From positions 105,070 through 169,069 of IMG/VR virus record IMGVR_UViG_3300043449_000492: 64,000 nucleotides of DNA; one strand, written 5' to 3'. This DNA comes from a virus. The notes below the pieces were generated by a model that worked only from the letters and a program-made list of their open reading frames with translations, had not been told where the DNA came from and did not search any database. A program made the translations under genes and the position numbers. This document shows, in pieces, positions 1-64,000 of the stretch. The number at the start of each line of letters is the position of its first letter. The stretch's first letter is position 1.

Positions 1-279
1 GTGATGATGGGTGACCGCAACTTTGCAGCTGCAGCTGTATCTGAATGGCTTGATCCAGTTGGTGTTATTCTCTTTAGCACAGTAACTCTTATTGTGCTTG
101 GAGCAATTGCTTTATTTTATATTGCACATCAAGAGGACCTGGCTAGACAGACGTTCAAAGAACAATGTATAGATGCTGGAGGTGTGCCCACATATACATT
201 CGACTATGTTAAAGGTAGCCGAGATGGTTATCTATGTATCAATCCCTCCGCAATCATTAAGCTAAAGGACGAAAAGTAA
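1..279 (+). CDS. Small single-span membrane protein
   Basis: About 92 residues with one hydrophobic segment at roughly residues 20-42, followed by a charged tail with two cysteines. The reading frame is open from the first base of the window, so the true start may be this GTG, one of the two ATGs just after it, or lie further upstream. Its stop overlaps the next ATG by one base, so the two genes are translationally coupled. I do not recognise the family. Confidence 0.55.
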   Translation: MMMGDRNFAAAAVSEWLDPVGVILFSTVTLIVLGAIALFYIAHQEDLARQTFKEQCIDAGGVPTYTFDYVKGSRDGYLCINPSAIIKLKDEK

Positions 280-668
280 TGAACTTAGCAAATACACTTG
301 ACATTGAAGCAGAGTATAAGATTTCATATCTTTTAACCGTGCTTACTAAAAATCGTCTCAATCATATTAATGAATATGCTGAGGCTAAGAAGGGATACGA
401 TGAGGAAAAAGCTGCCAAGTTGAAGGCTCTCATGATTGCCATTCGTAAAGGTGCTGATGCAAAGATTCAGGCTGCTTACAATAGCTATTTTTCAATGAAG
501 ACGCCTATCGACGCAAAGGATATGTATGATGAATATATATCCATTCTTTCCAACTCTGCATCAGATACAGTGAAACTAAGCATTTCAGATGCCAATGCCA
601 TTATCAATGATAAGTGGTCATGGGCAACTGCTGCTAAGACAATCAATTCAACTTATTTTAAGGGTTAA
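279..668 (+). CDS. Hypothetical protein, mostly helical
   Basis: 129 residues, Ala/Lys rich and predicted helical, without membrane segments or a motif I recognise. It sits between a small membrane protein and dsbA in a run of overlapping or nearly abutting genes, so it belongs to the same early or middle operon. Function unknown. Confidence 0.6.
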   Translation: MNLANTLDIEAEYKISYLLTVLTKNRLNHINEYAEAKKGYDEEKAAKLKALMIAIRKGADAKIQAAYNSYFSMKTPIDAKDMYDEYISILSNSASDTVKLSISDANAIINDKWSWATAAKTINSTYFKG

Positions 669-672
669 TCAA

Positions 673-969
673 ATGGGTATGATTGGACATAACAGCACGA
701 CTACCTCGATTGAAGCACTCTCTCCAGAAGACAAGAAGGTTCTACGTAAGGCAATCATGGAGCTAAATGATTCCATGACACGCACAGGAGCAGAACGTGA
801 CTTGCAAAAAGAGATTATCAACGAGACATATGATAAGCTAGGTGTCGATAAGAAGATGATTCGACGCATGGCAAAGGCTTACTTCAAGGCTAACTTCAAC
901 GATGAAGTGGAAGAGAATAATCAGTTTGAAACCTTCTATGATGAGATTCTTCGGAAGACAATGCCGTGA
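673..969 (+). CDS. dsbA: DsbA-like double-stranded DNA-binding protein
   Basis: The C-terminal half aligns with T4 DsbA from memory: a helix ending in ELGVDxKM-type sequence (here KLGVDKKMIRRMAKAYF), then an acidic stretch and a final F-Y-D-E-I segment. In T4, DsbA is a small dsDNA-binding protein linked to late transcription. Length is 98 residues against about 89 in T4. I chose the ATG at 673, directly after the preceding stop, rather than an upstream ATG that would overlap that gene by 80 bases. Confidence 0.72.
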   Translation: MGMIGHNSTTTSIEALSPEDKKVLRKAIMELNDSMTRTGAERDLQKEIINETYDKLGVDKKMIRRMAKAYFKANFNDEVEENNQFETFYDEILRKTMP

Positions 970-1202
970 CGTATATCATTCATATCAATAGGAACATCAT
1001 TCAAAAGAATGCGAGAAGAGGTGAAACCAATCCTGTCTGTCGTGTTCAGAATGGCAATGATGTTCGCTATTGTATGGAGGTAGAAATCAAAGGACCTTCT
1101 CGAATGGTCTATCGTCCAGACAATCCACGGCCTTGCGGAGCAAAGTTGTGGATTGAAACAGATAGTGAAGTGGAACTGATAGGTGAAGAATGGCAGAATT
1201 AA
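966..1202 (+). CDS. Conserved phage-type hypothetical protein
   Basis: 78 residues starting with GTG in a GTGA overlap with dsbA. The N-terminus (IIHINRN.IQKNA) and the C-terminal pattern PxxCGAxxWIET resemble small hypothetical proteins I have seen in T4-like phages, but no function is known to me. Two cysteines in the N-terminal half and one near the C-terminus could be structural. Confidence 0.6.
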   Translation: MTYIIHINRNIIQKNARRGETNPVCRVQNGNDVRYCMEVEIKGPSRMVYRPDNPRPCGAKLWIETDSEVELIGEEWQN

Positions 1203-1351
1203 TATTTGAGATACTGGCATCAATCAATGGTGTAATGGGTATTGGGTACTGGATAGCAGATCATGACGATATCATGCACTGGTTGTTTTTCCTAATCTTG
1301 TGTGTTATAATGTATATCAATGCGGCACGTTATGGAAAAGGTGAAGAATGA
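1190..1351 (+). CDS. 53-residue membrane peptide
   Basis: A short frame of 53 codons from ATG 1190. It overlaps the preceding gene by 13 bases and ends in an ATGA overlap with the gp44 start, which is the spacing typical of real genes in this operon. It encodes two hydrophobic stretches (residues about 4-22 and 30-45) separated by an acidic DHDD turn, consistent with a hairpin membrane protein. Function unknown. Confidence 0.6.
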   Translation: MAELIFEILASINGVMGIGYWIADHDDIMHWLFFLILCVIMYINAARYGKGEE

Positions 1352-2286
1352 GTGAAGAATTTTTGTGGGTAGAGAAGTATCGTCCTCATACAATCGAGGA
1401 CTGTATTCTCCCCGACCGTATCAAGAAAGCTTTTCAAGAATACGTTAATGGCGGAGATATTCCAAATCTTCTCCTGTCGGGACCAGCTGGCTGTGGTAAG
1501 ACTACAGCAGCTATGGCTATGTGTGACGAAATTGGTTGTAACTATCTTTTCATTAACTCCTCAGAAGAGAGAGGCATTGACGTTCTAAGAACTAAGGTTG
1601 TTGGATATGCGTCAACTGTTTCTCTCACTGGTGGACGTAAGGTCATCATTCTAGATGAGGCCGACGGTCTCACTCCAGACACGCAAGATGCCCTTCGTGG
1701 TGTTATTGAAAAGTTCTCCTCTAACTGTTCATTTATCTTTACTTGCAACTTCAAGGCTAAGATCAAGGACGCTATTCATTCACGCTGTTCCGTCGTTGAC
1801 TTTACATTGAAATCAGGAGAGAAGCCTACTATGGCTTCTAAGATGTATAAGAGACTGGAACAAATTCTAACTAAAGAAAGTGTGACATATGATAAGCAAG
1901 TATTGGCAAAAGTTGTCGAGAAATATTTTCCAGATTATCGTAGGACTCTTAACGAGCTACAACGGTATTCTGTTTCTGGAAGCATTGATGCTACTATTGC
2001 TCCTCAACTTGATAGCGTTCGCAGCCTCAGCGAGCTAATCAAAGCACTTAAGGACAAAGACTTTTCTGCTATGCGTAAGTGGGTTGTTCTTAACTCTGAC
2101 ATTGATGCAAGCCGCATCTATCGTTCAGTGTATGATAATCTGTATGAATATCTTAAGCCAGAGACGATTCCAGTTGCTGTCGTCACTCTAGCAAAGTATC
2201 AGTATCAAGCAGCATTCGTAGCAGATCAAGAGCTTAATCTTGTCGCTGCACTAACTGAAATCATGATTGAGTGTGAGGTTAAGTAA
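1348..2286 (+). CDS. 44: Sliding clamp loader large subunit (gp44)
   Basis: AAA+ ATPase of 312 residues that with gp62 loads the gp45 sliding clamp at primer-template junctions. Visible motifs: N-terminal WVEKYRP, Walker A GPAGCGKT at residues 45-52, Walker B with DEAD at 103-106, and the arginine-finger motif SRC at 145-147. Length matches T4 gp44 (about 319). In T4 gene 62 follows directly; here two other genes are inserted first. Confidence 0.95.
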   Translation: MSEEFLWVEKYRPHTIEDCILPDRIKKAFQEYVNGGDIPNLLLSGPAGCGKTTAAMAMCDEIGCNYLFINSSEERGIDVLRTKVVGYASTVSLTGGRKVIILDEADGLTPDTQDALRGVIEKFSSNCSFIFTCNFKAKIKDAIHSRCSVVDFTLKSGEKPTMASKMYKRLEQILTKESVTYDKQVLAKVVEKYFPDYRRTLNELQRYSVSGSIDATIAPQLDSVRSLSELIKALKDKDFSAMRKWVVLNSDIDASRIYRSVYDNLYEYLKPETIPVAVVTLAKYQYQAAFVADQELNLVAALTEIMIECEVK

Positions 2287-2287
2287 T

Positions 2288-2746
2288 ATGAGCCTATTTC
2301 CTGAACTTGATGAAGATGATATTGTATATGCTATGGGAAAGTTTGCAAACATGACTAGCACAGGTAAAACTTTTGAAAAGAAGATTGCTGAACATCTAAG
2401 AAACAAGTATCCTAACAATGCTATTAGGGAACAAGTTAAAGCTGGAAAGCATATTGGTAGTAACAAGAAAAATTATGTTGTTGACATTTTGTTCAATCAT
2501 GATACACTAGTATCCGCTAAGTTTCAGGGAACTGGCGGAACTGCAGAACAGAAGATTATGTTTGAAATGAATACACTTCAGAAGTTGTGTGATAAGGATG
2601 GATATAAGAAAGCCTATCTTGTCTATGATGGAGCAGGTCTAACTATGACTGAACAGTATAAGTCGGATGAAATGAAAGAGTATGTTCGTGCGCCGTCTGT
2701 GATATTTGTATCGTTCGATGAATTTAAGGAAATGAATATTGCTTAA
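2288..2746 (+). CDS. Putative PD-(D/E)XK restriction-like endonuclease
   Basis: 152 residues. The pattern fits a compact PD-(D/E)XK nuclease core: Glu30 in the first helix (GKTFEKKIAEHL), Asp66 in VVDILF, then a strand ending S76-A-K78, then F-Q-G-T-G-G-T-A-E87-Q-K, where Glu87 may supply the acid missing from the S-x-K position. Similar 'xSxKxQ..GTAEQK' sequences occur in phage and bacterial restriction-like nucleases. It overlaps a DNA adenine methyltransferase by eight bases, as cognate restriction and methylase genes often do. The ATG at 2288 lies two bases after the gp44 stop. Assignment rests on motif and context only. Confidence 0.55.
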   Translation: MSLFPELDEDDIVYAMGKFANMTSTGKTFEKKIAEHLRNKYPNNAIREQVKAGKHIGSNKKNYVVDILFNHDTLVSAKFQGTGGTAEQKIMFEMNTLQKLCDKDGYKKAYLVYDGAGLTMTEQYKSDEMKEYVRAPSVIFVSFDEFKEMNIA

Positions 2747-3590
2747 CTCTCCTCTAAAGTGGGTCGGTGGTAAACAGTCTATTCTATCTGCCATACTACC
2801 TTACATAGAAAGTCCAAACACCTTTGTGGAACCTTTTATAGGTTCTGCAACTGTGTCTCTTAATGTCAATGCCAATAGATATCTAATCAATGACATGAAC
2901 TACGATTTGATTAATCTATATCAACATGTAATCAATAACTGTAATCAAATCGTGGAGTTATCTAAGCCATACTTTGAAAATATGACAAGTGAAAGATACT
3001 ATGATATTAGAGATAGATTCAATTCTTTACAATCAAACTGTATTGAAAGAGCTGCTTTGTTTTTGGTTCTGAATAAATTTGCATTCAATGGAGTATGTCG
3101 TTACAACTCTAAAGGTTTGTTCAATGTACCTTACTGCAAACGAAGCACGGCAGGTTTTCCTTTAAATGAACTAATATCCTTTAGTAAACATTTTGGTAGC
3201 AAAGAACATCAACTTTTTCATGGAGACTTTTCTAATGCTATGTTATATGCTAACTTGATAGAAGGTGATGTTGTCTATTTTGATCCGCCTTATCTCCCTT
3301 CGGACGACTTTGAAAGCAACTTTACAAAATATACCAAAGAAAATTTCGAAACACAGCAACATCAACAAATAGTCGATTTGTGTCTAGAGCTAAACACTAG
3401 AGGTGTTGTTTGTTTGGTTTCTAATCATATGACTGCTCAAACAGAACAGCTTTATAGCGAATGTGATAAAATAGTTGTTATACCCAAAAAGAGATTACTG
3501 GCTGCTAACAAGAAAAATAGAAAAGAGATTAACGAGATTCTGGCTATATACGGTAACGTCAAAGTGAGTGGAACCCTATTCGATGACTGA
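2739..3590 (+). CDS. dam: DNA adenine-N6 methyltransferase (Dam/M.DpnII type)
   Basis: 283 residues of the alpha-class D12 methyltransferase family that transfers methyl from SAM to adenine N6. Visible: N-terminal PLKWVGGK, SAM motif I in FVEPFIGSATVSLN, the long target-recognition region, catalytic DPPY (VVYFDPPYLP) and a terminal NRKEINEIL. The start is a TTG at 2739 preceded by AAGGA; no other start keeps the conserved N-terminus. Family members usually methylate GATC, but specificity cannot be read from sequence. The gene splits the normal 44-62 neighbourhood, a sign of insertion. Confidence 0.9.
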   Translation: MLNSPLKWVGGKQSILSAILPYIESPNTFVEPFIGSATVSLNVNANRYLINDMNYDLINLYQHVINNCNQIVELSKPYFENMTSERYYDIRDRFNSLQSNCIERAALFLVLNKFAFNGVCRYNSKGLFNVPYCKRSTAGFPLNELISFSKHFGSKEHQLFHGDFSNAMLYANLIEGDVVYFDPPYLPSDDFESNFTKYTKENFETQQHQQIVDLCLELNTRGVVCLVSNHMTAQTEQLYSECDKIVVIPKKRLLAANKKNRKEINEILAIYGNVKVSGTLFDD

Positions 3591-4008
3591 CTTATTCAAG
3601 GACATTATTCCATCTATTCTTCAAAACAAGAAGGACTTCTCGAAGGATGAAAACTTTGAGAAGTCTTTTCCTGCGTTTGTGGTCAATCGTGCTTTGTCGT
3701 TTCATTATGACTGCATTCTGCAGGTAAATGAAATGAATCGTTTTCCAAATCTGCCTGGTACTATGCAATATCACTTCCTACTAAATAGTATTCGTGGATA
3801 TAAGCGTCCATTTAGAAAATGGGAAAAGCGGGAAACCATTGAAGACTTAGAAGCCGTCAAAGAGTATTACAACTATTCTAACGAGAAGGCTAAAGAAGCA
3901 TTGGTTCTGTTAAACGCTACCCAGCTAGAAGTAATAAGAAAAGAACTTAGTAAAGGTGGCATAAATGACAGCAAACCTAGAAGACTTCGTGGAAGTAAAG
4001 CTTCCTGA
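3583..4008 (+). CDS. 62: Sliding clamp loader small subunit (gp62)
   Basis: 141 residues. Recognisable gp62 signatures are VVNRALSFHYDCIL near the N-terminus, NEMN, the MQYHFLLN..R..KR..KW block and the C-terminal YYNYSNEKAKEAL. gp62 is the non-ATPase subunit of the T4 clamp loader and partners gp44. The ATG at 3583 lies inside the end of dam (eight-base overlap); a GTG at 3568 is an alternative. The 3' end overlaps regA by 44 bases. Confidence 0.85.
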   Translation: MTDLFKDIIPSILQNKKDFSKDENFEKSFPAFVVNRALSFHYDCILQVNEMNRFPNLPGTMQYHFLLNSIRGYKRPFRKWEKRETIEDLEAVKEYYNYSNEKAKEALVLLNATQLEVIRKELSKGGINDSKPRRLRGSKAS

Positions 4009-4378
4009 TCCTCAAGCCTTCTTGAAAGTGAAGGAGACATTGACTCGTATCGGTGTTGCATCTAAGAAAGATAAAACACTCTATCAGTCATGTCATATAT
4101 TACATAAGCAAGGACATTATTATCTTGTGCATTTTAAAGAAATGTTCATGCTCGATGGAAAGTCTACAGACTTTTCGGAAGAAGATCGTGGTAGACGTAA
4201 CACCATTGCTAATCTATTAGCTGAATGGGAACTTGTTACTCTCGTTGATGCTGACAAGAGCAAAGAACCTCTAACTCCTCTAAACAGAATCAAGATCATT
4301 TCATATACAGAAAAGCCAGAGTGGAACTTGGTAGCCAAGTATTCACTAGGCAAAAAGAGATACAACGAAGACGAATAA
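3965..4378 (+). CDS. regA: RegA translational repressor
   Basis: 137 residues, strongly similar to T4 RegA (122): the block FLKVKETLTRIG followed by KDKTLYQSCHILHKQGHYYLVHFKEM is nearly identical, as is the C-terminal W.L.AKY..G. RegA binds the initiator region of early phage mRNAs and blocks translation. The order 44-62-regA is that of T4. The protein is longer at the N-terminus by about eight residues. Confidence 0.95.
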   Translation: MTANLEDFVEVKLPDPQAFLKVKETLTRIGVASKKDKTLYQSCHILHKQGHYYLVHFKEMFMLDGKSTDFSEEDRGRRNTIANLLAEWELVTLVDADKSKEPLTPLNRIKIISYTEKPEWNLVAKYSLGKKRYNEDE

Positions 4379-4394
4379 CATTGGAGAATATATT

Positions 4395-5015
4395 ATGCCT
4401 ACATTGAAATTTTGGAGAGTGCATACCGACGTTCAACTTCCAAAGCATCAGACAGATGGTTCTGCTTGCTTCGATCTTGCATTTCAAGGACACGGTAAGG
4501 GAAACGTAAAGGGCTTCACTCGTATGAATAAGCCTATTGAACGGGTCATGCGTGGATCGATTACAGTCTCCCCAGGGGATCGTATGCTTATTCCAACCGG
4601 TCTAGTTATGGATATTCCTCATGGTTATTCAGTTAGACTCCATGCTCGTTCTGGAACATCACTTAAGCAAGGTCTAGTGCTTGCTAATGCTGAAGGCGTA
4701 ATCGATTCAGATTACGTTGAAGAGGTTTTTATTCTTCTTTACAATATGTCAGAGAATGCTCATACAATTAACTTTGGTGATCGGATCGCTCAGGCAGAAC
4801 TTGTTAAGAATGAAGAATATGATATCGAAGAAACAGCTACAAGACCTAGCGTCAAGTCAAGTCGTGCTGGTGGAATGGGTTCGACAGGAGTGTCAGAATC
4901 TGGTAATCTTCTAACGATTACTGTGCCAGACGAAGACATTATGGTTGAAAGCTTTCAACCTGTAGAAAAACGTGGTAGAGGGAGACCGAAGAAGAATGCC
5001 GGGAGTATTTCGTAA
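4395..5015 (+). CDS. dut: dUTP pyrophosphatase with C-terminal AT-hook
   Basis: Trimeric dUTPase family, hydrolysing dUTP to dUMP. All five motifs are visible: GSACFDL (22-28), RSGTS (85-89), GVIDSDY (101-107), GDRIAQ (128-133) and the P-loop-like AGGMGSTG (158-165). At 206 residues it is longer than the usual 140-170; a tail after motif 5 ends in KRGRGRPKK (from residue 192), an AT-hook-like minor-groove-binding motif not normally part of dUTPases. SD GGAG lies just upstream of the start. Confidence 0.9.
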   Translation: MPTLKFWRVHTDVQLPKHQTDGSACFDLAFQGHGKGNVKGFTRMNKPIERVMRGSITVSPGDRMLIPTGLVMDIPHGYSVRLHARSGTSLKQGLVLANAEGVIDSDYVEEVFILLYNMSENAHTINFGDRIAQAELVKNEEYDIEETATRPSVKSSRAGGMGSTGVSESGNLLTITVPDEDIMVESFQPVEKRGRGRPKKNAGSIS

Positions 5016-5541
5016 TCTAGATCCTAGATTCTGTGGGGCTATAACTCAAGTCATAGGACAGCAAAAGCTTTTCATTAATAATGTCCTTGCTGCTGTAGAA
5101 GGAGATATAAACTCACATAATGGTCTAGGAGCTTTAATCTCGCAATCACCAGGAACAATTATCGTTCAGGGTAAGAAGATGATTGTATCTATGATGGACG
5201 GATCTGCTCCAGATCAGCTTGGAATCATAACACATGTTACTAATCTACCAACTCCAGCACAAGGTTCACAAAATTGCTTTGCATATGGTGGAGCGGGATC
5301 ATTTGGTGGTGGTCTAGGCATACCAGGATTGTCTGGGTTTCCTGGTATAGGTGAGATTATGCAACTAGGTTCGCAAGCTGTAGGACAAGTATCTAAGTCC
5401 GTCAATCAAGGTGGAGGAAGCGGCTTGCTTACCATGAATAATATGACTCCACAAACCCAATCATTGTTGACAGCCGGCTCAACTGTTGTAAGTGCTAATA
5501 CAGGAAAAACATTTACATTTTCCTCATTTATTTCTGGTTGA
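4996..5541 (+). CDS. 5.4: PAAR-repeat baseplate spike tip protein (gp5.4-like)
   Basis: 181 residues. The first half has the PAAR pattern: MPGVFRNLDPRFCG..., repeated G-Q/S-x-x-x-x-x-x-V-x-G segments and a GD step, followed by a Gly/Pro/Ser-rich extension. PAAR proteins cap the gp5 spike of T4-like baseplates. It overlaps dut by 20 bases. The glycine-rich tail beyond the cone is an addition relative to the short T4 protein. The stop codon overlaps the -35 box of the next promoter. Confidence 0.75.
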   Translation: MPGVFRNLDPRFCGAITQVIGQQKLFINNVLAAVEGDINSHNGLGALISQSPGTIIVQGKKMIVSMMDGSAPDQLGIITHVTNLPTPAQGSQNCFAYGGAGSFGGGLGIPGLSGFPGIGEIMQLGSQAVGQVSKSVNQGGGSGLLTMNNMTPQTQSLLTAGSTVVSANTGKTFTFSSFISG

Positions 5542-5566
5542 CATATGTGAAAGTTTACTATATAAT
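5538..5566 (+). promoter_or_regulatory. Sigma-70-type promoter upstream of hsp20
   Basis: TTGACA (5538-5543), a 17-base spacer and TATAAT (5561-5566): a perfect bacterial vegetative consensus. It lies about 60 bases before the hsp20 start and overlaps the PAAR stop codon. Confidence 0.85.
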
Positions 5567-5623
5567 AACAGACGATACCAAGAGGTGTCGTTCCTTATTT
5601 CTCGCTAACTATAGGAGAACAAC

Positions 5624-6169
5624 ATGGGTAATAATAAGTCTACAGATAAGTTCTGGTTTGATCCTTTCTCTTTTTCCAATGACATTTCAAAGGGCGCTAT
5701 CGGCTTTGAACATGTGCTACAAAGATTGGCAGAAGCGAATGAGTATCTTCCAAAGATTCCAGCATATCCTCCTTACAATGTAAAGAAAGTGGATGACGAG
5801 CATTTCGTCATTGAAATGGCTGTCGCTGGTTTTGGCAAGCATAATCTTGATATCGAACTAAAGAACGATGTGTTAACTATCTCTGGCAATACCGAAACCG
5901 AAGAAGGCGATTACCTTCATAAGGGTATTGCAAACAGAGCATTCACTCGGAAGTTTACCATCGCTGATACAGTGGAGGTTAAGAATGCAGAACTTGTTAA
6001 CGGTATGCTCAAAATCTTTCTTGAACGCTTTGTCCCCGAGGAGAAGAAAGCGAAGAAGATCGATATCCTGGATCCATTCGGCTTTCAGGAAACGACGAAG
6101 CAACTGTTAACAGAGAGTGCTAAAGTATGGTCCGATCTTGTCGGCGTGAAAAAAGAAGAAACTAAATAA
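5624..6169 (+). CDS. hsp20: Small heat shock protein Hsp20 (IbpA type)
   Basis: 181 residues with an alpha-crystallin domain at about 50-145: PPYNVKKVDDEHFVIEMAVAGF..., the edge strand DVLTISGN and the C-terminal strand NGMLKIFLERFVPEE. Hsp20 proteins bind unfolding proteins; they are a frequent gene of T4-like cyanophages and their alphaproteobacterial relatives. It has its own consensus promoter and SD (AGGAG), so it can be made early from host polymerase. A 35-residue C-terminal extension is unassigned. Confidence 0.92.
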   Translation: MGNNKSTDKFWFDPFSFSNDISKGAIGFEHVLQRLAEANEYLPKIPAYPPYNVKKVDDEHFVIEMAVAGFGKHNLDIELKNDVLTISGNTETEEGDYLHKGIANRAFTRKFTIADTVEVKNAELVNGMLKIFLERFVPEEKKAKKIDILDPFGFQETTKQLLTESAKVWSDLVGVKKEETK

Positions 6170-6178
6170 GATTGACAT

Positions 6179-6212
6179 GGCTGGGGCCTCTGTTGAAAGA
6201 CACGCCCCAGTC
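6179..6212 (+). terminator. Hairpin after hsp20
   Basis: GGCTGGGGC (6179-6187) pairs with GCCCCAGTC (6204-6212), nine pairs with one G-U, loop of 16 bases, followed by a short T-rich stretch. It separates hsp20 from the sugar operon and probably terminates or attenuates. Confidence 0.55.
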
Positions 6213-6235
6213 TTCATTTCATAATGGAGTATAAA

Positions 6236-6817
6236 ATGCAATACACTTTTGTTGATGGTCCCCTCGGTGAAGATTACGAATCCCCTCCAGTTCATGTCTC
6301 AGAAGAAAATCTAAGAAAGTATGGAACAGGTAATGTGTTTGTTGAAACAGGCACGTATCTTGGCGAAACTGTAGATTTGGTTCTTAAGACAAAGCTATTC
6401 AAGACCATTCATACAATCGAACTAAATGATACGCTTTATAATGACGCAGTTGCAAAGTATAAGAATGAAAAGATCGTCAAGCTATGGCATGGTGACTCTA
6501 TTGATTCTCTCAAGGATATTGTATCAAAGCTAAAAGAGCCTGCAACATTCTGGCTAGATGCTCATGCGTCTGGAGAACTTGTTGGTGGTAAGTCTGGCGG
6601 TTCTCCTGTTCTCGATGAGCTAGACATTATTGCTTCTTCTCCAATCAAGACACATACAATCATTATTGACGATTGCCGCCTGTTTGGTTCTGCTGAATGG
6701 TCCTTTGTCAAGAAGGAAGATGCAATTGAACGCATCATGAAGATCAATCCAGATTACAAGCTTCATTATCTTGATGGTCATATTCGCAATGACGTTCTGT
6801 GGGCAACAGTAAAGTGA
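6236..6817 (+). CDS. SAM-dependent methyltransferase-like protein, sugar cluster
   Basis: 193 residues with a Rossmann methyltransferase pattern: FVETGTYLGETV (SAM loop), IHTIELND, and TFWLDAHASG, then a HTIIIDDCRLFG strand. This resembles the sugar O-methyltransferases found in polysaccharide clusters. The ATG at 6236 is preceded by GGAG at a five-base spacing; an ATG at 6224 would place that SD inside the gene. First gene of a 12-kb operon of overlapping sugar genes. Confidence 0.65.
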   Translation: MQYTFVDGPLGEDYESPPVHVSEENLRKYGTGNVFVETGTYLGETVDLVLKTKLFKTIHTIELNDTLYNDAVAKYKNEKIVKLWHGDSIDSLKDIVSKLKEPATFWLDAHASGELVGGKSGGSPVLDELDIIASSPIKTHTIIIDDCRLFGSAEWSFVKKEDAIERIMKINPDYKLHYLDGHIRNDVLWATVK

Positions 6818-7545
6818 AGCTAACAATCGAAAGACCTGTTACGGTTATTACTCCTACGATTGGTAAGCCTGAACTAAAAAAGGCTATCGAATCAGTTAAG
6901 AATCAGACATACAAATGTAAACATCTTGTGATTATTGATGGACTAGAACATGCTAGAAATGTTCCTGGTTCAGATGGTGATTATTTACAAGTTTGTTATA
7001 CTCCCGAGAACACAGGAGCTAATGGTTACTACGGTCATAGAATCTATGCGGCATATCCTCATCTTGTCAATTCGGACTATGTCCTTTTTCTTGATGAAGA
7101 TAATTGGTATGAACCAAATCACGTTGAAACCCTAATCGAGACAATTGAACAGAAGAACCTAGACTTCTCATATTCGCTTCGTAAGATTTTTGATAAGAAT
7201 GAAAACTATCTTATTGACGATAACTGTGAAAGTCTAGGCAAGTGGGAAATCTTTATGTCTCGTTCTTCACCTCATGGTAAGCAGTATCTAGTTGATACAT
7301 CATCTTACTGCTTCAAGCGAGAGTTTATCCAACAGGCTTGTCATCTATGGCATTCTGGCTGGGGTGGTGACCGTCGCTTCTTTCATATTGTGAAAGATCA
7401 AGCAAAGTATGATACAAATGGACTCTACTCTCTTTGCTATCGTCTCGACGGTAATCAAGGATCTGTCACTAAAGAGTTTTTTGAATCAGGTAATAAGACA
7501 CAAGAGCAATACTTTGGAGGGAACTATCCGTGGAAAAAGACGTAA
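6814..7545 (+). CDS. Family 2-type glycosyltransferase
   Basis: 243 residues with a GT-A fold: TVITPTIGKPELKKAIESVKNQTY at the N-terminus and a D-E-D metal-binding motif in YVLFLDEDNWYEPNH. Transfers a sugar from a nucleotide donor. The GTG at 6814 overlaps the preceding stop (GTGA). The acceptor is unknown. Confidence 0.75.
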   Translation: MKLTIERPVTVITPTIGKPELKKAIESVKNQTYKCKHLVIIDGLEHARNVPGSDGDYLQVCYTPENTGANGYYGHRIYAAYPHLVNSDYVLFLDEDNWYEPNHVETLIETIEQKNLDFSYSLRKIFDKNENYLIDDNCESLGKWEIFMSRSSPHGKQYLVDTSSYCFKREFIQQACHLWHSGWGGDRRFFHIVKDQAKYDTNGLYSLCYRLDGNQGSVTKEFFESGNKTQEQYFGGNYPWKKT

Positions 7546-8423
7546 TCATAGGTGGAGCATCAGGCTATACATGGGATCAACTCAAGTATTGGGTTAACTC
7601 GATTAAGAAGACAGACTTCAAAGGTGACATTGTTCTAGTCGTTACCAATATGAATAAAGAAACGATTGATAAGCTTACTGACGAAGGTGTAATGCTTTAT
7701 GCATATGGTAAGCAAGACGAAAAGGGTAACATCACTAATCAGTCTCAGAATGCCCCACATGTCGAGCGTTTCATTTTCATTTGGGACTTTCTAAGAAAGC
7801 ATAAAGACACATATCGTTATGCAATCGTAACAGATACCAGAGACGTTATCTTTCAGAAGAATCCAAGTGACTTCCTAAAGAAGAATCTTTCCGCTAATTC
7901 AATCGTTGCTTCCTCAGAAGGATTGGAATATAAGGACGAGCCTTGGGGTAATAAGAATTTGTTTGACACATTCGGTCCATTAGTATATAATGAAATGTCT
8001 GGTGAGTTGATACACAATGTAGGAACGATTGCAGGATATAGTGAAGAGGTTCGTGATCTGCTTCTACAGCTATTCTATCAGTCAGTGAATCGTCCTATTC
8101 CAATTGTTGATCAGGCAGTATATAACTTTCTAATCAATCTTTATCCTCTAAGAGGCGAAGTTCTTAGAACTACTAATAAAGAAGATTGGGCAGTTCAGCT
8201 AGGAACAACCGAAGCTGCAATCAAAGCTGGAGCTGGTGATATTGGTCAGATTATTAAAACCAATCCAGAAATGATCGAAGGATATCGTAAAGCATATCAA
8301 GACATTCAGCCAGTGATTGAAAATAATCATCTTGTAACAAACGGCAAGAATACATATCACATTGTCCATCAGTGGGATCGTGTTCCTGAGATTAAGAAAA
8401 TTGTGGAGCGTCTATATGGCTGA
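7530..8423 (+). CDS. Glycosyltransferase-like protein
   Basis: 297 residues. YAIVTDTRDVIFQ is a DxD-like donor site preceded by strands typical of GT-A enzymes, and a later HNVGTIAGY plus VDQAVYN segment resembles GT8 and related families. The GTG at 7530 has a GGAGGG SD nine bases upstream and lies within the end of the preceding gene. Probable sugar transferase; donor and acceptor unknown. Confidence 0.55.
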   Translation: MEKDVIIGGASGYTWDQLKYWVNSIKKTDFKGDIVLVVTNMNKETIDKLTDEGVMLYAYGKQDEKGNITNQSQNAPHVERFIFIWDFLRKHKDTYRYAIVTDTRDVIFQKNPSDFLKKNLSANSIVASSEGLEYKDEPWGNKNLFDTFGPLVYNEMSGELIHNVGTIAGYSEEVRDLLLQLFYQSVNRPIPIVDQAVYNFLINLYPLRGEVLRTTNKEDWAVQLGTTEAAIKAGAGDIGQIIKTNPEMIEGYRKAYQDIQPVIENNHLVTNGKNTYHIVHQWDRVPEIKKIVERLYG

Positions 8424-9114
8424 TGGTATCTTTTTCATTAACAATGCTCTAAGAGCTAATAAACGCTTATCAGTCTTTAATGATGAAGAACGATATGAGC
8501 AGACTTTAGAAACATTAAAGTCTATTGATAAATATTGCCCTGATAATGTTAAGATTATCTTTGACATGTCACCTGAGCCTGTTAATGAAGAATACCTAAA
8601 GGTTATTGGAAATTGGAACAACACCTGGTTTCTTGATATGGGTCAGCATGAATATGTTAAGATGTATTCCTTGCATGGTCTTCGTTCACTAGCAGAGACA
8701 TATGCATTCATGGGTGTGCTTGATTGGTTTACTAACTCATCTATCGGTGTCAAGGCTAAGCGTATCTACAAGCTATCAGGTCGTTATCAATTGACTGATA
8801 ACTTTGTTCTAGATGCGCCTGAATATAAAGATGCTTTTGTGTTTGCAGAAGCATTAGAGTCTTGGATGGATGATAATGTTAAGAAGACCTTAGAACTTGA
8901 TCGACTTTATCGTCTTCGGCTTTGGCACATGGACTATAACTTGCTTGATACATTTCGTGAGGAACTACCCTATATATTTGCAGAATGTTCAAACAATAAC
9001 ATTGATATTGAACATGCTTATTACAAGTATCTTCATGACTATAAGGTTGTAGAAGTTCCTAAGATAGGCGTGACTGGACATATTGCACCAAGTGGAGAAT
9101 TTATTGATGAGTGA
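8416..9114 (+). CDS. Hypothetical sugar-cluster protein
   Basis: 232 residues starting at an ATG eight bases before the end of the upstream gene. Contains IYKLSGRYQLTDNF, a motif I associate with uncharacterised glycosyltransferase-like proteins in polysaccharide clusters, but no clear DxD. Function is inferred only from operon context. Confidence 0.5.
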   Translation: MADGIFFINNALRANKRLSVFNDEERYEQTLETLKSIDKYCPDNVKIIFDMSPEPVNEEYLKVIGNWNNTWFLDMGQHEYVKMYSLHGLRSLAETYAFMGVLDWFTNSSIGVKAKRIYKLSGRYQLTDNFVLDAPEYKDAFVFAEALESWMDDNVKKTLELDRLYRLRLWHMDYNLLDTFREELPYIFAECSNNNIDIEHAYYKYLHDYKVVEVPKIGVTGHIAPSGEFIDE

Positions 9115-10309
9115 TTGCCAACCAATTAAGAATTGTATTGCATGTGGTAGTGATATGTTATCTGAGGTACTTGATCTTGATACCCAGCCGCTCGCAAATG
9201 ATTACAAGAACACAAAGGATGAAGTGCAGCAGGAGTTTCCCCTTGCTATTAATCGCTGCACAGTATGTGATCATGTCCAACTAACACATCAAGTCAATCC
9301 AGAATTGATGTTCAAGAATTATGCTTATGTGTCTGGAGTTTCGCAAACTCTTAAAGATTGGTTCACGTGGCTTATATCTTATACTAATCAGACCTTTGAT
9401 GGAACAATCAATAACACACTAGACATTGGTTGCAACGACGGATCCATGCTTGATGCATGGAGTAACAATGTTGAAACATACGGTGTCGATCCTGCAGAGA
9501 ATCTTCATTCTATTTCAACTGGTAAAGGTCACAAGGTTCATTGTGGATTCTTTTCAGGTAAAGAGTTTGAAGGAAAGACCTTTGATGTTATCACTTGTCT
9601 AAATGCATTTGCACATAATGCCAATCAGTTAGAGCTACTTAAGAACGTCAAGGAAGTTATGCATGATAACTCAGTTTTAATTTGCTCAACATCACAAGCA
9701 GACATGATTCGTAATGGAGAGTTTGATACAATCTACCATGAGCATGTTTCTTTCTATAACATTCTATCTGCGAAGAGAATTAGTGAAAGAGCTGGTCTAA
9801 ATCTAATTGATGTTGTTAAGCATCCTATTCATGGTAATAGTTTTATCTTTTTCATGTCCAAGAATAAAAAGAATCAACATTATATTGACGCTATGTTAGA
9901 GATTGAACAGCTAACAGGTTTGCATGATGATAAAGTCTATAAGGAGTTTGCTGAGAAAGCTTATAACACAGCTAACACGTTTGGCATCACCATTCGTTCT
10001 TTTCGAGGACAATATCCAATCATAGGTTATTCTGCACCCGCAAAGGGTATGACCCTTATGAACTTTGCTAAAGAAGGTCCAGATGTTATCTTTGAAGATA
10101 CTATTCAGAAGCAGGGCAAGTTTACTCCTGGTCTAGGTATTCCAATCATTGCTCCAGACTACAAAGCTTATGAAAATGAAGAAAGAGTTGTTTGGGTTGT
10201 TCTAGCTTGGAATGTGTATGATGAGATTGTGGCTAAGATCAAATCTAATCGACCTGGCAAAAATGATATCTTTGTAAGATACTATCCAACATTTGAGGTG
10301 ATTACATGA
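9107..10309 (+). CDS. Class I SAM C-methyltransferase (NDP-hexose type)
   Basis: 400 residues with the three-part layout of NDP-sugar C-methyltransferases: an N-terminal zinc-binding segment (CIACG ... CTVCDHVQL), a central SAM domain (TLDIGCNDGSML, then GVDPAENL) and a C-terminal Rossmann-like part with IIGYSAPAKGMTLMNF. Such enzymes make branched-chain sugars. Overlaps both neighbours by four to eight bases. Confidence 0.85.
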   Translation: MSDCQPIKNCIACGSDMLSEVLDLDTQPLANDYKNTKDEVQQEFPLAINRCTVCDHVQLTHQVNPELMFKNYAYVSGVSQTLKDWFTWLISYTNQTFDGTINNTLDIGCNDGSMLDAWSNNVETYGVDPAENLHSISTGKGHKVHCGFFSGKEFEGKTFDVITCLNAFAHNANQLELLKNVKEVMHDNSVLICSTSQADMIRNGEFDTIYHEHVSFYNILSAKRISERAGLNLIDVVKHPIHGNSFIFFMSKNKKNQHYIDAMLEIEQLTGLHDDKVYKEFAEKAYNTANTFGITIRSFRGQYPIIGYSAPAKGMTLMNFAKEGPDVIFEDTIQKQGKFTPGLGIPIIAPDYKAYENEERVVWVVLAWNVYDEIVAKIKSNRPGKNDIFVRYYPTFEVIT

Positions 10310-11175
10310 AGCCAGTTTTGAAAGTAGGATTTGTTGATTACTTCAATCCAGTCGATGAGTTTTTCACAGACATTCTTTCAGAAGATTTTGAGGTAGTTAG
10401 GGATGATAATAATCCCGACTATCTTTTTTTCTGTGACGAGACGTTTGGTGAGCGTAATAAGTTGTATGATCCTAATAAGGTGAAAAAGATTTTCTACACC
10501 GGAGAGAATCGTCGTCCCTGGGGATATTCAGCACATCATGCCGTTTCATTTGATCACTTAGATAGTCCACAGTTTTATCGGCTTCCATTATATGCACTAG
10601 AGAACTGGGTCAATCAAAAGAAGCTTGGTTGGAAGAACGTCAAAGACTTTAAGAGAACTATGAAAGCTGACGACAAGGAAGGCTTCTGTTCTTTTGTTGT
10701 TCGTAATGGAGGTTGTAATGAGCGTAATGAAATTTTTAACATACTCAATTCTTACAAGACGGTTGACTCTGGTGGACCTCTATTCAATAACGTCGGCGGT
10801 CCGATCGATCAAGATGGCTTCAACTCTCATGTAACGAAGACCGACTTTATTAAGAAGCGCAAGTTCCACATTGCATATGAGAATAGCATGTGGCCGGGAT
10901 ATGTAACGGAAAAGATTCTTCATGGCTTTCTAGGTGAGTCTATTCCAATCTACTGGGGTTCTCCTTGCGTAGAAATGGATTTTAATCCTGACGCTTTCAT
11001 TAGTCGTCATAAGTTTAAATCAACTGCAGAGATGGTCGAATTTATTCAGCTTGTGGACACACACGATTCGTTGTATAATGAAATCATGGCTCAACCTCTA
11101 TTTAACAAGAACAATCGATTCCTAGACTTTAGGAACTTTAGATATTGGTTCAAGGAGAATGTATATAAGCCATGA
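10306..11175 (+). CDS. GT10 family fucosyltransferase
   Basis: 289 residues. The signature of family 10 (alpha-1,3/4-fucosyltransferases) is clear: FHIAYENSMWPGYVTEKIL followed by SIPIYWGSP. The family transfers fucose, or a related sugar, from GDP. ATGA overlap with the upstream gene. A GT10 enzyme implies a GDP-activated 6-deoxyhexose, which the dehydrogenase and epimerase downstream could help supply, although no complete GDP-fucose route is visible. Confidence 0.85.
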   Translation: MKPVLKVGFVDYFNPVDEFFTDILSEDFEVVRDDNNPDYLFFCDETFGERNKLYDPNKVKKIFYTGENRRPWGYSAHHAVSFDHLDSPQFYRLPLYALENWVNQKKLGWKNVKDFKRTMKADDKEGFCSFVVRNGGCNERNEIFNILNSYKTVDSGGPLFNNVGGPIDQDGFNSHVTKTDFIKKRKFHIAYENSMWPGYVTEKILHGFLGESIPIYWGSPCVEMDFNPDAFISRHKFKSTAEMVEFIQLVDTHDSLYNEIMAQPLFNKNNRFLDFRNFRYWFKENVYKP

Positions 11176-11969
11176 AGAAGATCGGTTATTATCATGTGTT
11201 TCTAACAGAAAACGAATCCACTTGGCTTAGTATGCTCATGGAGCAATACAAGGTCATGGAAGATTCTGGCTTGTTTGAAGCATTAGATGAGTTTCATCTT
11301 GTCTGTGTAGGAAGAACAGATGAGCAGTTTGATAAGGCATTATACTTTACAGGTCTTTACTATCCATCTGTAATGCAGATTCGTGTAATAAATCCTGTTG
11401 AAGATAGTAACCTTATTGAATCAATTAAAACTCAGCCAAATGTTCTTATGACCGAAAATATTACCATGCGCCTAATATACGATAGAGTAAAGTCTACTAA
11501 TGAAGAAGAATACATTCTTTATTTTCATACTAAAGGCATTACATCTACTCTAAGACATTTTCAAAATAGCTACGAGGAGATTAATCTTTTCAGGACTTAT
11601 CAATACTGGAGACATTATCTCAACTATGGTGTTTTAGAGAAGTGGGAAGAATGTGTTAGAGCATTAACATTCGGTTATGATATTGCAGGTATCAATCATC
11701 AGTTATATCCTCATTCACATTATAGTGGAAACTTCTGGTGGGCAAAGTCAAGTCATCTTGCATCGTTGCCTGATCCGGGAACATATGATTGGTGGGAAGA
11801 AGTCAAGGCTAATGCACATGATCCTTGGTTGAAGCAAGCTGACAATCGTTATGCTGATGAGCAATGGCCATGCTCTAAGAAAGATGGAAGATACTATAAC
11901 GTAGAAAAGGGTATTCCAAATCCTGCTAATGTTTACACACCAAGAAAGGTATATGTAACATGCGATTAG
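11172..11969 (+). CDS. Putative glycosyltransferase
   Basis: 265 residues. YILYFHTKGITS and the later HSHYSGNFWWAKSSHLASLP resemble segments of glycosyltransferases that act in rhamnan and related polysaccharide synthesis. No classic DxD is visible. Four-base ATGA overlap upstream and ten-base overlap downstream. Confidence 0.5.
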   Translation: MKKIGYYHVFLTENESTWLSMLMEQYKVMEDSGLFEALDEFHLVCVGRTDEQFDKALYFTGLYYPSVMQIRVINPVEDSNLIESIKTQPNVLMTENITMRLIYDRVKSTNEEEYILYFHTKGITSTLRHFQNSYEEINLFRTYQYWRHYLNYGVLEKWEECVRALTFGYDIAGINHQLYPHSHYSGNFWWAKSSHLASLPDPGTYDWWEEVKANAHDPWLKQADNRYADEQWPCSKKDGRYYNVEKGIPNPANVYTPRKVYVTCD

Positions 11970-12661
11970 CAATTGCTTTCTTTGGAATTCTCTATGGTAA
12001 GGGTGGTAAGACTGGTTGCGATAGAGACTTTAGACATTGTTGGCCTAACATTGAGCGTATGGTTGTGCAACCGTATCGAGACGCTGGTCATGATGTAAAG
12101 TTATTCTTCTCTAGCTATCCTTTTGAAGACAAAGCTATCGAACAAGAGTTTTACGATATGGTAAAGCCTGACAAGATTGTATTTTCGCAGCTTGCAGGTT
12201 CCGATGCATTCACTTCTAAGACTGCATTATTTCAGACATTCATGAATGACTCCAGTGTAGATACCATCATATATACTAGAGCGGATATGCACTGGAACAA
12301 AAAGTTCATAGACACTAATATTAATTATGATAGGTTTAACTTTCTATTCAAAGAAAGAGACTGGTGGCAATCACACATGTATGCCTGTGATAACCTCTAC
12401 ATCTTTCCACAACATATGTCAGAAGCAACTCTTAGAGCAATGTTGGACGATCACGCTTCTCCTGCTAAGTCGATCCATAAGCATGAGTTACCTAGATTTC
12501 TTATGAGATATATCAATCCTGATCAGATAAACTTTATGTCTAAAGAACATCAATATAGTGATATGAATAACTTTTACACACTTTGTCGAAACGAACTAAG
12601 ACCAGAGTGTAGAGGTGAGTTTATGCATCCTGACGTAGCAGAAAGGTTTGGTTACGAATGA
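11960..12661 (+). CDS. Hypothetical sugar-cluster protein
   Basis: 233 residues. Central IIYTRADMHWNKKF has the R-x-D pattern seen in several uncharacterised GT-A-like proteins, and a related R-x-R-x-D pattern recurs in the product of 13293-13979. No family is recognised with certainty. Translationally coupled to both neighbours. Confidence 0.45.
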   Translation: MRLAIAFFGILYGKGGKTGCDRDFRHCWPNIERMVVQPYRDAGHDVKLFFSSYPFEDKAIEQEFYDMVKPDKIVFSQLAGSDAFTSKTALFQTFMNDSSVDTIIYTRADMHWNKKFIDTNINYDRFNFLFKERDWWQSHMYACDNLYIFPQHMSEATLRAMLDDHASPAKSIHKHELPRFLMRYINPDQINFMSKEHQYSDMNNFYTLCRNELRPECRGEFMHPDVAERFGYE

Positions 12662-13290
12662 ATATTATATTTGAAGTAGGTGCAAATCAAGGACAAGATA
12701 CAGAACAGTTTCTAGCTGATCCTAATAATGAAGTTTATAGTTTTGAACCTGTACCGGATTTGGCACATTTTCTTTGGCAGAGATTTGGTGACAATCCTAG
12801 ATTTCATCTTTCGACATGTGCTATTGATATGGATAATGGATGGAAGCCATTTAACATTTCAAAGAATGGTGATTGGGGCTGTTCAAGTCTTCATAGCTTT
12901 GCCAAGAACATTAACGAGACATGGCCAGGCCGTGATGACTTTGCCTTTCAGCAGACTATTCAGAATGTAATGTGTATGCGTCTTGACACATTCATGGACA
13001 TTTATAATATTGACCATATTGACTATATTCACATTGATGCACAGGGTAATGACTTTAGAGTTATTCAGTCTCTTGGTACCAAGATTGATTCAGTTAAAGC
13101 TGGTGTTGTTGAGGTTGCTAATAAGGTTGAGCTATATGATGTTCCTGATAATCATATTACAACTGTGCTTCCTTGGCTGGAACATCGTGGCTTCTCTGTT
13201 AGAGCGGAGTTTGATGGTGTAGGAAAGCCTTATGTTGGTGCATGTGCTATCAATGGAAATGAGGTCAATCTATTCTTTCATAGGCCATAA
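12658..13290 (+). CDS. FkbM-family methyltransferase
   Basis: 210 residues with FkbM hallmarks: IIFEVGANQGQDTEQF (SAM loop), VYSFEPVPDL, the cluster RLDTFMD...IDYIHIDAQGND and a terminal hydrophobic strand. FkbM enzymes O-methylate sugars or polyketides. ATGA overlap with the upstream gene. Second or third methyltransferase in the cluster. Confidence 0.85.
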   Translation: MNIIFEVGANQGQDTEQFLADPNNEVYSFEPVPDLAHFLWQRFGDNPRFHLSTCAIDMDNGWKPFNISKNGDWGCSSLHSFAKNINETWPGRDDFAFQQTIQNVMCMRLDTFMDIYNIDHIDYIHIDAQGNDFRVIQSLGTKIDSVKAGVVEVANKVELYDVPDNHITTVLPWLEHRGFSVRAEFDGVGKPYVGACAINGNEVNLFFHRP

Positions 13291-13292
13291 TA

Positions 13293-13979
13293 ATGAAGAT
13301 TGCATTATGTTTAAGTGGTCGTCCAAGATCATATCGAAAAGGTTTTGAATATCATAAGCGTAATCTATTAGATAAACATGATGTGGAAGTTTTTGTTCAC
13401 ACATGGCAAGATATAGAAGATGATGCTTTTCAGTTTCTTGATTATGAATATGATCCTGTTTCAATAACAACGTCCCCCACATTTTCAGATGATGCTTTTA
13501 TAAACTATCCTGTCGAGCATCCTGACTGGCCGCCGAAGAATGCCATTCATATGATGTATGGGGTATTCAAGGCAAATGAACTAAAGAGAGAACGTGAATT
13601 AGTAAATGGCTTCCGTTATGATATTGTCATCCGTTCTCGTTTTGATTTCGCATTGAATCGAGAAATTGATTTTGAGGTAGAGCCTGGGAAAGTATATGTT
13701 CCAAATGATTATATCAAAGGTCGTATTGCTCCTAACGGAATCATTTGTAATGACCAGTTTGCTGTTGGTGATAGTCCGACAATGGATCTATACTCTAACA
13801 CATTCTGGAACATTGATAGAGCAGTAGCTTTAGGTGCACCTGTGATTGGTGAAGACTTGCTTTCTGTCAATCTACAAATCGCTGGCATCATCAATGAGAA
13901 GATGGTCTATATAGATATGAACCACCCATTCCCACCGGGTAAGTATAACAATACTCCACATTCGTTATTGAGAGATTAA
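13293..13979 (+). CDS. Putative GT-A-like glycosyltransferase
   Basis: 228 residues: IALCLSGRPRSYRKG at the N-terminus, DIVIRSRFDFALNR as a possible donor-binding segment and a conserved-looking ICNDQFAVGDS. These features occur in uncharacterised phage and bacterial sugar-cluster proteins. Function inferred from context. Confidence 0.5.
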   Translation: MKIALCLSGRPRSYRKGFEYHKRNLLDKHDVEVFVHTWQDIEDDAFQFLDYEYDPVSITTSPTFSDDAFINYPVEHPDWPPKNAIHMMYGVFKANELKRERELVNGFRYDIVIRSRFDFALNREIDFEVEPGKVYVPNDYIKGRIAPNGIICNDQFAVGDSPTMDLYSNTFWNIDRAVALGAPVIGEDLLSVNLQIAGIINEKMVYIDMNHPFPPGKYNNTPHSLLRD

Positions 13980-13981
13980 TC

Positions 13982-15364
13982 ATGAGCTACAACAAACTTG
14001 TAATCTTTGACCTTGATGGTGTTCTCCTAGATTCCCGTGATCTACATTTCCATGCATTAAATGCCGCTCTAATGGAGCAGGACACGCATTATGTGATTAC
14101 AAGAGAAGAACACTTATCGACCTATGATGGTCTTCCTACCAAAGTGAAGATGAAGTTCCTAACCGAGAAGAAAGGTCTTCCTCCTACTCTTTATGATCAA
14201 GTATGGAAAGATAAGCAGGATGCTACAATTAAACTCTTGACACAATTGCAAGTTGATGATAAACTGGTACATATATTCAAGAGTCTTAAGGAACATGGCT
14301 TCCAGATTGCAGTTGCATCTAACTCTATTCGTAATACGGTAAAGATTACTTTGCTTCGCCTAGGCATTATGGATTACGTTGACTATTACCAAACCAACGA
14401 AGATGTGAAACGCTCTAAGCCATATCCTGAAATGTATTGGAATTGTATGATGGCTTGTAATGCCATTCCTGATACAACAGTGATCGTTGAAGATAGTCAT
14501 ATTGGTAGACAAGGCGCAATTGACTCTGGAGCTAAGTTGCTTCCTGTAGAAGATGCACATGATCTAACGTGGGAAAAGGTTGAAAAAGTGGTTCATGAAT
14601 TAAAAGATACAAATGTAAAGAAGATTCCGTGGCGTGATAGTAAACTCAACGTCCTGATTCCTATGGCGGGAGCAGGCTCTCGCTTTGCTACGATGGGTTA
14701 TACATTTCCCAAGCCTCTTATTGAAGTTCGTGGTAAGCCAATGATTCAGGTCGTTGTTGAGAACTTGAACATTGAAGCCAACTATCATTTCATTGTTCAG
14801 AAAGAACATTACGAGAAATATAATCTAAAGTATTTACTTAACCTTATTGCACCTGGCTGCAATATCATTCAAGTTGATGGAATGACAGAAGGTGCTGCTT
14901 GCACAACGCTCCTTGCTAAGGAGTTTATCAATAACGGTTGCTCGTTATTGATTGCTAATTCAGATCAATTTATTGAGTGGAATTCTAATGAGATTATGTA
15001 TGCTTTTAATAATGATGAGATTGATGCAGGTATGCTCACATTTAAGGCTACGCACCCTAAATGGTCATATGCGAAAATTGGTAAGAATGGTTTTGTTGAA
15101 GAAGTTGCGGAGAAGAAAGTCATATCAGATAGCGCAACTGTTGGTGTTTATTTCTGGAAACATGGATCTGATTATGTCAAGTATGCGGAGCAGATGATCG
15201 CCAAGGACGTTCGTGTCAATAACGAGTTTTATGTCTGTCCGGTATTCAATGAAGCAATTGCGGACAAGAAAAAGATTCGTGTAAAACAGATTCCAAGAAT
15301 GTGGGGTATTGGCACACCAGAAGATTTGAACTCTTTTCTAGATACATACAAAGGTGAACTATGA
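13982..15364 (+). CDS. HAD hydrolase fused to sugar nucleotidyltransferase
   Basis: 460 residues in two domains. Residues 1-about 210 are a HAD phosphatase: DLDGVLLDS (nucleophile Asp), the Ser of ASNS, a Lys in KRSKPYP and the acidic VEDSHIGRQGA. Residues about 220-460 are a nucleotidyltransferase: LIPMAGAGSRFATMGY, the Lys of FPKPLIEVRGKPM, and later ANSDQF. Such a pair could dephosphorylate a sugar bisphosphate and then activate it with NTP, analogous to GmhB plus HddC. The donor made here may feed the transferases of the operon. Confidence 0.85.
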   Translation: MSYNKLVIFDLDGVLLDSRDLHFHALNAALMEQDTHYVITREEHLSTYDGLPTKVKMKFLTEKKGLPPTLYDQVWKDKQDATIKLLTQLQVDDKLVHIFKSLKEHGFQIAVASNSIRNTVKITLLRLGIMDYVDYYQTNEDVKRSKPYPEMYWNCMMACNAIPDTTVIVEDSHIGRQGAIDSGAKLLPVEDAHDLTWEKVEKVVHELKDTNVKKIPWRDSKLNVLIPMAGAGSRFATMGYTFPKPLIEVRGKPMIQVVVENLNIEANYHFIVQKEHYEKYNLKYLLNLIAPGCNIIQVDGMTEGAACTTLLAKEFINNGCSLLIANSDQFIEWNSNEIMYAFNNDEIDAGMLTFKATHPKWSYAKIGKNGFVEEVAEKKVISDSATVGVYFWKHGSDYVKYAEQMIAKDVRVNNEFYVCPVFNEAIADKKKIRVKQIPRMWGIGTPEDLNSFLDTYKGEL

Positions 15365-15822
15365 GATTAATCTCCCATCGTGGAAATCTAACCGGTCCAA
15401 ACTTTACTGATGAGAATAAGCCTTGGTATATTGAAGAAGCTGTTAAAGCAGGATTTAATGTAGAGGTTGACATTTGGTATGTTAAAGGTAAGTGGTTCAC
15501 TGGTCATGACGAGCCACTTCATGAAGTAACGATTGAATGGTTATCTAATAAGAACTTTTGGCTACATTGTAAGAATGTAGAAGCATTTGAACAGATGACT
15601 TACATTTCACCACAGCTTCATTACTTTTGGCATGGCATTGATTGTTATACTCTAACAAGTGCTAATATACCTTGGGTCTATCCAGGGAAGCAGACATTCA
15701 AGACTGCGATATGTGTATTGCCCGAGCATGGTGAAGGACTTGATAAGATTAGGAATCTAGATGTGTATGGTTTCTGTTCCGATTATATTGAAAAGATTGC
15801 GGAGATTGTGAAATGCAAGTAA
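15361..15822 (+). CDS. Glycerophosphodiester phosphodiesterase-like protein
   Basis: 153 residues resembling a short GDPD/PI-PLC-like TIM barrel: LISHRG at the N-terminus, VEVDIWY with the acidic pair and FTGHDEP, three elements of the GDPD active site (HR, E-x-D, H). The family normally has about 240 residues, so this is a compact or partial barrel. ATGA overlap upstream; overlaps the dehydrogenase by ten bases. Role in sugar metabolism unclear. Confidence 0.6.
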   Translation: MRLISHRGNLTGPNFTDENKPWYIEEAVKAGFNVEVDIWYVKGKWFTGHDEPLHEVTIEWLSNKNFWLHCKNVEAFEQMTYISPQLHYFWHGIDCYTLTSANIPWVYPGKQTFKTAICVLPEHGEGLDKIRNLDVYGFCSDYIEKIAEIVKCK

Positions 15823-17048
15823 CTGTAATTGGCGCCGGCGGCCACGTTGGACTACCTTTTTCTCTTGTCGTTGCTGCAGCTGGGCATAATGTCTATGGTG
15901 TTGATATCAATGAAAAGGTTGTAGAAACACTAAATAAAGGTATCGTACCTTATATCGAACACGGTGCGGAAGAACTGTTGGCTAAGCATCTTAAGCAAGG
16001 CAACATTGCTTTTACTACACAATTTTTTTCTATTAAGGTCTCAGATGTTATCGCTGTGATGCTAGGGACACCAGTAGATGCAGAGAATAATCCTCGTCTT
16101 GATGACTTATTTAATTTCATTGATAATGCTCTTTTGCCTCGTATTCAGCGAGGGCAGCTTATCATCCTTCGTTCAACTATTTCGCCAGGTACTACAGAAG
16201 TAGTCAAAGAACGAATTGAAGAAGCTACGGGTTGGATTGAAGGCAAAGACTTTTATCTAGTCTTTTGTCCAGAACGAGTGCTGCAAACAAAGGGTATTGA
16301 AGAAACCTCAAAGTTGCCTGCACTCGTTGGAGCGTTCTCTGATGAGAGTTATAAGAAGGCTGCAGAGTTTCTAGCTACGTTTATTGATAATAGTTTGTTT
16401 CAGCTTACACCAAGAGAAGCCGAAATTGCAAAGTTAATGACAAACATGTGGCGTTATGTCTCGTTTGCTTTTGCTAATGAAATGTATATGATCGGAGACA
16501 AGCATGGCGTTGATATTCATGAAGTCATTAAAGCCTCAAACTACGGCTATGAGAGAATGGCTGTTCCAATGCCGGGACCAAATGTCGGTGGTCCTTGTCT
16601 CTTTAAAGATGGTAGGTTTCTTCTTGATAGTGTACCTTTTGCTGACCTTATTCAGGTTAGCTTTCTTGTTAATGAGGGGATGCCTGACTATATCTACCAC
16701 TCTATCACGAAACTTACTCCGAAACTAAAGAACGTATTGATTCTTGGTGCTACGTTTAAGGCAAACTGTGATGACACAAGAAACAGTCTATCATTCAAGA
16801 TGAAGAAAGTTTTGAAGAAGCATGGTGTAGAGGTAGACATGCTTGATCCTTTTATCAAGAATCTACAACCATCCGATAGCACTTTTGAGACTTATGATGC
16901 AGTAATTGTTATGACTCCTCATGACATGTTTAAAGATTATTATGGTCCACACATGTTTAGAAAAGATTGCATCGTTGCAGATGTTTGGAAGATGTGGGAC
17001 AAGAGTAAAGAAACAAAGAATGGAATTTATAGAGCAGGAGGCTTTTGA
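15813..17048 (+). CDS. UDP-glucose/GDP-mannose dehydrogenase family protein
   Basis: 411 residues, full length for the family. NAD-binding VIGAGGHVGLPFSLVVAAAGH at the N-terminus, the substrate-binding middle with ELTPREAEIAKLMTN-type sequence, catalytic Cys in NVGGPCLFKDG, and the C-terminal Rossmann domain FKANCDDTRNS. Oxidises a nucleotide sugar to its uronic acid; closest in feel to UDP-ManNAc dehydrogenase. Overlaps neighbours by ten and one bases. Confidence 0.92.
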   Translation: MQVTVIGAGGHVGLPFSLVVAAAGHNVYGVDINEKVVETLNKGIVPYIEHGAEELLAKHLKQGNIAFTTQFFSIKVSDVIAVMLGTPVDAENNPRLDDLFNFIDNALLPRIQRGQLIILRSTISPGTTEVVKERIEEATGWIEGKDFYLVFCPERVLQTKGIEETSKLPALVGAFSDESYKKAAEFLATFIDNSLFQLTPREAEIAKLMTNMWRYVSFAFANEMYMIGDKHGVDIHEVIKASNYGYERMAVPMPGPNVGGPCLFKDGRFLLDSVPFADLIQVSFLVNEGMPDYIYHSITKLTPKLKNVLILGATFKANCDDTRNSLSFKMKKVLKKHGVEVDMLDPFIKNLQPSDSTFETYDAVIVMTPHDMFKDYYGPHMFRKDCIVADVWKMWDKSKETKNGIYRAGGF

Positions 17049-18043
17049 TGAGTAAGATTTTGGTGACGGGATCAGAAGGATCCTTGATGCAAGCAGTCAT
17101 TCCTAGATTGATTGCAAATGGTCATGTTGTTTATGGTGTTGATAATCTTGCTCGATATGGTGAGCGCCTAGGACATGCTGGAACAGATTACACATTCATC
17201 AAGGCTGATCTAACAGATAAAGAATCGGTCAATAGACTAGTTGAGCAAGTAAAGCCTGACTTTATTATTCAGGCCGCAGCTACAATCTATGGTGTGGGAG
17301 GCTTCAATAAGTATTGTGGTGAAATGTATAAGGACATTGCACTACATGACAATGTGCTTCGTGCTGCTGTCGCTGCTGGTGTTAAGAAGGTTGTTTATAT
17401 CTCTTCGTCAATGGTCTATGAGAATTGTCCACAAGTTATTGGTGAGCCAGTTACAGAAGACATGCCCGATCGATATCCTGCTCCATATACAGACTATGGT
17501 CTATCTAAGTTTGTTGGTGAGCGTGTATCAAGAGCCTACTTTAAGCAGCATGGTCTTAAGTATACCATTTGGCGCCCGTTCAATATCATTACACCATATG
17601 AAAAGAGTGAGAATGAAGAAGTCGGTATCTCACATGTCTTTGCCGACTACATCAAGAACATCGTTGTAGAGAGAAAGCATCCACTTCCAATCATTGGTGA
17701 TGGTATGCAAGTTCGTTGCTTCACTTGGATTGATGAAGTTGCACAGGCTATTGCAGACTATTCGTTTCTTGATAAGACAGACAATGAGACTTACAATCTA
17801 GGTAACGCAGAGCCAATCTCTATGCGTGTTCTCGCTGAGAAAATCATTGATATGGCAGCAACCGAGTTTCTACTATTTCCATCATACTATCCTCTATATA
17901 CTACGATTGGTGAATATGAAAACGATGTTAAGGTTCGTATTCCAGATGTTGATAAGGCAGATAGAGAACTTGATTGGAAAGCTAAACTAAAGGTAGACGA
18001 TTCAGTTCGTATGTGCCTTAAATATGTTGTGGAGAATAAGTAA
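17048..18043 (+). CDS. NAD-dependent nucleotide-sugar epimerase/dehydratase
   Basis: 331 residues, extended short-chain dehydrogenase fold. ILVTGSEGSLMQAV is the NAD site, VYISSSMVYE supplies the catalytic Ser, YGLSK the Tyr and Lys, and WRPFNIITPYE follows as in 4-epimerases and GDP-fucose synthase-like enzymes. The ATG at 17048 overlaps the upstream stop by one base. Probably completes synthesis of a nucleotide sugar made by the preceding enzymes. Confidence 0.9.
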   Translation: MSKILVTGSEGSLMQAVIPRLIANGHVVYGVDNLARYGERLGHAGTDYTFIKADLTDKESVNRLVEQVKPDFIIQAAATIYGVGGFNKYCGEMYKDIALHDNVLRAAVAAGVKKVVYISSSMVYENCPQVIGEPVTEDMPDRYPAPYTDYGLSKFVGERVSRAYFKQHGLKYTIWRPFNIITPYEKSENEEVGISHVFADYIKNIVVERKHPLPIIGDGMQVRCFTWIDEVAQAIADYSFLDKTDNETYNLGNAEPISMRVLAEKIIDMAATEFLLFPSYYPLYTTIGEYENDVKVRIPDVDKADRELDWKAKLKVDDSVRMCLKYVVENK

Positions 18044-18333
18044 TGAATAGTAATTGGAAATGGGAACAGCTTCGTCTTTTGATTGAAGGCACACTAGCAC
18101 ACAATGTTCAGTATTCACATGATAAGGCATTCGACCGATATTCTTATCAGCGTGTTCTTGAATGGATGGATTCACTAGATAAGAGAGCGGAAGAAAAAAA
18201 GACTGCTGAACCAGATAGACGAATTCCAGAACCTCCATCAGAAGGAGGATTCATCTTCACTGGTATTCCTACGTTCGATCAAAAAGCGTGGGAAGAAATT
18301 TTAGAACGAAAGGGCTTACAGGGACTATCATGA
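18043..18333 (+). CDS. Hypothetical protein between sugar operon and lysozyme
   Basis: 96 residues, helical N-terminal half (WKWEQLRLLIEGTL) then a proline-rich linker. Start overlaps the epimerase stop by one base and its end overlaps lysozyme by four. No family recognised. Confidence 0.55.
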   Translation: MNSNWKWEQLRLLIEGTLAHNVQYSHDKAFDRYSYQRVLEWMDSLDKRAEEKKTAEPDRRIPEPPSEGGFIFTGIPTFDQKAWEEILERKGLQGLS

Positions 18334-18830
18334 GTCATACAAATCCAACAAACCCAAATGCAGATTTGCATATCTCGCCTGATGGACAAGACATTATCAA
18401 AGAATTTGAGTCTCTTGTTCTAGAGGCATACGTTGATACAAAAGACAAGCATGGAGATCCTATCTATGCTGTCGGCTGGGGTCATACTGGTCTAGTTGAT
18501 GGTAAGAAGATTGAAAAGGGTCTTAAGATTACCGAAGCAAAGGCACAAGAGTTATTCATGGAAGACATTGCTGAGTTTGAGCGCAAAGTCAAGCATTATG
18601 TAACTGTGCCACTAAATCAGCATCAGTTTGATGCTCTTGTCTCTATGGCATATAATGTTCGCACTTCTAACTTTGTGCAGATGGTTGAGCAGTCAGAACT
18701 TAATAAGGGTGTCTATGATAAGGTTCCCGACGCTATGATGCATTATAATGTATCGGGTGGAAGAGTTTTGAAGGGTCTTACTCGTCGTCGCAAGATGGAA
18801 GCTAACTTGTGGAAGAAGGAGGGGAAGTAA
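18330..18830 (+). CDS. e: T4-type lysozyme (GH24 endolysin)
   Basis: 166 residues. The catalytic pattern of T4 lysozyme is present: Glu27 in EFESLVLEAYVD, Asp36 nine residues later, then AVGWGHTG. C-terminal LTRRRKMEANLW matches the family. Cleaves the MurNAc-GlcNAc bond of peptidoglycan at lysis. There is no signal peptide, so it needs a holin. ATG 18330 forms an ATGA overlap with the upstream gene. Confidence 0.93.
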   Translation: MSHTNPTNPNADLHISPDGQDIIKEFESLVLEAYVDTKDKHGDPIYAVGWGHTGLVDGKKIEKGLKITEAKAQELFMEDIAEFERKVKHYVTVPLNQHQFDALVSMAYNVRTSNFVQMVEQSELNKGVYDKVPDAMMHYNVSGGRVLKGLTRRRKMEANLWKKEGK

Positions 18831-18839
18831 TCCCCTCCT
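18817..18839. terminator. Hairpin between convergent genes
   Basis: AGGAGGGGA pairs perfectly with TCCCCTCCT around a five-base loop containing the lysozyme stop codon. It lies between lysozyme and the convergent minus-strand gene and could serve both strands, although there is no long T-tract. Confidence 0.6.
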
Positions 18840-18848
18840 ATAAAACTC

Positions 18849-19151
18849 TTAGGATTCTAGGTCAACGTGGGAAGATGGAGGATATACTGCACCATGTAGT
18901 CTTTCGGCAGTTGCCTTTAGAGTATCTGCAAGTGCTTCGATATCGTCTGCATCTGGGTGTGGCTTAGTTGCACAAACACGAAGCTGCTCAGCAAGATCGT
19001 GAATTTCGTTGACAGCCTCATCAACTGCTTTATTAACAAGCGCAACGGCTTCTTTTAGTTCTTCTAGTTCTAGACTCATTTGTGCTACCTTTCCTTCTAA
19101 GTTGATGATTCTAAGATCATCCAATAATAGATAACGGATCCATTGAAACAT
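18849..19151 (-). CDS. Minus-strand coiled-coil protein
   Basis: 100 residues, almost entirely a heptad-patterned acidic helix after a short hydrophobic N-terminus (MFQWIRYLLLDD). One of four minus-strand genes in the window. It is supported by a GGGAG SD and a TATAAATA late box about 30 bases upstream on the same strand. Function unknown; it sits among lysis genes. Confidence 0.72.
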   Translation of the reverse strand: MFQWIRYLLLDDLRIINLEGKVAQMSLELEELKEAVALVNKAVDEAVNEIHDLAEQLRVCATKPHPDADDIEALADTLKATAERLHGAVYPPSSHVDLES

Positions 19152-19180
19152 CTTTTAACTCCCGGAGTTTGCCTCCTTTC

Positions 19181-19188
19181 TATTTATA
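19181..19188 (-). promoter_or_regulatory. T4-like late promoter box (minus strand)
   Basis: TATAAATA read on the minus strand, the exact T4 late promoter consensus, about 30 bases before the coiled-coil gene at 19151. Confidence 0.65.
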
Positions 19189-19199
19189 GGAATCAATAA

Positions 19200-20858
19200 A
19201 TGAAATACACTGCACCTGTCGATTCTACTCTCTTTCTTCTCAAAGACGTTCTCAAGTTTGATAATGAACTAACAGAGCCAATTCTTAGAGAAGCAGCAAA
19301 ACTATGTGAAGAAGTGATTGCTCCTACAAATCAAGAGGGTGATGAAGAGGGTTGTAAGTATGTCGAAAAAGAAGTCAAAACACCACAAGCATTCAAAGAA
19401 GCATGGCAAAAGTTTAGAGACGGAGGTTGGCTCGGACTCTCCGTTCCTGAAGCGTATGGTGGACAAGGCTTACCATATACACTTGCGTCTGCTATCAACG
19501 AATTTATATCCTCTTCTAACATGGGGTTTTCTCTTTATCCTGGCCTTACACGTGGAAATATCCAGGCTCTCCTCGAAGTAGGTAGCGAACCACAGAAGAA
19601 TATCTGGATCCCTTATCTAGCATCAGGTAAGTGGACTGGCACGATGAATCTTACTGAGCCTCATTGTGGAACTGATCTTGGTTTGTTGAAGACTAAGGCA
19701 GTTCCTGTTGGTGATGAAGGATATCATATCACAGGTCAAAAGATTTTCATTTCATGCGGTGAACACGATCTTGCGGAAAATATTCTACATCTTGTGCTTG
19801 CTCGAATTGAAGGTGATCCAGAAGGAGTCAAGGGCATTAGTATGTTTGCTGTGCCAAAGTTTATAGGTCCAGAGAGAAACAATGTCTCTTGTGGATCAAT
19901 CGAACATAAGATGGGTATTCACGGTTCATCAACTTGTGTTATGAACTATGATGGAGCATACGGTTATCTTGTTGGTGAACGCTGCAAAGGTCTCAATGCA
20001 ATGTTCATTATGATGAATGAAGCAAGACTTGGTGTTGCCGTTCAAGGTCTATCACAATCGGAGTTGGCTTATCAAAATGCTGTCTCATATGCTCAAGAAC
20101 GTATTCAGAGCGTTGCGCTTACGGATCCAAAAGGTGGATCAGTTGCCATTATCAATCATCCCGATGTTCGTCGTATGCTTATGGATATTCGTTGCATTAA
20201 CGAAGCTGCTAGACTTCTATGCTTGGAAGCGTCGATGCTTTGTGAAGATAAAAGCGATGCTGCTCAAGATAGATTAGGTTTGATGACACCAGTTCTCAAG
20301 GGTGTGTTAACAGACTATGGATTTGAGAATGCAGTAAAGGCTCAACAAGTTTGGGGAGGTCATGGTTACATTCGTGAGAACGGAATGGAGCAGATTGTTC
20401 GTGACGCTCGTATTGCTCAAATCTATGAAGGTGCTAATGGTATTCAGGCGCTTGACCTTGTTGCTCGTAAGTTGCCAAAGAACATGGGTCGTGCTATTCG
20501 TACCTTCTTTAAGGATAGTGAAGACTTGATTAACAAAGCATATGGTGCTGATCTGCATACAGTCGTGCAGCCTCTCACATCAGCAAGAGACGAACTAAGA
20601 CAAGCAACAGAGTGGCTTGTTGGTAATGCATTGACACTTCAAAATAATGCTGGTTCTGCATCGTATGATTATATGAAAATGTTCGGACTCGTATTGCTAG
20701 GTCTTGCTCATGTTCGTATCTGTATGGCTTCGGATGATAAGGAAAGACACCTAAATGCCAAATACTTTATGGAAAGGATTCTTCCTGAAACTCGATTCCT
20801 TTTGGAAAGAATTAAATCGGGAAGTGAAACAATGATGGAAGTTTCGTTTTTTAATTAA
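19200..20858 (+). CDS. Acyl-CoA dehydrogenase, DmdC-like long type
   Basis: 552 residues, apparently intact. It has the layout of the long acyl-CoA dehydrogenases that include 3-methylmercaptopropionyl-CoA dehydrogenase (DmdC): N-terminal YTAPVDSTLFLL, GGWLGLSVPEAYGGQGLP, the FAD/substrate segment NLTEPHCGTDLG (usually TEPxAGSDLG), KIFISCGEHDLAENI, WGGHGYIRENG, and the catalytic base in YEGANGIQALDLV, Glu410. These flavoenzymes form a trans-2,3 double bond in an acyl-CoA. It is about 40 residues shorter than cellular DmdC as I recall it. Divergent from the coiled-coil gene; not part of a visible pathway. A metabolic gene of this kind is unusual in a T4-like phage. Confidence 0.9.
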   Translation: MKYTAPVDSTLFLLKDVLKFDNELTEPILREAAKLCEEVIAPTNQEGDEEGCKYVEKEVKTPQAFKEAWQKFRDGGWLGLSVPEAYGGQGLPYTLASAINEFISSSNMGFSLYPGLTRGNIQALLEVGSEPQKNIWIPYLASGKWTGTMNLTEPHCGTDLGLLKTKAVPVGDEGYHITGQKIFISCGEHDLAENILHLVLARIEGDPEGVKGISMFAVPKFIGPERNNVSCGSIEHKMGIHGSSTCVMNYDGAYGYLVGERCKGLNAMFIMMNEARLGVAVQGLSQSELAYQNAVSYAQERIQSVALTDPKGGSVAIINHPDVRRMLMDIRCINEAARLLCLEASMLCEDKSDAAQDRLGLMTPVLKGVLTDYGFENAVKAQQVWGGHGYIRENGMEQIVRDARIAQIYEGANGIQALDLVARKLPKNMGRAIRTFFKDSEDLINKAYGADLHTVVQPLTSARDELRQATEWLVGNALTLQNNAGSASYDYMKMFGLVLLGLAHVRICMASDDKERHLNAKYFMERILPETRFLLERIKSGSETMMEVSFFN

Positions 20859-20865
20859 AACAAAT

Positions 20866-20886
20866 GGTGCGACAATGTGTCGCACC
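20866..20886 (+). terminator. Hairpin after acyl-CoA dehydrogenase
   Basis: GGTGCGACA and TGTCGCACC form nine perfect pairs with a three-base loop. No T-tract follows, but a strong promoter begins nine bases downstream, so this is a transcription-unit boundary. Confidence 0.6.
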
Positions 20887-20894
20887 TCCACCTC

Positions 20895-20923
20895 TTGACA
20901 ATAGACCCTCGATTTGATATACT
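20895..20923 (+). promoter_or_regulatory. Sigma-70-type promoter
   Basis: TTGACA (20895-20900), 17-base spacer, TATACT (20918-20923), just ahead of the gene at 20946. Confidence 0.8.
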
Positions 20924-20945
20924 GTAAGTCACTTATGGAGGTTCT

Positions 20946-21344
20946 ATGCCACTTCTTCCCGTTTACTATACTACCACTAATCTTCGCAAGCGTAAGTCTA
21001 AAAAGACGAATACTTCCGAGCATGAGAAGTGGCTAAGAACAATGGGTCTAGCTCCAAAGCAAATCAAAGCAAAGAAGACAGCGAATACTTCGTGGAAAGC
21101 AGAGTATTCTGATTCCTTAAAAGTTGATAGGTCTTCCGCTCAATACGATTCCGCAGGCATGTCAGGTGATGCGTCTTCCTGCGCTAATCGTTCGATTATG
21201 GCAAACCTTCATAAGGAGTCCGAAGAGACACGGGCAGCAATTCTAGCAAAGGCTGCCCGTGTCATGCCTCTATATAATAAAGGTGGACTTCAAGTTCTAA
21301 CGGACTCTGATGACCTTAAATGCTTAAACAAGGTAGCACGATGA
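20946..21344 (+). CDS. Hypothetical basic protein
   Basis: 132 residues with a basic N-terminal third (LRKRKSKK), a Ser-rich middle and the C-terminal segment AARVMPLYNKGGLQVLTDSDDLKCL, which resembles an uncharacterised phage protein family I have seen but cannot name. Has its own consensus promoter. Overlaps the following gene by four bases. Confidence 0.6.
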   Translation: MPLLPVYYTTTNLRKRKSKKTNTSEHEKWLRTMGLAPKQIKAKKTANTSWKAEYSDSLKVDRSSAQYDSAGMSGDASSCANRSIMANLHKESEETRAAILAKAARVMPLYNKGGLQVLTDSDDLKCLNKVAR

Positions 21345-21577
21345 TGTTAAATCTAATAGTTCCAGTCGTATTCTTTTGTGCAACCTTGCCTAATAAAAAT
21401 ACATGTGATGGATTTACTTCATTGATACATGAAGAACTTCCACCCGTTCCTACTCCAATGAAATGTCTGCTTGATGGTACAGCATTTGCAACTCAATACA
21501 TTGTTGAGTTTGAGAAAGATCATCCTAAATTAAAACTGGAATATAGAATAGTCTGCAAGTCAACCGAGAAAACTTGA
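21341..21577 (+). CDS. Small secreted or membrane-anchored protein
   Basis: 78 residues beginning with a short hydrophobic segment (LIVPVVFFCATL) and followed by three further cysteines. ATG 21341 overlaps the preceding stop (ATGA) and has AAGG upstream. Probably exported; function unknown. Confidence 0.5.
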   Translation: MMLNLIVPVVFFCATLPNKNTCDGFTSLIHEELPPVPTPMKCLLDGTAFATQYIVEFEKDHPKLKLEYRIVCKSTEKT

Positions 21578-21615
21578 CAGCATAAATACACTATGGTCTT
21601 TTTAAGGAGATATAA

Positions 21616-21813
21616 ATGCTTGTAGGAGATAAGGTAAGTTACGATTCTGTGAATGAAGCATACTGCTTGCTTACATCATACATTCGGGAAGATGGTAAGC
21701 TTGGCACAAAGTATAATCAGGAAAATCTACAGAACTTTGTTGTCTTCCTCGCAGAAATCTTGAAGCATCCAGATAATTTTACAGACGCAGATAAAAAAGA
21801 AGAATCTGCATAA
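21616..21813 (+). CDS. Small acidic hypothetical protein
   Basis: 65 residues, soluble, with an AAGGAG SD. A CATAAATA late-like box lies about 30 bases upstream. No family recognised. Confidence 0.5.
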   Translation: MLVGDKVSYDSVNEAYCLLTSYIREDGKLGTKYNQENLQNFVVFLAEILKHPDNFTDADKKEESA

Positions 21814-21833
21814 CATAGAAAGGTGAAAATATA

Positions 21834-22094
21834 ATGAATAAGTTTATCCTAGCAACTGCACTTGTGTTTGCTCTAACTGGTTCCGCACTAGCACATAAGA
21901 AGGCTGTTGTTACTGATGTGCCTCTAGTTCCTGGTGCTGTCATTACCCCACAGGGTGTAAAGGTTCAGGCTCCCGTCGGCTCTGATGTTCAGGTTGACGT
22001 TGATGGTAAGGACGTTGATATTACGATTACCGGTCCAGAGTCAAAGACTGGTTTCAATTCGCTTCTACCCTGGAACTGGCGTTTCTGGCGGTAA
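21834..22094 (+). CDS. Small secreted protein
   Basis: 86 residues. A clear Sec signal peptide (ILATALVFALTGSALA, cleavage after ALA) precedes a Val/Asp-rich segment likely to form strands and a Trp-rich C-terminus. Periplasmic location is likely. Function unknown. Confidence 0.6.
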   Translation: MNKFILATALVFALTGSALAHKKAVVTDVPLVPGAVITPQGVKVQAPVGSDVQVDVDGKDVDITITGPESKTGFNSLLPWNWRFWR

Positions 22095-22100
22095 AATATA

Positions 22101-22108
22101 CTAAATAG
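22101..22108 (+). promoter_or_regulatory. T4-like late promoter box
   Basis: CTAAATAG, one of several close matches to the T4 late element, about 40 bases before the small membrane gene at 22145. Confidence 0.45.
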
Positions 22109-22144
22109 TATTGTCCAATCCAGGACATGCTATGGAGTGTAAAA

Positions 22145-22369
22145 ATGAACTTAACTGCACTAAGAGCAAACTGGAGAACAACAGTTCTTGGTTTGATTCC
22201 GTTGGTAGCATATGCTTTAAATTATTTTGGATTATGGCCTGCGTCAATGCCGCTTCCTCCACTGGATCAAGTGTGGCCATTCGTGTTTGCCCTATTTGGT
22301 ATGGGCGTCGTTGCCAAGGATGGTAACGTCACAAACGCACACGATCCATCTCCACCAACGACTCTCTAA
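22145..22369 (+). CDS. Small membrane protein, holin-like
   Basis: 74 residues with two hydrophobic segments (about 13-28 and 42-58) and a C-terminal VAKDGNVTNAHD tail. Small phage proteins ending in 'AKDxxVT' are common and some are annotated as holins. Its position between lysozyme and a spanin pair supports a lysis role, but a second holin-like gene lies at 54946. Confidence 0.5.
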   Translation: MNLTALRANWRTTVLGLIPLVAYALNYFGLWPASMPLPPLDQVWPFVFALFGMGVVAKDGNVTNAHDPSPPTTL

Positions 22370-22371
22370 AG

Positions 22372-22398
22372 ATAAGGGCGGGTTTATCTCGCCCTTAT
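22372..22398. terminator. Bidirectional hairpin between convergent genes
   Basis: ATAAGGGCG pairs with CGCCCTTAT, nine pairs and a nine-base loop. It lies just after the holin-like gene and overlaps the last codons of the convergent outer-spanin gene. Confidence 0.65.
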
Positions 22399-22659
22399 TC
22401 TTACATCTGCATCATTCAAAAACTTACGAATAGATTCAATAGAACTTTTACAGGTTAGATTATTCTTGTGTAGCTGTACAATTACTTTAGCTACTTGTGC
22501 ATCTGTAAGCGTCTTCCAGTTTGGAAACTCTTTCAATACAGGACAGGCATACATAGCTTCGTCGGGGCGAACGACTAGATACTTGTATGTGGTGATGACT
22601 TGCTGAGTATCATTACAACCAACAAGTAACAAAGCAAACAATAGAACAACAAACTTCAT
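22384..22659 (-). CDS. Putative outer-membrane spanin lipoprotein
   Basis: 91 residues with a lipoprotein signal: VVLLFALLLVGC, Cys15 as the lipidated residue. Short periplasmic part with two more cysteines. It overlaps the upstream membrane/coiled-coil gene by four bases (ATGA), the classical arrangement of separate i-spanin/o-spanin genes. o-spanins usually are Pro-rich; this one is not, so the call is tentative. Confidence 0.6.
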   Translation of the reverse strand: MKFVVLLFALLLVGCNDTQQVITTYKYLVVRPDEAMYACPVLKEFPNWKTLTDAQVAKVIVQLHKNNLTCKSSIESIRKFLNDADVRIRAR

Positions 22660-23039
22660 TTAATTTCTCCAAGCATTTTGATTGTATCTTTTAGTATCTG
22701 TGAGGATTGTTTATCATGACCAGCGCCGACATGTTGATTGATTGATGCGTCAATCTTCTGTAGTTGTTCTTCTAGTCTATCTCTTTCGATGTATAGCTTA
22801 GCCAAAATCTCACTCTTATTTGTGCTAATCTCTTCCATCTGTTGGATATAGATATTCTTATCCTTGACATTCTGTTGTAGTTGATCGATGGTAAACTTTT
22901 GTAAAGCTGAGTCTTTTTCCATATCGACAATCTGGCGATGCTTAAGGTATAGACTACTGGCGAGTCCAAAGACGATCATTAGGATCGCTATCCATTTGAA
23001 ACTACCTGCCGTAAAGAATGAAATGAGAAAAGAAAACAT
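22656..23039 (-). CDS. Putative inner-membrane spanin
   Basis: 127 residues: one N-terminal membrane span (about residues 5-28) followed by a long heptad coiled coil, the layout of i-spanins that fuse inner and outer membranes at lysis. The ATG at 23039 is preceded by GGAGG at five bases; an ATG 18 bases upstream would put that SD inside the gene. Paired with the lipoprotein gene downstream. Confidence 0.65.
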   Translation of the reverse strand: MFSFLISFFTAGSFKWIAILMIVFGLASSLYLKHRQIVDMEKDSALQKFTIDQLQQNVKDKNIYIQQMEEISTNKSEILAKLYIERDRLEEQLQKIDASINQHVGAGHDKQSSQILKDTIKMLGEIK

Positions 23040-23040
23040 A

Positions 23041-23069
23041 TTGACCTCCAAGAACATCTATGCTATAAT
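23041..23069 (+). promoter_or_regulatory. Sigma-70-type promoter
   Basis: TTGACC (23041-23046), 17-base spacer, TATAAT (23064-23069). Drives the ferredoxin-polymerase gene run and points away from the spanin genes. Confidence 0.8.
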
Positions 23070-23093
23070 ATATATGTAAGTAGAGGTATAGAA

Positions 23094-23291
23094 ATGATTC
23101 TATGTTCCTGTAATCTTATAACTGACAACAATGTTAGGCAAATCATGGAAAGTCGGCCTTCATATGCTAGACTTCCGTCTGTTGAGGAAATCATGGAAAA
23201 GCATGGTTGCTCTGTTGTATGTGCAACCTGTGTTCGCAACTTGAAAATTGAAATAAGGAAACACTATGAAAGTGAAGATCGGACCGTATAA
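23094..23291 (+). CDS. Bfd-like [2Fe-2S] ferredoxin
   Basis: 65 residues with the cysteine layout of bacterioferritin-associated ferredoxin: C4-x-C6 at the N-terminus and C43-x2-C46 near the C-terminus, in a short helical protein starting ILCSCNLITDNNVRQIM. Bfd-type domains transfer electrons, in bacteria to release iron from bacterioferritin. A Dps gene lies 18 kb away. First gene of its transcription unit. Confidence 0.75.
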   Translation: MILCSCNLITDNNVRQIMESRPSYARLPSVEEIMEKHGCSVVCATCVRNLKIEIRKHYESEDRTV

Positions 23292-23799
23292 GACTTGGAT
23301 TGGAGTCTATCAAGTCACTGATAAGATACCATTCGTTAGTGAAGATACCCGAGACAAGATTGGAGACTGGCTTTCCAATACTTGGGTTAATGATATCTTC
23401 AAGTGGTTTGATGAGAAGAAAGAACGTAAGATTGATATTCGTATCGATCCTTATGATACTTGGTCTATGGATCATACACTTGCTCTAATCATTCTTCCAA
23501 TGCTTAATCAGCTTCGTATCACCAAGCAGGGTGCTCCTTGGGTTGATGATGAAGATGTTCCCGACTTCATTAAGTCAACAACTGCTCCTCCTAAAGAAGA
23601 GGATTGGGACGTTGACGACTATCATCATATTCGTTGGGACTGGGTTCTCAATGAAATGATCTTTGCCTTTGAGAACATTCTTAATGATGATTGGCATGAT
23701 AAAATGAACCTTGACAAAGACGAGTTTACATACTATAATGATCGTATTGACAATGGATTGCGCCTCTTCGGTAAGTATTATCGGGCGCTTTGGGACTAA
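23266..23799 (+). CDS. Conserved phage hypothetical protein
   Basis: 177 residues. The segment DIRIDPYDTWSMDHTLALIILPMLNQL is a block I recognise as conserved in hypothetical proteins of T4-like and other tailed phages; the acidic C-terminal half contains NDDWHDKM. Function unknown. Overlaps the ferredoxin gene by 26 bases. Confidence 0.7.
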   Translation: MKVKIGPYKTWIGVYQVTDKIPFVSEDTRDKIGDWLSNTWVNDIFKWFDEKKERKIDIRIDPYDTWSMDHTLALIILPMLNQLRITKQGAPWVDDEDVPDFIKSTTAPPKEEDWDVDDYHHIRWDWVLNEMIFAFENILNDDWHDKMNLDKDEFTYYNDRIDNGLRLFGKYYRALWD

Positions 23800-23810
23800 G
23801 GAGATTGTCC

Positions 23811-24017
23811 ATGAACTTTAGTGAAAAGACTATGCACGTCCTCGAAACTCAGTTTAAGCAGAGGGCGCTCGACGGAAAGTGGGAAAGGATCGTCAAGATC
23901 ATTGACCCAGACAACGCTTATTCATTCGTGAATGAGAATGGCAACCGCACTACATTGATTCCTGAGAAATGGGTCACTGTCGGTGTTTATGATTATCTAA
24001 TGGAGATTATTGACTAA
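23811..24017 (+). CDS. Small hypothetical protein
   Basis: 68 residues, ATG 23811 preceded by GGAG. Mixed alpha/beta composition, no motif recognised. Stop overlaps the next ATG by one base. Confidence 0.55.
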   Translation: MNFSEKTMHVLETQFKQRALDGKWERIVKIIDPDNAYSFVNENGNRTTLIPEKWVTVGVYDYLMEIID

Positions 24018-24319
24018 TGGCTACAAATCTAAAAATTCTACGCTTCCTCAATGAGGAAATTATGGGCGAGATTGTTACTGAGAGCAAGGACACAGTCACA
24101 GTAAAGAATCCTGTTCGTATTGTTGTTATGCCAAACAAGGAAGATCCTAAGAATCCTTCAGTAGGCTTCGCTCCATACTGCGAATGGACTGAGGACAAGG
24201 ACTTCACTCTTTCGAAGAACTTTCTTGTTTTTACAGCAGAACCTCTTAAGGTTTTTATCAATCAGTATAATCAGCAGTTTGGTGGTATCATCGTTCCAGA
24301 CACAAAGATCATTATGTAA
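24017..24319 (+). CDS. Sm-like small protein upstream of DNA polymerase
   Basis: 100 residues. The N-terminus (ILRFLNEEIMGEIV.E...TVTVKNPVRIVVMP) has the strand-turn pattern of Sm/SH3-like barrels seen in small proteins of T4-like cyanophages. Coupled by one-base overlaps to both neighbours, including gp43. Possible RNA or protein binding; function unknown. Confidence 0.55.
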   Translation: MATNLKILRFLNEEIMGEIVTESKDTVTVKNPVRIVVMPNKEDPKNPSVGFAPYCEWTEDKDFTLSKNFLVFTAEPLKVFINQYNQQFGGIIVPDTKIIM

Positions 24320-26871
24320 TGACAAAATTCTATACCAATGTTGAAGTGTGGGGTGGCAAGATCCTATACCGTGGCGTTGAGAATGGAAAGCGTATCAAGA
24401 GTAGGGTGGACTATCACCCTACTCTTTTCGTTCGTTCAGACAAGCCTACGAAGTATAAGACAATCTATGGAGAGTATGTCGGTCCTATTAAGCCAGGATC
24501 GATCAAGGACTGTCGTGAGTTTGCCTCTCAGTATGATGATGTTCCTAACTTTAAAGTGTATGGCAATCAACGCTATCAGTATTGCTTTATAGCTGATGAA
24601 TTTTCAGATGTTATTGACTGGGACATTCAGCATATTCGTATCGCAAACATTGATATCGAAGTTGGTTCTGAGAATGGATTTCCAGATCCTGGGGATGCGA
24701 CTGAGCCTTTGACCGCTATCACTGTGAAGATGAATGGATATTACTTTACGTTTGGTACTGAAGCATACAAGTCTGAGCGTAATGATGTTTCATATTGTCG
24801 CTGTATTAGTGAAATTGATTTGATTCAGAAGTTCCTTCTATGGTGGCAACAGGATCATCCTGACATTATCACAGGTTGGAACGTCGAGCAATTCGATATT
24901 CCATATCTTGTCAATCGTATATCTAATGTGCTAGGCGAGAAAGAAGCCAAGAAGCTTTCTCCTTGGGGCGTAATCAATGCAAAGACGATTGATATGGGTA
25001 TGGGTCGTAAAGGCTCAGGATATACCATTCTAGGTATTGCTACGCTCGATCTTATTTCACTATATAAGAAATATGCTCCAGAGGGTAAGTCTCAAGAATC
25101 CTATCGTCTGGATAACATTGCCCATGTTGAGCTAGGAGAACGTAAACTCTCCTATGAAGATTATGGCTCACTTCATAATCTCTATAGAGAGAATTACCAG
25201 AAGTTCATTGACTATAACATCAAAGACGTTGAACTTGTGGACCGCATTGATGACAAAGGCAAGTTCATTGAACTAGCCCTTACCCTTTCTTATGATAACA
25301 AATGCAACTATGAAGATGTGTTTGCTCAAGTCCGTATGTGGGACGTAATTTGTTTTAATCATTTGAAAGCGAAGAACATTGTCGTCCCTCCTACCGAAAG
25401 ACACGAAAAGGAGGCAGCTTATGTCGGTGCTTACGTTAAAGATCCTATTATTGGTTTCCATGATTGGGTGGCTTCTTTTGACGTTAATTCAGAGTACCCG
25501 TCTGTTATTATGGGGTCAAATATCTCTCCTGAGACGATTATCGAACCTGATTCTTATACTCCTGCTATGCAGTCTATTATCTCCTCTGGTATCACTGTTG
25601 ATAAACTTCTTAATCGTTCAATCGACACCTCTACCTTGAAAGATGAAAACGTCTGCTTGACAGCGAACGGACAGTTCTATCGTCGTGACAAGCAAGGCTT
25701 CATGCCTGAAATGGTTGAGAAGATGTTTAATGATCGTAAAGCCTATAAGAAGGCAATGCTTGAAGCTGAACAGGAGTATGAGCATGAAACTGACAAGCAA
25801 GCGAAAGCGGAGCTTAAGAAGAAGATATCCAAGTTCAAGAACCTACAACTCTCCAAGAAAGTATCACTCAACTCGCTTTATGGCGCCATGGGATCGAAGT
25901 TCTTTCGGTTCTATGATCTACGAAATGCGATTGCGGTCACGACTACGGGTCAACTTAGCATCCGTTGGATCGAAAAGACCCTTAATGAGTATTTGCGAAA
26001 GTTGTTAAAGACAGAAAAGGATTATGTTATTGCAGTCGATACTGACTCGGTTTATTTGCACCTTGCTGATTTGGTCAAGCAAACCATCGAAAAGGATGGT
26101 CAATCTGTTGATGCAGCAAGAGGTATCGCCTTCATGGATAAAGTCTGTGAAAGTGGTCTACAACGAATTATTGATCAGACTTGTTCTGATCTTGGTGCAT
26201 ACACTAACGTCTATCAACAAAAGATTATCATGAAGCGAGAAGTCTTGGCAGACAAAGCAATCTGGACTGCCAAGAAGCGTTACATTCTCAACGTCCATAA
26301 CTCCGAAGGTGTGCAGTATGCTAAGCCAAAGAAGAAAGTTATGGGTCTTGAAATGGTCAAGAGTTCAACCCCATCAGCATGTAGAGAGAAGTTAAAGGAA
26401 GCAATTGATGTTATATTTGACCAAGGCGAATCAGCAGTTCAAGAGTTTGTTCAGCAGTTTCGTTCCGAATATGAAAGTTTACCTTTGGCAGACATTGCGT
26501 TTCCTCGTGGAGTTAACGGTCTCATTAAGTATGCAGATAAGAAGACGATTTACGGAAGCGGAACACCTATACATGTTCGTGGCTCTCTTGTATATAATCA
26601 TATTCTATCTGAGCATAAGCTTACTAATAAGTATCCGTTGATTCAAGGCGGAGAAAAGATTAAGTATGTTCACCTCAAAGAACCTAACACTGTGCAGTCG
26701 AATGTGATTGCATTTCCACAAGGAGGAATCCCTAAAGAGTTTGACTTGAACAAGTATATCGACTATAATACACAATTCGAAAAATCGTTTCTAGAACCAT
26801 TGAAGATCATTCTGGAAGCGATTGATTGGAAAGCAGAACGAACATCTAGCCTAGAGGACTTTTTCTCATGA
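24319..26871 (+). CDS. 43: Family B DNA polymerase (gp43)
   Basis: 850 residues, close to T4 gp43 (898). Exonuclease motif I NIDIEV near residue 111, polymerase motif A SFDVNSEYPSVI near 387, motif B KKVSLNSLYGAMG near 513, motif C with DTD at 574-576. Replicates the phage genome with gp44/62, gp45, gp41 and gp61. Start overlaps the preceding stop by one base. No intein or intron is visible. Confidence 0.97.
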   Translation: MTKFYTNVEVWGGKILYRGVENGKRIKSRVDYHPTLFVRSDKPTKYKTIYGEYVGPIKPGSIKDCREFASQYDDVPNFKVYGNQRYQYCFIADEFSDVIDWDIQHIRIANIDIEVGSENGFPDPGDATEPLTAITVKMNGYYFTFGTEAYKSERNDVSYCRCISEIDLIQKFLLWWQQDHPDIITGWNVEQFDIPYLVNRISNVLGEKEAKKLSPWGVINAKTIDMGMGRKGSGYTILGIATLDLISLYKKYAPEGKSQESYRLDNIAHVELGERKLSYEDYGSLHNLYRENYQKFIDYNIKDVELVDRIDDKGKFIELALTLSYDNKCNYEDVFAQVRMWDVICFNHLKAKNIVVPPTERHEKEAAYVGAYVKDPIIGFHDWVASFDVNSEYPSVIMGSNISPETIIEPDSYTPAMQSIISSGITVDKLLNRSIDTSTLKDENVCLTANGQFYRRDKQGFMPEMVEKMFNDRKAYKKAMLEAEQEYEHETDKQAKAELKKKISKFKNLQLSKKVSLNSLYGAMGSKFFRFYDLRNAIAVTTTGQLSIRWIEKTLNEYLRKLLKTEKDYVIAVDTDSVYLHLADLVKQTIEKDGQSVDAARGIAFMDKVCESGLQRIIDQTCSDLGAYTNVYQQKIIMKREVLADKAIWTAKKRYILNVHNSEGVQYAKPKKKVMGLEMVKSSTPSACREKLKEAIDVIFDQGESAVQEFVQQFRSEYESLPLADIAFPRGVNGLIKYADKKTIYGSGTPIHVRGSLVYNHILSEHKLTNKYPLIQGGEKIKYVHLKEPNTVQSNVIAFPQGGIPKEFDLNKYIDYNTQFEKSFLEPLKIILEAIDWKAERTSSLEDFFS

Positions 26872-27062
26872 GTAAAAAGAAGACCGAAGAAGACAAGCAC
26901 TATAAGCATTCGCCCGCTCGTCTATATGAGTTTGTTCCTGATAACACCATCGATACCAACAACGTCATTGAATTAGCTAAGATCGTGCGTGTTGGTATTG
27001 GTGGCAATCTACTAGAAAAACTTTCGCCTGAGTTACAGAAATTTTTCAAAGAAGTTGCATGA
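26868..27062 (+). CDS. Small hypothetical protein after gp43
   Basis: 64 residues, lysine-rich N-terminus then an amphipathic helix. ATGA overlaps on both sides couple it to gp43 and the next gene. No family recognised. Confidence 0.55.
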   Translation: MSKKKTEEDKHYKHSPARLYEFVPDNTIDTNNVIELAKIVRVGIGGNLLEKLSPELQKFFKEVA

Positions 27063-27823
27063 CGACTGTTCATCAGATTATCATTGTTGATGGTATGAAG
27101 ATACCAGACATGAGAACCAATCCCGTAGCTATGAACCGTTCAATGCAGAGCGTTAATGTTATGTATGGTCAACATGACTACCATCTTTGGTCAGGAGAAG
27201 AATGTATTGAGTTCATTCATTCTAACTTTGACAAAGAAGTATTAACTACATTTCATCGGCTTAACGCATATGCAAACAAGGCAGATTTAGCTCGGGCTTG
27301 CATTCTATATCTTCAAGGAGGTTTCTATACAGATATCTTCATTGAATGGTTGCAGCCAATTGACTTTGCATTACTAAATCAATTTGACTTCTGTGCATTT
27401 CGTGATCAATCAAAATTCAACTATCGCTTTCTATCTGTGCTGAATGGTATTCAGCTTACTAAGCCTCGTTGTAAAGTGCTAGAGGAACATATTAAACTTA
27501 TCATTCAAAACTCAAAGAATGAGTATTATGGTTATCCTCAACCTACAGCAATCTCAGGTCCAGTTGCATTAGGAAGATCAATAGCTAGAGCAATTGAGAC
27601 TGGATTTGATGAACAGAGAATTGGTTTAATCGGAGACATAATCAATCTTACAGTGGGTTATGGAAAAGAAAACTTCGGATTCGTTGCTAACAATGGAGAT
27701 ATCCTAGCACTACGAACTAAAGTTAACAATATGAATCAAATGGGCTTGACAGGAGCTAATGATTACTATACAATATACTGTGAGGGTCAGATATACAATA
27801 AGGAAGTGACTTATGATACCTAA
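27059..27823 (+). CDS. GT32-like glycosyltransferase
   Basis: 254 residues. NKADLARACILYLQGGFYTDIFIEWLQP matches the core of the sugar-binding DxD family (Och1/GT32, 'A..sDllRy.iLy.yGGvYlDlD'), except that the usual DxD reads DIF. That loss of the second Asp raises the possibility that it is inactive or uses another metal site. Forms a tandem with the next gene, with an 11-base overlap. Confidence 0.65.
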   Translation: MTTVHQIIIVDGMKIPDMRTNPVAMNRSMQSVNVMYGQHDYHLWSGEECIEFIHSNFDKEVLTTFHRLNAYANKADLARACILYLQGGFYTDIFIEWLQPIDFALLNQFDFCAFRDQSKFNYRFLSVLNGIQLTKPRCKVLEEHIKLIIQNSKNEYYGYPQPTAISGPVALGRSIARAIETGFDEQRIGLIGDIINLTVGYGKENFGFVANNGDILALRTKVNNMNQMGLTGANDYYTIYCEGQIYNKEVTYDT

Positions 27824-28505
27824 GATTATTCACCATACTGCTCCCAGGGATAAAACAAAATGGGGGCCACTCTGGAGTGTATGCCTAGATTCCTGGTATG
27901 AACATTTTCCTACAGATCAATATACTCATATCTTTTGGACAGACGAGGATCTAAATGATCTAGCTCATAATGACTTTGCTCCTTACTGGGATTTGTATTC
28001 ATCATTTCCTTTTGATATCATGAAAGTGGATATTGCACGATATATGATGCTATATAAGTTTGGTGGTCTTTATGTTGATATGGACTACTACTGCTATAAG
28101 AATTTCCACTCTACAATTAGTCATGTTGATCTAGTTATGGTTCAAGCATTAGGACATGATGAGGTTGTGCAGAATGCAATGATGGGTAGCAAACCAAAGC
28201 ATCCGTTTTGGTTAGATTGTTTAGAAGAAACTAAGCGTTTCAATTATAACTATATCGAAACACTATCTAAGACGCATTATGTCAAGGATATCACAGGACC
28301 TTATTTTCTCTCTCGTCAAGGAATGAAATGCACATATCCAATTCATATTCTTGACAAGAATGACTACAATCCTCCTATTGATTACGTTAGTAATAGTGTC
28401 ATTACAAGACATATGTTAACGAGCGTTTGGGTTGCAGACGGTAAGGATCTAAAGGAGTTTTATAAAGAAAATAGAAACGTAGACGCAGATACATTTAAAT
28501 TCTAG
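27813..28505 (+). CDS. GT32-family glycosyltransferase
   Basis: 230 residues. IPKIIHHTAP at the N-terminus, then KVDIARYMMLYKFGGLYVDMDYYCYKN with an intact DxD. The family transfers hexoses from nucleotide donors. This and the preceding gene stand between polymerase and recombinase, separate from the main sugar operon, so they may glycosylate a different target. Confidence 0.8.
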   Translation: MIPKIIHHTAPRDKTKWGPLWSVCLDSWYEHFPTDQYTHIFWTDEDLNDLAHNDFAPYWDLYSSFPFDIMKVDIARYMMLYKFGGLYVDMDYYCYKNFHSTISHVDLVMVQALGHDEVVQNAMMGSKPKHPFWLDCLEETKRFNYNYIETLSKTHYVKDITGPYFLSRQGMKCTYPIHILDKNDYNPPIDYVSNSVITRHMLTSVWVADGKDLKEFYKENRNVDADTFKF

Positions 28506-28526
28506 ATAGGGAGATTCCTATTCTAG
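28502..28526 (+). promoter_or_regulatory. Hairpin in uvsX leader
   Basis: CTAGATAGG pairs with CCTATTCTAG with one bulged T around the loop GAGATT. It overlaps the preceding stop region and lies 18 bases before the uvsX start and its AAGGAG SD; it may attenuate read-through or stabilise the mRNA. Confidence 0.35.
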
Positions 28527-28544
28527 TTACACAAGGAGAAACTT

Positions 28545-29603
28545 ATGTCAAATATTTTTAATCAGCTTTTGGCTGAAACGGATAACGAATACGCTTCCGT
28601 TGTTGACGACGGTGTAGCAGCAGGAGATGTGTCAGGCTTCATTGGCACAGGCTCATATGCTATGAATGCATTGCTCTCTGGCTCGATCTATGGAGGTCTA
28701 GCCCAGAATAAGGTAACAGCACTTGCAGGTGAGCCGTCTGTCGGTAAGACATTCTATGCACTTAATATCGTAAAGCAGTTTCTAGAGGATAACGCAAATG
28801 GATTTGTTTTCTATTTTGAGTCTGAGTCTGCTATTAGTAAGCAGTTTATTACTGATCGTGGTATTGATGCTAAACGTGTGGCTATCGTCCCTGTTGCTAC
28901 GGTGCAGCAGTTTAGAACTCAAGCAGTCAAGATACTGGACAAGTATCTGGAGGGAAAAGAAAAGCCCCCGATGCTGTTCGTCCTCGACTCACTCGGAAAC
29001 TTGTCAACCGACAAAGAAATGAATGACATTGCTGAGGGCAAAGATACTAGAGACATGACCCGAGCCCAGCTAGTTCGTGGTGCGTTTCGTGTTCTTACTC
29101 TTAAGCTTGGCAAGGCTAAAGTACCACTGATTGTTACTAACCATGTTTACGATGTTGTTGGTTCATATGTACCAATGAAGAAGATGGGTGGCGGCTCTGG
29201 ACTAGAGTATGCAGCTTCCACTATTATCTTTCTATCAAAGAAGAAGGATAAGACTCTGGACAATGATGACGGACGAACTGGTGCAGTCATTACAGCACAT
29301 ACCAAGAAGTCTCGTATGACTGTTGAAGACCGTAAGGTAGAAACCTGGCTCAACTATCAAACAGGGTTGGACAAGTATTATGGCTTGCTCGACCTTGCAG
29401 AGCGTTATGGTATCGTCAAGAAGATTGCCAACAAGTATGAGTTTCCTGACGGAACTAAGGCATTTGAGTCGCAAATCAAAAAGAATCCAGAAAAGTTCTT
29501 TACAAGTGATCTATTACATGCTATAAATGAAGGGTGTGAAGCAGACTTTCTTTACGGAAAGTATAGTGTAGAGGAAGAGGAAGATAATGCTCCCACAGCA
29601 TGA
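28545..29603 (+). CDS. uvsX: UvsX RecA-like recombinase
   Basis: 352 residues. Walker A GEPSVGKT at 62-69, Walker B in MLFVLDSLGNL, and the PMKKMGGGSGLEYAASTIIFLSK block typical of UvsX L2. Catalyses strand exchange for recombination-dependent replication. AAGGAG SD. The acidic C-terminal tail (VEEEEDNA) resembles that of T4 UvsX. Confidence 0.95.
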   Translation: MSNIFNQLLAETDNEYASVVDDGVAAGDVSGFIGTGSYAMNALLSGSIYGGLAQNKVTALAGEPSVGKTFYALNIVKQFLEDNANGFVFYFESESAISKQFITDRGIDAKRVAIVPVATVQQFRTQAVKILDKYLEGKEKPPMLFVLDSLGNLSTDKEMNDIAEGKDTRDMTRAQLVRGAFRVLTLKLGKAKVPLIVTNHVYDVVGSYVPMKKMGGGSGLEYAASTIIFLSKKKDKTLDNDDGRTGAVITAHTKKSRMTVEDRKVETWLNYQTGLDKYYGLLDLAERYGIVKKIANKYEFPDGTKAFESQIKKNPEKFFTSDLLHAINEGCEADFLYGKYSVEEEEDNAPTA

Positions 29604-30225
29604 GTTCTTTAGAGACAATGGTTTTATGTTAGTTCAAAACGTATTTACTCCAGAGGAATGTTTAGAAGTAACAGAAAGAATGTTTCTAAAGTGCGAACCA
29701 CCAGATTCCATGTGTCCAAAGTCAGAGGGGGCTTATGCCCTCTTTGACGACTATCTCTATAAGAAGAAGGAAATCTTTGAAAGAGCGATTGGATTAGAAT
29801 TGCATCCAACTTACACATATACACGATTATATCGTCCTAATGAACTTCTATGGATGCATGTTGATAGAGAATCTTGTGAGGTTACTGCATCTGTAACTAT
29901 AAGCTTTAAGGGAAACTCAATCTGGCCTATCTACTTTCTAGAAAGACAAAAATCTTTAGAAGTTAGAGACAAGTATATTATGAAAAATATTCAGTATTAT
30001 GAGGTAGATCAAAACGACATTCAGAATCAAATTGCTGTAACTATTGATGCTGGTGATGCAGCGGTGTTTCGAGGAATGGAACTATTTCATTGGCGCAGAG
30101 AATATACTCAAGGCGAATGGCAAATACAAATGTTCTTACACTATGTTGATGCTAATGGTCCTTGTAAGGACTTTAAATGGGACAAGAGAGAACAATTGGG
30201 TATTAAAAAGAAAGGACCTTATTAA
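29587..30225 (+). CDS. 2OG-Fe(II) dioxygenase
   Basis: 212 residues with the iron-binding triad of the PhyH/prolyl hydroxylase class: H91-x-D93 in WMHVDRESC and H168 in LFHWRREY, followed by strands. Such genes are common in T4-like cyanophages, where substrates are unknown. Overlaps uvsX by 17 bases and the next gene by one. Confidence 0.8.
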   Translation: MLPQHEFFRDNGFMLVQNVFTPEECLEVTERMFLKCEPPDSMCPKSEGAYALFDDYLYKKKEIFERAIGLELHPTYTYTRLYRPNELLWMHVDRESCEVTASVTISFKGNSIWPIYFLERQKSLEVRDKYIMKNIQYYEVDQNDIQNQIAVTIDAGDAAVFRGMELFHWRREYTQGEWQIQMFLHYVDANGPCKDFKWDKREQLGIKKKGPY

Positions 30226-30593
30226 TGGAACCGGGAACTGATTACAAGTTTAGGGATGATATGTTTGACGCTAATCAATCAGAATCTACCGTTCCTATTG
30301 AATTATTGATTGAACCATTCAATGGAGTCATCTATCGTTATACAACGGTAAGATTCAAGTTAGGTGAAGACGATGTTCCTAGACTACAGTATGATTATGA
30401 TATCGTGAAGACGAATGACCTTTCGATGATTACACTAAGAAAGAATCAGAAGTTCAATGATATTCTAGGATTGATTCTTAATGCGATGTTGCTAGACCTG
30501 GGGGATGCGAGTGAAACTACGACTGGAACAAATAATTCTGAAGAACCTAATTCAGAGGGAAGACTTCACGAGGAAGGTCCTACCGTTCCTTAA
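30225..30593 (+). CDS. Hypothetical protein upstream of gp41
   Basis: 122 residues: strand-rich core (EPFNGVIYRYTTVRFKLG) then a low-complexity Thr/Glu-rich tail. Its last 89 bases overlap the gp41 frame, an arrangement I have seen in T4-like cyanophage relatives. Function unknown. Confidence 0.6.
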   Translation: MEPGTDYKFRDDMFDANQSESTVPIELLIEPFNGVIYRYTTVRFKLGEDDVPRLQYDYDIVKTNDLSMITLRKNQKFNDILGLILNAMLLDLGDASETTTGTNNSEEPNSEGRLHEEGPTVP

Positions 30594-31902
30594 AGAGGAG
30601 TATTTTACCAGTCTAGAAGATCGGCTACTTTATAAAGAAGTAGCCGACTTCGTCCTCAAGTATAATCAACAACCAACCTTTGATGCTCTCTCTATTGCGG
30701 TTGATGAAATCCGTGGTGGCACGGATGATACAATCAAGCAAATCCAAGAGACATTAGATGCTCTCAAAAAAGACACAGATTCGACAAATCCAGATTGGCT
30801 TCTAGACACAACCGAAAAGTTTTGTCAGGAGAAGGCAATCTATCTGGCGATCACTGAGTCTTTGGAGATTATGAATGGTAAGGGCAAACTAACTAAGGGA
30901 GCAATCCCTTCTCTTTTGTCAGATGCCTTGTCTATCTCGTTTGATCCTAATGTTGGTCATGATTACTTTGACAATGCAGATAATCGTTATGAGTATTATC
31001 ACCGTGTGCAGGAGAAGCTTCCCTTTGATCTGGAATTTCTTAACAAGATTACAAAGAATGGAGTCCCACGAAAGACGCTTAATGTTGTCATGGCTGGTGT
31101 TGGCGTCGGTAAATCTCTTACTCTTTGTCATCTTTCTGCTGCTTATCTCAATCAAGGTAAAAATGTTCTATACATAACTCTTGAACTTGCAGAGGAAGAA
31201 GTGGCGAAGAGAATCGATGCAAACCTTCTAAATGTAACAATTGACGACCTTTTGGTTCTTCCAAAGGATCTATATGATAAGAAGGTTGGCAACATTCGTA
31301 AGAAGACCGATGGCAAGCTTATCATCAAGGAATATCCAACTACAACTGCATCGACCAATCACTTCAAGAGTCTGCTCAATGAGCTAAGCCTCAAGAAAAG
31401 TTTTGTGCCTGATGTTATCCTGATTGATTATATTAACATCTGTGCTTCTGCAAGAGTGAAGCCTGGAGTTGCTAACTCATATACATACATCAAGGCAATT
31501 GCAGAAGAACTTAGAGGACTTGCAGTTGAATATAATGTCCCACTCTGGACAGCTACACAGCTAACGAGAGGCGGTTACGGTTCGTCTGATCCTGACATGA
31601 CAGATACTGCAGAGTCGTTTGGTCTACCTGCAACTGCGGACTTGTTTCTTGCAGCAATCACCAATGAGCAACTGGAACAACTAAACCAATTGATGTTCAA
31701 GCAGCTAAAGAATCGTTACAATGATCCATCATTAAATAAACGATTCATTATTGGGGTTGACAGATCACGCATGAAGTTGTATGATGTAGAACAATCAGCA
31801 CAAGACATTGTTGACTCCGGGCAAGAGGAAGAAGAAAAGCCAAAGCCTAGATTTGGAAACACATCAACCAGCAATAACAAGTTTAAAGGATTGAAAGTAT
31901 GA
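30505..31902 (+). CDS. 41: Replicative DNA helicase (gp41, DnaB family)
   Basis: 465 residues, matching T4 gp41 throughout: N-terminal LEQIILKNLI, the linker GAIPSLLSDALSISFDPNVGHDYF, Walker A AGVGVGKS at about 197-204, AEEEVAKRIDANLL, and LIDYINIC as Walker B. Unwinds duplex DNA 5'-3' as the gp41-gp61 primosome. Start could be ATG 30505 or GTG 30511; the latter is closer to a GGGGGA element. Confidence 0.95.
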   Translation: MRVKLRLEQIILKNLIQREDFTRKVLPFLKEEYFTSLEDRLLYKEVADFVLKYNQQPTFDALSIAVDEIRGGTDDTIKQIQETLDALKKDTDSTNPDWLLDTTEKFCQEKAIYLAITESLEIMNGKGKLTKGAIPSLLSDALSISFDPNVGHDYFDNADNRYEYYHRVQEKLPFDLEFLNKITKNGVPRKTLNVVMAGVGVGKSLTLCHLSAAYLNQGKNVLYITLELAEEEVAKRIDANLLNVTIDDLLVLPKDLYDKKVGNIRKKTDGKLIIKEYPTTTASTNHFKSLLNELSLKKSFVPDVILIDYINICASARVKPGVANSYTYIKAIAEELRGLAVEYNVPLWTATQLTRGGYGSSDPDMTDTAESFGLPATADLFLAAITNEQLEQLNQLMFKQLKNRYNDPSLNKRFIIGVDRSRMKLYDVEQSAQDIVDSGQEEEEKPKPRFGNTSTSNNKFKGLKV

Positions 31903-32138
31903 AGCTATATACATATTATCCAGAGTTTGATGAAAACGAAGACGTTAAGTGGCTTGTCAATGAGAAGACAACCGAACAGATTGTTGGTGAATTTTGGTTT
32001 GAGGAAGATGCAACAGAGTTTGCGACGTTTCTGGAACGTGGTGGAGGATTCGCAGGATTTACTCCTGCTTTCATCTTAAAAAAGACACATTCCTATGATA
32101 TCAATGACGCATTCGCTGCGGAGTTCGTGGAGGAATAG
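31899..32138 (+). CDS. Small acidic hypothetical protein
   Basis: 79 residues with many Glu/Asp and aromatic residues; ATGA overlap with gp41, so co-translated. No family recognised. Confidence 0.55.
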   Translation: MKLYTYYPEFDENEDVKWLVNEKTTEQIVGEFWFEEDATEFATFLERGGGFAGFTPAFILKKTHSYDINDAFAAEFVEE

Positions 32139-32151
32139 TAGTCAGAGTGCC

Positions 32152-32179
32152 TTGACATTCCTTAGCGACCGTATATAAT
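32152..32179 (+). promoter_or_regulatory. Sigma-70-type promoter ahead of the tRNA cluster
   Basis: TTGACA (32152-32157), 16-base spacer, TATAAT (32174-32179). First promoter of the tRNA region, about 120 bases before the first tRNA. Confidence 0.8.
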
Positions 32180-32185
32180 GGAAAC

Positions 32186-32290
32186 ATGATCGAGAAACAA
32201 AACTTTCGCTTGGAAATGTTCAAGTCAATCTTATGGGGATGGCTAACAGGAAACATGATAGGCATGTTGATCTGTTCTATCGCCTTCTAG
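32186..32290 (+). CDS. Possible 34-residue membrane peptide
   Basis: ATG seven bases after the -10 box, 34 codons, with a hydrophobic C-terminal half (WGWLTGNMIGMLICSIAF). No SD can fit, so translation would be nearly leaderless. It may be chance in a short spacer before the tRNA genes. Confidence 0.25.
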   Translation: MIEKQNFRLEMFKSILWGWLTGNMIGMLICSIAF

Positions 32291-32298
32291 GAATCAAT

Positions 32299-32375
32299 GG
32301 TCCCGTAGCTCAGCCGGATAGAGCATCTGCCTTCTAAGCAGAGGGTCGCACGTTCGAATCGTGCCGGGATCGCCA
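32299..32375 (+). tRNA. tRNA-Arg (UCU)
   Basis: 77 bases, acceptor GGTCCCG/CGGGATC, anticodon loop CTTCTAA, T-loop TTCGAAT, CCA encoded. Reads AGA. Confidence 0.93.
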
Positions 32376-32379
32376 ATTT

Positions 32380-32471
32380 GGGGGTGGGTGTTGGTACACA
32401 GGGAGGCCTTATAAGCCTTCTAGCGGCAGATTACCGTTCTCGACAGGGTTCGAATCCTTGCACCCCTACCA
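32380..32471 (+). tRNA. Class II tRNA with UAU anticodon
   Basis: 92 bases with acceptor GGGGGTG/CACCCCT, A73, CCA encoded. Anticodon stem GAGGC/GCCTT closes the loop CTTATAA, giving UAU (Ile AUA). The variable arm is long (about 24 bases with a GCGG/CCGT stem), as in Leu and Ser tRNAs, and the T-loop is normal. A UAU anticodon in a class II body is unusual; the body and A73 resemble tRNA-Leu(UAA) with one anticodon change. Amino-acid identity is uncertain. Confidence 0.75.
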
Positions 32472-32501
32472 AAAAAGTGAGAAAAAACGTAAAAATATCG
32501 C

Positions 32502-32530
32502 TTGACATTACTGTTTGTGTGCTATATAAT
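32502..32530 (+). promoter_or_regulatory. Sigma-70-type promoter
   Basis: TTGACA (32502-32507), 17-base spacer, TATAAT (32525-32530): perfect consensus. Drives the small ORFs and following tRNAs. Confidence 0.85.
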
Positions 32531-32563
32531 GATGCAACAATGAAACTTCGGAGAGTGCGAACG

Positions 32564-32758
32564 ATGAAGGACGAGAACGTAAAGAGAGAATCCTACTGGA
32601 TAGTCGAAATGGCTCAGGGTGAGAAGGTATTATACCAGAACACCTTTAAGAATTTCGAGTCTGCTTGGACCAAGTATGAGTCCTTCAAAGAGAAGGATAT
32701 AAAGGGTAAGGCTTCTGTCATGTTACAGAGACGTTACAAGGAATACAAGATAGCTTAA
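32564..32758 (+). CDS. Small basic hypothetical protein
   Basis: 64 residues, Lys/Glu rich. ATG 32564 has GGAGAG upstream; an in-frame ATG at 32540 would lie almost at the predicted transcription start. No family recognised. Confidence 0.55.
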   Translation: MKDENVKRESYWIVEMAQGEKVLYQNTFKNFESAWTKYESFKEKDIKGKASVMLQRRYKEYKIA

Positions 32759-32763
32759 CTGAC

Positions 32764-32895
32764 ATGAAGGACGGTACCCGTATGCGAAACGGGGAGAACA
32801 TTCTGGGTGATCGCACATCTGGCATTAAGTATCCGTTAAACCCTTTGGTAAATGACGGAGCGTTTCTTCTTCTTAATGCGTATAAATGGAGATAG
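32764..32895 (+). CDS. Possible 43-residue peptide
   Basis: ATG five bases after the previous stop, 43 codons, ending just before the SD of the next gene. Contains KYPLNPLVNDGAFLLLNAYKW. No good SD of its own; coupling to the upstream gene is possible. Confidence 0.35.
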   Translation: MKDGTRMRNGENILGDRTSGIKYPLNPLVNDGAFLLLNAYKWR

Positions 32896-32899
32896 TGAA

Positions 32900-33142
32900 A
32901 TGAAGTATGCAATTATTGGTATCGCTATGTTAGTCTCGGGTGCTGCTTTCGCTGCTCCGTATGGCACTTACCAGAATCCTGTTCAGGATCCGCCGTTCAC
33001 TGGTGATTGGTCCGTTCCAGTTCATCGTGGCTTGTATTGTGTCCAGGGAACTTGGCACTATGGTTGGCTTCGTCCTTGGGAAGGTCAGATGGTTGTGAAG
33101 TCGTCATGTGGAACCGCTGTTTATCAGGTTCCTGTTAACTAA
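32900..33142 (+). CDS. Small secreted protein
   Basis: 80 residues. Sec signal peptide (YAIIGIAMLVSGAAFA, cleavage before APYG), then an aromatic, Gly/Pro-rich mature part with two cysteines that may form a disulfide. GGAG SD, and a TATAAATG late-like box at 32881. Periplasmic; function unknown. Confidence 0.6.
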   Translation: MKYAIIGIAMLVSGAAFAAPYGTYQNPVQDPPFTGDWSVPVHRGLYCVQGTWHYGWLRPWEGQMVVKSSCGTAVYQVPVN

Positions 33143-33148
33143 TACAAT

Positions 33149-33223
33149 GGGGCATGAGTCGGACGCTAAGGCGCAGGACTGCAAATCCTTGAGAACCCGG
33201 TTGAACTCCGGGATGCCCCTCCA
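33149..33223 (+). tRNA. tRNA-Cys (GCA)
   Basis: 75 bases, acceptor GGGGCAT/ATGCCCC, loop CTGCAAA, T-loop TTGAACT, CCA encoded. The last bases of its CCA are part of the long inverted repeat that follows. Confidence 0.9.
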
Positions 33224-33329
33224 TTTCTTTCATAAGTGTTCTCGCCTAGAGAACATGGTTGCAAACTTGCTAGGTCGTTTCTTGGATAAGCTGAAATAGG
33301 CAAAGCGGAGAACACTTATGAAAGAAATG
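33222..33329 (+). ncRNA. Long hairpin spacer between tRNA-Cys and tRNA-Asn
   Basis: A perfect 22-base inverted repeat (33222-33243 and 33308-33329) encloses 64 bases that contain a further GCCTA/TAGGC pairing. It fills the whole space between two tRNAs, its left arm beginning inside the CCA of tRNA-Cys. There is no ORF of note. It could be an RNase III processing stem or a stable small RNA. Confidence 0.65.
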
Positions 33330-33334
33330 AACAT

Positions 33335-33410
33335 TTCCCGATAGCTCAGTTGGTAGAGCAAGCGACTGTTAATCGCTGTGTCCCTGGTTCGAGCCCAGGT
33401 CGGGAAGCCA
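33335..33410 (+). tRNA. tRNA-Asn (GUU)
   Basis: 76 bases, acceptor TTCCCGA/TCGGGAA, loop CTGTTAA, T-loop TTCGAGC, CCA encoded. Confidence 0.93.
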
Positions 33411-33414
33411 ATAC

Positions 33415-33481
33415 TATAGTGGTCTACTGGAATGATGCCACGTCGGATAAGCAAGCAACGGCAAGTTGCTTCACCACTATA
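33415..33481 (+). ncRNA. Hairpin spacer between tRNA-Asn and tRNA-Lys
   Basis: TATAGTGGT (33415-33423) pairs with ACCACTATA (33473-33481); inside, AAGCAAC/GTTGCTT (33453-33459, 33465-33471) form a second hairpin with loop GGCAA. It fills the gap between two tRNAs. Confidence 0.5.
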
Positions 33482-33482
33482 T

Positions 33483-33558
33483 GGGTCCATAGCTCAATAG
33501 GTAGAGCAAGGGTCTTTTAAACCCAAGGTTCCGAGTTCAAATCTCGGTGGACCCTCCA
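33483..33558 (+). tRNA. tRNA-Lys (UUU)
   Basis: 76 bases, acceptor GGGTCCA/TGGACCC, loop CTTTTAA, T-loop TTCAAAT, CCA encoded. Confidence 0.93.
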
Positions 33559-33559
33559 T

Positions 33560-33635
33560 GCTGGTATAGCTCAGACGGTAGAGCAGTTGCCTCGTAAGCA
33601 TCAGGTCGTGGGTTCGATTCCTGCTACCAGCACCA
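33560..33635 (+). tRNA. tRNA-Thr (CGU)
   Basis: 76 bases, acceptor GCTGGTA/TACCAGC, loop CTCGTAA, T-loop TTCGATT, CCA encoded. One base from the preceding tRNA. Reads ACG only. Confidence 0.9.
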
Positions 33636-33650
33636 CTTTTATAGAGAGTA

Positions 33651-34190
33651 ATGAGTATAAAGCATAAACATCACATTATACCGAGGCATATGGGCGGAAC
33701 AGATGATTCAACAAACATCGTTGACCTGACGATAGAGGAACATGCCGAAGCGCACAGAATCTTGTATGAGAAATATGGTAATGAGAAAGATAAACTTGCT
33801 TGGCAAGGATTGCTTGGTCTTGTTCCAAAAGCTGATATTATGCAAAGTCTTCATCGATTAGGTAGAGAGAAGGCAGATAACATTATAAAAGAAAAATATG
33901 GAGTATCTAATCCAGGTCAGTTGTTACATAATAGACAAAGAACCTCGGAACAAAATAGAAGACTACATAAAGAAGGTAGAATGTCCGCTCCTGATTGGAC
34001 GGGCAAAAAACATAGAGAAGAAACGAAACGATTGATTGGAGCGAAAAACTCAGTGATACAATCGGGGAGTGGAAACTCACAGTTCGGTACTATGTGGATA
34101 ACAGATGGCAAACAGAGTAAAAAGATAAAAAGAGTAGATGCTATACCCGAAGGATGGTATAGAGGTAGAGTTATTGCGGACGTGGTATAG
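33651..34190 (+). CDS. HNH homing endonuclease
   Basis: 179 residues. N-terminal HNH core [32 protein letters not shown] (split here as [16 protein letters not shown] and [14 protein letters not shown]), then helices and a C-terminal DNA-binding part with [10 protein letters not shown] (NUMOD3-like) and [15 protein letters not shown]. Free-standing homing endonucleases copy themselves into related genomes. The last 15 bases of the gene are the first 15 of tRNA-Gly, suggesting insertion at or beside that tRNA. Frames are intact. Confidence 0.85.
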
Positions 34191-34251
34191 ATAGATGTGC
34201 CCTAGACTTCCAATCTAGAGAGGACCAGAGCGTTACTGGCCGTCCGCTCCA
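34176..34251 (+). tRNA. tRNA-Gly-like (UCC) with non-canonical D- and T-loops
   Basis: 76 bases. Acceptor GCGGACG/CGTCCGC, U73 as in tRNA-Gly, CCA encoded; anticodon stem CTAGA/TCTAG with loop CTTCCAA. The T-loop reads AGCGTTA instead of TTCxAxx, and the D-loop (AGATAGAT) lacks the GG pair, so the usual elbow contact cannot form. The 5' end overlaps the HNH gene. Either a specialised or a decaying tRNA. Confidence 0.65.
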
Positions 34252-34298
34252 ATAACCATCATAGGAGTTGAACGCCCTATGGTCACTATATATTCTCT

Positions 34299-34357
34299 GA
34301 GTTGTCGAGGTATATAGACATGAGTATCTGGCTACTCGGAGGTCCAGAAGACAACTC
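34299..34357 (+). ncRNA. Structured spacer with alternative helices
   Basis: Within the 212-base gap between tRNA-Gly and the CAU tRNA, GAGTTGTC (34299-34306) pairs with GACAACTC (34350-34357), with GAGTA/TACTC inside. The segment AACTCGTC (34353-34360) can instead pair with GACGAGTT (34419-34426). Further hairpins are GCCAC/GTGGC at 34379-34397 and GGGAG/CTCCC at 34399-34417. No ORF of substance is seen in the gap. Confidence 0.4.
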
Positions 34358-34463
34358 GTCTTATCAGTTCAATAATCTGCCACAACGAAATAGTGGCTGG
34401 GAGATAGTAGTAACTCCCGACGAGTTCGTCCATGGGGCCGACGTTAAATGTCCCCACCAGTTT

Positions 34464-34538
34464 AGCGGGTGGGTGGTTTAGTATCACAGGTGCCTCATAC
34501 GCACCTAGAAGTGGGGGCAGATCCCACACCCGCTTCCA
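34464..34538 (+). tRNA. tRNA with CAU anticodon and non-canonical loops
   Basis: 75 bases. Acceptor AGCGGGT/ACCCGCT, U73, CCA encoded; anticodon stem GGTGC/GCACC with loop CTCATAC; T-stem GTGGG/CCCAC is perfect but its loop reads GGCAGAT, and the D-loop lacks GG. Could be Met or lysidine-modified Ile; U73 fits neither well. Shares its odd elbow with the tRNA-Gly 212 bases upstream. Confidence 0.6.
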
Positions 34539-34550
34539 ATAACCGTGCTT

Positions 34551-34642
34551 GGCCCGTCACGGCATATAAATCTTTCGGGGGTCAACATTAGGGGTTCGCC
34601 TTCCATCGTGAGCGCCTTGTGTCAATGGCTAACGGGCCGCCA
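34551..34642 (+). ncRNA. tRNA-like stem element ending in GCCA
   Basis: GGCCCGT (34551-34557) pairs with ACGGGCC (34632-34638) and is followed by GCCA, exactly like a tRNA acceptor; the 92-base length fits a class II tRNA. However, no convincing anticodon or T arm can be drawn; TCACG/CGTGA (34557-34561, 34607-34611) is the best inner helix. Either a decayed tRNA or another structured spacer. Confidence 0.35.
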
Positions 34643-34646
34643 GTTT

Positions 34647-34720
34647 ATCGGTGTGGTGTAATGGTAGCACAAGGGTCTCCAAAACTCTTAGTTGGGGTTC
34701 GAATCCTCACTCCGGTGCCA
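34647..34720 (+). tRNA. tRNA-Trp (CCA)
   Basis: 74 bases, acceptor ATCGGTG/CTCCGGT with one T-T mismatch, loop CTCCAAA, T-loop TTCGAAT, then GCCA. Confidence 0.85.
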
Positions 34721-34721
34721 G

Positions 34722-34824
34722 TATTATAATGTGAGTGGATAACTATCAGGACGCTGCCGTTGAAGTGGGATATCGGGTTGATCGCCGAGAAGACATGGAG
34801 GGGTTATCCACTCTCATTATAATA
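34722..34824 (+). ncRNA. Long hairpin spacer between tRNA-Trp and tRNA-Pro
   Basis: 22-base arms (34722-34743 and 34803-34824) pair at 21 of 22 positions and enclose 59 bases with an inner TCGG/CCGA hairpin. The arms end two bases after tRNA-Trp and three before tRNA-Pro. Same design and arm length as the element at 33222. Confidence 0.65.
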
Positions 34825-34827
34825 TAT

Positions 34828-34905
34828 CGGGGTGTAGCGCAGTCTGGTTAGCGTGGCTGATTTGGAGTCAGTAGGTCGCAGGTTCGAATCCTGCTACCCC
34901 GACCA
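34828..34905 (+). tRNA. tRNA-Pro (UGG)
   Basis: 78 bases, acceptor CGGGGTG/TACCCCG, loop TTTGGAG, T-loop TTCGAAT, CCA encoded. Confidence 0.93.
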
Positions 34906-34923
34906 ACAGAAGAGGATAATTAA

Positions 34924-35109
34924 ATGTTTGAGATTACAGAACAGACAAAGGTCGCAGCAGTGGAAGCAATGCGTGAAGCACTTCTATCAGGTGTAAATGA
35001 AGACGTTCTTAAGAGCGTTTTGGCAGGACATGAAGCTGACTTTGATGCTCGTCTTGGTGCTGCTTTCGATGCTGCTGTTGTTTGTGTTAAGGCACAGTTC
35101 GGCATGTAA
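34924..35109 (+). CDS. Small acidic helical protein in the tRNA cluster
   Basis: 61 residues, Ala-rich amphipathic helices, with a GAGG SD 10-13 bases before the ATG. No family recognised. It sits between tRNA-Pro and tRNA-Ser. Confidence 0.55.
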   Translation: MFEITEQTKVAAVEAMREALLSGVNEDVLKSVLAGHEADFDARLGAAFDAAVVCVKAQFGM

Positions 35110-35118
35110 TGATTATGT

Positions 35119-35204
35119 GGATCGTGGGCAGGATGGTAATGCAGCGGTTTGCTAAACCGTAGAACCGCAAGGTTCAATTGGTTCGACTCCAATACGATCC
35201 GCCA
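35119..35204 (+). tRNA. tRNA-Ser (GCU)
   Basis: 86 bases, class II, acceptor GGATCGT/ACGATCC, loop TTGCTAA, variable stem GAACC/GGTTC, T-loop TTCGACT, GCCA end. Confidence 0.93.
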
Positions 35205-35288
35205 GGAGGATAGCGTTCATGGTGAGCGAAGCGTCTTGAAAACGCTGCCCCCGAAAGGGTGATGGTTCGATTCCTTTATCCTCCGCCA
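35205..35288 (+). tRNA. tRNA-Ser (UGA)
   Basis: 84 bases, class II, acceptor GGAGGAT/ATCCTCC, loop CTTGAAA, variable stem CCC/GGG, T-loop TTCGATT, GCCA end. Abuts the preceding tRNA with no spacer. Confidence 0.93.
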
Positions 35289-35305
35289 AAGATTAGGTCA
35301 AAAGA

Positions 35306-35380
35306 ATGCTAAAGTTACTACTTGTGTTATGGATATCAATAGGGATTTTAGCATTTCTCTTGAGCCTAGGAGATAGATAG
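35306..35380 (+). CDS. Possible 24-residue membrane peptide
   Basis: A 24-codon frame encoding an almost entirely hydrophobic peptide (LLLVLWISIGILAFLLSL) with a charged end. No clear SD. It could be a real micro-protein or a chance frame in a spacer. Confidence 0.3.
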   Translation: MLKLLLVLWISIGILAFLLSLGDR

Positions 35381-35538
35381 ATGTAGCATGTATAGCAGGG
35401 CCTCCAAGCCTAGACATGCCTGACCGAAGCACAGCCACCTTGATTGATCGTCTATGGGTGCGTCGAGGCCTAGGAAGGTGGGGCATACGATCTGACCCTT
35501 AGAAGGAGTAGCGCCCTTCCTCTATCTTATAAGTTTAT
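35381..35538 (+). other. Non-coding structured spacer
   Basis: 158 bases between the micro-ORF and tRNA-Val with no usable ORF or tRNA. Visible pairings: GCATGT/ACATGC (35386-35391, 35414-35419), CCACCTT/AAGGTGG flanking about 35435-35480, and an AGATAG/CTATCT pairing from the upstream edge (35371) to about 35526. Confidence 0.4.
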
Positions 35539-35614
35539 GGATCCTTAGCTCAGTTGGTAGAGCGTCTGCTTTACACGCAGAATGTCGGCAGTTCGAACCT
35601 GTCAGGATCTACCA
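35539..35614 (+). tRNA. tRNA-Val (UAC)
   Basis: 76 bases, acceptor GGATCCT/AGGATCT, loop TTTACAC, T-loop TTCGAAC, CCA encoded. Confidence 0.92.
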
Positions 35615-35618
35615 ATAT

Positions 35619-35695
35619 GCCCTTCTAGCCCAACTGGCAGAGGCGTCAGTCTTAGGAACTGAAGGTTCTCCGTTCGAATCGGAGGAGGGGCACCA
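35619..35695 (+). tRNA. tRNA-Leu (UAG) in a class I body
   Basis: 77 bases, acceptor GCCCTTC/GAGGGGC, loop CTTAGGA, T-loop TTCGAAT, CCA encoded. The variable loop has only five bases, whereas bacterial Leu tRNAs are class II. It shares GCCCT..TAGCCCAA.CTGG.AGAGGC with the CAA tRNA at 36376, so the two are relatives. Confidence 0.82.
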
Positions 35696-35696
35696 A

Positions 35697-35772
35697 GGCC
35701 TTGTAGCTCAATCGGGAGAGCGCCAGCTTGTCACGCTGGAGGTAGTCGGATCGAAACCGATCAAGGTCGCCA
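35697..35772 (+). tRNA. tRNA-Asp (GUC)
   Basis: 76 bases, acceptor GGCCTTG/CAAGGTC, loop TTGTCAC, T-loop ATCGAAA, GCCA end. Confidence 0.92.
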
Positions 35773-35848
35773 GGGGGATTAGCTCAGTTGGGAGAGCGTC
35801 TGATTTGCATTCAGAAGGTCATCGGTTCGATCCCGGTATCCTCCACCA
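35773..35848 (+). tRNA. tRNA-Ala (UGC)
   Basis: 76 bases, acceptor GGGGGAT/ATCCTCC, loop TTTGCAT, T-loop TTCGATC, CCA encoded. Abuts tRNA-Asp. Confidence 0.93.
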
Positions 35849-35854
35849 GTTTAT

Positions 35855-35929
35855 AGACCTGTAGCTCAGAGGCAGAGCAGAGGACTCTTAATCCTCGTGT
35901 CGGGATTTCAAAATTCCCCAGGTCTACCA
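35855..35929 (+). tRNA. tRNA-Lys (CUU)
   Basis: 75 bases, acceptor AGACCTG/CAGGTCT, loop CTCTTAA, T-loop TTCAAAA, CCA encoded. Confidence 0.9.
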
Positions 35930-35934
35930 ATAAC

Positions 35935-35991
35935 GGGCAAGTGCCAGGGGCATTCTAGATAGATGGGGTTCGAGTCCCCTCTTGTCCACCA
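35935..35991 (+). tRNA. Truncated 57-base tRNA-like gene
   Basis: Good acceptor (GGGCAAG/CTTGTCC, A73, CCA) and T-arm (GGGG-TTCGAGT-CCCC), but only 22 bases lie between acceptor and T-stem: a TGCC/GGC A hairpin with a three-base loop and TTCTAGATAGA. One of the D or anticodon arms is missing. Probably a deletion remnant, though its ends are well kept. Confidence 0.6.
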
Positions 35992-35995
35992 TTTC

Positions 35996-36070
35996 GGCTC
36001 CATCGTCTAACGGTTAGGACAGCGGCCTTTCAAGCCGTCAATACGAGTTCGAATCTCGTTGGAGTCACCA
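35996..36070 (+). tRNA. tRNA-Glu (UUC)
   Basis: 75 bases, acceptor GGCTCCA/TGGAGTC, loop CTTTCAA, T-loop TTCGAAT, CCA encoded. Confidence 0.93.
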
Positions 36071-36079
36071 TTAAATAAG

Positions 36080-36131
36080 AGTTGCCACGCTTCCTCTATG
36101 CTTAACGAGATAGATAGCGCACCCGGCAACT
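36080..36131 (+). ncRNA. Hairpin spacer between tRNA-Glu and tRNA-Phe
   Basis: AGTTGCC (36080-36086) pairs with GGCAACT (36125-36131), enclosing 38 bases that include GAGATAGATAG. It occupies most of the gap between two tRNAs. Confidence 0.4.
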
Positions 36132-36139
36132 TACTTTTC

Positions 36140-36215
36140 GCTTCTCTAGTGTAGGTGATCCGCACGACTGTTTGAAGCACAGTAGGACTGAGTTTGATTC
36201 TTAGGGGAAGCACCA
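36140..36215 (+). tRNA. tRNA-Phe (GAA)
   Basis: 76 bases, acceptor GCTTCTC/GGGAAGC, anticodon stem ACTGT/ACAGT with loop TTGAAGC, T-loop TTTGATT, CCA encoded. The CCA overlaps the ATG of the next ORF. Confidence 0.88.
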
Positions 36216-36385
36216 TGAAACATGTAGGCGGTATTATAGGAGCAACAAAACAAGTTGACTTCTATTGTGAAGTGCCATTGAGAATAAAAAACAACAATCC
36301 TATTAACTGGAATCCAGGCATTTATCTCGATAAAAGAACATGCTATCCAGTTTTGATTATTGTTCAAGAAAGATTGCCCTCGTAG
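36215..36385 (+). CDS. Small protein embedded between two tRNAs
   Basis: 56 residues. The ATG uses the final A of the tRNA-Phe CCA and the stop lies inside tRNA-Leu(CAA), so maturation of the tRNAs would destroy the mRNA. GGGGA in the tRNA 3' part could be its SD. Sequence looks protein-like (DFYCEVPLRIKNNNPINW) but is unknown. Confidence 0.4.
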   Translation: MKHVGGIIGATKQVDFYCEVPLRIKNNNPINWNPGIYLDKRTCYPVLIIVQERLPS

Positions 36386-36453
36386 CCCAATCTGGTAGAG
36401 GCACATGACTCAAAATTATGTAGTTGTCGGTTCGACTCCGACCGAGGGTACCA
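36376..36453 (+). tRNA. tRNA-Leu (CAA) in a class I body
   Basis: 78 bases, acceptor GCCCTCG/CGAGGGT, loop CTCAAAA, five-base variable loop, T-loop TTCGACT, CCA encoded. Sister of the UAG tRNA at 35619; again lacks the long variable arm expected for Leu. Confidence 0.82.
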
Positions 36454-36456
36454 ATT

Positions 36457-36533
36457 GCTTCTGTAGCTCAACTGAATAGAGCATCGGTCTTCGAAACCGA
36501 GGGTTGTGGGTTTGAATCCTACCAGGAGCTCCA
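36457..36533 (+). tRNA. tRNA-Arg (UCG)
   Basis: 77 bases, acceptor GCTTCTG/CAGGAGC, loop CTTCGAA, T-loop TTTGAAT, CCA encoded. Confidence 0.92.
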
Positions 36534-36538
36534 TTTTT

Positions 36539-36612
36539 GCTGGCGTGGTGTAAAGGAAGCACTACTGTTTGTGGAACAGTTAGACTAGGATCGATACCTG
36601 GCGCCAGTACCA
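36539..36612 (+). tRNA. tRNA-His (GUG)
   Basis: 74 bases, acceptor GCTGGCG/CGCCAGT, anticodon stem ACTGT/ACAGT with loop TTGTGGA, T-loop ATCGATA, CCA encoded. The G-1 needed by His tRNAs is not obvious; the base before is T. Confidence 0.85.
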
Positions 36613-36620
36613 GGAATATA

Positions 36621-36649
36621 TTGACTTTCTTCTATTCCTATTGTATAAT
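36621..36649 (+). promoter_or_regulatory. Sigma-70-type promoter
   Basis: TTGACT (36621-36626), 17-base spacer, TATAAT (36644-36649), before the phosphatase gene at 36679. Confidence 0.8.
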
Positions 36650-36678
36650 GAAACATAATGTGAAAAAGAGAGGAATAG

Positions 36679-37149
36679 ATGAAGAAGGTATGGGTATTTG
36701 ATATTGACGGAACGCTTGCGGATAATGAGCATCGGCAGCATCACTTAGATGGTAAAAAGAACTGGGACGCTTTCTTTGCGGAACAGCATAAGGATGAGCC
36801 ATACCAGGCAGTTCTAGATGTTCTTCATGCTCTCGCTTTTGATCGCTGCAAGGTGCTTGGTGATAGAGTTATCATTGTTACTGCCCGTGACGAGCGGTTC
36901 CGTGATGATACACTTGATTGGCTGCATAAGCATATCGAGTTTGATATATCCGATAGTGTCTATATGCGTCCTCTGGGTCATCGTGGTAATGACGATGTTC
37001 TAAAGGTCGATATCATCAAGCAGTGGCTTGTTGATCATCCTGGTTATAAAGTTGGCGCCATCTTTGATGATCGTCACCGTATCATTGATGCGTTTCGTAA
37101 CGAAGGTTGGTATACCTTCGAGTGCAACCAGGCTCGTAAAGAGTTTTAA
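36679..37149 (+). CDS. HAD phosphatase resembling the T4 Pnkp 3'-phosphatase domain
   Basis: 156 residues with HAD motifs: FDIDGTLADNEHR (nucleophile Asp), IIVTARDERFRDD (motif II Thr), KVDIIKQW (Lys) and AIFDDRHRIIDAFRNEG (acidic motif). The order and the VTAR, KxxII and IDDR-type segments match the C-terminal phosphatase domain of T4 polynucleotide kinase; the kinase domain is absent. Located among tRNA genes, so RNA end-healing is a reasonable inference; a nucleotidase is the alternative. tRNA-Ile starts on the next base after its stop. Confidence 0.78.
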   Translation: MKKVWVFDIDGTLADNEHRQHHLDGKKNWDAFFAEQHKDEPYQAVLDVLHALAFDRCKVLGDRVIIVTARDERFRDDTLDWLHKHIEFDISDSVYMRPLGHRGNDDVLKVDIIKQWLVDHPGYKVGAIFDDRHRIIDAFRNEGWYTFECNQARKEF

Positions 37150-37225
37150 TGTCCTGTAGCTCAATCGGTAGAGCGCAGTCCTGATAAGACTGAGGTAGTT
37201 GGATCGAAGCCAACCAGGACAACCA
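37150..37225 (+). tRNA. tRNA-Ile (GAU)
   Basis: 76 bases, acceptor TGTCCTG/CAGGACA, loop CTGATAA, T-loop ATCGAAG, CCA encoded. Confidence 0.92.
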
Positions 37226-37229
37226 ACAT

Positions 37230-37321
37230 GCGTGGGCGACAACGACGGTGGTGTTGTGACGGACTGTAAATCCGTTCCCTTTGCGGTAACATTGTAGGTT
37301 CGACTCCTACCCCACGCACCA
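37230..37321 (+). tRNA. tRNA-Tyr (GUA)
   Basis: 92 bases, class II, acceptor GCGTGGG/CCCACGC, loop CTGTAAA, long variable arm, T-loop TTCGACT, CCA encoded. Confidence 0.93.
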
Positions 37322-37337
37322 AACTTGGAGAAGTAAA

Positions 37338-37640
37338 ATGAAAAAGTTAATCGCTGCTATTATTGCTCTTGCTTTACTCGCTACGCCAGCTCAGGCATGG
37401 TATCGTGGTGGATATGGAGGTTACGGCTGGCGTGGTCCTGTCTATAATAACTACAATTATTATGGTGGTTGGGGTGGAGGCTGGAACAACGGCTGGGGTG
37501 GTTACGGTGCTGCTGCTGGAATCGGTCTCGGCTTAGGATTGCTTGGTGGAGCTATTGCTTCTCAACAGCGTTATTATGGTGCTGCTAATTGTCCTGTGTA
37601 TGATTCATGGGGTTACATTGTAGCCTATACTTACTGCTAA
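37338..37640 (+). CDS. Secreted Gly/Tyr-rich protein
   Basis: 100 residues. Sec signal peptide (LIAAIIALALLATPAQA), then a Gly/Tyr/Trp-rich low-complexity region (repeats of GGYGG/GGWGGG) and a C-terminal pair of cysteines. Small proteins of this composition occur in alphaproteobacteria and may have been acquired from a host. GGAG SD. Function unknown. Confidence 0.6.
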   Translation: MKKLIAAIIALALLATPAQAWYRGGYGGYGWRGPVYNNYNYYGGWGGGWNNGWGGYGAAAGIGLGLGLLGGAIASQQRYYGAANCPVYDSWGYIVAYTYC

Positions 37641-37648
37641 AGGTTTAT

Positions 37649-37723
37649 TCCCCTGTCGTCTAATTGGTAGGACGCTAGATTCTGGTTCTTGCTATCTAGG
37701 TTCGAGTCCTAGCGGGGGATCCA
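37649..37723 (+). tRNA. tRNA-Gln (CUG)
   Basis: 75 bases, acceptor TCCCCTG/CGGGGGA, loop TTCTGGT, anticodon stem with one T-T mismatch, T-arm CTAGG-TTCGAGT-CCTAG, CCA encoded. Last tRNA of the cluster. Confidence 0.82.
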
Positions 37724-37740
37724 CTTACAAAGGATATATT

Positions 37741-38220
37741 ATGAACAAGTTCTTGACAACCACAGCGGTGTTTATCACCCTTACAACTTCGGCAGTCGCC
37801 GACCCCGTTACCGATTTTTTCGGTGGTATCTTTGGCGTTCACTCACCGCCACAATCGACACAAGGAAGAAATAGACATGCGAGAGCAGTTCAAGGTCAGT
37901 CTGATTCTGATTGGTCTTCTTACTGGAGCAATCATGCTAGTGGAAGCAATCGTGTCGTTGCTTCGTTCTACGGGCATGGTGAGCGTCTAAGTCGTCATAC
38001 AGCATCTGGTGCAGTATTCAATCCACATGCTATGACTGCCGCTCATAGAACATATCCCTTTGGTACCCACTTGAGAGTTTGTCATCATGGTTGTGTCACT
38101 GTTACCGTCAATGATCGTGGACCTTTTGTCCGTGGTCGCTCACTTGATCTTTCTTATGGTGCCGCTAGGACTATCGGCATGGGCTCTACTTCGACTGTCA
38201 CAGTCCAGAGACTAAACTAG
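37741..38220 (+). CDS. RlpA-like secreted protein
   Basis: 159 residues. Sec signal peptide (cleavage after AVA), then a double-psi beta-barrel of the RlpA type: VVASFYGHGERLSRHTASG, MTAAHRTYPFGTHLRV and TVNDRGPFVRGRSLDLS. RlpA proteins are lytic transglycosylases acting on peptidoglycan lacking stem peptides; the catalytic Asp in the GPFVxGRxLDLS block is present. Probably acts on host wall from the periplasm. Confidence 0.82.
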   Translation: MNKFLTTTAVFITLTTSAVADPVTDFFGGIFGVHSPPQSTQGRNRHARAVQGQSDSDWSSYWSNHASGSNRVVASFYGHGERLSRHTASGAVFNPHAMTAAHRTYPFGTHLRVCHHGCVTVTVNDRGPFVRGRSLDLSYGAARTIGMGSTSTVTVQRLN

Positions 38221-38230
38221 GAGATAGAAA

Positions 38231-38482
38231 ATGCCTACCATCTATACCGAAGTTGCTGTTGATGTTGAACTTGATGATTTTAACACTGACGAACTAATCG
38301 ATGAGTTGGAAGAGCGTGGCTATTCCATTCAAGCTAAAGATGAGGTTACTGCTCTAGAGGATCAGATTCGGAATCTCAAGGAAGACTTTGTCCTCTGGAA
38401 GGATCTAGGCATGAAGAATGAAATGTTTGAAAAGATTATGCAAAATTTTTTCAAGGAAACCATTGACGAGCATGTGATTTGA
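38231..38482 (+). CDS. Small acidic hypothetical protein
   Basis: 83 residues: an acidic N-terminal half with a helix-turn (DDFNTDELIDELEERG) and a coiled coil afterwards. GGAG SD. A general 'beta strand plus DELIDELEERG' pattern is frequent in bacterial and phage small proteins; no function known. Confidence 0.55.
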   Translation: MPTIYTEVAVDVELDDFNTDELIDELEERGYSIQAKDEVTALEDQIRNLKEDFVLWKDLGMKNEMFEKIMQNFFKETIDEHVI

Positions 38483-38499
38483 CTATATACTATTGTGCA

Positions 38500-38513
38500 A
38501 TGCAATATTGCAT
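38500..38513. repeat. 14-bp perfect palindrome
   Basis: ATGCAATATTGCAT, extended imperfectly on both sides, in the 63-base gap before the secreted protein at 38546. Possible operator or transcript hairpin. Confidence 0.4.
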
Positions 38514-38545
38514 GACAACTTCGCTAACTTTAGGAAGGATAATAT

Positions 38546-38734
38546 ATGAGAACTTTAATCGTAACACTTGCTGCCATGCTCATTGGTGGTAGCGCAATTG
38601 CAGGAGACGTAATCGCTCCTCCAATTACAAAGTATGTTGATGTGCCTACGCCTCCAAAGCGTCCAACTAATTTCGGCAAAGTCGATTATCAGAAGGTCGC
38701 TCAGAAGGTGCAGGAAGTCACTACAAAGAAGTGA
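38546..38734 (+). CDS. Small secreted protein
   Basis: 62 residues with a Sec signal peptide (LIVTLAAMLIGGSAIA) and a short Pro/Lys-rich mature part. AGGAAGG SD. Unknown function; one of several small exported proteins in this region. Confidence 0.5.
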   Translation: MRTLIVTLAAMLIGGSAIAGDVIAPPITKYVDVPTPPKRPTNFGKVDYQKVAQKVQEVTTKK

Positions 38735-38750
38735 TAAATAATCACGCAAA

Positions 38751-38772
38751 GGAGATCCCTAACGGGGTCTCC
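38751..38772 (+). terminator. Terminator-like hairpin
   Basis: GGAGATCCC pairs with GGGGTCTCC (one G-T pair), loop TAAC, followed within ten bases by ATTTT. Confidence 0.6.
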
Positions 38773-38797
38773 AACATACTATTTTGGCGAGGGTAAA

Positions 38798-39094
38798 ATG
38801 TGCTACTATACATTAACACTTGACCATAATGACACTGAAGGTCATATTCGTGCCATTATGATACTGGATGAAAAAGATGAGATTGCAGCCAAAGCACGGT
38901 TCGTTGATACGTTTGGTTCTCAATATCTAGTCTTTGTAAATGCTATTAAGGGCATTCATATCCCTCAAGGATTCGATAGACTCTTGACAGATCATTCAAG
39001 AAAGTATATAATCAAAGCTAAGAGTGCAGCTAACGATGCTCCTCTTGTCTCATATCAGAACATGATTCGGCTTAACCACAAAGGTGAACTATGA
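38798..39094 (+). CDS. Hypothetical protein
   Basis: 98 residues, soluble, no motif recognised. A GATAAATA late-like box lies 60 bases upstream, before the terminator hairpin. ATGA overlap with the following secreted-protein gene. Confidence 0.5.
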   Translation: MCYYTLTLDHNDTEGHIRAIMILDEKDEIAAKARFVDTFGSQYLVFVNAIKGIHIPQGFDRLLTDHSRKYIIKAKSAANDAPLVSYQNMIRLNHKGEL

Positions 39095-39408
39095 AATATT
39101 TTATGATTGCCTGCCTACTATTCACTACCTCTGCATTTGCCGAAACAACAAAAGAAGAAAAGACACCATGTGGTGATCCTTCTTCAATGGAAGAAGTCCT
39201 TCATGAGAAGGGTTACTTTCATCTTCTAGATATGAAGAATGAGAATGGTGTGACGACTCAGCTATGGACTGGTGGTCGCTCTATGGTTATTACCGCTGAA
39301 AAGGATAAGAAGATTTGTTTTGTCTCATCCGCTGACGAGGTAACATATAATCCAGTTACGCTTCAGAAGATCATTGAAGTTTTTAAGAAGACGCAGAAGG
39401 AACTATAA
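39091..39408 (+). CDS. Secreted hypothetical protein
   Basis: 105 residues with a Sec signal peptide (FMIACLLFTTSAFA), then strands and two cysteines. Periplasmic location likely. Directly precedes speD by two bases. Confidence 0.5.
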   Translation: MKYFMIACLLFTTSAFAETTKEEKTPCGDPSSMEEVLHEKGYFHLLDMKNENGVTTQLWTGGRSMVITAEKDKKICFVSSADEVTYNPVTLQKIIEVFKKTQKEL

Positions 39409-39410
39409 TC

Positions 39411-39758
39411 ATGGCTTGGGGTTATCATCTAATTATCGACGCTTATGCTGCTCCGATTGAGCTAATTTCAAGCGGACCAAACATCGAGCAGTTTGCCAAG
39501 ACGCTCGTTAATCGTATTGACATGAAGGCATATGGTGAACCTGCTGTTATTCACTTTGGTGAAGACGACAAGCTTGGTTATACGCTTGTGCAGCTAATTG
39601 AGACAAGCAATATCTGCGGTCACTTCTCAGAAGAGACAGGCAATTTTTATCTCGATGTGTTCTCTTGCAAGCCCTATGACCAGCAGGAAGTTATCAATAC
39701 GGTCAACCAGTTCTTTAAGCCAGAACGAGTGGAGACAAAGTTTATCGAAAGAGGATGA
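39411..39758 (+). CDS. speD: S-adenosylmethionine decarboxylase-like protein (SpeD family)
   Basis: 115 residues matching the short bacterial/archaeal SpeD fold: GYHLIIDAY at the N-terminus, ETSNICGHF around the self-cleavage site and YLDVFSC, PERVETKFIERG at the end. Ser66, His71 and Cys86 keep the exact spacing of the pyruvoyl Ser, proton donor His and Cys of Thermotoga SpeD. The residue after the Ser is Asn rather than His, and the preceding Glu is displaced by a Thr. Makes decarboxylated SAM for spermidine in the family; some SpeD homologues have shifted to other amino acids, so substrate is open. Confidence 0.78.
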   Translation: MAWGYHLIIDAYAAPIELISSGPNIEQFAKTLVNRIDMKAYGEPAVIHFGEDDKLGYTLVQLIETSNICGHFSEETGNFYLDVFSCKPYDQQEVINTVNQFFKPERVETKFIERG

Positions 39759-39759
39759 T

Positions 39760-40224
39760 ATGCGTAAGAGACTTGATCTGAATGAAGTTCGTTCATTCAT
39801 AGAAAATACCAGCAACAGCACCAAGATTTACATTGGTGCAGACTCTGAACGTCATAGACGTGGTGGAGTTTGGTTCTCTGATACAGCAGTTGTCATCGTC
39901 GTTCACTATGAAGGTAAGCACGGTGCCAAGGTCTTTGGAGATATCACTACAGAACGTGACTGGGATCAGAACAAGGCTCGTCCTCGTATGCGTCTAATGA
40001 ATGAAGTTTACAAGGCTGCAGAAATGTATCTTGAACTTGCAGAAGCTATTGGTGATCGTGAATGTGAGGTTCATATCGATATCAACCCAAACGAAAAGCA
40101 TGGATCATCTTGTGTGATTCAGGAAGCTGTAGGTTACATTCGTGGTATGACTGGTGTTACACCAAGAGTGAAGCCAGAAGCTTGGGCAGCATCTATTGCG
40201 GCTGATAAGTTTCCAAGCCTATAG
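39760..40224 (+). CDS. RNase H-like YkuK family protein (DUF458)
   Basis: 154 residues. IYIGADSERHRR, the GDITTERDWDQNKARPRMRLMNEV block and VHIDINPNEKHGSSCVIQEAVGYIRGMTG (residues about 107-135) match the DUF458 family, which adopts an RNase H-like fold. Biochemical role not established. ATG 39760 overlaps the speD tail region by spacing of one base. Confidence 0.75.
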   Translation: MRKRLDLNEVRSFIENTSNSTKIYIGADSERHRRGGVWFSDTAVVIVVHYEGKHGAKVFGDITTERDWDQNKARPRMRLMNEVYKAAEMYLELAEAIGDRECEVHIDINPNEKHGSSCVIQEAVGYIRGMTGVTPRVKPEAWAASIAADKFPSL

Positions 40225-40230
40225 TATCTG

Positions 40231-40238
40231 CTAAATAG
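40231..40238 (+). promoter_or_regulatory. T4-like late promoter box
   Basis: CTAAATAG, about ten bases before the structured leader that precedes the gene at 40420. Confidence 0.5.
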
Positions 40239-40241
40239 AAT

Positions 40242-40394
40242 TACCACACGCCGACCATAGTGTGTGGTATCATAGTGCCGACCACGGAGGTAATGGCGGC
40301 ACTATACCAACCCCATCGTCTCGTCAGGCATTTCGCCTAAAACAATCCCACTTTCCGCTATCTTTCGTTTGCTGTGGGTCTGTGCGGGACGATG
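40242..40394 (+). ncRNA. Structured 5' leader with three stems
   Basis: Three consecutive helices: TACCACAC/GTGTGGTA (40242-40249, 40262-40269); ATAGTGCCG/CGGCACTAT (40272-40280, 40297-40305); and a ten-pair closing stem (40314-40323 with 40385-40394) holding AGGC/GCCT and CCCAC/GTGGG hairpins. It lies between a late box and an exported peptidase gene. Candidate regulatory leader or independent small RNA. Confidence 0.55.
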
Positions 40395-40419
40395 TTATCT
40401 AAAAACAGAAAGGTAAGTT

Positions 40420-40956
40420 ATGAAGAAGATTTTTCTAGTCGTTGCAATATTGTTTGCGACAGCGACAAATGCAATGGCGAAGCCAAATCAGTATTCACCA
40501 GAACCACCCAGTCTTCTGGACCAAATTCTGGGCAATGAAAGTTCTGAGTGGCACACTGTGCCGCAGATGAATATTCGCTATCGTATTCGTCATGGTGGTC
40601 ATTTTGTCCATGTTCATGGGCATCATCCACAGTATGCGATTCATACCACACATCTACCCTATCATGCAATGGGTCATATGTCGTCATCAATTGTTGCTTA
40701 CGGTCATATGCTTCAACATGCAGGATTTAGGGTATCCGAGCATCCAGCGTTCGGAGGGGTCCATCATGTTCATCACGGATGGGCACATTACGCTGGCCGA
40801 GCCATTGACATTAACATTGGCAACGGTAATAGAGAAGCATTCGTTCCTAGCATGAGAGCTAGATTCGATGCATTGGCCGCTCGGGCCAGAGCAGCAGGTT
40901 ATACCGTGCTTTGGAAAGTAGCTGGTCATTTTGATCATATACATTTACAACGATAA
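40420..40956 (+). CDS. Secreted M15-like peptidase
   Basis: 178 residues. Sec signal peptide (IFLVVAILFATATNAMA), His-rich central part, and a C-terminal half with the metal-binding pattern of M15/Hedgehog-type peptidases: HYAGRAIDINIG and GHFDHIHLQ (H...D...H-x-H). Probably cleaves peptidoglycan cross-bridges from the periplasm. A long structured leader precedes it and a strong terminator follows. A second M15-type gene lies at 54434. Confidence 0.7.
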   Translation: MKKIFLVVAILFATATNAMAKPNQYSPEPPSLLDQILGNESSEWHTVPQMNIRYRIRHGGHFVHVHGHHPQYAIHTTHLPYHAMGHMSSSIVAYGHMLQHAGFRVSEHPAFGGVHHVHHGWAHYAGRAIDINIGNGNREAFVPSMRARFDALAARARAAGYTVLWKVAGHFDHIHLQR

Positions 40957-40960
40957 GGGA

Positions 40961-40982
40961 AGGGGGCTACGGCCCCCTTTTT
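40961..40982 (+). terminator. Rho-independent terminator
   Basis: GGGGGC-TACG-GCCCCC followed by five T: textbook intrinsic terminator right after the peptidase stop. Confidence 0.92.
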
Positions 40983-40985
40983 CAT

Positions 40986-41180
40986 ATGCTTATACTTAAG
41001 ACAATCTGGACCGAACGTAAACGTATCTCAAAAGAGAGATTAAAGATTTGTGAAACCTGTGATCAATACGACGATGGTTTATGTAAAGAGTGCGGTTGTG
41101 TTCTAGAAATTAAAACTATGTTTCCGTATTCGGAGTGTCCACTAAATAAGTGGGAATCCTACAAGGACGGAGAAACGTAA
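40986..41180 (+). CDS. Small zinc-ribbon protein
   Basis: 64 residues with C-x2-C (CETC) and C-x2-C-x-C (CKECGC) clusters that would bind one zinc; similar small ribbons are common in T4-like phages. One-base overlap with the dps start. Confidence 0.65.
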   Translation: MLILKTIWTERKRISKERLKICETCDQYDDGLCKECGCVLEIKTMFPYSECPLNKWESYKDGET

Positions 41181-41620
41181 TGGATGAAGTAGTAGAAAAG
41201 GCAAAAGTTCTTCTTGGTAACATGTTTGTGCTTTATATGAAGTCACATGCATATCACTGGAACTATATCGGAGACAACTTTCCACAGTATCACGCATTCT
41301 TCGGTGACTTCTATGGTAGTGTTCACGACGAGATTGATGCCGTCGCAGAACACATTAGACAAATGGATTCGTTTGCTCCAGCGTCTCTTGCACGGATGAT
41401 TGAACTATCCGAGATTAAAGAAGATCCGCAGATTACAAAGCCTGAAAAGATGTTCTCCAATCTTTTTGATGCCAATGAGCAGGTGCTAGCCTGTCTTCAG
41501 GAATGCTACGAACTAGCAGGAAGAGAAAAGGCATATGGTTGGCAGAACTATGTTCAGGACTTGATCACCGCTCATAAAAAGCAGCGTTGGATGCTCAAGG
41601 CAACAATGGGTCAAAAATAA
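41180..41620 (+). CDS. dps: Dps-like ferritin family protein
   Basis: 146 residues. SHAYHWNYIGDNFPQYHAFFGDFYGSVHDEIDAVAEHIR (residues about 22-60; seen as HWN...H..F...H.E.D..AEHIR) carries the Dps ferroxidase-site residues. Dps oxidises iron and protects DNA. Helical throughout and close to the typical 150-170 residues. ATG 41180 overlaps the upstream stop. Possible partner of the Bfd-like ferredoxin. Confidence 0.8.
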   Translation: MDEVVEKAKVLLGNMFVLYMKSHAYHWNYIGDNFPQYHAFFGDFYGSVHDEIDAVAEHIRQMDSFAPASLARMIELSEIKEDPQITKPEKMFSNLFDANEQVLACLQECYELAGREKAYGWQNYVQDLITAHKKQRWMLKATMGQK

Positions 41621-41623
41621 GAC

Positions 41624-41652
41624 TTGATTTCCTGAGCTAGTTAGTATATAAT
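41624..41652 (+). promoter_or_regulatory. Sigma-70-type promoter
   Basis: TTGATT (41624-41629), 17-base spacer, TATAAT (41647-41652), six bases before the deaminase start, so the mRNA leader would be very short. Confidence 0.7.
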
Positions 41653-41657
41653 GTATC

Positions 41658-42068
41658 ATGAAGTCAATCAATCAAGGCATTCTTAATACGCTATTTAAGG
41701 TAGCGGCCGCTAATCCGACGCAATCGGAAAAGATGGCCGCTGCTATCGTTTATAGGAATCGAATCATTTCTATAGGGCTGAATAGCATGAAGTCCCATCC
41801 CCTTCAAGCCAAGTATGCAAAGAACGATCATGCAATCTACCTTCATAGTGAGATTGCAGCGATCAAGAATGCTTTGCGAGAAGTGGAGATTGATGATCTG
41901 GCTAAGTGTGACATTTACATTGCAAGGGTTAAGAAAGAAAAGCCGTTCACTAAAAAATATGTGTATGGCTTGGCTAAGCCGTGTGCTGGTTGTGAGAGAG
42001 CAATCGCTGAGTTCGGATTGAAAAGAGTCGTCTATACCTGTGACGACGGAACGCATGAGGTAGCATGA
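41658..42068 (+). CDS. Cytidine/deoxycytidylate deaminase-like protein
   Basis: 136 residues with the zinc deaminase motifs: LHSEIAAIKNA (H-x-E) and KPCAGCERAI (P-C-x2-C). Members deaminate dCMP, cytidine or related bases; the length suits a dCMP-type enzyme that would feed ThyX with dUMP, but the substrate is not proven. It lacks a visible SD because of its short leader. Confidence 0.75.
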   Translation: MKSINQGILNTLFKVAAANPTQSEKMAAAIVYRNRIISIGLNSMKSHPLQAKYAKNDHAIYLHSEIAAIKNALREVEIDDLAKCDIYIARVKKEKPFTKKYVYGLAKPCAGCERAIAEFGLKRVVYTCDDGTHEVA

Positions 42069-42241
42069 AACACTGGCACGATAATTATCCAAATAGATTT
42101 GGTGTGATATTTTTACTACTATATGGTTTGCTTGACGTTGCTGATGCTCGATGGTTCATTCCAAGACTAGCAAAAGAAACAACGAACTGTGAACTTAAAG
42201 GTACATGTAACTGGATTCAGATAGTGAAGCATGAGGATTGA
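42065..42241 (+). CDS. 58-residue membrane protein
   Basis: ATGA overlap with the deaminase; 58 codons with one membrane span (FGVIFLLLYGLLDVA) and two cysteines near the C-terminus. Ends two bases before the next ATG. Function unknown. Confidence 0.6.
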   Translation: MKHWHDNYPNRFGVIFLLLYGLLDVADARWFIPRLAKETTNCELKGTCNWIQIVKHED

Positions 42242-42242
42242 T

Positions 42243-42779
42243 ATGGCAACGACATACGGAACGGGAACTACTTCGACAGGTAACTTTCGTTTTAACCCTA
42301 TGACAAATGAATATGAAGTCTATGATGGAAAAACTTGGACTTCTGTGAATCAGCAAAGAGGCATATCTATTCAAAATCATACTATGCCAATTGGTGTAGT
42401 TGGTCCGGCTGACTCTGCAATTAAGCATTCTCATGATAATAAGTTTGAGGTTCACTCTACTCATGGTAGATTTATTATCGATCTAGAAACTGGTGATCTG
42501 ACGATGCCTGCTGGTGTTGCAAAGCATGATGGTCTACGTCAATTCTGGCTAGCTTTTCAGGAGAATTTCAAAGGAACTTATAATAAAGAATATGAGCAGC
42601 AGATTATCAAGCTAAAGAATGAAGTGAACTATTTCAAGGACAAGATTTCTTCTATTAATAAGAACGCAGAGAATGATATCAAAAACAAGCTAATCGACAA
42701 GGTTCGTAATAAGTATGGATCAGAGAAGTTTATCATGACCAAGCCAGACGAACTAATCAAGCTACTGGAGAGCGAATGA
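42243..42779 (+). CDS. Hypothetical, possibly structural protein
   Basis: 178 residues. N-terminal Gly/Thr-rich segment followed by FRFNPMTNEYEVYDGKTW, a pattern seen in virion-associated proteins of T4-like phages, a middle beta region and a C-terminal coiled coil. GAGG SD supports ATG 42243. Function not established. Confidence 0.5.
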   Translation: MATTYGTGTTSTGNFRFNPMTNEYEVYDGKTWTSVNQQRGISIQNHTMPIGVVGPADSAIKHSHDNKFEVHSTHGRFIIDLETGDLTMPAGVAKHDGLRQFWLAFQENFKGTYNKEYEQQIIKLKNEVNYFKDKISSINKNAENDIKNKLIDKVRNKYGSEKFIMTKPDELIKLLESE

Positions 42780-43021
42780 GAAACGATTATAAAGAACTAA
42801 TCGATCAAATGAATGAACTGGCTGACTGGGTTGAGAAACACAACTCAGTCAATTCTTTTTCTGCACCACGCTGGGCAGCGATTACGATTGCTCGCTTGGA
42901 GGAAGAAAATCATCAGATGAGATTGCGTCTAAACAAAAAAGACGTTACTATTGTCGAGCGATTCAATCGAGTCATTGGTATGATTAAGCTTTGGTGGTAT
43001 CTAAGATCAACTCGTAAGTGA
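42776..43021 (+). CDS. Small helical hypothetical protein
   Basis: 81 residues, helical, with basic C-terminus; ATGA overlap with the upstream gene and 15-base overlap with the convergent gene at 43007. No family recognised. Confidence 0.5.
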   Translation: MRNDYKELIDQMNELADWVEKHNSVNSFSAPRWAAITIARLEEENHQMRLRLNKKDVTIVERFNRVIGMIKLWWYLRSTRK

Positions 43022-43744
43022 AAACGGATTCTTCTTTGACGATCCTGGCTTAACGGAGAACTGACTTGCAGGCATGTTCTTAATTTTAATCTCTGCCTGA
43101 ACCTCATAATACTCGGAACGGGTAGCCACTCGAACCTTAAAGTCGCCTCGCCCAGATAGAACTGGAATCTTTGTAGAAAGCTTAAGAGGATTTTTCTTTG
43201 ATATCATATAGAAATCATCGCCCGCTTGCATGTAGTAAGCGGGTTCTTTCTTACCAATGGTATAATGATCCGTAACTAGTTTACCAAGATTATAGTCATT
43301 CTCATTTGCGATATAACGATTGACACCATCCTGATCAAAATACTTTTTCATAACATCTAAAGGCACTGCATTAGGATCTGATAGCATGCCCTTGTTTGTT
43401 GGAATTATAATTTTAGCAACCGGAATGCCTGAAAACTTGGCAATCTTTTTGATAAAATCTTTTGCATCTGTGGATGCATTTAGAATATCAACAGCAGCAT
43501 GAGCGGCAGGAGTCTTATATGTCGTTTGCCATTTTCCCTTAGCATAGAACACACGAGGATTGGAAAGATTATCCGTATGATTCATCTTCACCTCGACCCA
43601 CGTTCTAGCAGGCTTATTATTAAACTTTTCAATTAGAACATCTGATAACGCAGTATCGGCCGAGGGCCTTGTTGCTTTCATCCCCTTGACAGAATTAATC
43701 GCCTTAGCTATGTTAGCTTCATAAAGATCGGATGCAACACTCAT
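43007..43744 (-). CDS. Putative PD-(D/E)XK nuclease-like protein
   Basis: 245 residues on the minus strand. SADTALSDVLIEKF followed by ARTWVEVKMNHTDNLSNPRVFY gives a D...E-x-K pattern, with an N-terminal helix, consistent with a PD-(D/E)XK core. The C-terminal half is strand-rich. SD GAGGAG and an ATAAATAA box lie upstream. It is divergent from a second protein with a related pattern. Fold assignment is tentative. Confidence 0.5.
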   Translation of the reverse strand: MSVASDLYEANIAKAINSVKGMKATRPSADTALSDVLIEKFNNKPARTWVEVKMNHTDNLSNPRVFYAKGKWQTTYKTPAAHAAVDILNASTDAKDFIKKIAKFSGIPVAKIIIPTNKGMLSDPNAVPLDVMKKYFDQDGVNRYIANENDYNLGKLVTDHYTIGKKEPAYYMQAGDDFYMISKKNPLKLSTKIPVLSGRGDFKVRVATRSEYYEVQAEIKIKNMPASQFSVKPGSSKKNPFSLTS

Positions 43745-43772
43745 TTAAAAACTCCTCTTACGATATATGTAG

Positions 43773-43792
43773 TTATTTATTAAGCTAAATAT
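43773..43792. promoter_or_regulatory. Divergent late promoter boxes
   Basis: ATAAATAA on the minus strand (43780-43773) and CTAAATAT on the plus strand (43785-43792) stand back to back between the divergent genes at 43744 and 43814. Confidence 0.5.
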
Positions 43793-43813
43793 ATTATAAT
43801 CGAGAGGAAATCG

Positions 43814-44797
43814 ATGAAACTATCCGTATCTGATCTTTTTAAAAGATATTCAAAAGGACCACTCGTCGGCAAACCTAGAATTGTTAAGTTTGCTGAAAAG
43901 TTCAAGAACGGCGAAGAGTTTGAATTGAATACTGGAGAAAAGGTCAAACTCAAATTTAATCCAGAGCAATACAATATTCTTATTGAATCTTCAAAATATC
44001 CTTCTAAGTTTCAGAAAGAACTGCAGAAGGCTCAGTTTCTAGCAGTAGCTGGTAAATCTTATTATAAGATAACTGACTTCAAGAAGACGATTGAGTTTGA
44101 TGGAAAGCCCGATCGACCACCTGCAGGTATTGAAGGTGAAACGAAAACTGTGAATAGACTAAACTTAATGTTTAGTAATCTGATTAAGAAATATAGCTAC
44201 ACTAAAGGTGTTCCATTGATCATCAAGGGAAAGACTGTCTATGTTAGTCAATGTATGAAAGTTCCTGGAACACCTAAAGCCGATCTGGCATTGTTAAATC
44301 CTAAAGGCGAAGAAGTCGCATGGATATCATATAAGATGGGTAAGAGTGTTAAAGACTTTCAACAATGGGGAGGCATAAGCGATCCAGCGATGCAAGCCTT
44401 TCCACAGGTTCAAGATTTTATTAAAAAGATGGCAGCAAAGTTTCCGCAGGGTATGAAATCAGGCAATAATGCTGGAATGAAAATTAAAGGACCGAACTCA
44501 ACCAAGCTAAAGAATAAAGCTGTCTATGGAGTTGACTGGGAACCAAATGCCAAGATGGGACGAAACAATGTTAGTTACGTTATTCAAGGTAGAATAGATA
44601 TTAAACAATCTGGTAGTAAATATGTTCTCTATAGTTCAAATGCACATGCTTATGAAAATGGTGATCGATTAAAGAGTAGTGAAGATCCTATTTTCTATGC
44701 AAAATATACAGGTGATCGTGGACAGTATGGAGTAAAAAATTCTAGAATGACAATAAGCCCATATGCAGGTTCAAACATTAAGGAATGGTTAGATTGA
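43814..44797 (+). CDS. Putative nuclease-like phage protein
   Basis: 327 residues. PGTPKADLALLNPKGEEVAWISYKMG fits D...(S)-x-K of restriction-like nucleases ('KaDi...g..v..iSlK'), followed by DFQQWGG. The same arrangement occurs in conserved proteins of T4-like cyanophages with no assigned role. GAGAGGAA SD. May be a nuclease or a structural protein built on that fold. Confidence 0.5.
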   Translation: MKLSVSDLFKRYSKGPLVGKPRIVKFAEKFKNGEEFELNTGEKVKLKFNPEQYNILIESSKYPSKFQKELQKAQFLAVAGKSYYKITDFKKTIEFDGKPDRPPAGIEGETKTVNRLNLMFSNLIKKYSYTKGVPLIIKGKTVYVSQCMKVPGTPKADLALLNPKGEEVAWISYKMGKSVKDFQQWGGISDPAMQAFPQVQDFIKKMAAKFPQGMKSGNNAGMKIKGPNSTKLKNKAVYGVDWEPNAKMGRNNVSYVIQGRIDIKQSGSKYVLYSSNAHAYENGDRLKSSEDPIFYAKYTGDRGQYGVKNSRMTISPYAGSNIKEWLD

Positions 44798-46035
44798 TTA
44801 GACTTACACAATATCTCAATGAAGCTGCGGCTGAAAAAGACCGTCACCTCACACATATTGAGGATGCTGTTCTAGAAGGCGGTGTTGCTGGAACTCGTAA
44901 TGCTATTGAGTTTCTTCGCTCTCTCCGAGACATGTTTGCTGATGATGGTCAAACATTATCGGAAGCAAGAGGTGGACTTATTCTAAGAACCAAGTTCGAT
45001 GGTGCGCCTGCTATCTATGCAGGTATCAATCCAGAGAATGGCAAGTTCTTTGTCGGCTCTAAGTCTATCTTTGCTAAGAATGCCAAACTCAATTATACGG
45101 AAGCTGACATTCGTGCTAATCATGCTGGAGGTCTTGCTGATAAACTATCACAAGCACTCAAGTATCTACCAGCACTTGGTATTCAAGGTATTGTGCATGG
45201 CGACTTCATGTTCTCTAAGTCTGATCTTAGTCCTCAGACAATCGACGGAAAAAGATATATCACCTTTCGTCCAAACACAATCACATATGCTGTGCCAGAA
45301 GGAACTCCACTGGCTAATCAAATCAAAGCTGCACAGATCGGTATTGTCTTTCATACAACATATACTGGTAAGACGATGCAGACTCTATCAACTCACTTTG
45401 ACATTGATATTTCTGCTTTTAGAAAGTCTAGAAATGTTTGGTTCAGAACAAATAGATTACTAGACGTTACATCTGCTGCAAGACTATCGCCAGCAGAGAA
45501 TAAGAGACTAACCGACATTCTATCACAAGCAGGTTCTTTGTTTAGAACTATTCCAGCCTCATTGCTCAACCAAATTGCATCAAACGAGACATATCGTATT
45601 CCTATTATGACTTATATGAATCAAAAGGTTCGTTCTGGTGAGCATATGGGTTCTAACTTCTCTAAAGAGGTAATGGATTTCGTTGCTGCTAAATACAATA
45701 AGACTATTAATGACGCTAAACGTCCTGATACTAAAGCAAATCGTAGAAAAGAAAAAGATGCAGTCATGCGTTGGTTTCATAACAATCAAGCAGGACTAAG
45801 ATTAATCTATCAATTGCAAAATCTCTTGATTGATGCTAAGCTGCTTTTGATTAGAAAGTTTAATCAGGTTAATGACATTGGAACTTTTCTACACACACCT
45901 TCAGGCGGTTATAAAGTAACAACCCCTGAGGGATATGTTGCTGCTTGGTCATCTGGTGGTGATGCAGTAAAGCTAGTCGACCGCATGGAGTTTAGTCGAG
46001 CAAACTTCCTAGCCACAAAGAACTGGGGAAAGTAA
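44794..46035 (+). CDS. KxDG ligase-like protein with capsid-targeting-like N-terminus
   Basis: About 413 residues. RTKFDGAPAIYAG has the K-x-D-G motif I of DNA/RNA ligases and capping enzymes; FFVGSKSIF, GIVHGDFMF and GIVFHTTYTG may be later motifs. Similar proteins of unknown role occur in T4-like phages. Start: an ATG at 44785 sits directly on AAGGA, while TTG 44794 has AAGGA nine bases upstream and gives MIRLTQYLNE|A, which looks like the T4 internal-protein targeting peptide ending in [LI]-x-E. I prefer the TTG. Confidence 0.6.
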   Translation: MIRLTQYLNEAAAEKDRHLTHIEDAVLEGGVAGTRNAIEFLRSLRDMFADDGQTLSEARGGLILRTKFDGAPAIYAGINPENGKFFVGSKSIFAKNAKLNYTEADIRANHAGGLADKLSQALKYLPALGIQGIVHGDFMFSKSDLSPQTIDGKRYITFRPNTITYAVPEGTPLANQIKAAQIGIVFHTTYTGKTMQTLSTHFDIDISAFRKSRNVWFRTNRLLDVTSAARLSPAENKRLTDILSQAGSLFRTIPASLLNQIASNETYRIPIMTYMNQKVRSGEHMGSNFSKEVMDFVAAKYNKTINDAKRPDTKANRRKEKDAVMRWFHNNQAGLRLIYQLQNLLIDAKLLLIRKFNQVNDIGTFLHTPSGGYKVTTPEGYVAAWSSGGDAVKLVDRMEFSRANFLATKNWGK

Positions 46036-46155
46036 ATGAAAGTCAAAGAGCATTGTGGTTGTGAGACTGGTCATCCAGAGACTAAGCCCGTGCCTATTAT
46101 TCAGACAATCAAGAAGATTGTTAAGGCTGCAAGAAAGAAAAAGACTTATAAATAA
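46036..46155 (+). CDS. 39-residue basic peptide
   Basis: 39 codons directly after the ligase-like gene. N-terminal CGCETGH then a strongly basic tail (KAARKKKTYK). Its last codons overlap the TATAAATA box of the next gene. Plausible real micro-gene; function unknown. Confidence 0.5.
   Translation: MKVKEHCGCETGHPETKPVPIIQTIKKIVKAARKKKTYK
46147..46154 (+). promoter_or_regulatory. T4-like late promoter TATAAATA
   Basis: Exact T4 late consensus 26 bases before the multidomain gene at 46180. Confidence 0.75.
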
Positions 46156-46179
46156 ACAATAAGATACCGCAGAGGTAAG

Positions 46180-48144
46180 ATGAAGAAAATTGTATTTACA
46201 TTTGGACGTTATAATCCACCTACGATTGGGCATGCAGAGTTAATCAACTACACAGTTAGACTAGCTCAAAAGCTTGGTGCCGAGCATCGTATCTATACTT
46301 CCCAATCACAAGACCCATCTAAGAATCCTTTATCAGCAAGACAGAAGCTATCGTTTCTTCGTCAGATATTTCCTGGCGTTAACTTTGTAAACGATGCTTC
46401 GGCTAAATCTGCTTTTATCATTTGCAAGCAACTAGCTGACGCTGGCTATGACGATGTTACATTCGTCGTAGGTGATGATCGTGTCGCAGAGTTTAAGACT
46501 GCTTTAAGCAAGTATGTCAAGCCTAAGACAGCAAAAGACTTCAATCCTAAGATTCATTATCCATTCAAGAAATTTCAGGTCGTTTCATCAGGCTCTCGTA
46601 AAAGAGGTGTGTCTGGAACGGATCTTCGTAACTATATTCGTAAGGGAGACTTTGCTTCATTTGCCCGAGTCTCTGCAGCAAGAGATAAATCATTGGCGAA
46701 AAAGATTTTCGATACAACAAGAGCGCAGCTAAGAGAAGAATCACTTAACGAGGAAATGACTCGTAAGGATTTCGACTCACATCTTAAAAGTTTTATTGAC
46801 TTTTCATGTGAGAAGCTTGGCATTCTAGAAAAGCCTAAGCTATCATATAAAGAACCAGACGAACAAGGAGAGCAGCCATCGTTTGCTGCATACTCACCTT
46901 CTGCAAAAGAAGTTATCATCATGACGAAGAATCGTCATCCGATGGACGTTTTTAGATCAGTGGCTCATGAGCTAGTGCATCATAAGCAGAACGAAGACGG
47001 CAAGCTAAACGATGTTGCCAAAGAAGGTGCAACAGGTTCACCAATAGAAGACGAAGCAAACTATATGGCTGGACGTATCATGCGTTGGTTTGGCAAAGCT
47101 AATCCACATATGTTTGGCAAGTCTCATATCATCGAGCATAAAGCAATTATTCTTGCAGGCACACCAGGTTCTGGCAAGGATAAGATTCTTAAAGAAGCTA
47201 TTCTGCCTCATGGATTTAATGAAGTATCTACAGACACATTTGACGTTAAGAAAGTCAATGAGAATGTGGTTGTCAATGGTTCAGCAGGCTATGAGCGTAT
47301 TCGTTTCATTAAAGAGCAGCTAGAGAATGCAGGCTATGAAACAATCATGGTCTTCGTTAATACAAGCAATGAAGTCTCCAAGCAGCGTAATGAAGCCAGA
47401 GCTGACAAGGGCGGAAGAGTTATTAATGAAGCAGTTCGTTTCACCAAGTGGAAGAATGCACAGGATAATCTTTCCAAGTATGATATGATATTTGAAAAAG
47501 TTATCGAGGTCAAGAATGATCTGGACCTTAATCAAAGTGCAACGGTCATTAAAGAAACATATGACAAGCTAATGTCATCTGTCTCAAAAGAGATTGCGGA
47601 GTTTACTCTAGCTGAATCAGATCGTCAATTTGAGCAAATGCTAAACGAAGTTGGTGGCGCTGGTAACTTTGGCACAACGAAACTTGCAAATCGTTATAAG
47701 AAAGATACTCCTGGTCAAGAGCCAGGCAAGCGTCGTAAGATGGGCATTTACAAGCCGCAGGTTAAAGTCTTCGGCAATCTTCCTGGTATGGGTGATCGTC
47801 TTGGCCAGACATTTACATCGGCTAAGAATCCATCATTTGTCGGTGACACATCTTCCGATCCAAATCCATTCATGAATATGTCCCCGATCGACCGCTGGAT
47901 GGTCAAAGAAGAAACCCGAAAGAGATTTAAACAGAAGTATGGAGAGCTAGCCGATCAAAAGATGAGGGAAACGGCTAATAGAATTAAAAGTGAAAGTTTG
48001 ATTGACCCGTATATGGGGTCTATGGGTTCAACACCCAATGCGTCGAACATTGATGATGTAAGACCTGATGTAAATGCGGAATTCGAGAAGATGAGCATTT
48101 TCAGAAAAGTCAAAGCTAGAAATAAGCTAAATAACAAGAAGTAA
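46180..48144 (+). CDS. Nucleotidylyltransferase-zincin-P-loop kinase fusion protein
   Basis: 654 residues. Domain 1 (1-about 187): HxGH-type nucleotidylyltransferase, FTFGRYNPPTIGHAEL and VSGTDLRNYI (the IS-x-T-x-x-R motif), as in NMN adenylyltransferases. Domain 2 (about 192-310): metallopeptidase-like with VAHELVHHKQNE (H-E-x-x-H). Domain 3 (about 318-480): P-loop GTPGSGKD at 325, zeta-toxin/kinase-like. A disordered basic tail follows. Two prohead-protease-like sites, SLNE191 and MLNE490, fall at the domain borders. A perfect late promoter precedes it, so it is a late product, perhaps packaged and cleaved. Confidence 0.75.
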   Translation: MKKIVFTFGRYNPPTIGHAELINYTVRLAQKLGAEHRIYTSQSQDPSKNPLSARQKLSFLRQIFPGVNFVNDASAKSAFIICKQLADAGYDDVTFVVGDDRVAEFKTALSKYVKPKTAKDFNPKIHYPFKKFQVVSSGSRKRGVSGTDLRNYIRKGDFASFARVSAARDKSLAKKIFDTTRAQLREESLNEEMTRKDFDSHLKSFIDFSCEKLGILEKPKLSYKEPDEQGEQPSFAAYSPSAKEVIIMTKNRHPMDVFRSVAHELVHHKQNEDGKLNDVAKEGATGSPIEDEANYMAGRIMRWFGKANPHMFGKSHIIEHKAIILAGTPGSGKDKILKEAILPHGFNEVSTDTFDVKKVNENVVVNGSAGYERIRFIKEQLENAGYETIMVFVNTSNEVSKQRNEARADKGGRVINEAVRFTKWKNAQDNLSKYDMIFEKVIEVKNDLDLNQSATVIKETYDKLMSSVSKEIAEFTLAESDRQFEQMLNEVGGAGNFGTTKLANRYKKDTPGQEPGKRRKMGIYKPQVKVFGNLPGMGDRLGQTFTSAKNPSFVGDTSSDPNPFMNMSPIDRWMVKEETRKRFKQKYGELADQKMRETANRIKSESLIDPYMGSMGSTPNASNIDDVRPDVNAEFEKMSIFRKVKARNKLNNKK

Positions 48145-48173
48145 TTCAGTTTAACTTTTAAAAGGAATCAAAA

Positions 48174-50012
48174 ATGTTTTCAAATAGATTTAATACAAAG
48201 AATGATCCCATTCTTGAAGCCGTAGAAGGAGCCATGAAGGATGGCGAAGTTCGCCGTCAGGCCGAAGCACTCGTCAATGAGGAGTTCGGTGTATATTCAC
48301 GCAAGGCAGTTGTTCGTGAACACCTTGCGGCATATGATGCTCGCCTTGAGGAAGCATATAAGTGTATGAAGGAAGGTGATGATACTATACCAGGAAGAAA
48401 GTTGACTCCTGATGGAAAACTTCCTCCTGTTGGTAGAGGCATGTCATCAAAAGAAATAGATCCATATAAAGGAATGGATTTAACTACTAAGGGTGTTAAA
48501 GAAGAACTAGCTAAGAAGGACTATGACAAGGACGGCAAGATTGAGTCACCAAAAGACGAAGTTTGGGGTTCTCGTCTTCGTGCCGCTAAGATGGCAGGCA
48601 AGCTTAAGGAAGAAGAACAGATTGACGAAGGTGCACACAAGGCACTAAAAGCAGCAGGCTTCACCGCTGGTCGTAAAGGATCTGATACAGGCTTTGGTCG
48701 TTCTTATTCTCATCCAAAGCATGGATCGGCTTATGTTGATGCTGATGGTTTTGCACACTTTGGTAGCGGTAAGAAAACTACTGTTACTCATGGTGCAAAA
48801 GATACTGCTGCACATCTTGGTAAGTTGAAAGAAGAACAGATTGATGAAGTCTCAAAGAAGACTGCCATTCGTGCCTATCGTGAGCGTGAATCGCAGCACA
48901 GAGGTGAATACAATCAGGGTTGGGGTAGTGAAGGACAGAATCCTAACGATGACTATGGTGAGCGTTCAGGTAAAAAGGCCTTAAAGACTCTTTCAAGAAT
49001 TGGTAAAAAGTTTGGATCAAAAACAGCAGCACAAGCAAAGCGTGGTGCCGAGGTAGATTCCTCTGGTAGAGGACATGGTGGAAAAAGTGATTATCTATCT
49101 GCTAAAGAGCGTGTGTATAGCAAGTTCTCTAAGCCTACATCTAAAAAGGGCACGAAAGAGAGAAAAGACTATATGTCAATGAATAAAGGCAGATTTGCTA
49201 AAGAAGATTACGAACTTGATGAAGCAGCATACTCAGCAAAGGCTGGTCGTGCTGGTAAGGATCTAGGAAAGCCTGGCAAGTCATTCAAGAAGATTGCTGC
49301 TAAGGCTGGTGAACGCTACGGTTCAGAAGAACGTGGTAAGAGAGTGGCTGGTGCTATTCTTAAGCGTATTCGTGCAAAGCATATGGAAGAGCAAGTAACC
49401 TTTATGCCATCAGCAGGAGCTAAGCCTAAAGTATCTGGATTTGGTGCTGAATTTGCCAAGCAGAGAGCATCAGGTGCAAAGACATTTTCTTATAACGGTA
49501 AGTCTTATTCAACCGCACTTAAGGGTTCTTCGGCACCTGCTTCTAAACCTGCTGCAACATCTACAGCCACAGATTCGGGTACTCGCACACCAGTAGCTGC
49601 AACAAAGACAAGCACAGGTATTAGCAAGTATGGAACAGCAACAGGTAAAGACTTTGCTTCAATTGATAAGAAGTCTTCTGCAGTTCCAAATTCTCCAGCA
49701 AGACCAGTCGATAGAGAAACTACATCAGCAGGTCCAAACACGGGCGGCGAAAAGGGTATCACTAGCGGCAACACAGTTTCGCTTGATAGACCAACGCCAA
49801 CAGATAAGCCAGCTACATCACCATCACTAGGCGTTTCAAAGGATAGCACTCCAGGCGGCGTCGATGCTTTCGAGAAGAAGGTAAATACTCCTTCAGCTCC
49901 TCCAGTAGCTACTAAGCCAAAGGGTGGAATGGTAACAGGCGGTACTTTTGAAGAATCTGTACAGCTTGGTGAATCAGTTCAAGTTGGAACAAGTAAGTAT
50001 AGGATCGTTTAA
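48174..50012 (+). CDS. Modular basic polyprotein-like virion protein
   Basis: 612 residues, mostly low-complexity and basic. After an N-terminal helical domain (about 1-65) come modules separated by near-identical acidic linkers: EEEQIDE152, EEQIDE225 and DYELDE350, each followed by a helix such as VSKKTAIRAYRERE. The linkers match the [IL]-x-E rule of T4-type prohead protease sites. The last 200 residues are Ser/Thr/Ala/Pro-rich and likely disordered. Late gene by position; candidate scaffold or internal head protein. Confidence 0.6.
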   Translation: MFSNRFNTKNDPILEAVEGAMKDGEVRRQAEALVNEEFGVYSRKAVVREHLAAYDARLEEAYKCMKEGDDTIPGRKLTPDGKLPPVGRGMSSKEIDPYKGMDLTTKGVKEELAKKDYDKDGKIESPKDEVWGSRLRAAKMAGKLKEEEQIDEGAHKALKAAGFTAGRKGSDTGFGRSYSHPKHGSAYVDADGFAHFGSGKKTTVTHGAKDTAAHLGKLKEEQIDEVSKKTAIRAYRERESQHRGEYNQGWGSEGQNPNDDYGERSGKKALKTLSRIGKKFGSKTAAQAKRGAEVDSSGRGHGGKSDYLSAKERVYSKFSKPTSKKGTKERKDYMSMNKGRFAKEDYELDEAAYSAKAGRAGKDLGKPGKSFKKIAAKAGERYGSEERGKRVAGAILKRIRAKHMEEQVTFMPSAGAKPKVSGFGAEFAKQRASGAKTFSYNGKSYSTALKGSSAPASKPAATSTATDSGTRTPVAATKTSTGISKYGTATGKDFASIDKKSSAVPNSPARPVDRETTSAGPNTGGEKGITSGNTVSLDRPTPTDKPATSPSLGVSKDSTPGGVDAFEKKVNTPSAPPVATKPKGGMVTGGTFEESVQLGESVQVGTSKYRIV

Positions 50013-50239
50013 TGAAAAGAACGAAAATACAGAGAGGTGCCTTGCATAGAGGCCCAGCATCTTTAGCTGGCACCTCTCGTCATAGATATGCTGCTTCAAA
50101 GAAACTAGCTGAGGAAGCCAAAGAGGCAACCAAGCAGGTAGTTAATAAAGTGAACAAAACAAAGAAGCAGGGCGATGTTGTCGAGATTAATCCGGAGAAG
50201 GATATTCTTGGCAACGGGTTACAGCAACAATCATCATAA
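50012..50239 (+). CDS. Small basic hypothetical protein
   Basis: 75 residues, Lys/Arg/Ala rich helix. Start overlaps the upstream stop by one base. Charge suggests DNA or scaffold binding; family unknown. Confidence 0.5.
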   Translation: MKRTKIQRGALHRGPASLAGTSRHRYAASKKLAEEAKEATKQVVNKVNKTKKQGDVVEINPEKDILGNGLQQQSS

Positions 50240-50254
50240 AGAAGGAAAACTAAA

Positions 50255-50869
50255 ATGCCACTATGGGGTAAAGTAGACAACGCTGCTAATTCAGACATTG
50301 CAGCAGTCATGCAAGTCAACAAGTCAATCACATCAGCGAATCAGACTTCGCTTTATAAGAATGTTACACCAGGCGATTTCTTCCCTAACGTCGCTATCGG
50401 ACAGTTCGCTGCCGACGTTAACGAAGTAAGAGCTAATCCAACAATTCCACACGCTGGCTGGGTCCTTCGTAAAGAAGGCACAGGTCTTCGTGCTGGTCGT
50501 GTAACATACGAAGTTCTAGTTGCAGGTCGTTCAATCGGTTCACCAGACGGTACCGATGACACATATTTCCCAGATTATAGACTAGCAATCGGAACTCAGC
50601 CAGTAAGCACAAATGGTGCAGGCAACGTAACACTTTCAGTCGTTGCAACATCTACACCATCAGGTGCTACATTCACATATCTTTGGCAGCGTAATGCCGG
50701 CGGTGGATGGCTCACTGTTGCCAATACAGCTGGTCTATATTTCAACAATACATCACCAACTCTTACAGCAAATGCTGCAGTTGCAAATGCAAACACCTTC
50801 CGTGTTCTCGTTTCCGCAGCTGGTGCAAACACAGTTACATCTGCAAACGCTATCGTAACAACACCATAA
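50255..50869 (+). CDS. Structural protein with Ig-like domain
   Basis: 204 residues. N-terminal part (MPLWGKVDNAANSD ... HAGWVLRKEGTGLRAGRVTYE) is a block shared with T4-like phages; the C-terminal 90 residues are an Ig-like fold (SGATFTYLWQRNAGGGWLTV ... TLTANAAVANANTFRVLVSAAG). Likely a virion surface or head decoration protein. AAGGAA SD. Confidence 0.65.
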   Translation: MPLWGKVDNAANSDIAAVMQVNKSITSANQTSLYKNVTPGDFFPNVAIGQFAADVNEVRANPTIPHAGWVLRKEGTGLRAGRVTYEVLVAGRSIGSPDGTDDTYFPDYRLAIGTQPVSTNGAGNVTLSVVATSTPSGATFTYLWQRNAGGGWLTVANTAGLYFNNTSPTLTANAAVANANTFRVLVSAAGANTVTSANAIVTTP

Positions 50870-50880
50870 GGAGAGCTTAA

Positions 50881-52818
50881 ATGAAGACTTTCCTTGATTA
50901 TCTAAATGAAGATGTTGTGCCTGCCGCTCTAGTAACGAATGGCACAATCTCTCTCGACAACGAAGACACAAGGGCCTCAGTTAATATGGCCCTTGCTAAA
51001 GTTACGGCAGATAGTTCTATTACACCATACATTGCGTTGAATAGAATCTCTAAGGCTCTATCTTACTTCTCTATCATTCTACCCAAGAGAATTTATCTTG
51101 AAGGTGCAAAGGGTGTTGAAGTTCATGAGATTCTTCAATTTGGTGACAAGATGGGCATGACTAACCAGGGTGAATTTATTCGTGACGTTCCTGGGAAGTT
51201 TTATCTATTCATGCAATATGGTATGAACTCTCCAATGGGTTATGGCGGCCAGCTTGCCTATCCTTCAATGGGCGGAACATTTAGAGTATTTGCTAAGGTT
51301 GTTGACAAAGAAGAACTTGATAAGCTTATATCAATGGCAGAACTTGCGCTCGCCGAAGAGTGTGATGCAGAAATGCAGCAAAAGAGAGCAAAGATGCTTG
51401 CTCCTCATGATACGATGAATGATGTTACTTCTGATCCTAAGAAAGTCGGTAACAAGAAAGCCGTTGCTGATTCTAATAAAGGTATCAAGGAAGATGCAGG
51501 CGGTTTTATCAGAGGCTTGTTCACTGGAGGCAATGCTGATACTAATAAGAATAAAACACAGCAGGCCGTTCAAGATACTGCACAATCTACTGCTAATAAA
51601 GCATCTGGTGGTATGTTAGGTTCATTGACAGATAAGCTATCTGTACCAGGAGCAAAAGCACAAACTGTTAAAGAAGAACAGATTGATGAACTATGGGAAC
51701 CAATTACAGGTCATGCCAAGAAGGGATCAAATGAACGTAAGCGTAAAGCAGTTCAGATGGCTCTTGGTAGAAAACACAAGGGCGAAGAAGGTTGGAATGA
51801 TAAAATCAATCCACAAAATGCTGCCCTAAGAATGGGTCGTGCCCTACAAAAGAAGGGTGTGACTAAAGAAGAAACCATCAACGAAATCTCTCAAAAACTT
51901 GCTCTAAAGGCAATGAAGGCGTCCGAAAAGCGTTCCGACGATGAGTGGGAAGCAGATGCGGCCTATGATCGTCTATCTGATTGGAAAACACATGATGCCC
52001 GTGCCCATCGTCTTCGTGGCCATATGAAAAGAAAGTTTGGCAAAAAAAAGATCAAGACTGATGGAGAAGATCACCTAAAAGACTATGATGGATATAGTGG
52101 TAGACAAGGCGTTCATACTGTAAACACACACGGCAAGAGAGCAGGACTTCCTCCAAAGGAGCAAGTAAACCGTCTAAAGAATAACATTAGATATTCACTT
52201 GGAAAGCATCGTAAGCCAAATCTTCCTGAGGAAACACAGATTAATGAAGTTGGCGATACAACTCGTGGTAAACTTGCTCTAAAATCTTATGCTAGAAAAG
52301 CGGATAAGTGGGTTGATAAAGAAACTGGTAGATTGTCATTAGATTATGATAAAAAACCAAGAGATATCGGCAAAGAACTAGATAAGATTGATAGACGCAT
52401 TGGATACTCAAAAAAAGCAAAAAGAATGGCAGAAGAAACTCAGTTAGACGAACTAAGTCGTGGAACTGTTGCAAGATATAAGAAGGCAGCAGTTGACGAC
52501 AAGAAGTCTGCCGAATCTTCTGCCGAGACTTCACACGCTCACAGAAAGAACCGTGCGCTTCCTCTAGCAAAGCGTAATGCTTTTCATGATGAAGAAAAGT
52601 GGCTAAAGGGCATTGCAAAGAAGCGTGAAAAAGGCATTGCAATGGCTGATAAGCGCCTTGAAGAAAAACTAACCAAGGGCATGTCTGCTGCTGATGTTAT
52701 CCATGACTTCGTTCATTCTGATGATCCTAAGTTCAAGGGCAAGTCAGTCAAAGAAAGACAGAAGATGGCCCTAGGTGCTTATTACGGTATGCATCCGGAG
52801 AAGTCTAGTAAAGAATAA
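50881..52818 (+). CDS. Modular polyprotein-like virion protein with capsid-targeting-like N-terminus
   Basis: 645 residues. The N-terminus MKTFLDYLNE|D closely resembles T4 internal-protein targeting peptides (MKTYQEFIAE|A). A folded domain to about residue 165 and a linker follow, then modules divided by QIDE270, TINE335, QINE456 and QLDE524. Each begins a basic helix (ISQKLALKAMKA, LSRGTVARYKKA). The C-terminus (ADVIHDFVHSDDPKFKGKSVKERQKMAL) is a block common in T4-like phage head-region proteins. If cut at every site it yields pieces of about 260, 65, 121, 68 and 121 residues. Confidence 0.6.
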   Translation: MKTFLDYLNEDVVPAALVTNGTISLDNEDTRASVNMALAKVTADSSITPYIALNRISKALSYFSIILPKRIYLEGAKGVEVHEILQFGDKMGMTNQGEFIRDVPGKFYLFMQYGMNSPMGYGGQLAYPSMGGTFRVFAKVVDKEELDKLISMAELALAEECDAEMQQKRAKMLAPHDTMNDVTSDPKKVGNKKAVADSNKGIKEDAGGFIRGLFTGGNADTNKNKTQQAVQDTAQSTANKASGGMLGSLTDKLSVPGAKAQTVKEEQIDELWEPITGHAKKGSNERKRKAVQMALGRKHKGEEGWNDKINPQNAALRMGRALQKKGVTKEETINEISQKLALKAMKASEKRSDDEWEADAAYDRLSDWKTHDARAHRLRGHMKRKFGKKKIKTDGEDHLKDYDGYSGRQGVHTVNTHGKRAGLPPKEQVNRLKNNIRYSLGKHRKPNLPEETQINEVGDTTRGKLALKSYARKADKWVDKETGRLSLDYDKKPRDIGKELDKIDRRIGYSKKAKRMAEETQLDELSRGTVARYKKAAVDDKKSAESSAETSHAHRKNRALPLAKRNAFHDEEKWLKGIAKKREKGIAMADKRLEEKLTKGMSAADVIHDFVHSDDPKFKGKSVKERQKMALGAYYGMHPEKSSKE

Positions 52819-52827
52819 ATAAAAAGT

Positions 52828-52857
52828 GCGGGCCACGATGTTACAGCATCTGCCCGC
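52828..52857 (+). promoter_or_regulatory. Hairpin upstream of GIY-YIG gene
   Basis: GCGGGC (52828-52833) pairs with GCCCGC (52852-52857) with an inner GATG/CATC; an AATAAATA late-like box lies a few bases before. It lies between the polyprotein stop and the endonuclease and may terminate or shield its SD. Confidence 0.4.
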
Positions 52858-52882
52858 TCTATGTCTAATAAGGAGACACAGC

Positions 52883-53443
52883 ATGTTCTATATTTATGCT
52901 TATCTTAGAGAAGATGGCACACCCTATTATATTGGCAAAGGTAAGGGTGAACGATCAAACTATAAAAGCAAGAAGCATAGAATCAAAGTTCCTGATTTTG
53001 ATAGAATAGTCATTATGGAATCTAATCTAACAGAGATTGGAGCTTTTGCTCTAGAACGATTTTACATTCGTTGGTATGGTCGTAAAGATATCGGCACAGG
53101 TATTCTTCGTAATCTCACTGATGGAGGAGACGGTGTCTCAGGTATCAGATTTTCTGATGAAACAAAAAAGAAAATGAGTGACGCTAGAAAAGGGAAATCT
53201 AGATCACCAGAAACAATAGAAAAGATTAGAAAATCGCATCTTGGTAAAAAGCATACCGACGAAACAAAGAAAAAGTTAAGTGAGAAGCGTTCAGGAGAAA
53301 AACGCAAACCTCTATCCGAAGAAACTAAGAGAAAAATTGGTGAAGCAAACCGTAGATGGATGACAGGAAGAGTAATGTCGGACGAAACTAAGAAAAAGAT
53401 AAGTGAGACTATGAAAGTTGTTAGACGGCAATGTTCGACTTAA
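52883..53443 (+). CDS. GIY-YIG homing endonuclease
   Basis: 186 residues. N-terminal GIY-YIG domain ([23 protein letters not shown], catalytic Arg and Glu in [11 protein letters not shown]) followed by four NUMOD3-type repeats ([16 protein letters not shown] and variants). Free-standing mobile endonuclease inserted between two late genes. AAGGAG SD. It overlaps the next gene by 13 bases. Confidence 0.88.
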
Positions 53444-53817
53444 ACGACGAAAACTTCTATCTATATGCTGCAAAACATTATGAGTCTTCTCGTCTTATAC
53501 AGCATGAACTGGATGAGGATCTCAAACATATTAAATATATTAAAAGACTCCTGAGAAAGTATCGACAAACAGGTGAGTTTAAGGAACGTCTTATCCTCAA
53601 TCATGTAATAATTCTTGCTAATGTTTTTGGTGTCGAAGCAACAGTCAATATGCTCTTTCTCAAGATTGACAATGAAGACTATCCCATTCTAAAGACCTTA
53701 CTCATTTACCTAAACTATTTGCCAACACGATTGAAACTTACATTCAATAAATATACCATAAGACAAGAAGAGATTCCTGTCGATCTAACTATCGCAGACA
53801 TACTGAGGAACCTATGA
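53431..53817 (+). CDS. Conserved T4-like hypothetical protein
   Basis: 128 residues, helical. [27 protein letters not shown] and [13 protein letters not shown] are blocks I recognise from T4-like cyanophage proteins located near structural genes. Function unknown. Confidence 0.7.
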
Positions 53818-54431
53818 CTAAGACAATTATAGAATCATCAATAGGTAAGTTAACCAAGTATGTTGTGGACTCAGGACGCAATATGCAACATCAGTATGAT
53901 AAGCGAAAAGAACTTAGAGACGCAGGCAAGCACAAAGATCCTGAAATGGATAAGACAGACGACAATCTTAGAAAGCGTCAACGTGGTCTAAGTCTAGCTG
54001 CTAACGCAATTCATAGAAAAATAGATAACAAACAAGTAAGAGAAGAGGCCGTTGTCAATAATGTAGGATCAGGCGCTATTGCTGGAGCAGGTATAGGTGC
54101 AATGGGCGAACCAGGTGTTTCTAAGAAAGCACAAAGAAAGCATAACAAAAATCAGTCAACACCTACACCTGTTATTCTAAGTATGTTAAGACGCAAGGCT
54201 CCAAATGGTCTTGCTGAAGAAACATTTGCTGGCGCTACAGTATTTGAAGTATCATCAAAGATATTTCATAACCTCACACATGCCAAGCGTAAAGGTAAAC
54301 ATTGGAGAACATATCTTGATGAAGATGACTCCTATGCAGAGATTAGAGAATGGGCAAGAAAGAACAAAGGCCCGATTGTAGTTAGAAACGAATGCACAGG
54401 CGAAATGAGATACGTCAGATATAGGAGTTAA
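53814..54431 (+). CDS. Conserved late-region hypothetical protein
   Basis: 205 residues: basic N-terminal helical part, a flexible Gly-rich segment (AVVNNVGSGAIAGAGIGAMGEPG) and a C-terminal domain with THAKRKGKHWRTYLDEDD...IREWARKN, seen in other T4-like phages. GLAE|E may be a further prohead-protease-like site. ATGA overlap upstream. Confidence 0.6.
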   Translation: MTKTIIESSIGKLTKYVVDSGRNMQHQYDKRKELRDAGKHKDPEMDKTDDNLRKRQRGLSLAANAIHRKIDNKQVREEAVVNNVGSGAIAGAGIGAMGEPGVSKKAQRKHNKNQSTPTPVILSMLRRKAPNGLAEETFAGATVFEVSSKIFHNLTHAKRKGKHWRTYLDEDDSYAEIREWARKNKGPIVVRNECTGEMRYVRYRS

Positions 54432-54433
54432 GA

Positions 54434-54949
54434 ATGTCAGAACTATGTAAGAAAATATTTCCACACGAAGATCCAGTTAATCTAAATAAGTTCTTTGGTG
54501 ATCCTCGTGGTAGTAACGGACAAGTAAGTAGAAAGTGGTATGCAGAGAACATCGTTAAGTGGACTCCACCTTATCCTCTATTCTATTCAGATGGTAAGAA
54601 AACACCACTAAGAACTCTCTTGCTTCACAAGAAGGTTATTGCTGTTTACACTTCAGCGTTTGAGGAAGTAAAAGCGAACTTCACACCAGCAGAGATTAAA
54701 GAGAATCATCTTGATATCTGCGCTGGCACATTTAACTATCGTCCAATGAGAGGCGGCTCAAGACTATCAGTTCATTCTTGGGGCATTGCTATTGATATCG
54801 ATCCTGCAAGAAATCCATTCCCTTCTACTTGGAGAGAGGGAATGTTAAATCATGAGTTTGCTGATATATTAGAGAAGCATGGTCTATGGTGGAGAGGTCG
54901 TCCAGGTGATAGGGACCCAATGCACTTTCAATGCGCTTGGAGAAAGTGA
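54434..54949 (+). CDS. Peptidase M15 (L-Ala-D-Glu/D-Ala-D-Ala type endolysin)
   Basis: 171 residues. Zinc-binding pattern of M15: LSVHSWGIAIDIDPARNP (H...D) and DRDPMHFQCAW (H). No signal peptide. Cleaves the peptide part of peptidoglycan, probably as an endolysin or virion-associated enzyme. Directly followed by a holin-like gene. Confidence 0.88.
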   Translation: MSELCKKIFPHEDPVNLNKFFGDPRGSNGQVSRKWYAENIVKWTPPYPLFYSDGKKTPLRTLLLHKKVIAVYTSAFEEVKANFTPAEIKENHLDICAGTFNYRPMRGGSRLSVHSWGIAIDIDPARNPFPSTWREGMLNHEFADILEKHGLWWRGRPGDRDPMHFQCAWRK

Positions 54950-55245
54950 CCTCCGTATATGATCATGAATGGTGGTATACCAGATACTGGCGTGCCACTA
55001 TTGCTTGGATGTATGTTATCATTTGTATGTTTGATTTCGTTATTGCTCCAATAGCACATGATTGGTTTGGTTGGTATGCAGGTTTGATGAATACAGATCA
55101 TTTTATTGAAGGTTGGAAACCACTAACGCTAGGTGCTGGTGGTCTATTTCATATTTCGATGGGTGCTATTCTTGGCGTTTCATCTTGGTCGAGAGGCAAA
55201 GAGAAGATTAAAGAAATGGAGACATTCAATCCAAATCAGGAATAA
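54946..55245 (+). CDS. Holin-like membrane protein
   Basis: 99 residues with three hydrophobic segments and the C-terminal GGLFHISMGAILGVSSWSRGKEK, which matches the three-span holin family known from gene-transfer-agent and phage clusters. GTG 54946 overlaps the peptidase stop (GTGA) and has GGAG just upstream; ATG 54931 is an alternative start. Forms an endolysin-holin pair with the M15 gene. Confidence 0.75.
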   Translation: MTSVYDHEWWYTRYWRATIAWMYVIICMFDFVIAPIAHDWFGWYAGLMNTDHFIEGWKPLTLGAGGLFHISMGAILGVSSWSRGKEKIKEMETFNPNQE

Positions 55246-55262
55246 TAGAAAGAAGGATATAA

Positions 55263-55706
55263 ATGAACGCATACCATCATAGGGAAGATCGTGATGGTGA
55301 CGATGAAAGAGAAGATAATATTGAAAATTGGGATGGAGAAGAAAGAAGACATACAGTAGATAGAAGATCACAATGGGATTTTACTCCGCAAACAGTATCT
55401 ACTATTTTAGGTGTATTGTCCATTATCGGTGCAAGCGTTTGGGGTTTCAGTAATGTAAGAGTTACATTAGAAACCTTAAATCAAAGAATGAATATAATGG
55501 CTGAAAGAATGAATGATAGTGATAAGAGACTTACCGAAATTGATCTACATGGTTCTAGACCTCTTGCAACTACACAAGCAACTATAAAAAACTTACAAGA
55601 TGAGATTGATGATCTTAAACAGACTACAAAAGAACTGACTTCATCATTCATACAGCATAACGATATGACAGTGGATCTTTATAAAAGATCAATACATAAA
55701 AAGTAG
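55263..55706 (+). CDS. Membrane protein with C-terminal coiled coil
   Basis: 147 residues: charged N-terminus (REDRDGDDEREDN, GEERRHTVDRRSQW), one membrane span (TILGVLSIIGASVWGF) and a long coiled coil. Topology resembles small lysis-cassette proteins. Similar layout to the next gene, suggesting duplication or partnership. Confidence 0.6.
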   Translation: MNAYHHREDRDGDDEREDNIENWDGEERRHTVDRRSQWDFTPQTVSTILGVLSIIGASVWGFSNVRVTLETLNQRMNIMAERMNDSDKRLTEIDLHGSRPLATTQATIKNLQDEIDDLKQTTKELTSSFIQHNDMTVDLYKRSIHKK

Positions 55707-55718
55707 AGGAAGAAAGGA

Positions 55719-56060
55719 ATGGAACTATCAATGGTTAGACAAACCAACGACGACGAAAATGAAGTTGGTACAGTAATAGATAAGGTGCCACATCTAATCA
55801 CGGCACTAATTGCTATAGGCGGCCTCATTGCCGCTTACTTTATGACCATTGGCGATTTTAGAATGAAAGATATGGAATTAAGTCAAAGAGTAACTTACCT
55901 TGAACAAAAGGTAAGTCACATTGAACAGACTACAGAGGCAATCAAGTCTAAACTCGATTCCAGAATTCCTGTAGTGGATGAAGATCGTCAAAACCTCAGA
56001 CGGGAAATTGACAATCTTAAGGACATTCTCACTCAGATTAAACCATACCTTAAAAAATAA
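55719..56060 (+). CDS. Membrane protein with C-terminal coiled coil
   Basis: 113 residues: a membrane span at about 27-45 (LITALIAIGGLIAAYFMTI) and a long coiled coil. Could be an i-spanin-like or holin-associated protein; no lipoprotein partner is visible nearby. Confidence 0.6.
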   Translation: MELSMVRQTNDDENEVGTVIDKVPHLITALIAIGGLIAAYFMTIGDFRMKDMELSQRVTYLEQKVSHIEQTTEAIKSKLDSRIPVVDEDRQNLRREIDNLKDILTQIKPYLKK

Positions 56061-56063
56061 ATC

Positions 56064-56092
56064 TTGACATTGAAGCAAGAATGGTTTAATAT
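56064..56092 (+). promoter_or_regulatory. Sigma-70-type promoter before primase
   Basis: TTGACA (56064-56069), 17-base spacer, TAATAT (56087-56092). Confidence 0.7.
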
Positions 56093-56118
56093 GCTACTTC
56101 ATTATGTTCAGGTGAATC

Positions 56119-57120
56119 ATGTCGGTATACATTGATAAAAAATACATTACTCTCCTCGCTCCTAAACTTTCACAGTTCAAGCAGCGAGGAGAATTCCTTT
56201 GGAACTTCCGTTGTCCAGTCTGCGGAGATTCCCAGAAGGATAAAGTCAAAGCACGTGGTTACATCTATAAGCGCAAGGAACACTTTGGCTTTATGTGTCA
56301 TAACTGTGGAACCACAATGGGTCTGCAAAAGTTTATTAAGGTTATTGATCCCGGACTATACAATGAGTATCAGTTAGAATCGTTTACACAGATAAAGTCT
56401 AATACAAAGATTGATGCTAGTGAGTTTGTCACTAAGCCAGTCTTTAAGCCACAATCAAAGACGCTTGATGCTACACCTATCAAGGATCTAAATTCAAATC
56501 ATCCTGCTAGGAAGTATCTTGAGGATCGCAAGGTTCCTATTGAAGGTCTTTTCTATACCGATGACTTTGCAAAGTTTGTTAAAGACACGTTCCCAAACAA
56601 TGACAAGACACTATATAAAGAAGAACGCATTATCATTCCATTTTATGACAGAGAAGATAATATCCTCGGTGTTCAAGGAAGGGCCATAGGTGCCTCGAAG
56701 ATCAAATACATCACGGTTAAGGCTGATGAAGTATATCCTAAAATATTTGGTTGGAATAGAATTGATCCTCGTCACGTTTTGTATGTGGTTGAGGGGCCCA
56801 TCGATTCTCTTTTTATTGATAATTGTGTGGCTACTATGGATGCAGCACTTTATACTGCTCCTAGCGTCGTAGGACTTGACAGCGACTACGTTTTCGTATA
56901 TGATAATGAACCTCGTAACAAACAAATCGTAAGCAATATGCGGAAGACTATTGCTATGGACTGGAAGATTTGTGTTTGGCCTTCTGATATCAAGGAAAAA
57001 GATATTAACGAAATGGTTCTGGCAGGAATGCATCCAAGTCAAATCCAACACATCATAGATACTAATACATTCTCAGGATTACAAGCGACAATGAAGATGA
57101 ACCAGTGGAGTAGAATATGA
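56119..57120 (+). CDS. 61: DNA primase (gp61)
   Basis: 333 residues. Zinc ribbon with C32-x2-C35 and C60-x2-C63, and a TOPRIM core (YVVEGPIDSLFI near 222, then VFVYDNEPRNK). Synthesises RNA primers with helicase gp41. Length equals T4 gp61 (342). Separated by about 24 kb from gp41, and driven by its own promoter. Confidence 0.93.
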   Translation: MSVYIDKKYITLLAPKLSQFKQRGEFLWNFRCPVCGDSQKDKVKARGYIYKRKEHFGFMCHNCGTTMGLQKFIKVIDPGLYNEYQLESFTQIKSNTKIDASEFVTKPVFKPQSKTLDATPIKDLNSNHPARKYLEDRKVPIEGLFYTDDFAKFVKDTFPNNDKTLYKEERIIIPFYDREDNILGVQGRAIGASKIKYITVKADEVYPKIFGWNRIDPRHVLYVVEGPIDSLFIDNCVATMDAALYTAPSVVGLDSDYVFVYDNEPRNKQIVSNMRKTIAMDWKICVWPSDIKEKDINEMVLAGMHPSQIQHIIDTNTFSGLQATMKMNQWSRI

Positions 57121-57326
57121 AACTAGTTAAACTTACTAATTCAGCAGCCGATAGAAAAGGCGATCCCGTTTACATTAACCCTTCTCAGATTATTTCAGTT
57201 TATGAAGATCCTATAGACGGTGGTTCTCTTGCCACTAAAGTTTTTGGTGGAGGATTGACATGGACTGTGGAAGAAGGTCTAACAGAAACAGTAGACCTCA
57301 TTAAGAAAGCATTTAACGATGAATGA
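57117..57326 (+). CDS. Small FlbD-like protein
   Basis: 69 residues: KLTNSAADRKGDPVYINPSQIISVYE...GGLTWTVEEGLTETVDLI resembles the short beta-rich proteins annotated as FlbD-like in bacteria and phages. ATGA overlap with gene 61. Function unknown. Confidence 0.55.
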   Translation: MKLVKLTNSAADRKGDPVYINPSQIISVYEDPIDGGSLATKVFGGGLTWTVEEGLTETVDLIKKAFNDE

Positions 57327-58119
57327 CGCTAAGATTATTGCTGTAACGCAGCCATTAGTCAAATCACAGAACACTCAAGGTGGATCGTGGATCAAGACAG
57401 GAGAAGTCTCGACTGGTCCTTATATGAATGCCGAAGAATTTCTAGCATACACAGCCAGAGTATCAAACCCAAGCAATCAGAATAACACACTAACAGCACC
57501 TAAGCTCCTCAAGTATCTAATCAAACACAAGCACTGGTCTCCTTTTGAAATGGTTTCTATCACAATGGAAATCAATACAACCCGAGACATTTCACATCAG
57601 ATCATTCGTCACCGTTCATTCTCTTTCCAAGAGTTCTCACAGCGTTATGCTGATCCAACTAAGGACATGCAGTTCGTAACGAGAGAAGCACGATTGCAGG
57701 ATGCCAAGAACCGTCAGAATAGTATTGAGACGGATGATAAAGACTTACAAGATAAGTGGCGAACAAGTCAGAATGAAGTAGCACTTACTGCATTAGAAGA
57801 ATATAAGAGAGCAATTGAACGTGGCATTGCCAAAGAGCAAGCCAGAGCAGTTCTACCAGAAGGTCTAACTTCTACTCGTCTATATATGGCAGGGACGCTT
57901 CGTTCGTGGATTCATTACATTGACGTTCGTGCAGAAGAAGGCACACAGAAGGAACATCGTGAGGTTGCTATTGCTGCCCGTAATGAAATTCTAAAGCACT
58001 TTCCATCTTTGGAAGAGTATTGGTATCCGACTCCTCCAACACCAGAAGAGTTAGAAGCGACATACGGTGTTGAAAAAATTGAACAACTCTGTAAAGAACC
58101 TTGGTGGAGGTTTTGGTGA
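57319..58119 (+). CDS. thyX: Flavin-dependent thymidylate synthase ThyX
   Basis: 266 residues. Signature RHRSFSFQEFSQR at residues 97-109 (RHRxxSxxxxSxR), plus LLKYLIKHKHWSPFEM and the C-terminal LRSWIHYIDVRAEEGTQKEHRE. Methylates dUMP to dTMP with methylene-THF and FADH2. Works with dUTPase and the deaminase to supply dTTP. Confidence 0.95.
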   Translation: MNDAKIIAVTQPLVKSQNTQGGSWIKTGEVSTGPYMNAEEFLAYTARVSNPSNQNNTLTAPKLLKYLIKHKHWSPFEMVSITMEINTTRDISHQIIRHRSFSFQEFSQRYADPTKDMQFVTREARLQDAKNRQNSIETDDKDLQDKWRTSQNEVALTALEEYKRAIERGIAKEQARAVLPEGLTSTRLYMAGTLRSWIHYIDVRAEEGTQKEHREVAIAARNEILKHFPSLEEYWYPTPPTPEELEATYGVEKIEQLCKEPWWRFW

Positions 58120-58292
58120 TGACTCCTATTATAAAACAATGTATTGATAGATTAGAAGAGGCGTTGGATAACATTGATGATGATGGTAATGTGAAACTGC
58201 GGGCAGAATCGGCAGTTATGATCCAAACTTGGTTAGTTATTTTAGAAAGAGAGAATGAGGTATTACGCCGTGAGCAAGACCTATCTAATTGA
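58119..58292 (+). CDS. Small helical hypothetical protein
   Basis: 57 residues, acidic helix-loop-helix; start overlaps the thyX stop by one base. No family recognised. Confidence 0.5.
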   Translation: MTPIIKQCIDRLEEALDNIDDDGNVKLRAESAVMIQTWLVILERENEVLRREQDLSN

Positions 58293-58575
58293 GACACGAC
58301 AGACATTCATCATTGGTTATGCCGTTGTTATGGATGACGACATGGACCCAAAGACAATCGCTGGCAAGATTATCGCAGACGAGACTCATGGCGGGGAATA
58401 TCCAAGAGAACTTTATCAGTATGATGCTGGTGAACAATTTGAACAATGTATTCCATTAGCAGATGGACAAGTATCAAGAATTTTTAGAGCAAAGAACGAT
58501 TATCTCTCTATGTTAAGTGACGAAGAGATAATCGAGAAGTTTACTATGGATTTTAGAACGAACAAAGAGGATTAA
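58270..58575 (+). CDS. Small hypothetical protein before nrdJ
   Basis: 101 residues, alpha/beta. GTG 58270 has GAGG ten bases upstream and gives MSKTYLIETRQTF; an in-frame ATG at 58255 is an alternative. Overlaps the preceding gene. Function unknown. Confidence 0.55.
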   Translation: MSKTYLIETRQTFIIGYAVVMDDDMDPKTIAGKIIADETHGGEYPRELYQYDAGEQFEQCIPLADGQVSRIFRAKNDYLSMLSDEEIIEKFTMDFRTNKED

Positions 58576-58577
58576 GA

Positions 58578-60470
58578 ATGGATAGTTTATATCAAGAGTT
58601 TATTTACAAGAGCAGATACTCACGTTATCTGCCTGAAAAGAATCGTCGTGAGAATTGGCCAGAGACAATCAATCGTTATCTTGACTTCATGCAAGGTCAC
58701 TTAAAGGAGAAGTATTCATACGATATGCTTCCTGTTCGTGAAAGGCTATTCAATGCTATTCACGATCTAAAGGTCATGCCATCGATGCGGTCACTAATGA
58801 CTGCTGGCAAGGCACTAGAACGTGATCATACATGTGGTTACAATTGTTCATTCCTCCCGATCGATGATCCCAAGGCTTTCGATGAAGCCATGTTCATTCT
58901 TCTCTGTGGCACAGGTGTTGGCTTCTCAGTCGAGCGCCAGTTCATCAATCAGCTACCTGAGATTCCAGAAAAACTATTTGATTCAGAGACTATCATTTCC
59001 GTTCGTGACTCTAAAGAAGGTTGGGCTAAAGCACTTCGTATGATGATCGCTCTACTTTACACTGGAGAGATTCCGAAGTGGGACCTGACGAAAGTAAGAC
59101 CTGCCGGTGCTCCTTTGAAGACATTTGGTGGGCGTTCGTCAGGTCCTGGTCCACTATCTGATCTATTCAAGTTCGTTGTTAAGATTTTTAAGGGCGCAAA
59201 AGGTCGTCGTCTCACTTCTCTAGAATGTCATGACATTCTTTGTAAGATTGGTGAGGTTGTTGTCGTTGGTGGCGTTCGTCGTTCTGCTATGATTAGCTTG
59301 TCTAATCTTTCTGATGACCGTATGCGTCATGCTAAGGCTGGTGCATGGTGGGAAGCAAATCCACAGCGAGCATTGTCTAATAACTCTGCTGTATATAATG
59401 AGAAGCCAGAGATTGGATCATTCATGTCCGAGTGGCTTGCTCTATATGATTCTAAGTCAGGTGAGAGAGGATTATTTAGTCGTGAAGCTTGTCAAAAGAT
59501 CGCTAAGAGAAACGGTAGACGAAATTCAGACCAATTGTTTGGAACAAACCCATGCTCTGAAATCATTCTACGACCATACGGGTTTTGCAATCTCACAGAA
59601 GTTGTCATTAGGGCAACTGACACCGTGGACGATATTCGTGATAAGATTGAAGTGGCAACTATTCTCGGCACTTTTCAATCTACTCTTACGGACTTTCCGT
59701 ATCTAAGAAAGATTTGGGCTAAGAATGCAGAAGAAGAAAGACTCCTAGGTGTATCACTTACAGGCATCTATGATTCCAAGCTATTCAACAATCCAGAAGA
59801 CAAGGGCATCAAAGAACGCCTTGCAGCTCTAAGGGATTATTCTATCGAGGTAAACAATGAACTTGCTAATCAACTTGGGATTAATCCTGCTGCTGCCATT
59901 ACTTGCGTTAAGCCTTCTGGCACAGTTTCCCAACTCTGTGACTCGGCTTCTGGTATTCATCCACGCCACAGTAATTATTATATTCGCCGTGTCCGTGCAG
60001 ATAATAAAGACCCTCTTACACAGTTCATGAAGGACAATGGTGTTCCTTTTGAACCAGACGTTATGAAGCCTGATTCTACAACTGTCTTCTCGTTTCCAAT
60101 GAAGGCACCAAAGGGAGCTATGGTTCGTGACGATACTGACGCCATCAAGCATCTAGAACTTTGGGCAATCTATCAGGAAGCTTGGTGTGAACATAAACCT
60201 TCTGTCACAATCAACGTGAAAGAAGATGAGTGGATGGACGTTGGTGCATGGGTATATCGTCACTTTGATGAAATGTCTGGTGTATCGTTTCTTCCACATG
60301 ACGGCGGCTCATATCGTCAGGCACCATATGAAGAAATCACCGAAGATATGTATAGTGCATTGCTTCCATCGATTCCAAAGCATCTTGATTGGGATTCACT
60401 TGTTGAAATGGATGACAATGTTGAAGGTGTGCAGACTCTGGCCTGTAGTAGCGGCTCATGCGAAATCTAA
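58578..60470 (+). CDS. nrdJ: Class II (adenosylcobalamin-dependent) ribonucleotide reductase
   Basis: 630 residues, resembling the monomeric class II enzymes. Active site NPCSEI with Cys326 and Glu328, HTCGYNCS and VVVGGVRRSAMI regions, and the C-terminal redox pair C623-x4-C628 in ACSSGSCEI. Reduces ribonucleotides without oxygen or a separate radical subunit and requires host B12. A glutaredoxin gene lies 2 kb downstream. Confidence 0.93.
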   Translation: MDSLYQEFIYKSRYSRYLPEKNRRENWPETINRYLDFMQGHLKEKYSYDMLPVRERLFNAIHDLKVMPSMRSLMTAGKALERDHTCGYNCSFLPIDDPKAFDEAMFILLCGTGVGFSVERQFINQLPEIPEKLFDSETIISVRDSKEGWAKALRMMIALLYTGEIPKWDLTKVRPAGAPLKTFGGRSSGPGPLSDLFKFVVKIFKGAKGRRLTSLECHDILCKIGEVVVVGGVRRSAMISLSNLSDDRMRHAKAGAWWEANPQRALSNNSAVYNEKPEIGSFMSEWLALYDSKSGERGLFSREACQKIAKRNGRRNSDQLFGTNPCSEIILRPYGFCNLTEVVIRATDTVDDIRDKIEVATILGTFQSTLTDFPYLRKIWAKNAEEERLLGVSLTGIYDSKLFNNPEDKGIKERLAALRDYSIEVNNELANQLGINPAAAITCVKPSGTVSQLCDSASGIHPRHSNYYIRRVRADNKDPLTQFMKDNGVPFEPDVMKPDSTTVFSFPMKAPKGAMVRDDTDAIKHLELWAIYQEAWCEHKPSVTINVKEDEWMDVGAWVYRHFDEMSGVSFLPHDGGSYRQAPYEEITEDMYSALLPSIPKHLDWDSLVEMDDNVEGVQTLACSSGSCEI

Positions 60471-60937
60471 TCCTAGTCCTGTGTCTATTGCCTTCATTGG
60501 CATGGGCACAGGATCCCATCACTCCACACCCAGTGCTAACACCTGGGGAAGTTGATCCGAATGCTACTCTTGAAAAGGTATGCACAGTCGGATATACAAA
60601 GACAGTTCGTAACGTATCACAATCAAAGAAAGATCATGTTTACGAACTATATGGCATTCAAAAGGTGCCTAATCAATACGAGATAGATCATCTTATATCC
60701 CTTGAACTTGGCGGCACTAACTCTATGCGTAACCTATGGCCTCAGGCATTCTTTGGCGAGCCATGGAACGCTAGGGTGAAGGACGTCCTAGAACATCAGT
60801 TAAATAGACAAGTATGTGACGGCAAGATTAGTCTGGAGACTGCACAGAAGGCAATTGCTACAGACTGGATCGTCGCCTATTGCACATACTACAATAAAAA
60901 GCCCGCTTCATGTTTTGAGTATATGAAAGGAAAGTGA
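60458..60937 (+). CDS. Secreted HNH nuclease-like protein
   Basis: 159 residues. Sec signal peptide (LILVLCLLPSLAWA), then KVPNQYEIDHLISLELGG...NLWPQ, an HNH-type core (D-H...N), and ETAQKAIATDWIVAY. Homologous periplasmic proteins occur widely in Proteobacteria and phages. Probably a periplasmic nuclease. Overlaps nrdJ by 13 bases. Confidence 0.75.
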   Translation: MRNLILVLCLLPSLAWAQDPITPHPVLTPGEVDPNATLEKVCTVGYTKTVRNVSQSKKDHVYELYGIQKVPNQYEIDHLISLELGGTNSMRNLWPQAFFGEPWNARVKDVLEHQLNRQVCDGKISLETAQKAIATDWIVAYCTYYNKKPASCFEYMKGK

Positions 60938-60939
60938 AA

Positions 60940-61362
60940 ATGAAGAAGCTACTAATGGCACTAATGCTAACAACAACACCAGCAATGGCGACAACCAACA
61001 TCGTCATTGACAAATCGACCCAAACAATGACGGTGGACTCAGATGAAGGACAATACGAATGGCTCGTCTCTACGGCTCGTAAAGGCGTCGACCCAAAAAC
61101 ACATCACCCCTACACTACACCCACAGGATATTTCGTTCCACAAAGTCTTGAACGAATGCACCACTCAAAAAAGTATGACAACGCACCAATGCCGTATTCA
61201 ATCTTTTTCACGGGCGGTTACGCTATTCATGGAACCCCTCATGTTGGTAACCTTGGTCGCCCTGCAAGTCATGGTTGCGTTAGACTTCATCCAGAGAATG
61301 CTCGGACCCTATTCTCCATTGTAAGTCAGGATCGTAGTGGAACCAGAATCACTATTCGGTGA
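60940..61362 (+). CDS. Secreted L,D-transpeptidase (YkuD family)
   Basis: 140 residues. Sec signal peptide (LLMALMLTTTPAMA), then the YkuD catalytic motif HGT...RPASHGCVRL with Cys nucleophile. The family makes 3-3 peptidoglycan crosslinks or attaches proteins to it. ATG 60940 has GGAAAG upstream; GTG 60934 is an alternative. Start overlaps the upstream stop region. Confidence 0.85.
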   Translation: MKKLLMALMLTTTPAMATTNIVIDKSTQTMTVDSDEGQYEWLVSTARKGVDPKTHHPYTTPTGYFVPQSLERMHHSKKYDNAPMPYSIFFTGGYAIHGTPHVGNLGRPASHGCVRLHPENARTLFSIVSQDRSGTRITIR

Positions 61363-61696
61363 CTTGGATCACATTCTTTTAGATCAGCTGCACAACGCTA
61401 AACAGAGCAGGAAGATCATTAAGAGAGCAAAGAAACTGCTACCTAATGATCCTCTTGTTCATGTTGGCGAAGAGCTAGTTGAAAAACGTATTCAATTTTT
61501 TGAGAGTATGGTAAGTGACAAATCATTATTACATAAGAGACACAAAAGAAAAAAGAAAAAAGAGCTAGACATATTGGCAAAGAATCCTGTTTGGGACTGG
61601 TATAAAACAGTCTTCATGGCGACAACCTTCGGTTATAAGATGTTTACGGATTCGGTTTCACAGTATATGTCTTATTTCAAGAAAGGTAAACAATGA
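61337..61696 (+). CDS. Hypothetical basic protein
   Basis: 119 residues beginning at a GTG within the end of the transpeptidase gene; strongly basic middle (KRHKRKKKKEL) and a possible short hydrophobic segment near the C-terminus. No family recognised; the precise start is uncertain. Confidence 0.5.
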   Translation: MEPESLFGDLDHILLDQLHNAKQSRKIIKRAKKLLPNDPLVHVGEELVEKRIQFFESMVSDKSLLHKRHKRKKKKELDILAKNPVWDWYKTVFMATTFGYKMFTDSVSQYMSYFKKGKQ

Positions 61697-61908
61697 CGGA
61701 AAGATCAGCTATATTTGGACAGTTCATTGAGCGATTGTCTGAAACCGATATCAATATTCTAGAACGAGAAGAGGTCTATAGTGTTTTATTGGATCTTTTG
61801 GAAGAGTTTGATATTAAAGGTATGGATGGTTATCTAGACATAGATCCTGCATTTGATGAGGTCTATAACGAGAAATATCCTCCTGAGATATCAGACTATG
61901 AAGAATGA
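61693..61908 (+). CDS. Small acidic hypothetical protein
   Basis: 71 residues, acidic, ATGA overlaps on both sides. No family recognised. Confidence 0.5.
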   Translation: MTERSAIFGQFIERLSETDINILEREEVYSVLLDLLEEFDIKGMDGYLDIDPAFDEVYNEKYPPEISDYEE

Positions 61909-62000
61909 TTGATATGCAAGCATTCGCATTTTTCTATCTGCCATTGAGTATCATACTAGCTGTTGCACTCTACACGTTCTTTAGTGGGTTAAACGACTAA
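61905..62000 (+). CDS. 31-residue membrane peptide
   Basis: ATGA overlap with the preceding gene, 31 codons, a single membrane span (FAFFYLPLSIILAVALYTFF). Coupling supports a real micro-protein. Confidence 0.5.
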   Translation: MIDMQAFAFFYLPLSIILAVALYTFFSGLND

Positions 62001-62012
62001 CTATATATCCAT

Positions 62013-62417
62013 ATGTGGATATATGAAAACAAACCTTTTGTAGAAGTGCCAGACGGCATCATTGGCTTCGTGTATGAAATTACATGTAAGTCTAATGGCA
62101 AACGCTATCTCGGAAAGAAGAACTTCTTTTTCTCTAAGACCAAACAGGTCAAAGGTAAGAAGAAAAAGTTCAAGATCGATTCCGACTGGCAAACATACTT
62201 TGGTTCAAACAAAGAAATCCAAGAGCATGTAGCACTTTATGGCGAAGACAAGTTTGAACGAAAGATTCTTCGGCTCTGTTCTTCCAAAGGTGAAATGACA
62301 TATTATGAAACCAAACTCATCTTTGAGACTGACGCTATCATATCAGAACAGTATTATAACGATTGGTGCATGTGTCGTGTCCGAAGATCGCATGTGGTGA
62401 AGAAAGGTAAATCATGA
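62013..62417 (+). CDS. GIY-YIG-like T4-type protein
   Basis: 134 residues. GFVYEITCKSNGKRYLGKKN has the GIY-YIG strand-turn-strand (here FVY...YLG), and DWQTYFGSNKEIQ follows; the family is frequent in T4-like cyanophages, with unknown role. TTYYETKLIFE-like segment may contain the catalytic Glu. Possibly a degenerate or specialised nuclease. Confidence 0.65.
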   Translation: MWIYENKPFVEVPDGIIGFVYEITCKSNGKRYLGKKNFFFSKTKQVKGKKKKFKIDSDWQTYFGSNKEIQEHVALYGEDKFERKILRLCSSKGEMTYYETKLIFETDAIISEQYYNDWCMCRVRRSHVVKKGKS

Positions 62418-62641
62418 AAATCATCATCTATTCCAAGAATGATTGTCCTTATTGTGACAATGCTCGGGAACTCCTAAAACGGTTAGGAAAGGAATTCATC
62501 GAGTATAAACTGGATAAGGACTTTTCCAGACCTCTTCTAAAGGAAATCTTTCCTGATGCTAAAACTTTTCCTGTAATAACCCTTGACAAAAACTACATTG
62601 GCGGTTATACTGAGTTATCTGAAATAGCGAAAGGCTGGTAA
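62414..62641 (+). CDS. nrdC: Glutaredoxin
   Basis: 75 residues with the active site CPYC near residue 11-14, TFPVITLD and IGGYTEL. Likely reduces the class II ribonucleotide reductase. ATGA overlap with the upstream gene. Confidence 0.9.
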   Translation: MKIIIYSKNDCPYCDNARELLKRLGKEFIEYKLDKDFSRPLLKEIFPDAKTFPVITLDKNYIGGYTELSEIAKGW

Positions 62642-62645
62642 GGAA

Positions 62646-62897
62646 ATGTGGAATAAGTATGAATTGAAGGAAACGCTGCGTGATGGTGTCTTTACCGTTG
62701 TCTTTGAAAAGGTCGACGGAACGATTCGGGAAATGCAATGCACACTAAATCCTGCACTTATGCCTCCGCAGCTCTTGACAGAGCAACAAGAATCTGCTAA
62801 GATTAGAAATGAAAACGATGACGTCCTTGCCGTTTGGGATATCGATTCCAAGGGCTGGCGTTCATTTCATGTAAGTAAGGTGAGAGAGGTACTTTAA
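62646..62897 (+). CDS. WYL_2/Sm-like SH3 barrel protein
   Basis: 83 residues. GVFTVVFEKVDGTIREMQCTL followed by LAVWDIDSKGWRSFHVSKV is the pattern of the small SH3-fold family (WYL_2/DUF2693) seen in T4-like phages. Binding partner unknown. Confidence 0.7.
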   Translation: MWNKYELKETLRDGVFTVVFEKVDGTIREMQCTLNPALMPPQLLTEQQESAKIRNENDDVLAVWDIDSKGWRSFHVSKVREVL

Positions 62898-62998
62898 TGG
62901 CATGGCCACATAAGAATAGACCCCGAAAGGGTAGACGTAAAATTGGATCTACTAAACGCAAGGCTCGTCGTCTTAAGGGTAGAAAGAGGAAGGGCTAA
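62897..62998 (+). CDS. 33-residue highly basic peptide
   Basis: 33 codons, about 18 of them Lys or Arg (RKGRRKIGSTKRKARRLKGR). Start overlaps the upstream stop by one base and its stop overlaps the next ATG by one base, so it is tightly coupled. Likely binds nucleic acid; composition is like a tiny ribosomal protein or condensing peptide. Confidence 0.6.
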   Translation: MAWPHKNRPRKGRRKIGSTKRKARRLKGRKRKG

Positions 62999-63252
62999 TG
63001 ATCGAGTTACCTAAGGGGATTACAAATATGAAGAACCTAGAGAATATGAGGGTCATTAATGTGACCACTTCGTCTGACTCCATTAACTTTATGGACGGTC
63101 TAGCGTTGCTTCTAATCGGTCTTAAGCTTACTGAACATTTAGAGAGTTGGACCTGGGTAGAAGTTCTAGCTCCGCTTTGGGGTCCGATCATGGTCTCTTG
63201 GTTCATCGAGTTGGTTAAGAGAACCTTTTTCACTCATGACGAGGAAGAGTAA
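62998..63252 (+). CDS. Small membrane protein
   Basis: 84 residues with hydrophobic segments at about 33-45 and 52-70 and an acidic tail (HDEEE). Coupled by one-base overlaps. Function unknown. Confidence 0.55.
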   Translation: MIELPKGITNMKNLENMRVINVTTSSDSINFMDGLALLLIGLKLTEHLESWTWVEVLAPLWGPIMVSWFIELVKRTFFTHDEEE

Positions 63253-63545
63253 TGTCTGCTGATAACGGTGTCTACGTTTTGCTAACTGAGACCGAGAAAG
63301 GCCCTGAGTATCGTGTGGCCTATGCTAATGCTATCGATAACATCTACGGTAAATATAATAACGATCTAGGTCGTTATGAAGGTGATGTTAAGTGTATCAA
63401 GTCCACTTTTGCAGAAGCTCCCATCTTTCATTCGCTAAATGAAGCACTGGATCATGCCGAAGAACTTGAAAATGATTATGAGTATCTAGAAGATGGAGTT
63501 TGTGTTATCACAGACTTCAAGGACTTAAGTCATATTTTCGAGTAA
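63252..63545 (+). CDS. Conserved small hypothetical protein
   Basis: 97 residues beginning MSADNGVYVLLT, a start I recognise from widespread phage hypothetical proteins ('MSADNGIYIL'), followed by EYRVAYANAIDNIY and an acidic C-terminus. Function unknown. Confidence 0.65.
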   Translation: MSADNGVYVLLTETEKGPEYRVAYANAIDNIYGKYNNDLGRYEGDVKCIKSTFAEAPIFHSLNEALDHAEELENDYEYLEDGVCVITDFKDLSHIFE

Positions 63546-63549
63546 ACAA

Positions 63550-64000
63550 ATGGCAACGATCATCATTCACGGAACACCAAAGAAGATTACAAGACAGCAG
63601 CTAAGAGAAGCTGCTGTTTTTTTCTCTGACATTCTTCTAAAGAGACTAAGTAAGAATGTTACCGTTGTGTTCAAGCTTAAGAACAATCTATACAAAAGGA
63701 CTAGATGCTTTGGTTTTGCGACGTGGACTGATGAGGAAGCTAGAAGTGACAGGCACCGTGAGTTTGAGATTGAACTGGAATCCAACATGGGTCCTGTGTT
63801 CATGTATAGAACGATTGCACACGAACTGGTCCATGTTAAACAGTATGCTCGGGCCGAACTTGTTCACCCTCGTCACTATGGTAATTACCAAAAGTGGAAT
63901 GGGTTCATGTTTAACGAGCATCTTGTAGGTTACAAGGATCTACCCTGGGAGCAAGAGGCTCATAAGCTTGAACTAGAACTATATCAAATGTGGAAAGACA
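63550..64000 (+). CDS. Zincin metallopeptidase-like protein, 3' end cut by window
   Basis: At least 150 residues, open to the window edge. TIAHELVHVKQYA is an H-E-x-x-H zinc site of the SprT/WSS1-like or phage zincin type; a later YGNYQKWNGFMFNE may provide further ligands. The H-E-L-V-H core also appears in the fusion protein at 46180. Complete length and function cannot be judged here. Confidence 0.6.
   Translation, partial: MATIIIHGTPKKITRQQLREAAVFFSDILLKRLSKNVTVVFKLKNNLYKRTRCFGFATWTDEEARSDRHREFEIELESNMGPVFMYRTIAHELVHVKQYARAELVHPRHYGNYQKWNGFMFNEHLVGYKDLPWEQEAHKLELELYQMWKD

What the first reader, a model, noticed from the sequence alone, without database searches (positions are those of the whole stretch)
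33222..34824. tRNA spacers built as long hairpins of similar design
The Cys-Asn and Trp-Pro gaps are each filled by 22-base inverted arms (22/22 and 21/22 paired) enclosing 64 and 59 bases, with arm ends 0-5 bases from the tRNAs. The Asn-Lys and Glu-Phe gaps hold shorter versions. They may be RNase III processing stems or embedded small RNAs; arm sequences differ, so structure rather than sequence seems conserved.
Basis: seen in the sequence. Interest (0 to 1): 0.6.

Follow-up and report, generated by a model that had tools for sequence, protein, structure and literature searches.

The report
Stem-closed RNA cassettes between phage tRNAs
Between its transfer-RNA genes this T4-like phage carries two short RNA segments, each clamped shut by a near-perfect 20-22 base-pair stem; related phages fill the same gap with unrelated sequences clamped the same way, so the clamp is under selection in the RNA and probably marks small RNA modules of unknown function.

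Summary
Two 22-base inverted arms (22/22 and 21/22) fill the Cys-Asn and Trp-Pro gaps; no dinucleotide shuffle of the cluster exceeds 14 pairs. The Asn-Lys (9 bp) and Glu-Phe (8 bp) versions are weaker.

Relatives from IMG/VR settle "structure, not sequence". In 8 of 8 non-redundant hairpin-sized Cys-Asn gaps, the gap ends pair from the Cys CCA end to a few bases before tRNA-Asn, although the sequences fall into many unrelated families. Other slots look random. Long stems occur almost only inside tRNA clusters. G-U mismatches outnumber A-C 12 to 1, so selection acts on the tRNA-sense RNA. One family (9 sequences) shows compensatory changes in the closing stem and in interior helices. The outer half of the stem belongs to the slot, the inner half to the cassette. 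Empty slots and cassettes moved to other slots exist. Ten of 26 interiors (none in this window) hold a tRNA T-arm, and one matches the Rfam tRNA model. The closest matches are T4 rnaC/rnaD by location; no Rfam family fits.

Most likely these are exchangeable small structured RNAs, insulated by the clamp and released by tRNA processing and/or RNase III. Release and function are untested.

The parts
33149..33223 (+). tRNA-Cys (gca) incl. CCA; upstream neighbour of the first hairpin, missed by ARAGORN default
   Evidence: Rfam tRNA 39.6 bits; ARAGORN at lowered threshold 33149-33223
33222..33243 (+). 5' arm of Cys-Asn hairpin (first 2 bases are the tRNA CCA end)
   Evidence: 22/22 complementary to 33308-33329; shuffles never exceed 14 pairs
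33244..33307 (+). 64-nt interior of the Cys-Asn cassette; no sequence relative found
   Evidence: no match; folds as an independent domain between the tRNAs
33308..33329 (+). 3' arm of Cys-Asn hairpin
   Evidence: pair probability about 1.0 in the precursor
33335..33410 (+). tRNA-Asn (gtt); the conserved downstream neighbour of the hairpin slot in relatives
   Evidence: slot test
33415..33481 (+). short Asn-Lys hairpin (9-bp closing stem 33415-33423/33473-33481 plus an internal 7-bp hairpin)
   Evidence: score 9, 0/100 shuffles; fold z -2.2; weak
34647..34720 (+). tRNA-Trp
34722..34743 (+). 5' arm of Trp-Pro hairpin
   Evidence: 21/22 complementary to 34803-34824
34744..34802 (+). 59-nt interior of the Trp-Pro cassette; relatives have only 7-8 nt (67 nt in L004) and no long stem in this gap
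   Evidence: no sequence relative in phages
34803..34824 (+). 3' arm of Trp-Pro hairpin
34828..34905 (+). tRNA-Pro
36079..36132 (+). short Glu-Phe hairpin (8-bp closing stem, 8 and 7 nt from the tRNAs)
   Evidence: z -3.7; L047 has an unrelated hairpin in the same Glu-Phe gap

Best explanation
The two long hairpins are members of a diverse class of exchangeable, stem-closed small-RNA cassettes that sit between tRNAs in the tRNA operon of a group of aquatic T4-like phages. The long stem (about two helical turns) ties the ends of the inserted RNA together flush with the neighbouring tRNAs. The insert then folds as an independent domain and leaves only a few unpaired bases between the tRNAs. Shown here: the stems, their location, conservation of pairing without conservation of sequence, selection on the tRNA-sense RNA strand, and swapping of interiors. 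Inferred: the cassette is released from the long tRNA precursor by cuts that mature the neighbours (RNase P at the 5' end of the downstream tRNA, 3'-end maturation after CCA of the upstream one) and/or by RNase III within the stem, and persists as a small stable RNA comparable to T4 rnaC/rnaD. What the interior does is unknown; the fast turnover and frequent tRNA-like pieces suggest interaction with tRNA-binding or tRNA-attacking host factors.
For: (1) Slot test without selecting for stems: among 208 non-redundant tRNA gaps of 45-260 nt, all 8 Cys-Asn gaps have complementary ends (scores 14-25; no shuffle of any of them reached its score), starting at the Cys CCA end and ending 2-3 nt (7 in the window) before Asn; most other slots are at the random level. 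(2) Same anatomy directly upstream of tRNA-Asn in more distant relatives L079, L109, L112, L125, L130, L139. (3) Long stems: 43 in 217 kb of tRNA clusters versus 1 in 1,545 kb elsewhere, that one (L030) being a cassette at a truncated contig end next to a tRNA (counts include near-identical contigs). (4) Mismatches in the stems are G-U rather than A-C, 12:1 over family representatives, p = 0.002, so the tRNA-sense RNA is the selected molecule. (5) Family A (9 sequences, 155-183 nt): 17 of 40 pairs with changes on both sides, 0/500 shuffles; interior helices alone 7 of 16 pairs, 2/500. (6) Family B also has compensated interior pairs. (7) Modular swapping: the outer arm ATTACTATTA closes families A and B (a close variant closes L014); AATACTCTTA closes B and L028; family A is found in Cys-Asn, Gly-Met and pre-Ala slots with different outer arms but the same inner arm CGYCAACGGA. 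(8) Empty and ORF-filled versions of the slot exist. (9) 10 of 26 interiors contain a tRNA T-arm, 0.1 expected; L139's interior scores 29.7 bits with the Rfam tRNA model, above its gathering score.
Against: No expression data; release and stability are inferred. The window's own two interiors have no sequence relatives, show no T-arm, and their interior pairing is not individually supported; membership in the class rests on anatomy and slot. The Trp-Pro hairpin is unique to this phage among the relatives examined. DNA template switching could contribute to the perfect arms. An 18/19 inverted repeat also lies inside a coding gene elsewhere in the record. T4 rnaC and rnaD, the nearest functional precedent, have no long closing stem. 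In the folded Trp-Pro precursor the hairpin forms but the two tRNAs mispair with each other, so insulation is not shown there.
Confidence: 0.6

Rival explanations
1. Pure processing stems. The hairpins are RNase III sites (like the leader-trailer stalks of rRNA operons) that separate tRNA precursors; the enclosed 45-146 nt are inert filler.
For: Stems of 20-27 bp, near perfect, flush with tRNA ends are generic RNase III substrates (established knowledge). Stem pairing is conserved while most interiors differ. Mismatches fall mostly at pairs 9-17, with the outer 8 pairs nearly always intact.
Against: Interior helices of families A and B covary and hold invariant blocks; interiors travel as units between slots; many hold T-arms. 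The same slot works with no hairpin at all in L004, L026, L070, L071 and L073, and many gaps in these clusters are 2-8 nt without stems, so the tRNAs do not need it.
Confidence: 0.2
2. A DNA-level mutational product. Template switching at quasi-palindromes during phage replication keeps making and perfecting inverted repeats; the hairpins have little or no RNA function.
For: The mechanism is documented, first seen in T4 rIIB among others (PMC7202029), and can create and maintain RNA hairpins in one event (PMC8794818). The outer 5' arm TTACTATTA is already present in hairpin-less slots (L026, L071), as if the 3' arm were copied from it. An 18/19 inverted repeat sits inside a coding gene of the same phage.
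Against: Confinement of long stems to tRNA clusters (43 versus 1 in seven times more DNA), the G-U excess over A-C, the fixed Cys-Asn slot and covarying short interior helices all point to selection on RNA. The mechanism may still explain how the arms arise.
Confidence: 0.12
3. Selfish or mobile sequence. The cassettes are small mobile DNA elements or homing-endonuclease target blocks that spread between tRNA gaps.
For: Presence/absence polymorphism and transfer between slots; homing endonuclease genes lie in related tRNA clusters (L139 region matches Seg-like endonucleases).
Against: No shared terminal sequence was seen; the outer arms match the slot, not the element; no associated enzyme inside; RNA-strand bias in mismatches.
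Confidence: 0.05
4. Intrinsic transcription terminators or attenuators within the tRNA operon.
For: Stable hairpins in intergenic gaps.
Against: Neither hairpin is followed by a T run (33328-33340 TGAACATTTCCCG; 34825-34835 TATCGGGGTGT); loops of 59-64 nt and a tRNA a few bases downstream are not terminator-like.
Confidence: 0.03

Closest known systems
T4 species 1 and 2 RNAs (rnaC, rnaD)
   Same: Small non-tRNA RNAs at the end of a T4-type phage tRNA cluster, abutting tRNA genes, function unknown; rnaC contains a tRNA T-arm like 10 of 26 of the cassettes here.
   Different: rnaC/rnaD show no long closing stem in the fold and no sequence similarity was found; the window's own interiors have no T-arm.
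GOLLD and ROOL RNAs of phages
   Same: Structured RNAs of unknown function encoded in phages, often near tRNA islands (PMC12286853).
   Different: Much larger RNAs (many GOLLD members exceed 800 nt) with their own Rfam models, none of which matched the window or relatives.
Bacterial Y RNAs (YrlA)
   Same: From established knowledge: a tRNA-mimicking module closed by a long terminal stem; the L139 cassette has this layout.
   Different: The YrlA model (RF02553) does not match any cassette tested; its only weak hits fall on genuine tRNAs. The window's cassettes show no tRNA module.
rRNA-operon processing stalks cut by RNase III
   Same: Long helix formed by sequences flanking an RNA that is to be cut out of a polycistronic transcript.
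   Different: Here the enclosed RNA is 45-146 nt, varied, and sits between tRNAs; cleavage not shown.

Membership tests
T4 rnaC/rnaD-type stable RNAs | located in a phage tRNA cluster, adjacent to tRNA genes | tested here: met
T4 rnaC/rnaD-type stable RNAs | sequence or fold similarity to rnaC/rnaD | tested here: not met
   no blastn match of either hairpin in the phage collection; T4 RNAs lack the closing stem
T4 rnaC/rnaD-type stable RNAs | accumulates as a discrete stable RNA during infection | not testable with these tools
   no RNA data
YrlA (bacterial Y RNA) | match to RF02553 above gathering score | tested here: not met
YrlA (bacterial Y RNA) | tRNA-like module closed by a long stem | tested here: inconclusive
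   met in L139 (tRNA model 29.7 bits inside the hairpin); not seen in the window's cassettes
YrlA (bacterial Y RNA) | Ro60-binding site / partner protein | not tested
   -
GOLLD / ROOL | match to the Rfam models | tested here: not met
RNase III processing site | near-perfect double-stranded RNA of about two turns | tested here: met
RNase III processing site | staggered cleavage in the stem in vivo | not testable with these tools
   needs end mapping
Intrinsic terminator | GC-rich stem with a small loop followed by a U run | tested here: not met
   sequence after both 3' arms

The most novel reading that the evidence does not exclude
The Cys-Asn gap is a dedicated, fast-turning-over docking slot for small RNAs: a slot-specific outer half-stem and a cassette-specific inner half-stem add up to about two helical turns. 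The cassettes, several of them tRNA mimics with a T-arm, are phage counter-defence or host-takeover RNAs (decoys for tRNA-cutting or tRNA-binding host proteins) diversified by an arms race.
Probability: 0.2. Interest if true: 0.8.

Novelty: new variant of a known kind. Interest (0 to 1): 0.6.

Why it matters
Non-tRNA RNAs in phage tRNA clusters have been known since T4 rnaC/rnaD, but their functions are unknown and homology searches fail because their sequences turn over. Here one fixed position holds many unrelated RNAs that share only a closing stem. That gives a sequence-independent way to find such RNAs (complementary gap ends flush with tRNAs) and a set of natural variants to test whether they are released, stable and functional. 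The composite stem (slot half plus cassette half) is also a clear natural case for asking how long perfect stems arise and are maintained.

Tried and rejected
Exact arm pattern of the Cys-Asn hairpin in all IMG/VR contigs: none. Window hairpins and a family A cassette against 50,697 phage records by blastn: none. A loose 7+7-base pattern for family A returned mostly chance matches; the specific motif pattern worked. Suspected GOLLD in the long gaps of distant relatives: not found, and the region in L139 instead matches homing endonucleases. T4 rnaC/rnaD as the same structure: no long stem. YrlA: not matched. T4 RNA ligase 1 in this phage: no hit, but the control genomes also gave none, so uninformative. 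Terminators: rejected from the sequence. The GGATAAGC string shared by the Cys-Asn and Asn-Lys interiors is only 8 bases and was not pursued. The tRNA-like stretch in the Met-Trp gap folds no better than shuffles (z -0.65) and was not counted. Long stems in the fetched stretches of T4, Erwinia SNUABM_55, Xanthomonas X1 and Synechococcus RB11-B tRNA clusters: none.

Full report
SETTING. The window is bases 105070-169069 of a 169-kb IMG/VR virus record. It encodes a T4-type phage: its DNA polymerase is about 50% identical to those of T4-like cyanophages, and polymerase, UvsX-type and gp41-type genes precede the tRNA cluster (named from the translations and from Cr30's annotation). ARAGORN finds 23 tRNA genes between 32299 and 37723. 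Rfam adds tRNA-Cys at 33149, and ARAGORN at a lowered threshold adds tRNA-Gly at 34176. The host is unknown; an acyl-CoA dehydrogenase gene (19200-20858) is closest to alphaproteobacterial proteins (53% identity), and Caulobacter phage Cr30 has the same polymerase-recombinase-helicase-tRNA order, so an alphaproteobacterium is a guess.

OBSERVATION. The two long hairpins are real, at the stated coordinates and far beyond chance, and are the two longest inverted repeats found in the 169-kb record. The first arm overlaps the CCA of tRNA-Cys by two bases. The shorter Asn-Lys and Glu-Phe hairpins exist but are 9 and 8 bp and only moderately better than shuffled sequence.

RELATIVES. Searches with the UvsX-type and helicase-type proteins fetched 151 loci, many with the syntenic tRNA cluster. 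A test that did not select for stems took every gap of 45-260 nt between neighbouring tRNAs, removed near-duplicates (208 gaps left) and scored pairing of the gap ends. All 8 Cys-Asn gaps score 14-25, and none of their shuffles reaches the observed score; nearly all other slots sit at the random level. The window's Trp-Pro gap is the main exception, and L262 has a Cys-Ile case. In more distant relatives the hairpin lies 2-4 nt before tRNA-Asn even where no tRNA-Cys is found upstream. Other Cys-Asn gaps are empty (8-21 nt in L004, L026, L070, L071, L073) or hold a small ORF (L025, L050; both just over the length limit of the test). The window's Trp-Pro gap is only 7-8 nt in most relatives (67 nt without a long stem in L004), so that hairpin looks like a lineage-specific insertion.

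DIVERSITY. By blastn the cassettes fall into about fourteen unrelated groups. Family A is the best sampled: L004, L005, L008, L040, L047, L262, L280, L282, L283. It has invariant blocks, 97.7% paired cells, 17 of 40 pairs changed on both sides and kept (0/500 shuffles), and interior helices that covary on their own (7 of 16 pairs, 2/500). The structure was derived from this same alignment, so the controls lean in its favour. Family B (L031, L046, L262) also has compensated interior pairs. The stem is composite: the outer ten or so pairs follow the slot and clade (ATTACTATTA closes families A and B, a close variant closes L014; AATACTCTTA closes B and L028; TTGATAATA closes A in the slot before tRNA-Ala), while the inner pairs follow the family (CGYCAACGGA for A, CAGATATGCACC for L079 and L125). 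The outer 5' arm sequence is already present in empty slots of the same clade (TTACTATTA in L026 and L071).

RNA OR DNA. Two facts favour RNA. Long stems are confined to tRNA clusters: 43 in 217 kb versus 1 in 1,545 kb, the one being a cassette at a contig end; counts include near-identical contigs. Non-Watson-Crick positions are G-U far more often than A-C on the tRNA-sense strand, 12:1 over one or two representatives per family, p = 0.002, and 19:3 over all. DNA template switching, known from T4 and other systems (PMC7202029) and shown to create and maintain RNA hairpins (PMC8794818), is a plausible source of the arms but does not by itself explain these biases.

INTERIORS. Ten of 26 interiors contain a canonical T-arm, 0.1 expected in shuffles. 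In L139 the interior reaches 29.7 bits with the Rfam tRNA model, above its gathering score, although the anticodon position is a short tetraloop-like hairpin (by inspection). L028 carries D-arm- and T-arm-like pieces (by inspection). The window's own interiors show none of this. No Rfam family other than tRNA fits.

MECHANISM. The simplest reading is a small RNA cassette insulated by a clamp, so that the neighbouring tRNAs still see a gap of a few bases. Whole-precursor folding keeps the clamp intact in both places and keeps tRNA-Cys and tRNA-Asn apart from it; the minimum-energy fold of the Trp-Pro precursor keeps the hairpin but mispairs the two tRNAs with each other, so insulation is supported for Cys-Asn only. 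Release by RNase P at the downstream tRNA and by 3' maturation or RNase III at the upstream side follows from established tRNA and RNase III biology but was not shown. T4 rnaC/rnaD are the nearest precedent by location and, for rnaC, by the T-arm, but they lack the clamp.

LIMITS. There are no expression data, the window's two cassettes have no sequence relatives, and counts of loci are not independent. Confidence is high that these are RNA structures under selection, moderate that they are released small RNAs, low for any specific function.

Noticed in passing
window 36679-37149: An ORF between tRNA-His and tRNA-Ile matches the polynucleotide kinase 3'-phosphatase domain (PF25109, E 6e-18), hinting at a T4 PseT-like RNA repair function inside the tRNA cluster.
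   Followed up: partly
window 19200-20858: The phage encodes a full-length acyl-CoA dehydrogenase-like protein (552 aa), best cellular relatives 53% identical in alphaproteobacteria; unusual metabolic cargo for a T4-like phage.
   Followed up: partly
window 35935-35990: A short tRNA-like stretch between Lys and Glu: acceptor GGGCAAG/CTTGTCC, a canonical T-arm and encoded ACC(A), but no room for normal D and anticodon arms; weak mascRNA-like hit (18 bits).
   Followed up: no
window 34551-34642: Met-Trp gap holds a stretch with tRNA-like acceptor ends GGCCCGT...ACGGGCC-G-CCA but no recognised tRNA; overall fold no better than shuffles.
   Followed up: partly
L288 19830-19981 and 20222-20352 (Caulobacter phage Cr30, record 144853-145004 and 145245-145375, minus strand): A cultured phage has a 23/23 stem closing 106 nt and a 19/22 stem closing 87 nt between the helicase gene and tRNA-Gly/Asn, not flush with tRNAs; an accessible model.
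   Followed up: partly
L328 15677-15827 (record G000 15677-15827): An 18/19 inverted repeat (113-nt spacer) lies at the start of a 305-aa coding ORF, possibly a template-switch product.
   Followed up: partly
window 33238-33254 versus 33308-33313: The 5' arm end GTTCTC can pair either with GAGAAC five bases downstream or with the distant 3' arm; family A has a similar choice (GGATCAA with TTGGTCC or TTTGATCC in L008). Possible alternative folds.
   Followed up: no
L025 10213-10293 and L047 6748-6825: Another recurring cassette with a shared core (AGTAAGTCCA..A..GGGTCGCAACCT..GGGCAA) and different, compensated closing stems in Glu-Lys and Glu-Phe gaps.
   Followed up: no

Follow-up and report, generated by a model that had tools for sequence, protein, structure and literature searches.

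The late gene block and the head protease

The window analyzed here is a 64,000-nt stretch (positions 105,070-169,069) of IMG/VR record IMGVR_UViG_3300043449_000492, the source of which is a T4-like water phage. Table 1 lists the features of a late gene block in this window, in which genes and proteins are called by their start positions. The late promoter motif before 46180 also precedes the gp19- and gp23-type genes, and it was found at 4 of the 10 block genes, compared with 4 of the 83 genes elsewhere in the window (p 0.004). The 43814 protein shares 34% identity with DLP6 AAY80_065, which is a syntenic neighbour of DUF6267 in DLP6. The first residues of the 53814 protein resemble, by eye, the S-x-GKL-x-KY modules of 50881 relatives.

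Table 1. Features of the late gene block and the protease gene (window coordinates unless marked; slash, predicted boundary)
Feature	Position	Strand	Remark
Upstream late gene, 327 aa	43814..44797	+	Late motif 30 nt ahead of gene
DUF6267 protein, 416 aa, basic, predicted packaged	44785..46035	+	Pfam DUF6267 2e-100
Capsid-targeting-like N-terminus of DUF6267 protein, MVRLIRLTQYLNE/AAA, boundary after MVRLIRLTQYLNE	44785..44823	+	Motif conserved in relatives
T4-type late promoter motif TATAAATA	46147..46154	+	33 nt before 46180
Polyprotein-like enzyme chain	46180..48144	+	
Sites QLRE186 and SLNE191	46729..46752	+	Between adenylyltransferase and peptidase-like domain
Site HIIE319	47128..47136	+	Between peptidase-like and kinase-like domain
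Site MLNE490	47641..47649	+	Disordered linker before C-terminal piece
Mosaic protein, 612 aa, without targeting peptide	48174..50012	+	
Junction EEEQIDE152	48621..48629	+	Homology blocks stop here in many relatives
Junction KEEQIDE225, then VSKKTA module	48840..48848	+	
Junction ELDE350, then AAYSAK module	49215..49223	+	
Mosaic protein, 645 aa, MKTFLDYLNE then four junctions	50881..52818	+	
Capsid-targeting-like N-terminus MKTFLDYLNE	50881..50910	+	Alignment
Junction KEEQIDE270	51682..51690	+	Within pLDDT<50 segment 231-286
Junction KEETINE335	51877..51885	+	Within pLDDT<50 segment 325-338
Junction EETQINE456	52240..52248	+	Within pLDDT<50 segment 385-475
Junction EETQLDE524, then LSRGT module	52444..52452	+	pLDDT<50 at 508-524
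Late gene, 205 aa	53814..54431	+	Late motif 68 nt upstream
S77 protease gene	Record 80574-81221, outside window		Pfam match

An earlier note on this DNA had proposed that several late proteins are processed by a gp21-type prohead protease. Such a protease of family S77 is encoded in the same record (PF03420, E 3.2e-36, Pfam) and was also present in 5/5 relatives tested (164-175 kb). The maturation site of the phage's own major capsid protein gp23, TLNE/A, follows the rule applied to the late proteins, and it is conserved as ESR[TA]LNE/AAPTN.

Targeting-type N-termini

The DUF6267 protein and 50881 both start with a peptide of ~10-19 residues ending in [LI]xE, and across relatives both peptides behave like T4 targeting sequences, as the note had supposed. 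The DUF6267 family occurs in 465 phage records. N-terminal [FYH][ILV]xE, which matches the T4 capsid-targeting sequence, was conserved in nearly all of 71 distinct DUF6267 N-termini (71/71 by motif regex), while the remainder of the N-terminus varied among relatives. After residue 13 the DUF6267 protein has a pI of 9.8. The note had started this gene at 44794 (MIRLTQYLNE), which would need TTG; the gene more probably starts at the ATG at 44785. In 50881, M1, F4 and E10 were invariant across 16 aligned sequences. Outside the window, a 652-aa protein adjoining the portal gene has a targeting-type N-terminus too.

No such N-terminal peptide was found in 46180 or 48174 in this lineage; 46180 opens directly with the first adenylyltransferase strand, and 48174 begins with MFSNRFNTKNDP. 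Both proteins are classed as working like T4-type capsid-targeted internal proteins but not as belonging to that family.

Sites between the domains of 46180

Protein 46180 consists of an NMN/NaMN adenylyltransferase fold, an M78-like Zn-peptidase-like domain, a P-loop domain that is polynucleotide/adenylate kinase-like (zeta-toxin family) and a basic C-terminal piece. The earlier note had listed SLNE191 and MLNE490, and both are present at these residues. However, P1 Glu was found in only 9/30 relatives at MLNE490 and in 21/27 at SLNE191, while the sites that are actually invariant are QLRE186 (P3 I/L and P1 E in 37/37 relatives) and HIIE319 ([VI]xE in 37/37). In the AlphaFold model pLDDT falls below 50 at 185-191 and 479-499, disordered linkers that contain sites 186/191 and 479/490. 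A stand-alone kinase gene in HTVC008M starts with MIPFILKE near the HIIE319 boundary.

Sites and module boundaries in the mosaic proteins

The remaining sites in the note's list were also found where it had placed them: QIDE152, QIDE225 and ELDE350 in 48174, YLNE10, QIDE270, TINE335, QINE456 and QLDE524 in 50881, and YLNE13 in the DUF6267 protein (44785/44794). Compared with shuffles of the same protein, [IL][DN]E was enriched in 50881 (5 versus 0.6 expected, p 5e-4), 48174 (3 versus 0.23, p 0.0015) and 46180 (3 versus 0.58, p 0.02). Counts of bare [IL]xE were dropped as evidence; the rule is too loose and the count means little alone, since unrelated proteins, one of them homing-endonuclease-like, also scored p<0.005. 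The pieces that follow the sites are basic, with pI 9.3-10.1 in 48174 and, for pieces of 7-14 kDa, pI 9.6-10.2 in 50881.

Annotated phages gave no tblastn match to 48174 or 50881 at 1e-5, so IMG/VR relatives were used. In ~50 mosaic relatives of the two proteins, 114/347 homology-block (HSP) starts fell at [IL][DN]E sites, compared with 26.0 on rotated sites in the unmasked alignments (p<=5e-4), which bears out the claim that sites are concentrated between modules. A masked-motif version of this test was discarded because masking alone breaks alignments. HSP starts, fusions, AlphaFold linkers and module contexts all place the sites between autonomous domains.

We found [IL]xE directly before 16/17 copies of the KAPPGA module, 39/40 of the LSKKTL type, 9/9 of KNVPTN and 8/19 of AAYSAK; in the AAYSAK copies shown that lack it, I/L is mostly replaced by M or V. 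The motif was not found directly before DUF6321 or many DPCWKGY modules. Elsewhere the same modules occur either as stand-alone genes with their own targeting peptide or fused behind [IL]xE. A wide automatic search for such pairs placed 76/205 within 4 residues, compared with 12% by chance; as it takes in truncated ORFs at contig ends, we relied on the clear families alone. In 11 protease-free phages that carry the HVA1-type module, adjacent [IL]xE was found in 0/11, and the targeting peptide was also absent. Modules in relatives include HicA-like, SET, HNH and ParB-like ones. Given this comparative evidence, a chance origin of the sites appears unlikely.

Homologues in virion proteomes

A 46180 homologue was reported in virion proteomes of related cyanophages (PMC10665884, PMC9146016, PMC9602691). 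Virion mass spectrometry detected cytidylyltransferase, SAM hydrolase, kinase and Cas9-annotated proteins in S-CREM2 (PMC10665884 Table 3), proteins _140, _139 and _136 in S-SZBM1 (PMC9146016) and NMNAT in S-SCSM1 (PMC9602691); according to authors of these proteomes (among them PMC9602691), virion detections may be carry-over. Virion-detected S-CREM2 proteins begin with MKNFSSFLTE, MKDFDSFLEE, MKRFDAFLTE and a 25-residue N-terminus ending RFASFMAE. A loose targeting pattern did not separate detected from undetected S-CREM2 proteins (p 0.25; 0.08 without structural proteins). A strict pattern, fixed after some of these N-termini had been looked at, matched 5/28 detected and 3/167 undetected proteins (p 0.0018).

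The NMNAT/cytidylyltransferase of S-CREM2, S-SZBM1, S-SCSM1 and S-CBWM1 contains a domain homologous to that of 46180, and the S-SZBM1 gene adjoins DUF6267 in a neighbourhood shared with this phage. While the cyanophage protein is shorter and has its own targeting-type N-terminus, the 46180 domain is fused to peptidase-like and kinase-like domains. The reporting authors left the packaging of this enzyme in virions unexplained.

Proposed cleavable-chain loading and its alternatives

Swappable pieces, putative cut sites and targeting tags in some proteins led us to propose loading by cleavable chains. We consider it likely that the late block at 43.8-54.4 kb encodes internal head proteins as modular chains that are cut by the S77 protease. 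Enzymes and small DNA-binding proteins are probably carried into the phage particle in this form. The targeting-type N-termini of 44785, 50881 and the 652-aa protein would bring chains into the prohead core, where the protease would cut after [IL]xE and take off the targeting peptide. The modules would be separated inside the head ahead of DNA packaging, giving small basic polypeptides like T4 IPI-III as well as enzymes (NMN/NaMN adenylyltransferase-type, a zinc-peptidase-like domain, P-loop kinase), some of which probably enter the host along with the DNA. Modules would be swappable at the joints because any site-flanked module is freed. Cutting at internal joints, release, ejection and the function of the pieces are what we infer. 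The missing targeting peptides of 46180 and 48174, the weak MLNE490, the DUF6321 and DPCWKGY modules with no motif directly before them, the conserved junction DNA, possible carry-over in the virion detections and a difference at P1' between internal junctions and targeting peptides count against this reading.

On the other hand, the joint may mainly be a DNA linker, GAAGAACAGATTGATGAA, for module recombination, with the peptide motif as an uncut by-product. Among junction pairs with the same peptide and unrelated flanks, 239/806 shared an identical 18-mer, compared with 26.6 expected from codon usage; since codon usage does not account for this conservation of the junction DNA, the joint may double as a recombination linker. 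When the collection was scanned with a degenerate DNA pattern for the junction, only 6 loci were returned. However, the peptide rule also applies where the DNA cannot be identical, in DUF6267 targeting peptides and in joints spelled LNE, LKE, LTE or IVE, and the same module lacks the motif in phages without S77. A pure linker is rather unlikely, and both roles may coexist.

The T4 core proteins gp67, gp68 and gp22 are cut by gp21 at several sites and then mostly expelled. The late proteins may likewise be a scaffold-like prohead core from which nothing is delivered. Related proteins of 652 and 404 aa, which carry this motif and have modules in common with the late proteins, are encoded outside the window; their genes lie between those for the portal and the protease, the position of T4 genes 67/68; they gave no Pfam match to T4 core families, the sole match being DUF6321 in the 404-aa protein. 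Unlike T4 core proteins, the window proteins contain folded enzyme domains, as in 46180, and are encoded elsewhere in the genome. Together with the 46180 homologue in virion preparations of relatives, this makes a core role rather improbable.

It is improbable, too, that [IL][DN]E is a prohead-core docking motif, repeated for avidity and internally uncut. The T4 targeting peptide binds the core as well as being cut (PMC9026906), and P1' is mostly A, S or G at targeting peptides but I, L or V at 74/117 internal junctions. However, if the modules are separated, sites are expected in linkers and at the edges of modules, and fused modules are expected to have stand-alone equivalents, as observed. 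That the sites merely match a loose rule by chance in Glu-/Lys-rich proteins is very improbable: [IL]xE alone is common in many proteins, but conservation, the boundary test and the natural controls argue against them.

Relation to known systems and significance

The proposed cleavable-chain loading shares with the gp21-processed T4 proteins IPI-IPIII and Alt a short N-terminal peptide ending in [LI]xE, an S77 protease and small basic proteins (PMC9026906). While T4 internal proteins lose one propeptide each, and Alt is cut at both ends (PMC9026906), this phage has multi-module chains with enzymes and several internal putative sites. Processing of T4 IPIII is inhibited by Asp at residue 10 (PMC9026906). 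In phiKZ, 201phi2-1 and SPN3US, a related protease cuts many head proteins after Glu, some of them multiply; the SPN3US sites lie in propeptides and follow the rule A-x-E, and the available excerpts of these accounts do not describe exchangeable enzyme modules in inner-body or ejection proteins (PMC9026906, PMC10052503). Our literature searches yielded no relevant account of DUF6267, DUF6321 or polyprotein cargo. Cargo made as modular, cleavable polyproteins would be a variation on T4 internal-protein packaging.

It is possible, although we hold this only tentatively, that T4-like water phages (Kyanoviridae relatives) share a general capsid-cargo cassette of a targeting peptide and exchangeable effector modules. 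Its joint would be cut site and DNA recombination linker at once, and one gene would deliver several proteins at DNA entry, toxin-like and NAD-related enzymes among them. The cleavable-chain reading predicts exact cut positions and provides a sequence rule to predict head-borne proteins throughout a very large aquatic group of T4-like phages. It also indicates many undescribed candidate early-acting effectors, and it may explain the recurrent metabolic enzymes in cyanophage virion proteomes.

Cleavage-type sites and the prohead protease

The earlier note proposed that several late proteins of this phage carry sites for a T4 gp21-type prohead protease and are packaged as polyprotein-like cargo. 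In T4, cleavage by gp21 falls behind L/I-x-E, and the 10 N-terminal residues of IPIII are enough for head targeting, according to a published account (PMC9026906). A direct check located every listed site in the window proteins. While the loose [IL]xE rule by itself carries no information, [IL][DN]E was 8 to 13 times commoner in the proteins encoded at 50881 and 48174 than in shuffled sequence.

The window covers positions 105070-169069 of a virus record totalling 169,069 bases. An S77 (gp21-type) protease gene is present at record 80574-81221, and the objection that the protease might be absent, named as refuting the proposal, therefore fails. The gene is flanked by a portal-like gene on one side and by scaffold and major capsid genes on the other, these names being drawn from sequence resemblance, gene order and annotation in related records. 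The phage's own capsid protein contains RTLNE/AAPTN at the expected maturation place, and the motif is kept among relatives as TLNE, ALNE or LTE.

The T4-type late motif N[AC]TAAATA was found upstream of 43814, 46180, 48174 and 53814, and also upstream of the gp18-, gp19-, gp20- and gp23-type genes. It precedes 4 of 10 block genes, compared with 4 of 83 other plus-strand window genes (p 0.004).

The surrounding features are listed in the table. The mosaic proteins outside the window have modules and joints in common with the window proteins. The product of the lone minus-strand gene matched no family, and its WVEVKMN stretch could be nuclease-like. The M15-type peptidase is likely a lysis enzyme.

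Features near the late block and in related DNA stretches
Feature	Stretch	Position	Strand	Remark
Two mosaic proteins	L005 (same record as the window)	15978-17936, 17947-19161		record 75978-79161, outside the window; T4 gene 67/68 position
23 tRNA genes	window	32299-37723		clustered
Lone 245-aa gene	window	43007-43744	minus	beside late block
NUMOD3-containing endonuclease-like gene	window	52826-53443		between cargo gene 50881 and next conserved late gene
M15-type peptidase	window	54434-54949		directly after late block
HicA-family module chain	L018 (relative)	4528-6804		46180-type
HicA-family module chain	L092 (relative)	2499-4670		46180-type
HicA-family module chain	L179 (relative)	3747-6188		46180-type
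HicA-family module chain	L030 (relative)			46180-type
Chains of 1681-1849 aa	L199; L196 (relatives)	9908-15457; 3645-8690		same adenylyltransferase first
gp12	L216 (S-CREM2)	7704-10313	minus	Cas9-annotated

Sites as module joints

The [IL][DN]E sites lie at the joints between modules. Among mosaic IMG/VR relatives, 114 of 347 distinct block starts fell in the 12-residue stretch that closes with an [IL][DN]E, compared with 26.0 when sites were rotated within each protein, kinship among the proteins being ignored. In profile searches, [IL]xE stood directly before 16 of 17 KAPPGA, 39 of 40 LSKKTL-type and 9 of 9 KNVPTN modules (background 11%), with the DUF6321 modules as an exception; the VSLGKL profile, whose start was trimmed, was left out of this comparison. 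For 46180, AlphaFold gave a model of mean pLDDT 71.9 with values below 50 at residues 185-191 and 479-499, and sites 186/191 and 479/490 lie inside these segments. In the 50881 model, every site is in or at the edge of low-confidence segments, which make up half of the protein.

The P-loop kinase is a separate gene in HTVC008M (MIPFILKE/GLYDPG) and is fused at the same residue in about two dozen polyproteins (xLxE/GINDPG or GVHDKG). MKSFRNHLNE/KNVPTDP is stand-alone in one phage and elsewhere follows QLDE, YLEE, LLE and similar. At 57 of 70 IMG/VR loci, taken regardless of protease status, [ILV]xE stands ahead of the HVA1-type module. Among annotated phages with the protease, C48C1 has LTE before the module, immuto LDE and HTVC008M LEE; MME precedes it in Melnitz, and VEE in the portal-side protein of the present phage. 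Where the protease search gave no S77 match (11 phages), the module begins at or near the initiator Met, and none of these phages has an adjacent [IL]xE, the LEE of CRP-6 being several residues upstream.

In 46180, E186 and E319 were unchanged in 37 aligned sequences. Of the sites originally proposed there, SLNE191 was mostly kept and MLNE490 mostly lost. The residue after the predicted cut (P1') is mostly aliphatic at internal sites, in contrast to the targeting-like peptides. Junction DNA was conserved more than codon usage explains, even where the flanks are unrelated; this supports recombination at the joint and weakens the case built on peptide conservation without doing away with it. The 18-mer GAAGAACAGATTGATGAA occurs at joints of unrelated modules in 48174, 50881 and relatives, far above the codon-usage prediction, and is a possible recombination linker.

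Targeting-like peptides and virion proteomes of relatives

The DUF6267 protein (44785) occurs in 465 annotated phage records, and cyanophages account for almost all of them. All 71 distinct N-termini of its relatives contain [FYLHI][ILVF]xE, nearly all [FYH][LI]xE, mostly followed by A, S or G, and variable residues precede a conserved HLxH core. In 50881, M1, F4 and E10 were unchanged across 16 aligned sequences; the targeting-like N-termini suggested for both proteins hold across relatives. The 652-aa protein adjoining the portal gene begins MKSFKVFINE and has modules and the EETQIDE joint in common with window proteins. In this lineage, 46180 and 48174 have no targeting peptide at the N-terminus, while cyanophage homologues of 46180 do have one (MRFRQFIIE, MKNFSSFLTE).

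S-CREM2 virions (PMC10665884) contained a cytidylyltransferase, a SAM hydrolase, an APH-like kinase and a Cas9-annotated protein, and S-SZBM1 virions (PMC9146016) contained the cytidylyltransferase, the product of the next gene (_139) and _136. The authors allow for carry-over. The N-termini of the four S-CREM2 proteins match the targeting pattern. A strict form of this pattern was commoner among detected non-structural proteins (p 0.0018), but this form was chosen with some of those N-termini already known. The virion-detected S-CREM2 gp12 has the targeting-like N-terminus RFASFMAE; a Pfam search of gp12 gave no match at 0.01, so its Cas9 label is doubtful.

Cargo candidates

The 46180 protein matched CTP_transf_like and zeta-toxin/AAA_33, with a weak M78 match, and Foldseek returned NaMN adenylyltransferases and polynucleotide or adenylate kinases. 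In 46180-type relatives, a HicA-family toxin-like module, flanked by two [IL]xE, stands directly after site 186. Giant relative chains (1100-1850 aa) have added SET, HNH, ParB-like and DUF6321 modules; SET and HNH domains were matched in the L199 chain. The post-joint pieces of 50881 and 48174 (7-27 kDa, pI 9.3-10.2) are alike in size and charge to the T4 internal proteins, and the first piece of each chain is mildly acidic.

NAD restoration by phages is known (PMC12774641). We speculate that the predicted adenylyltransferase, if it enters the host along with the DNA, could act against defences that deplete NAD.
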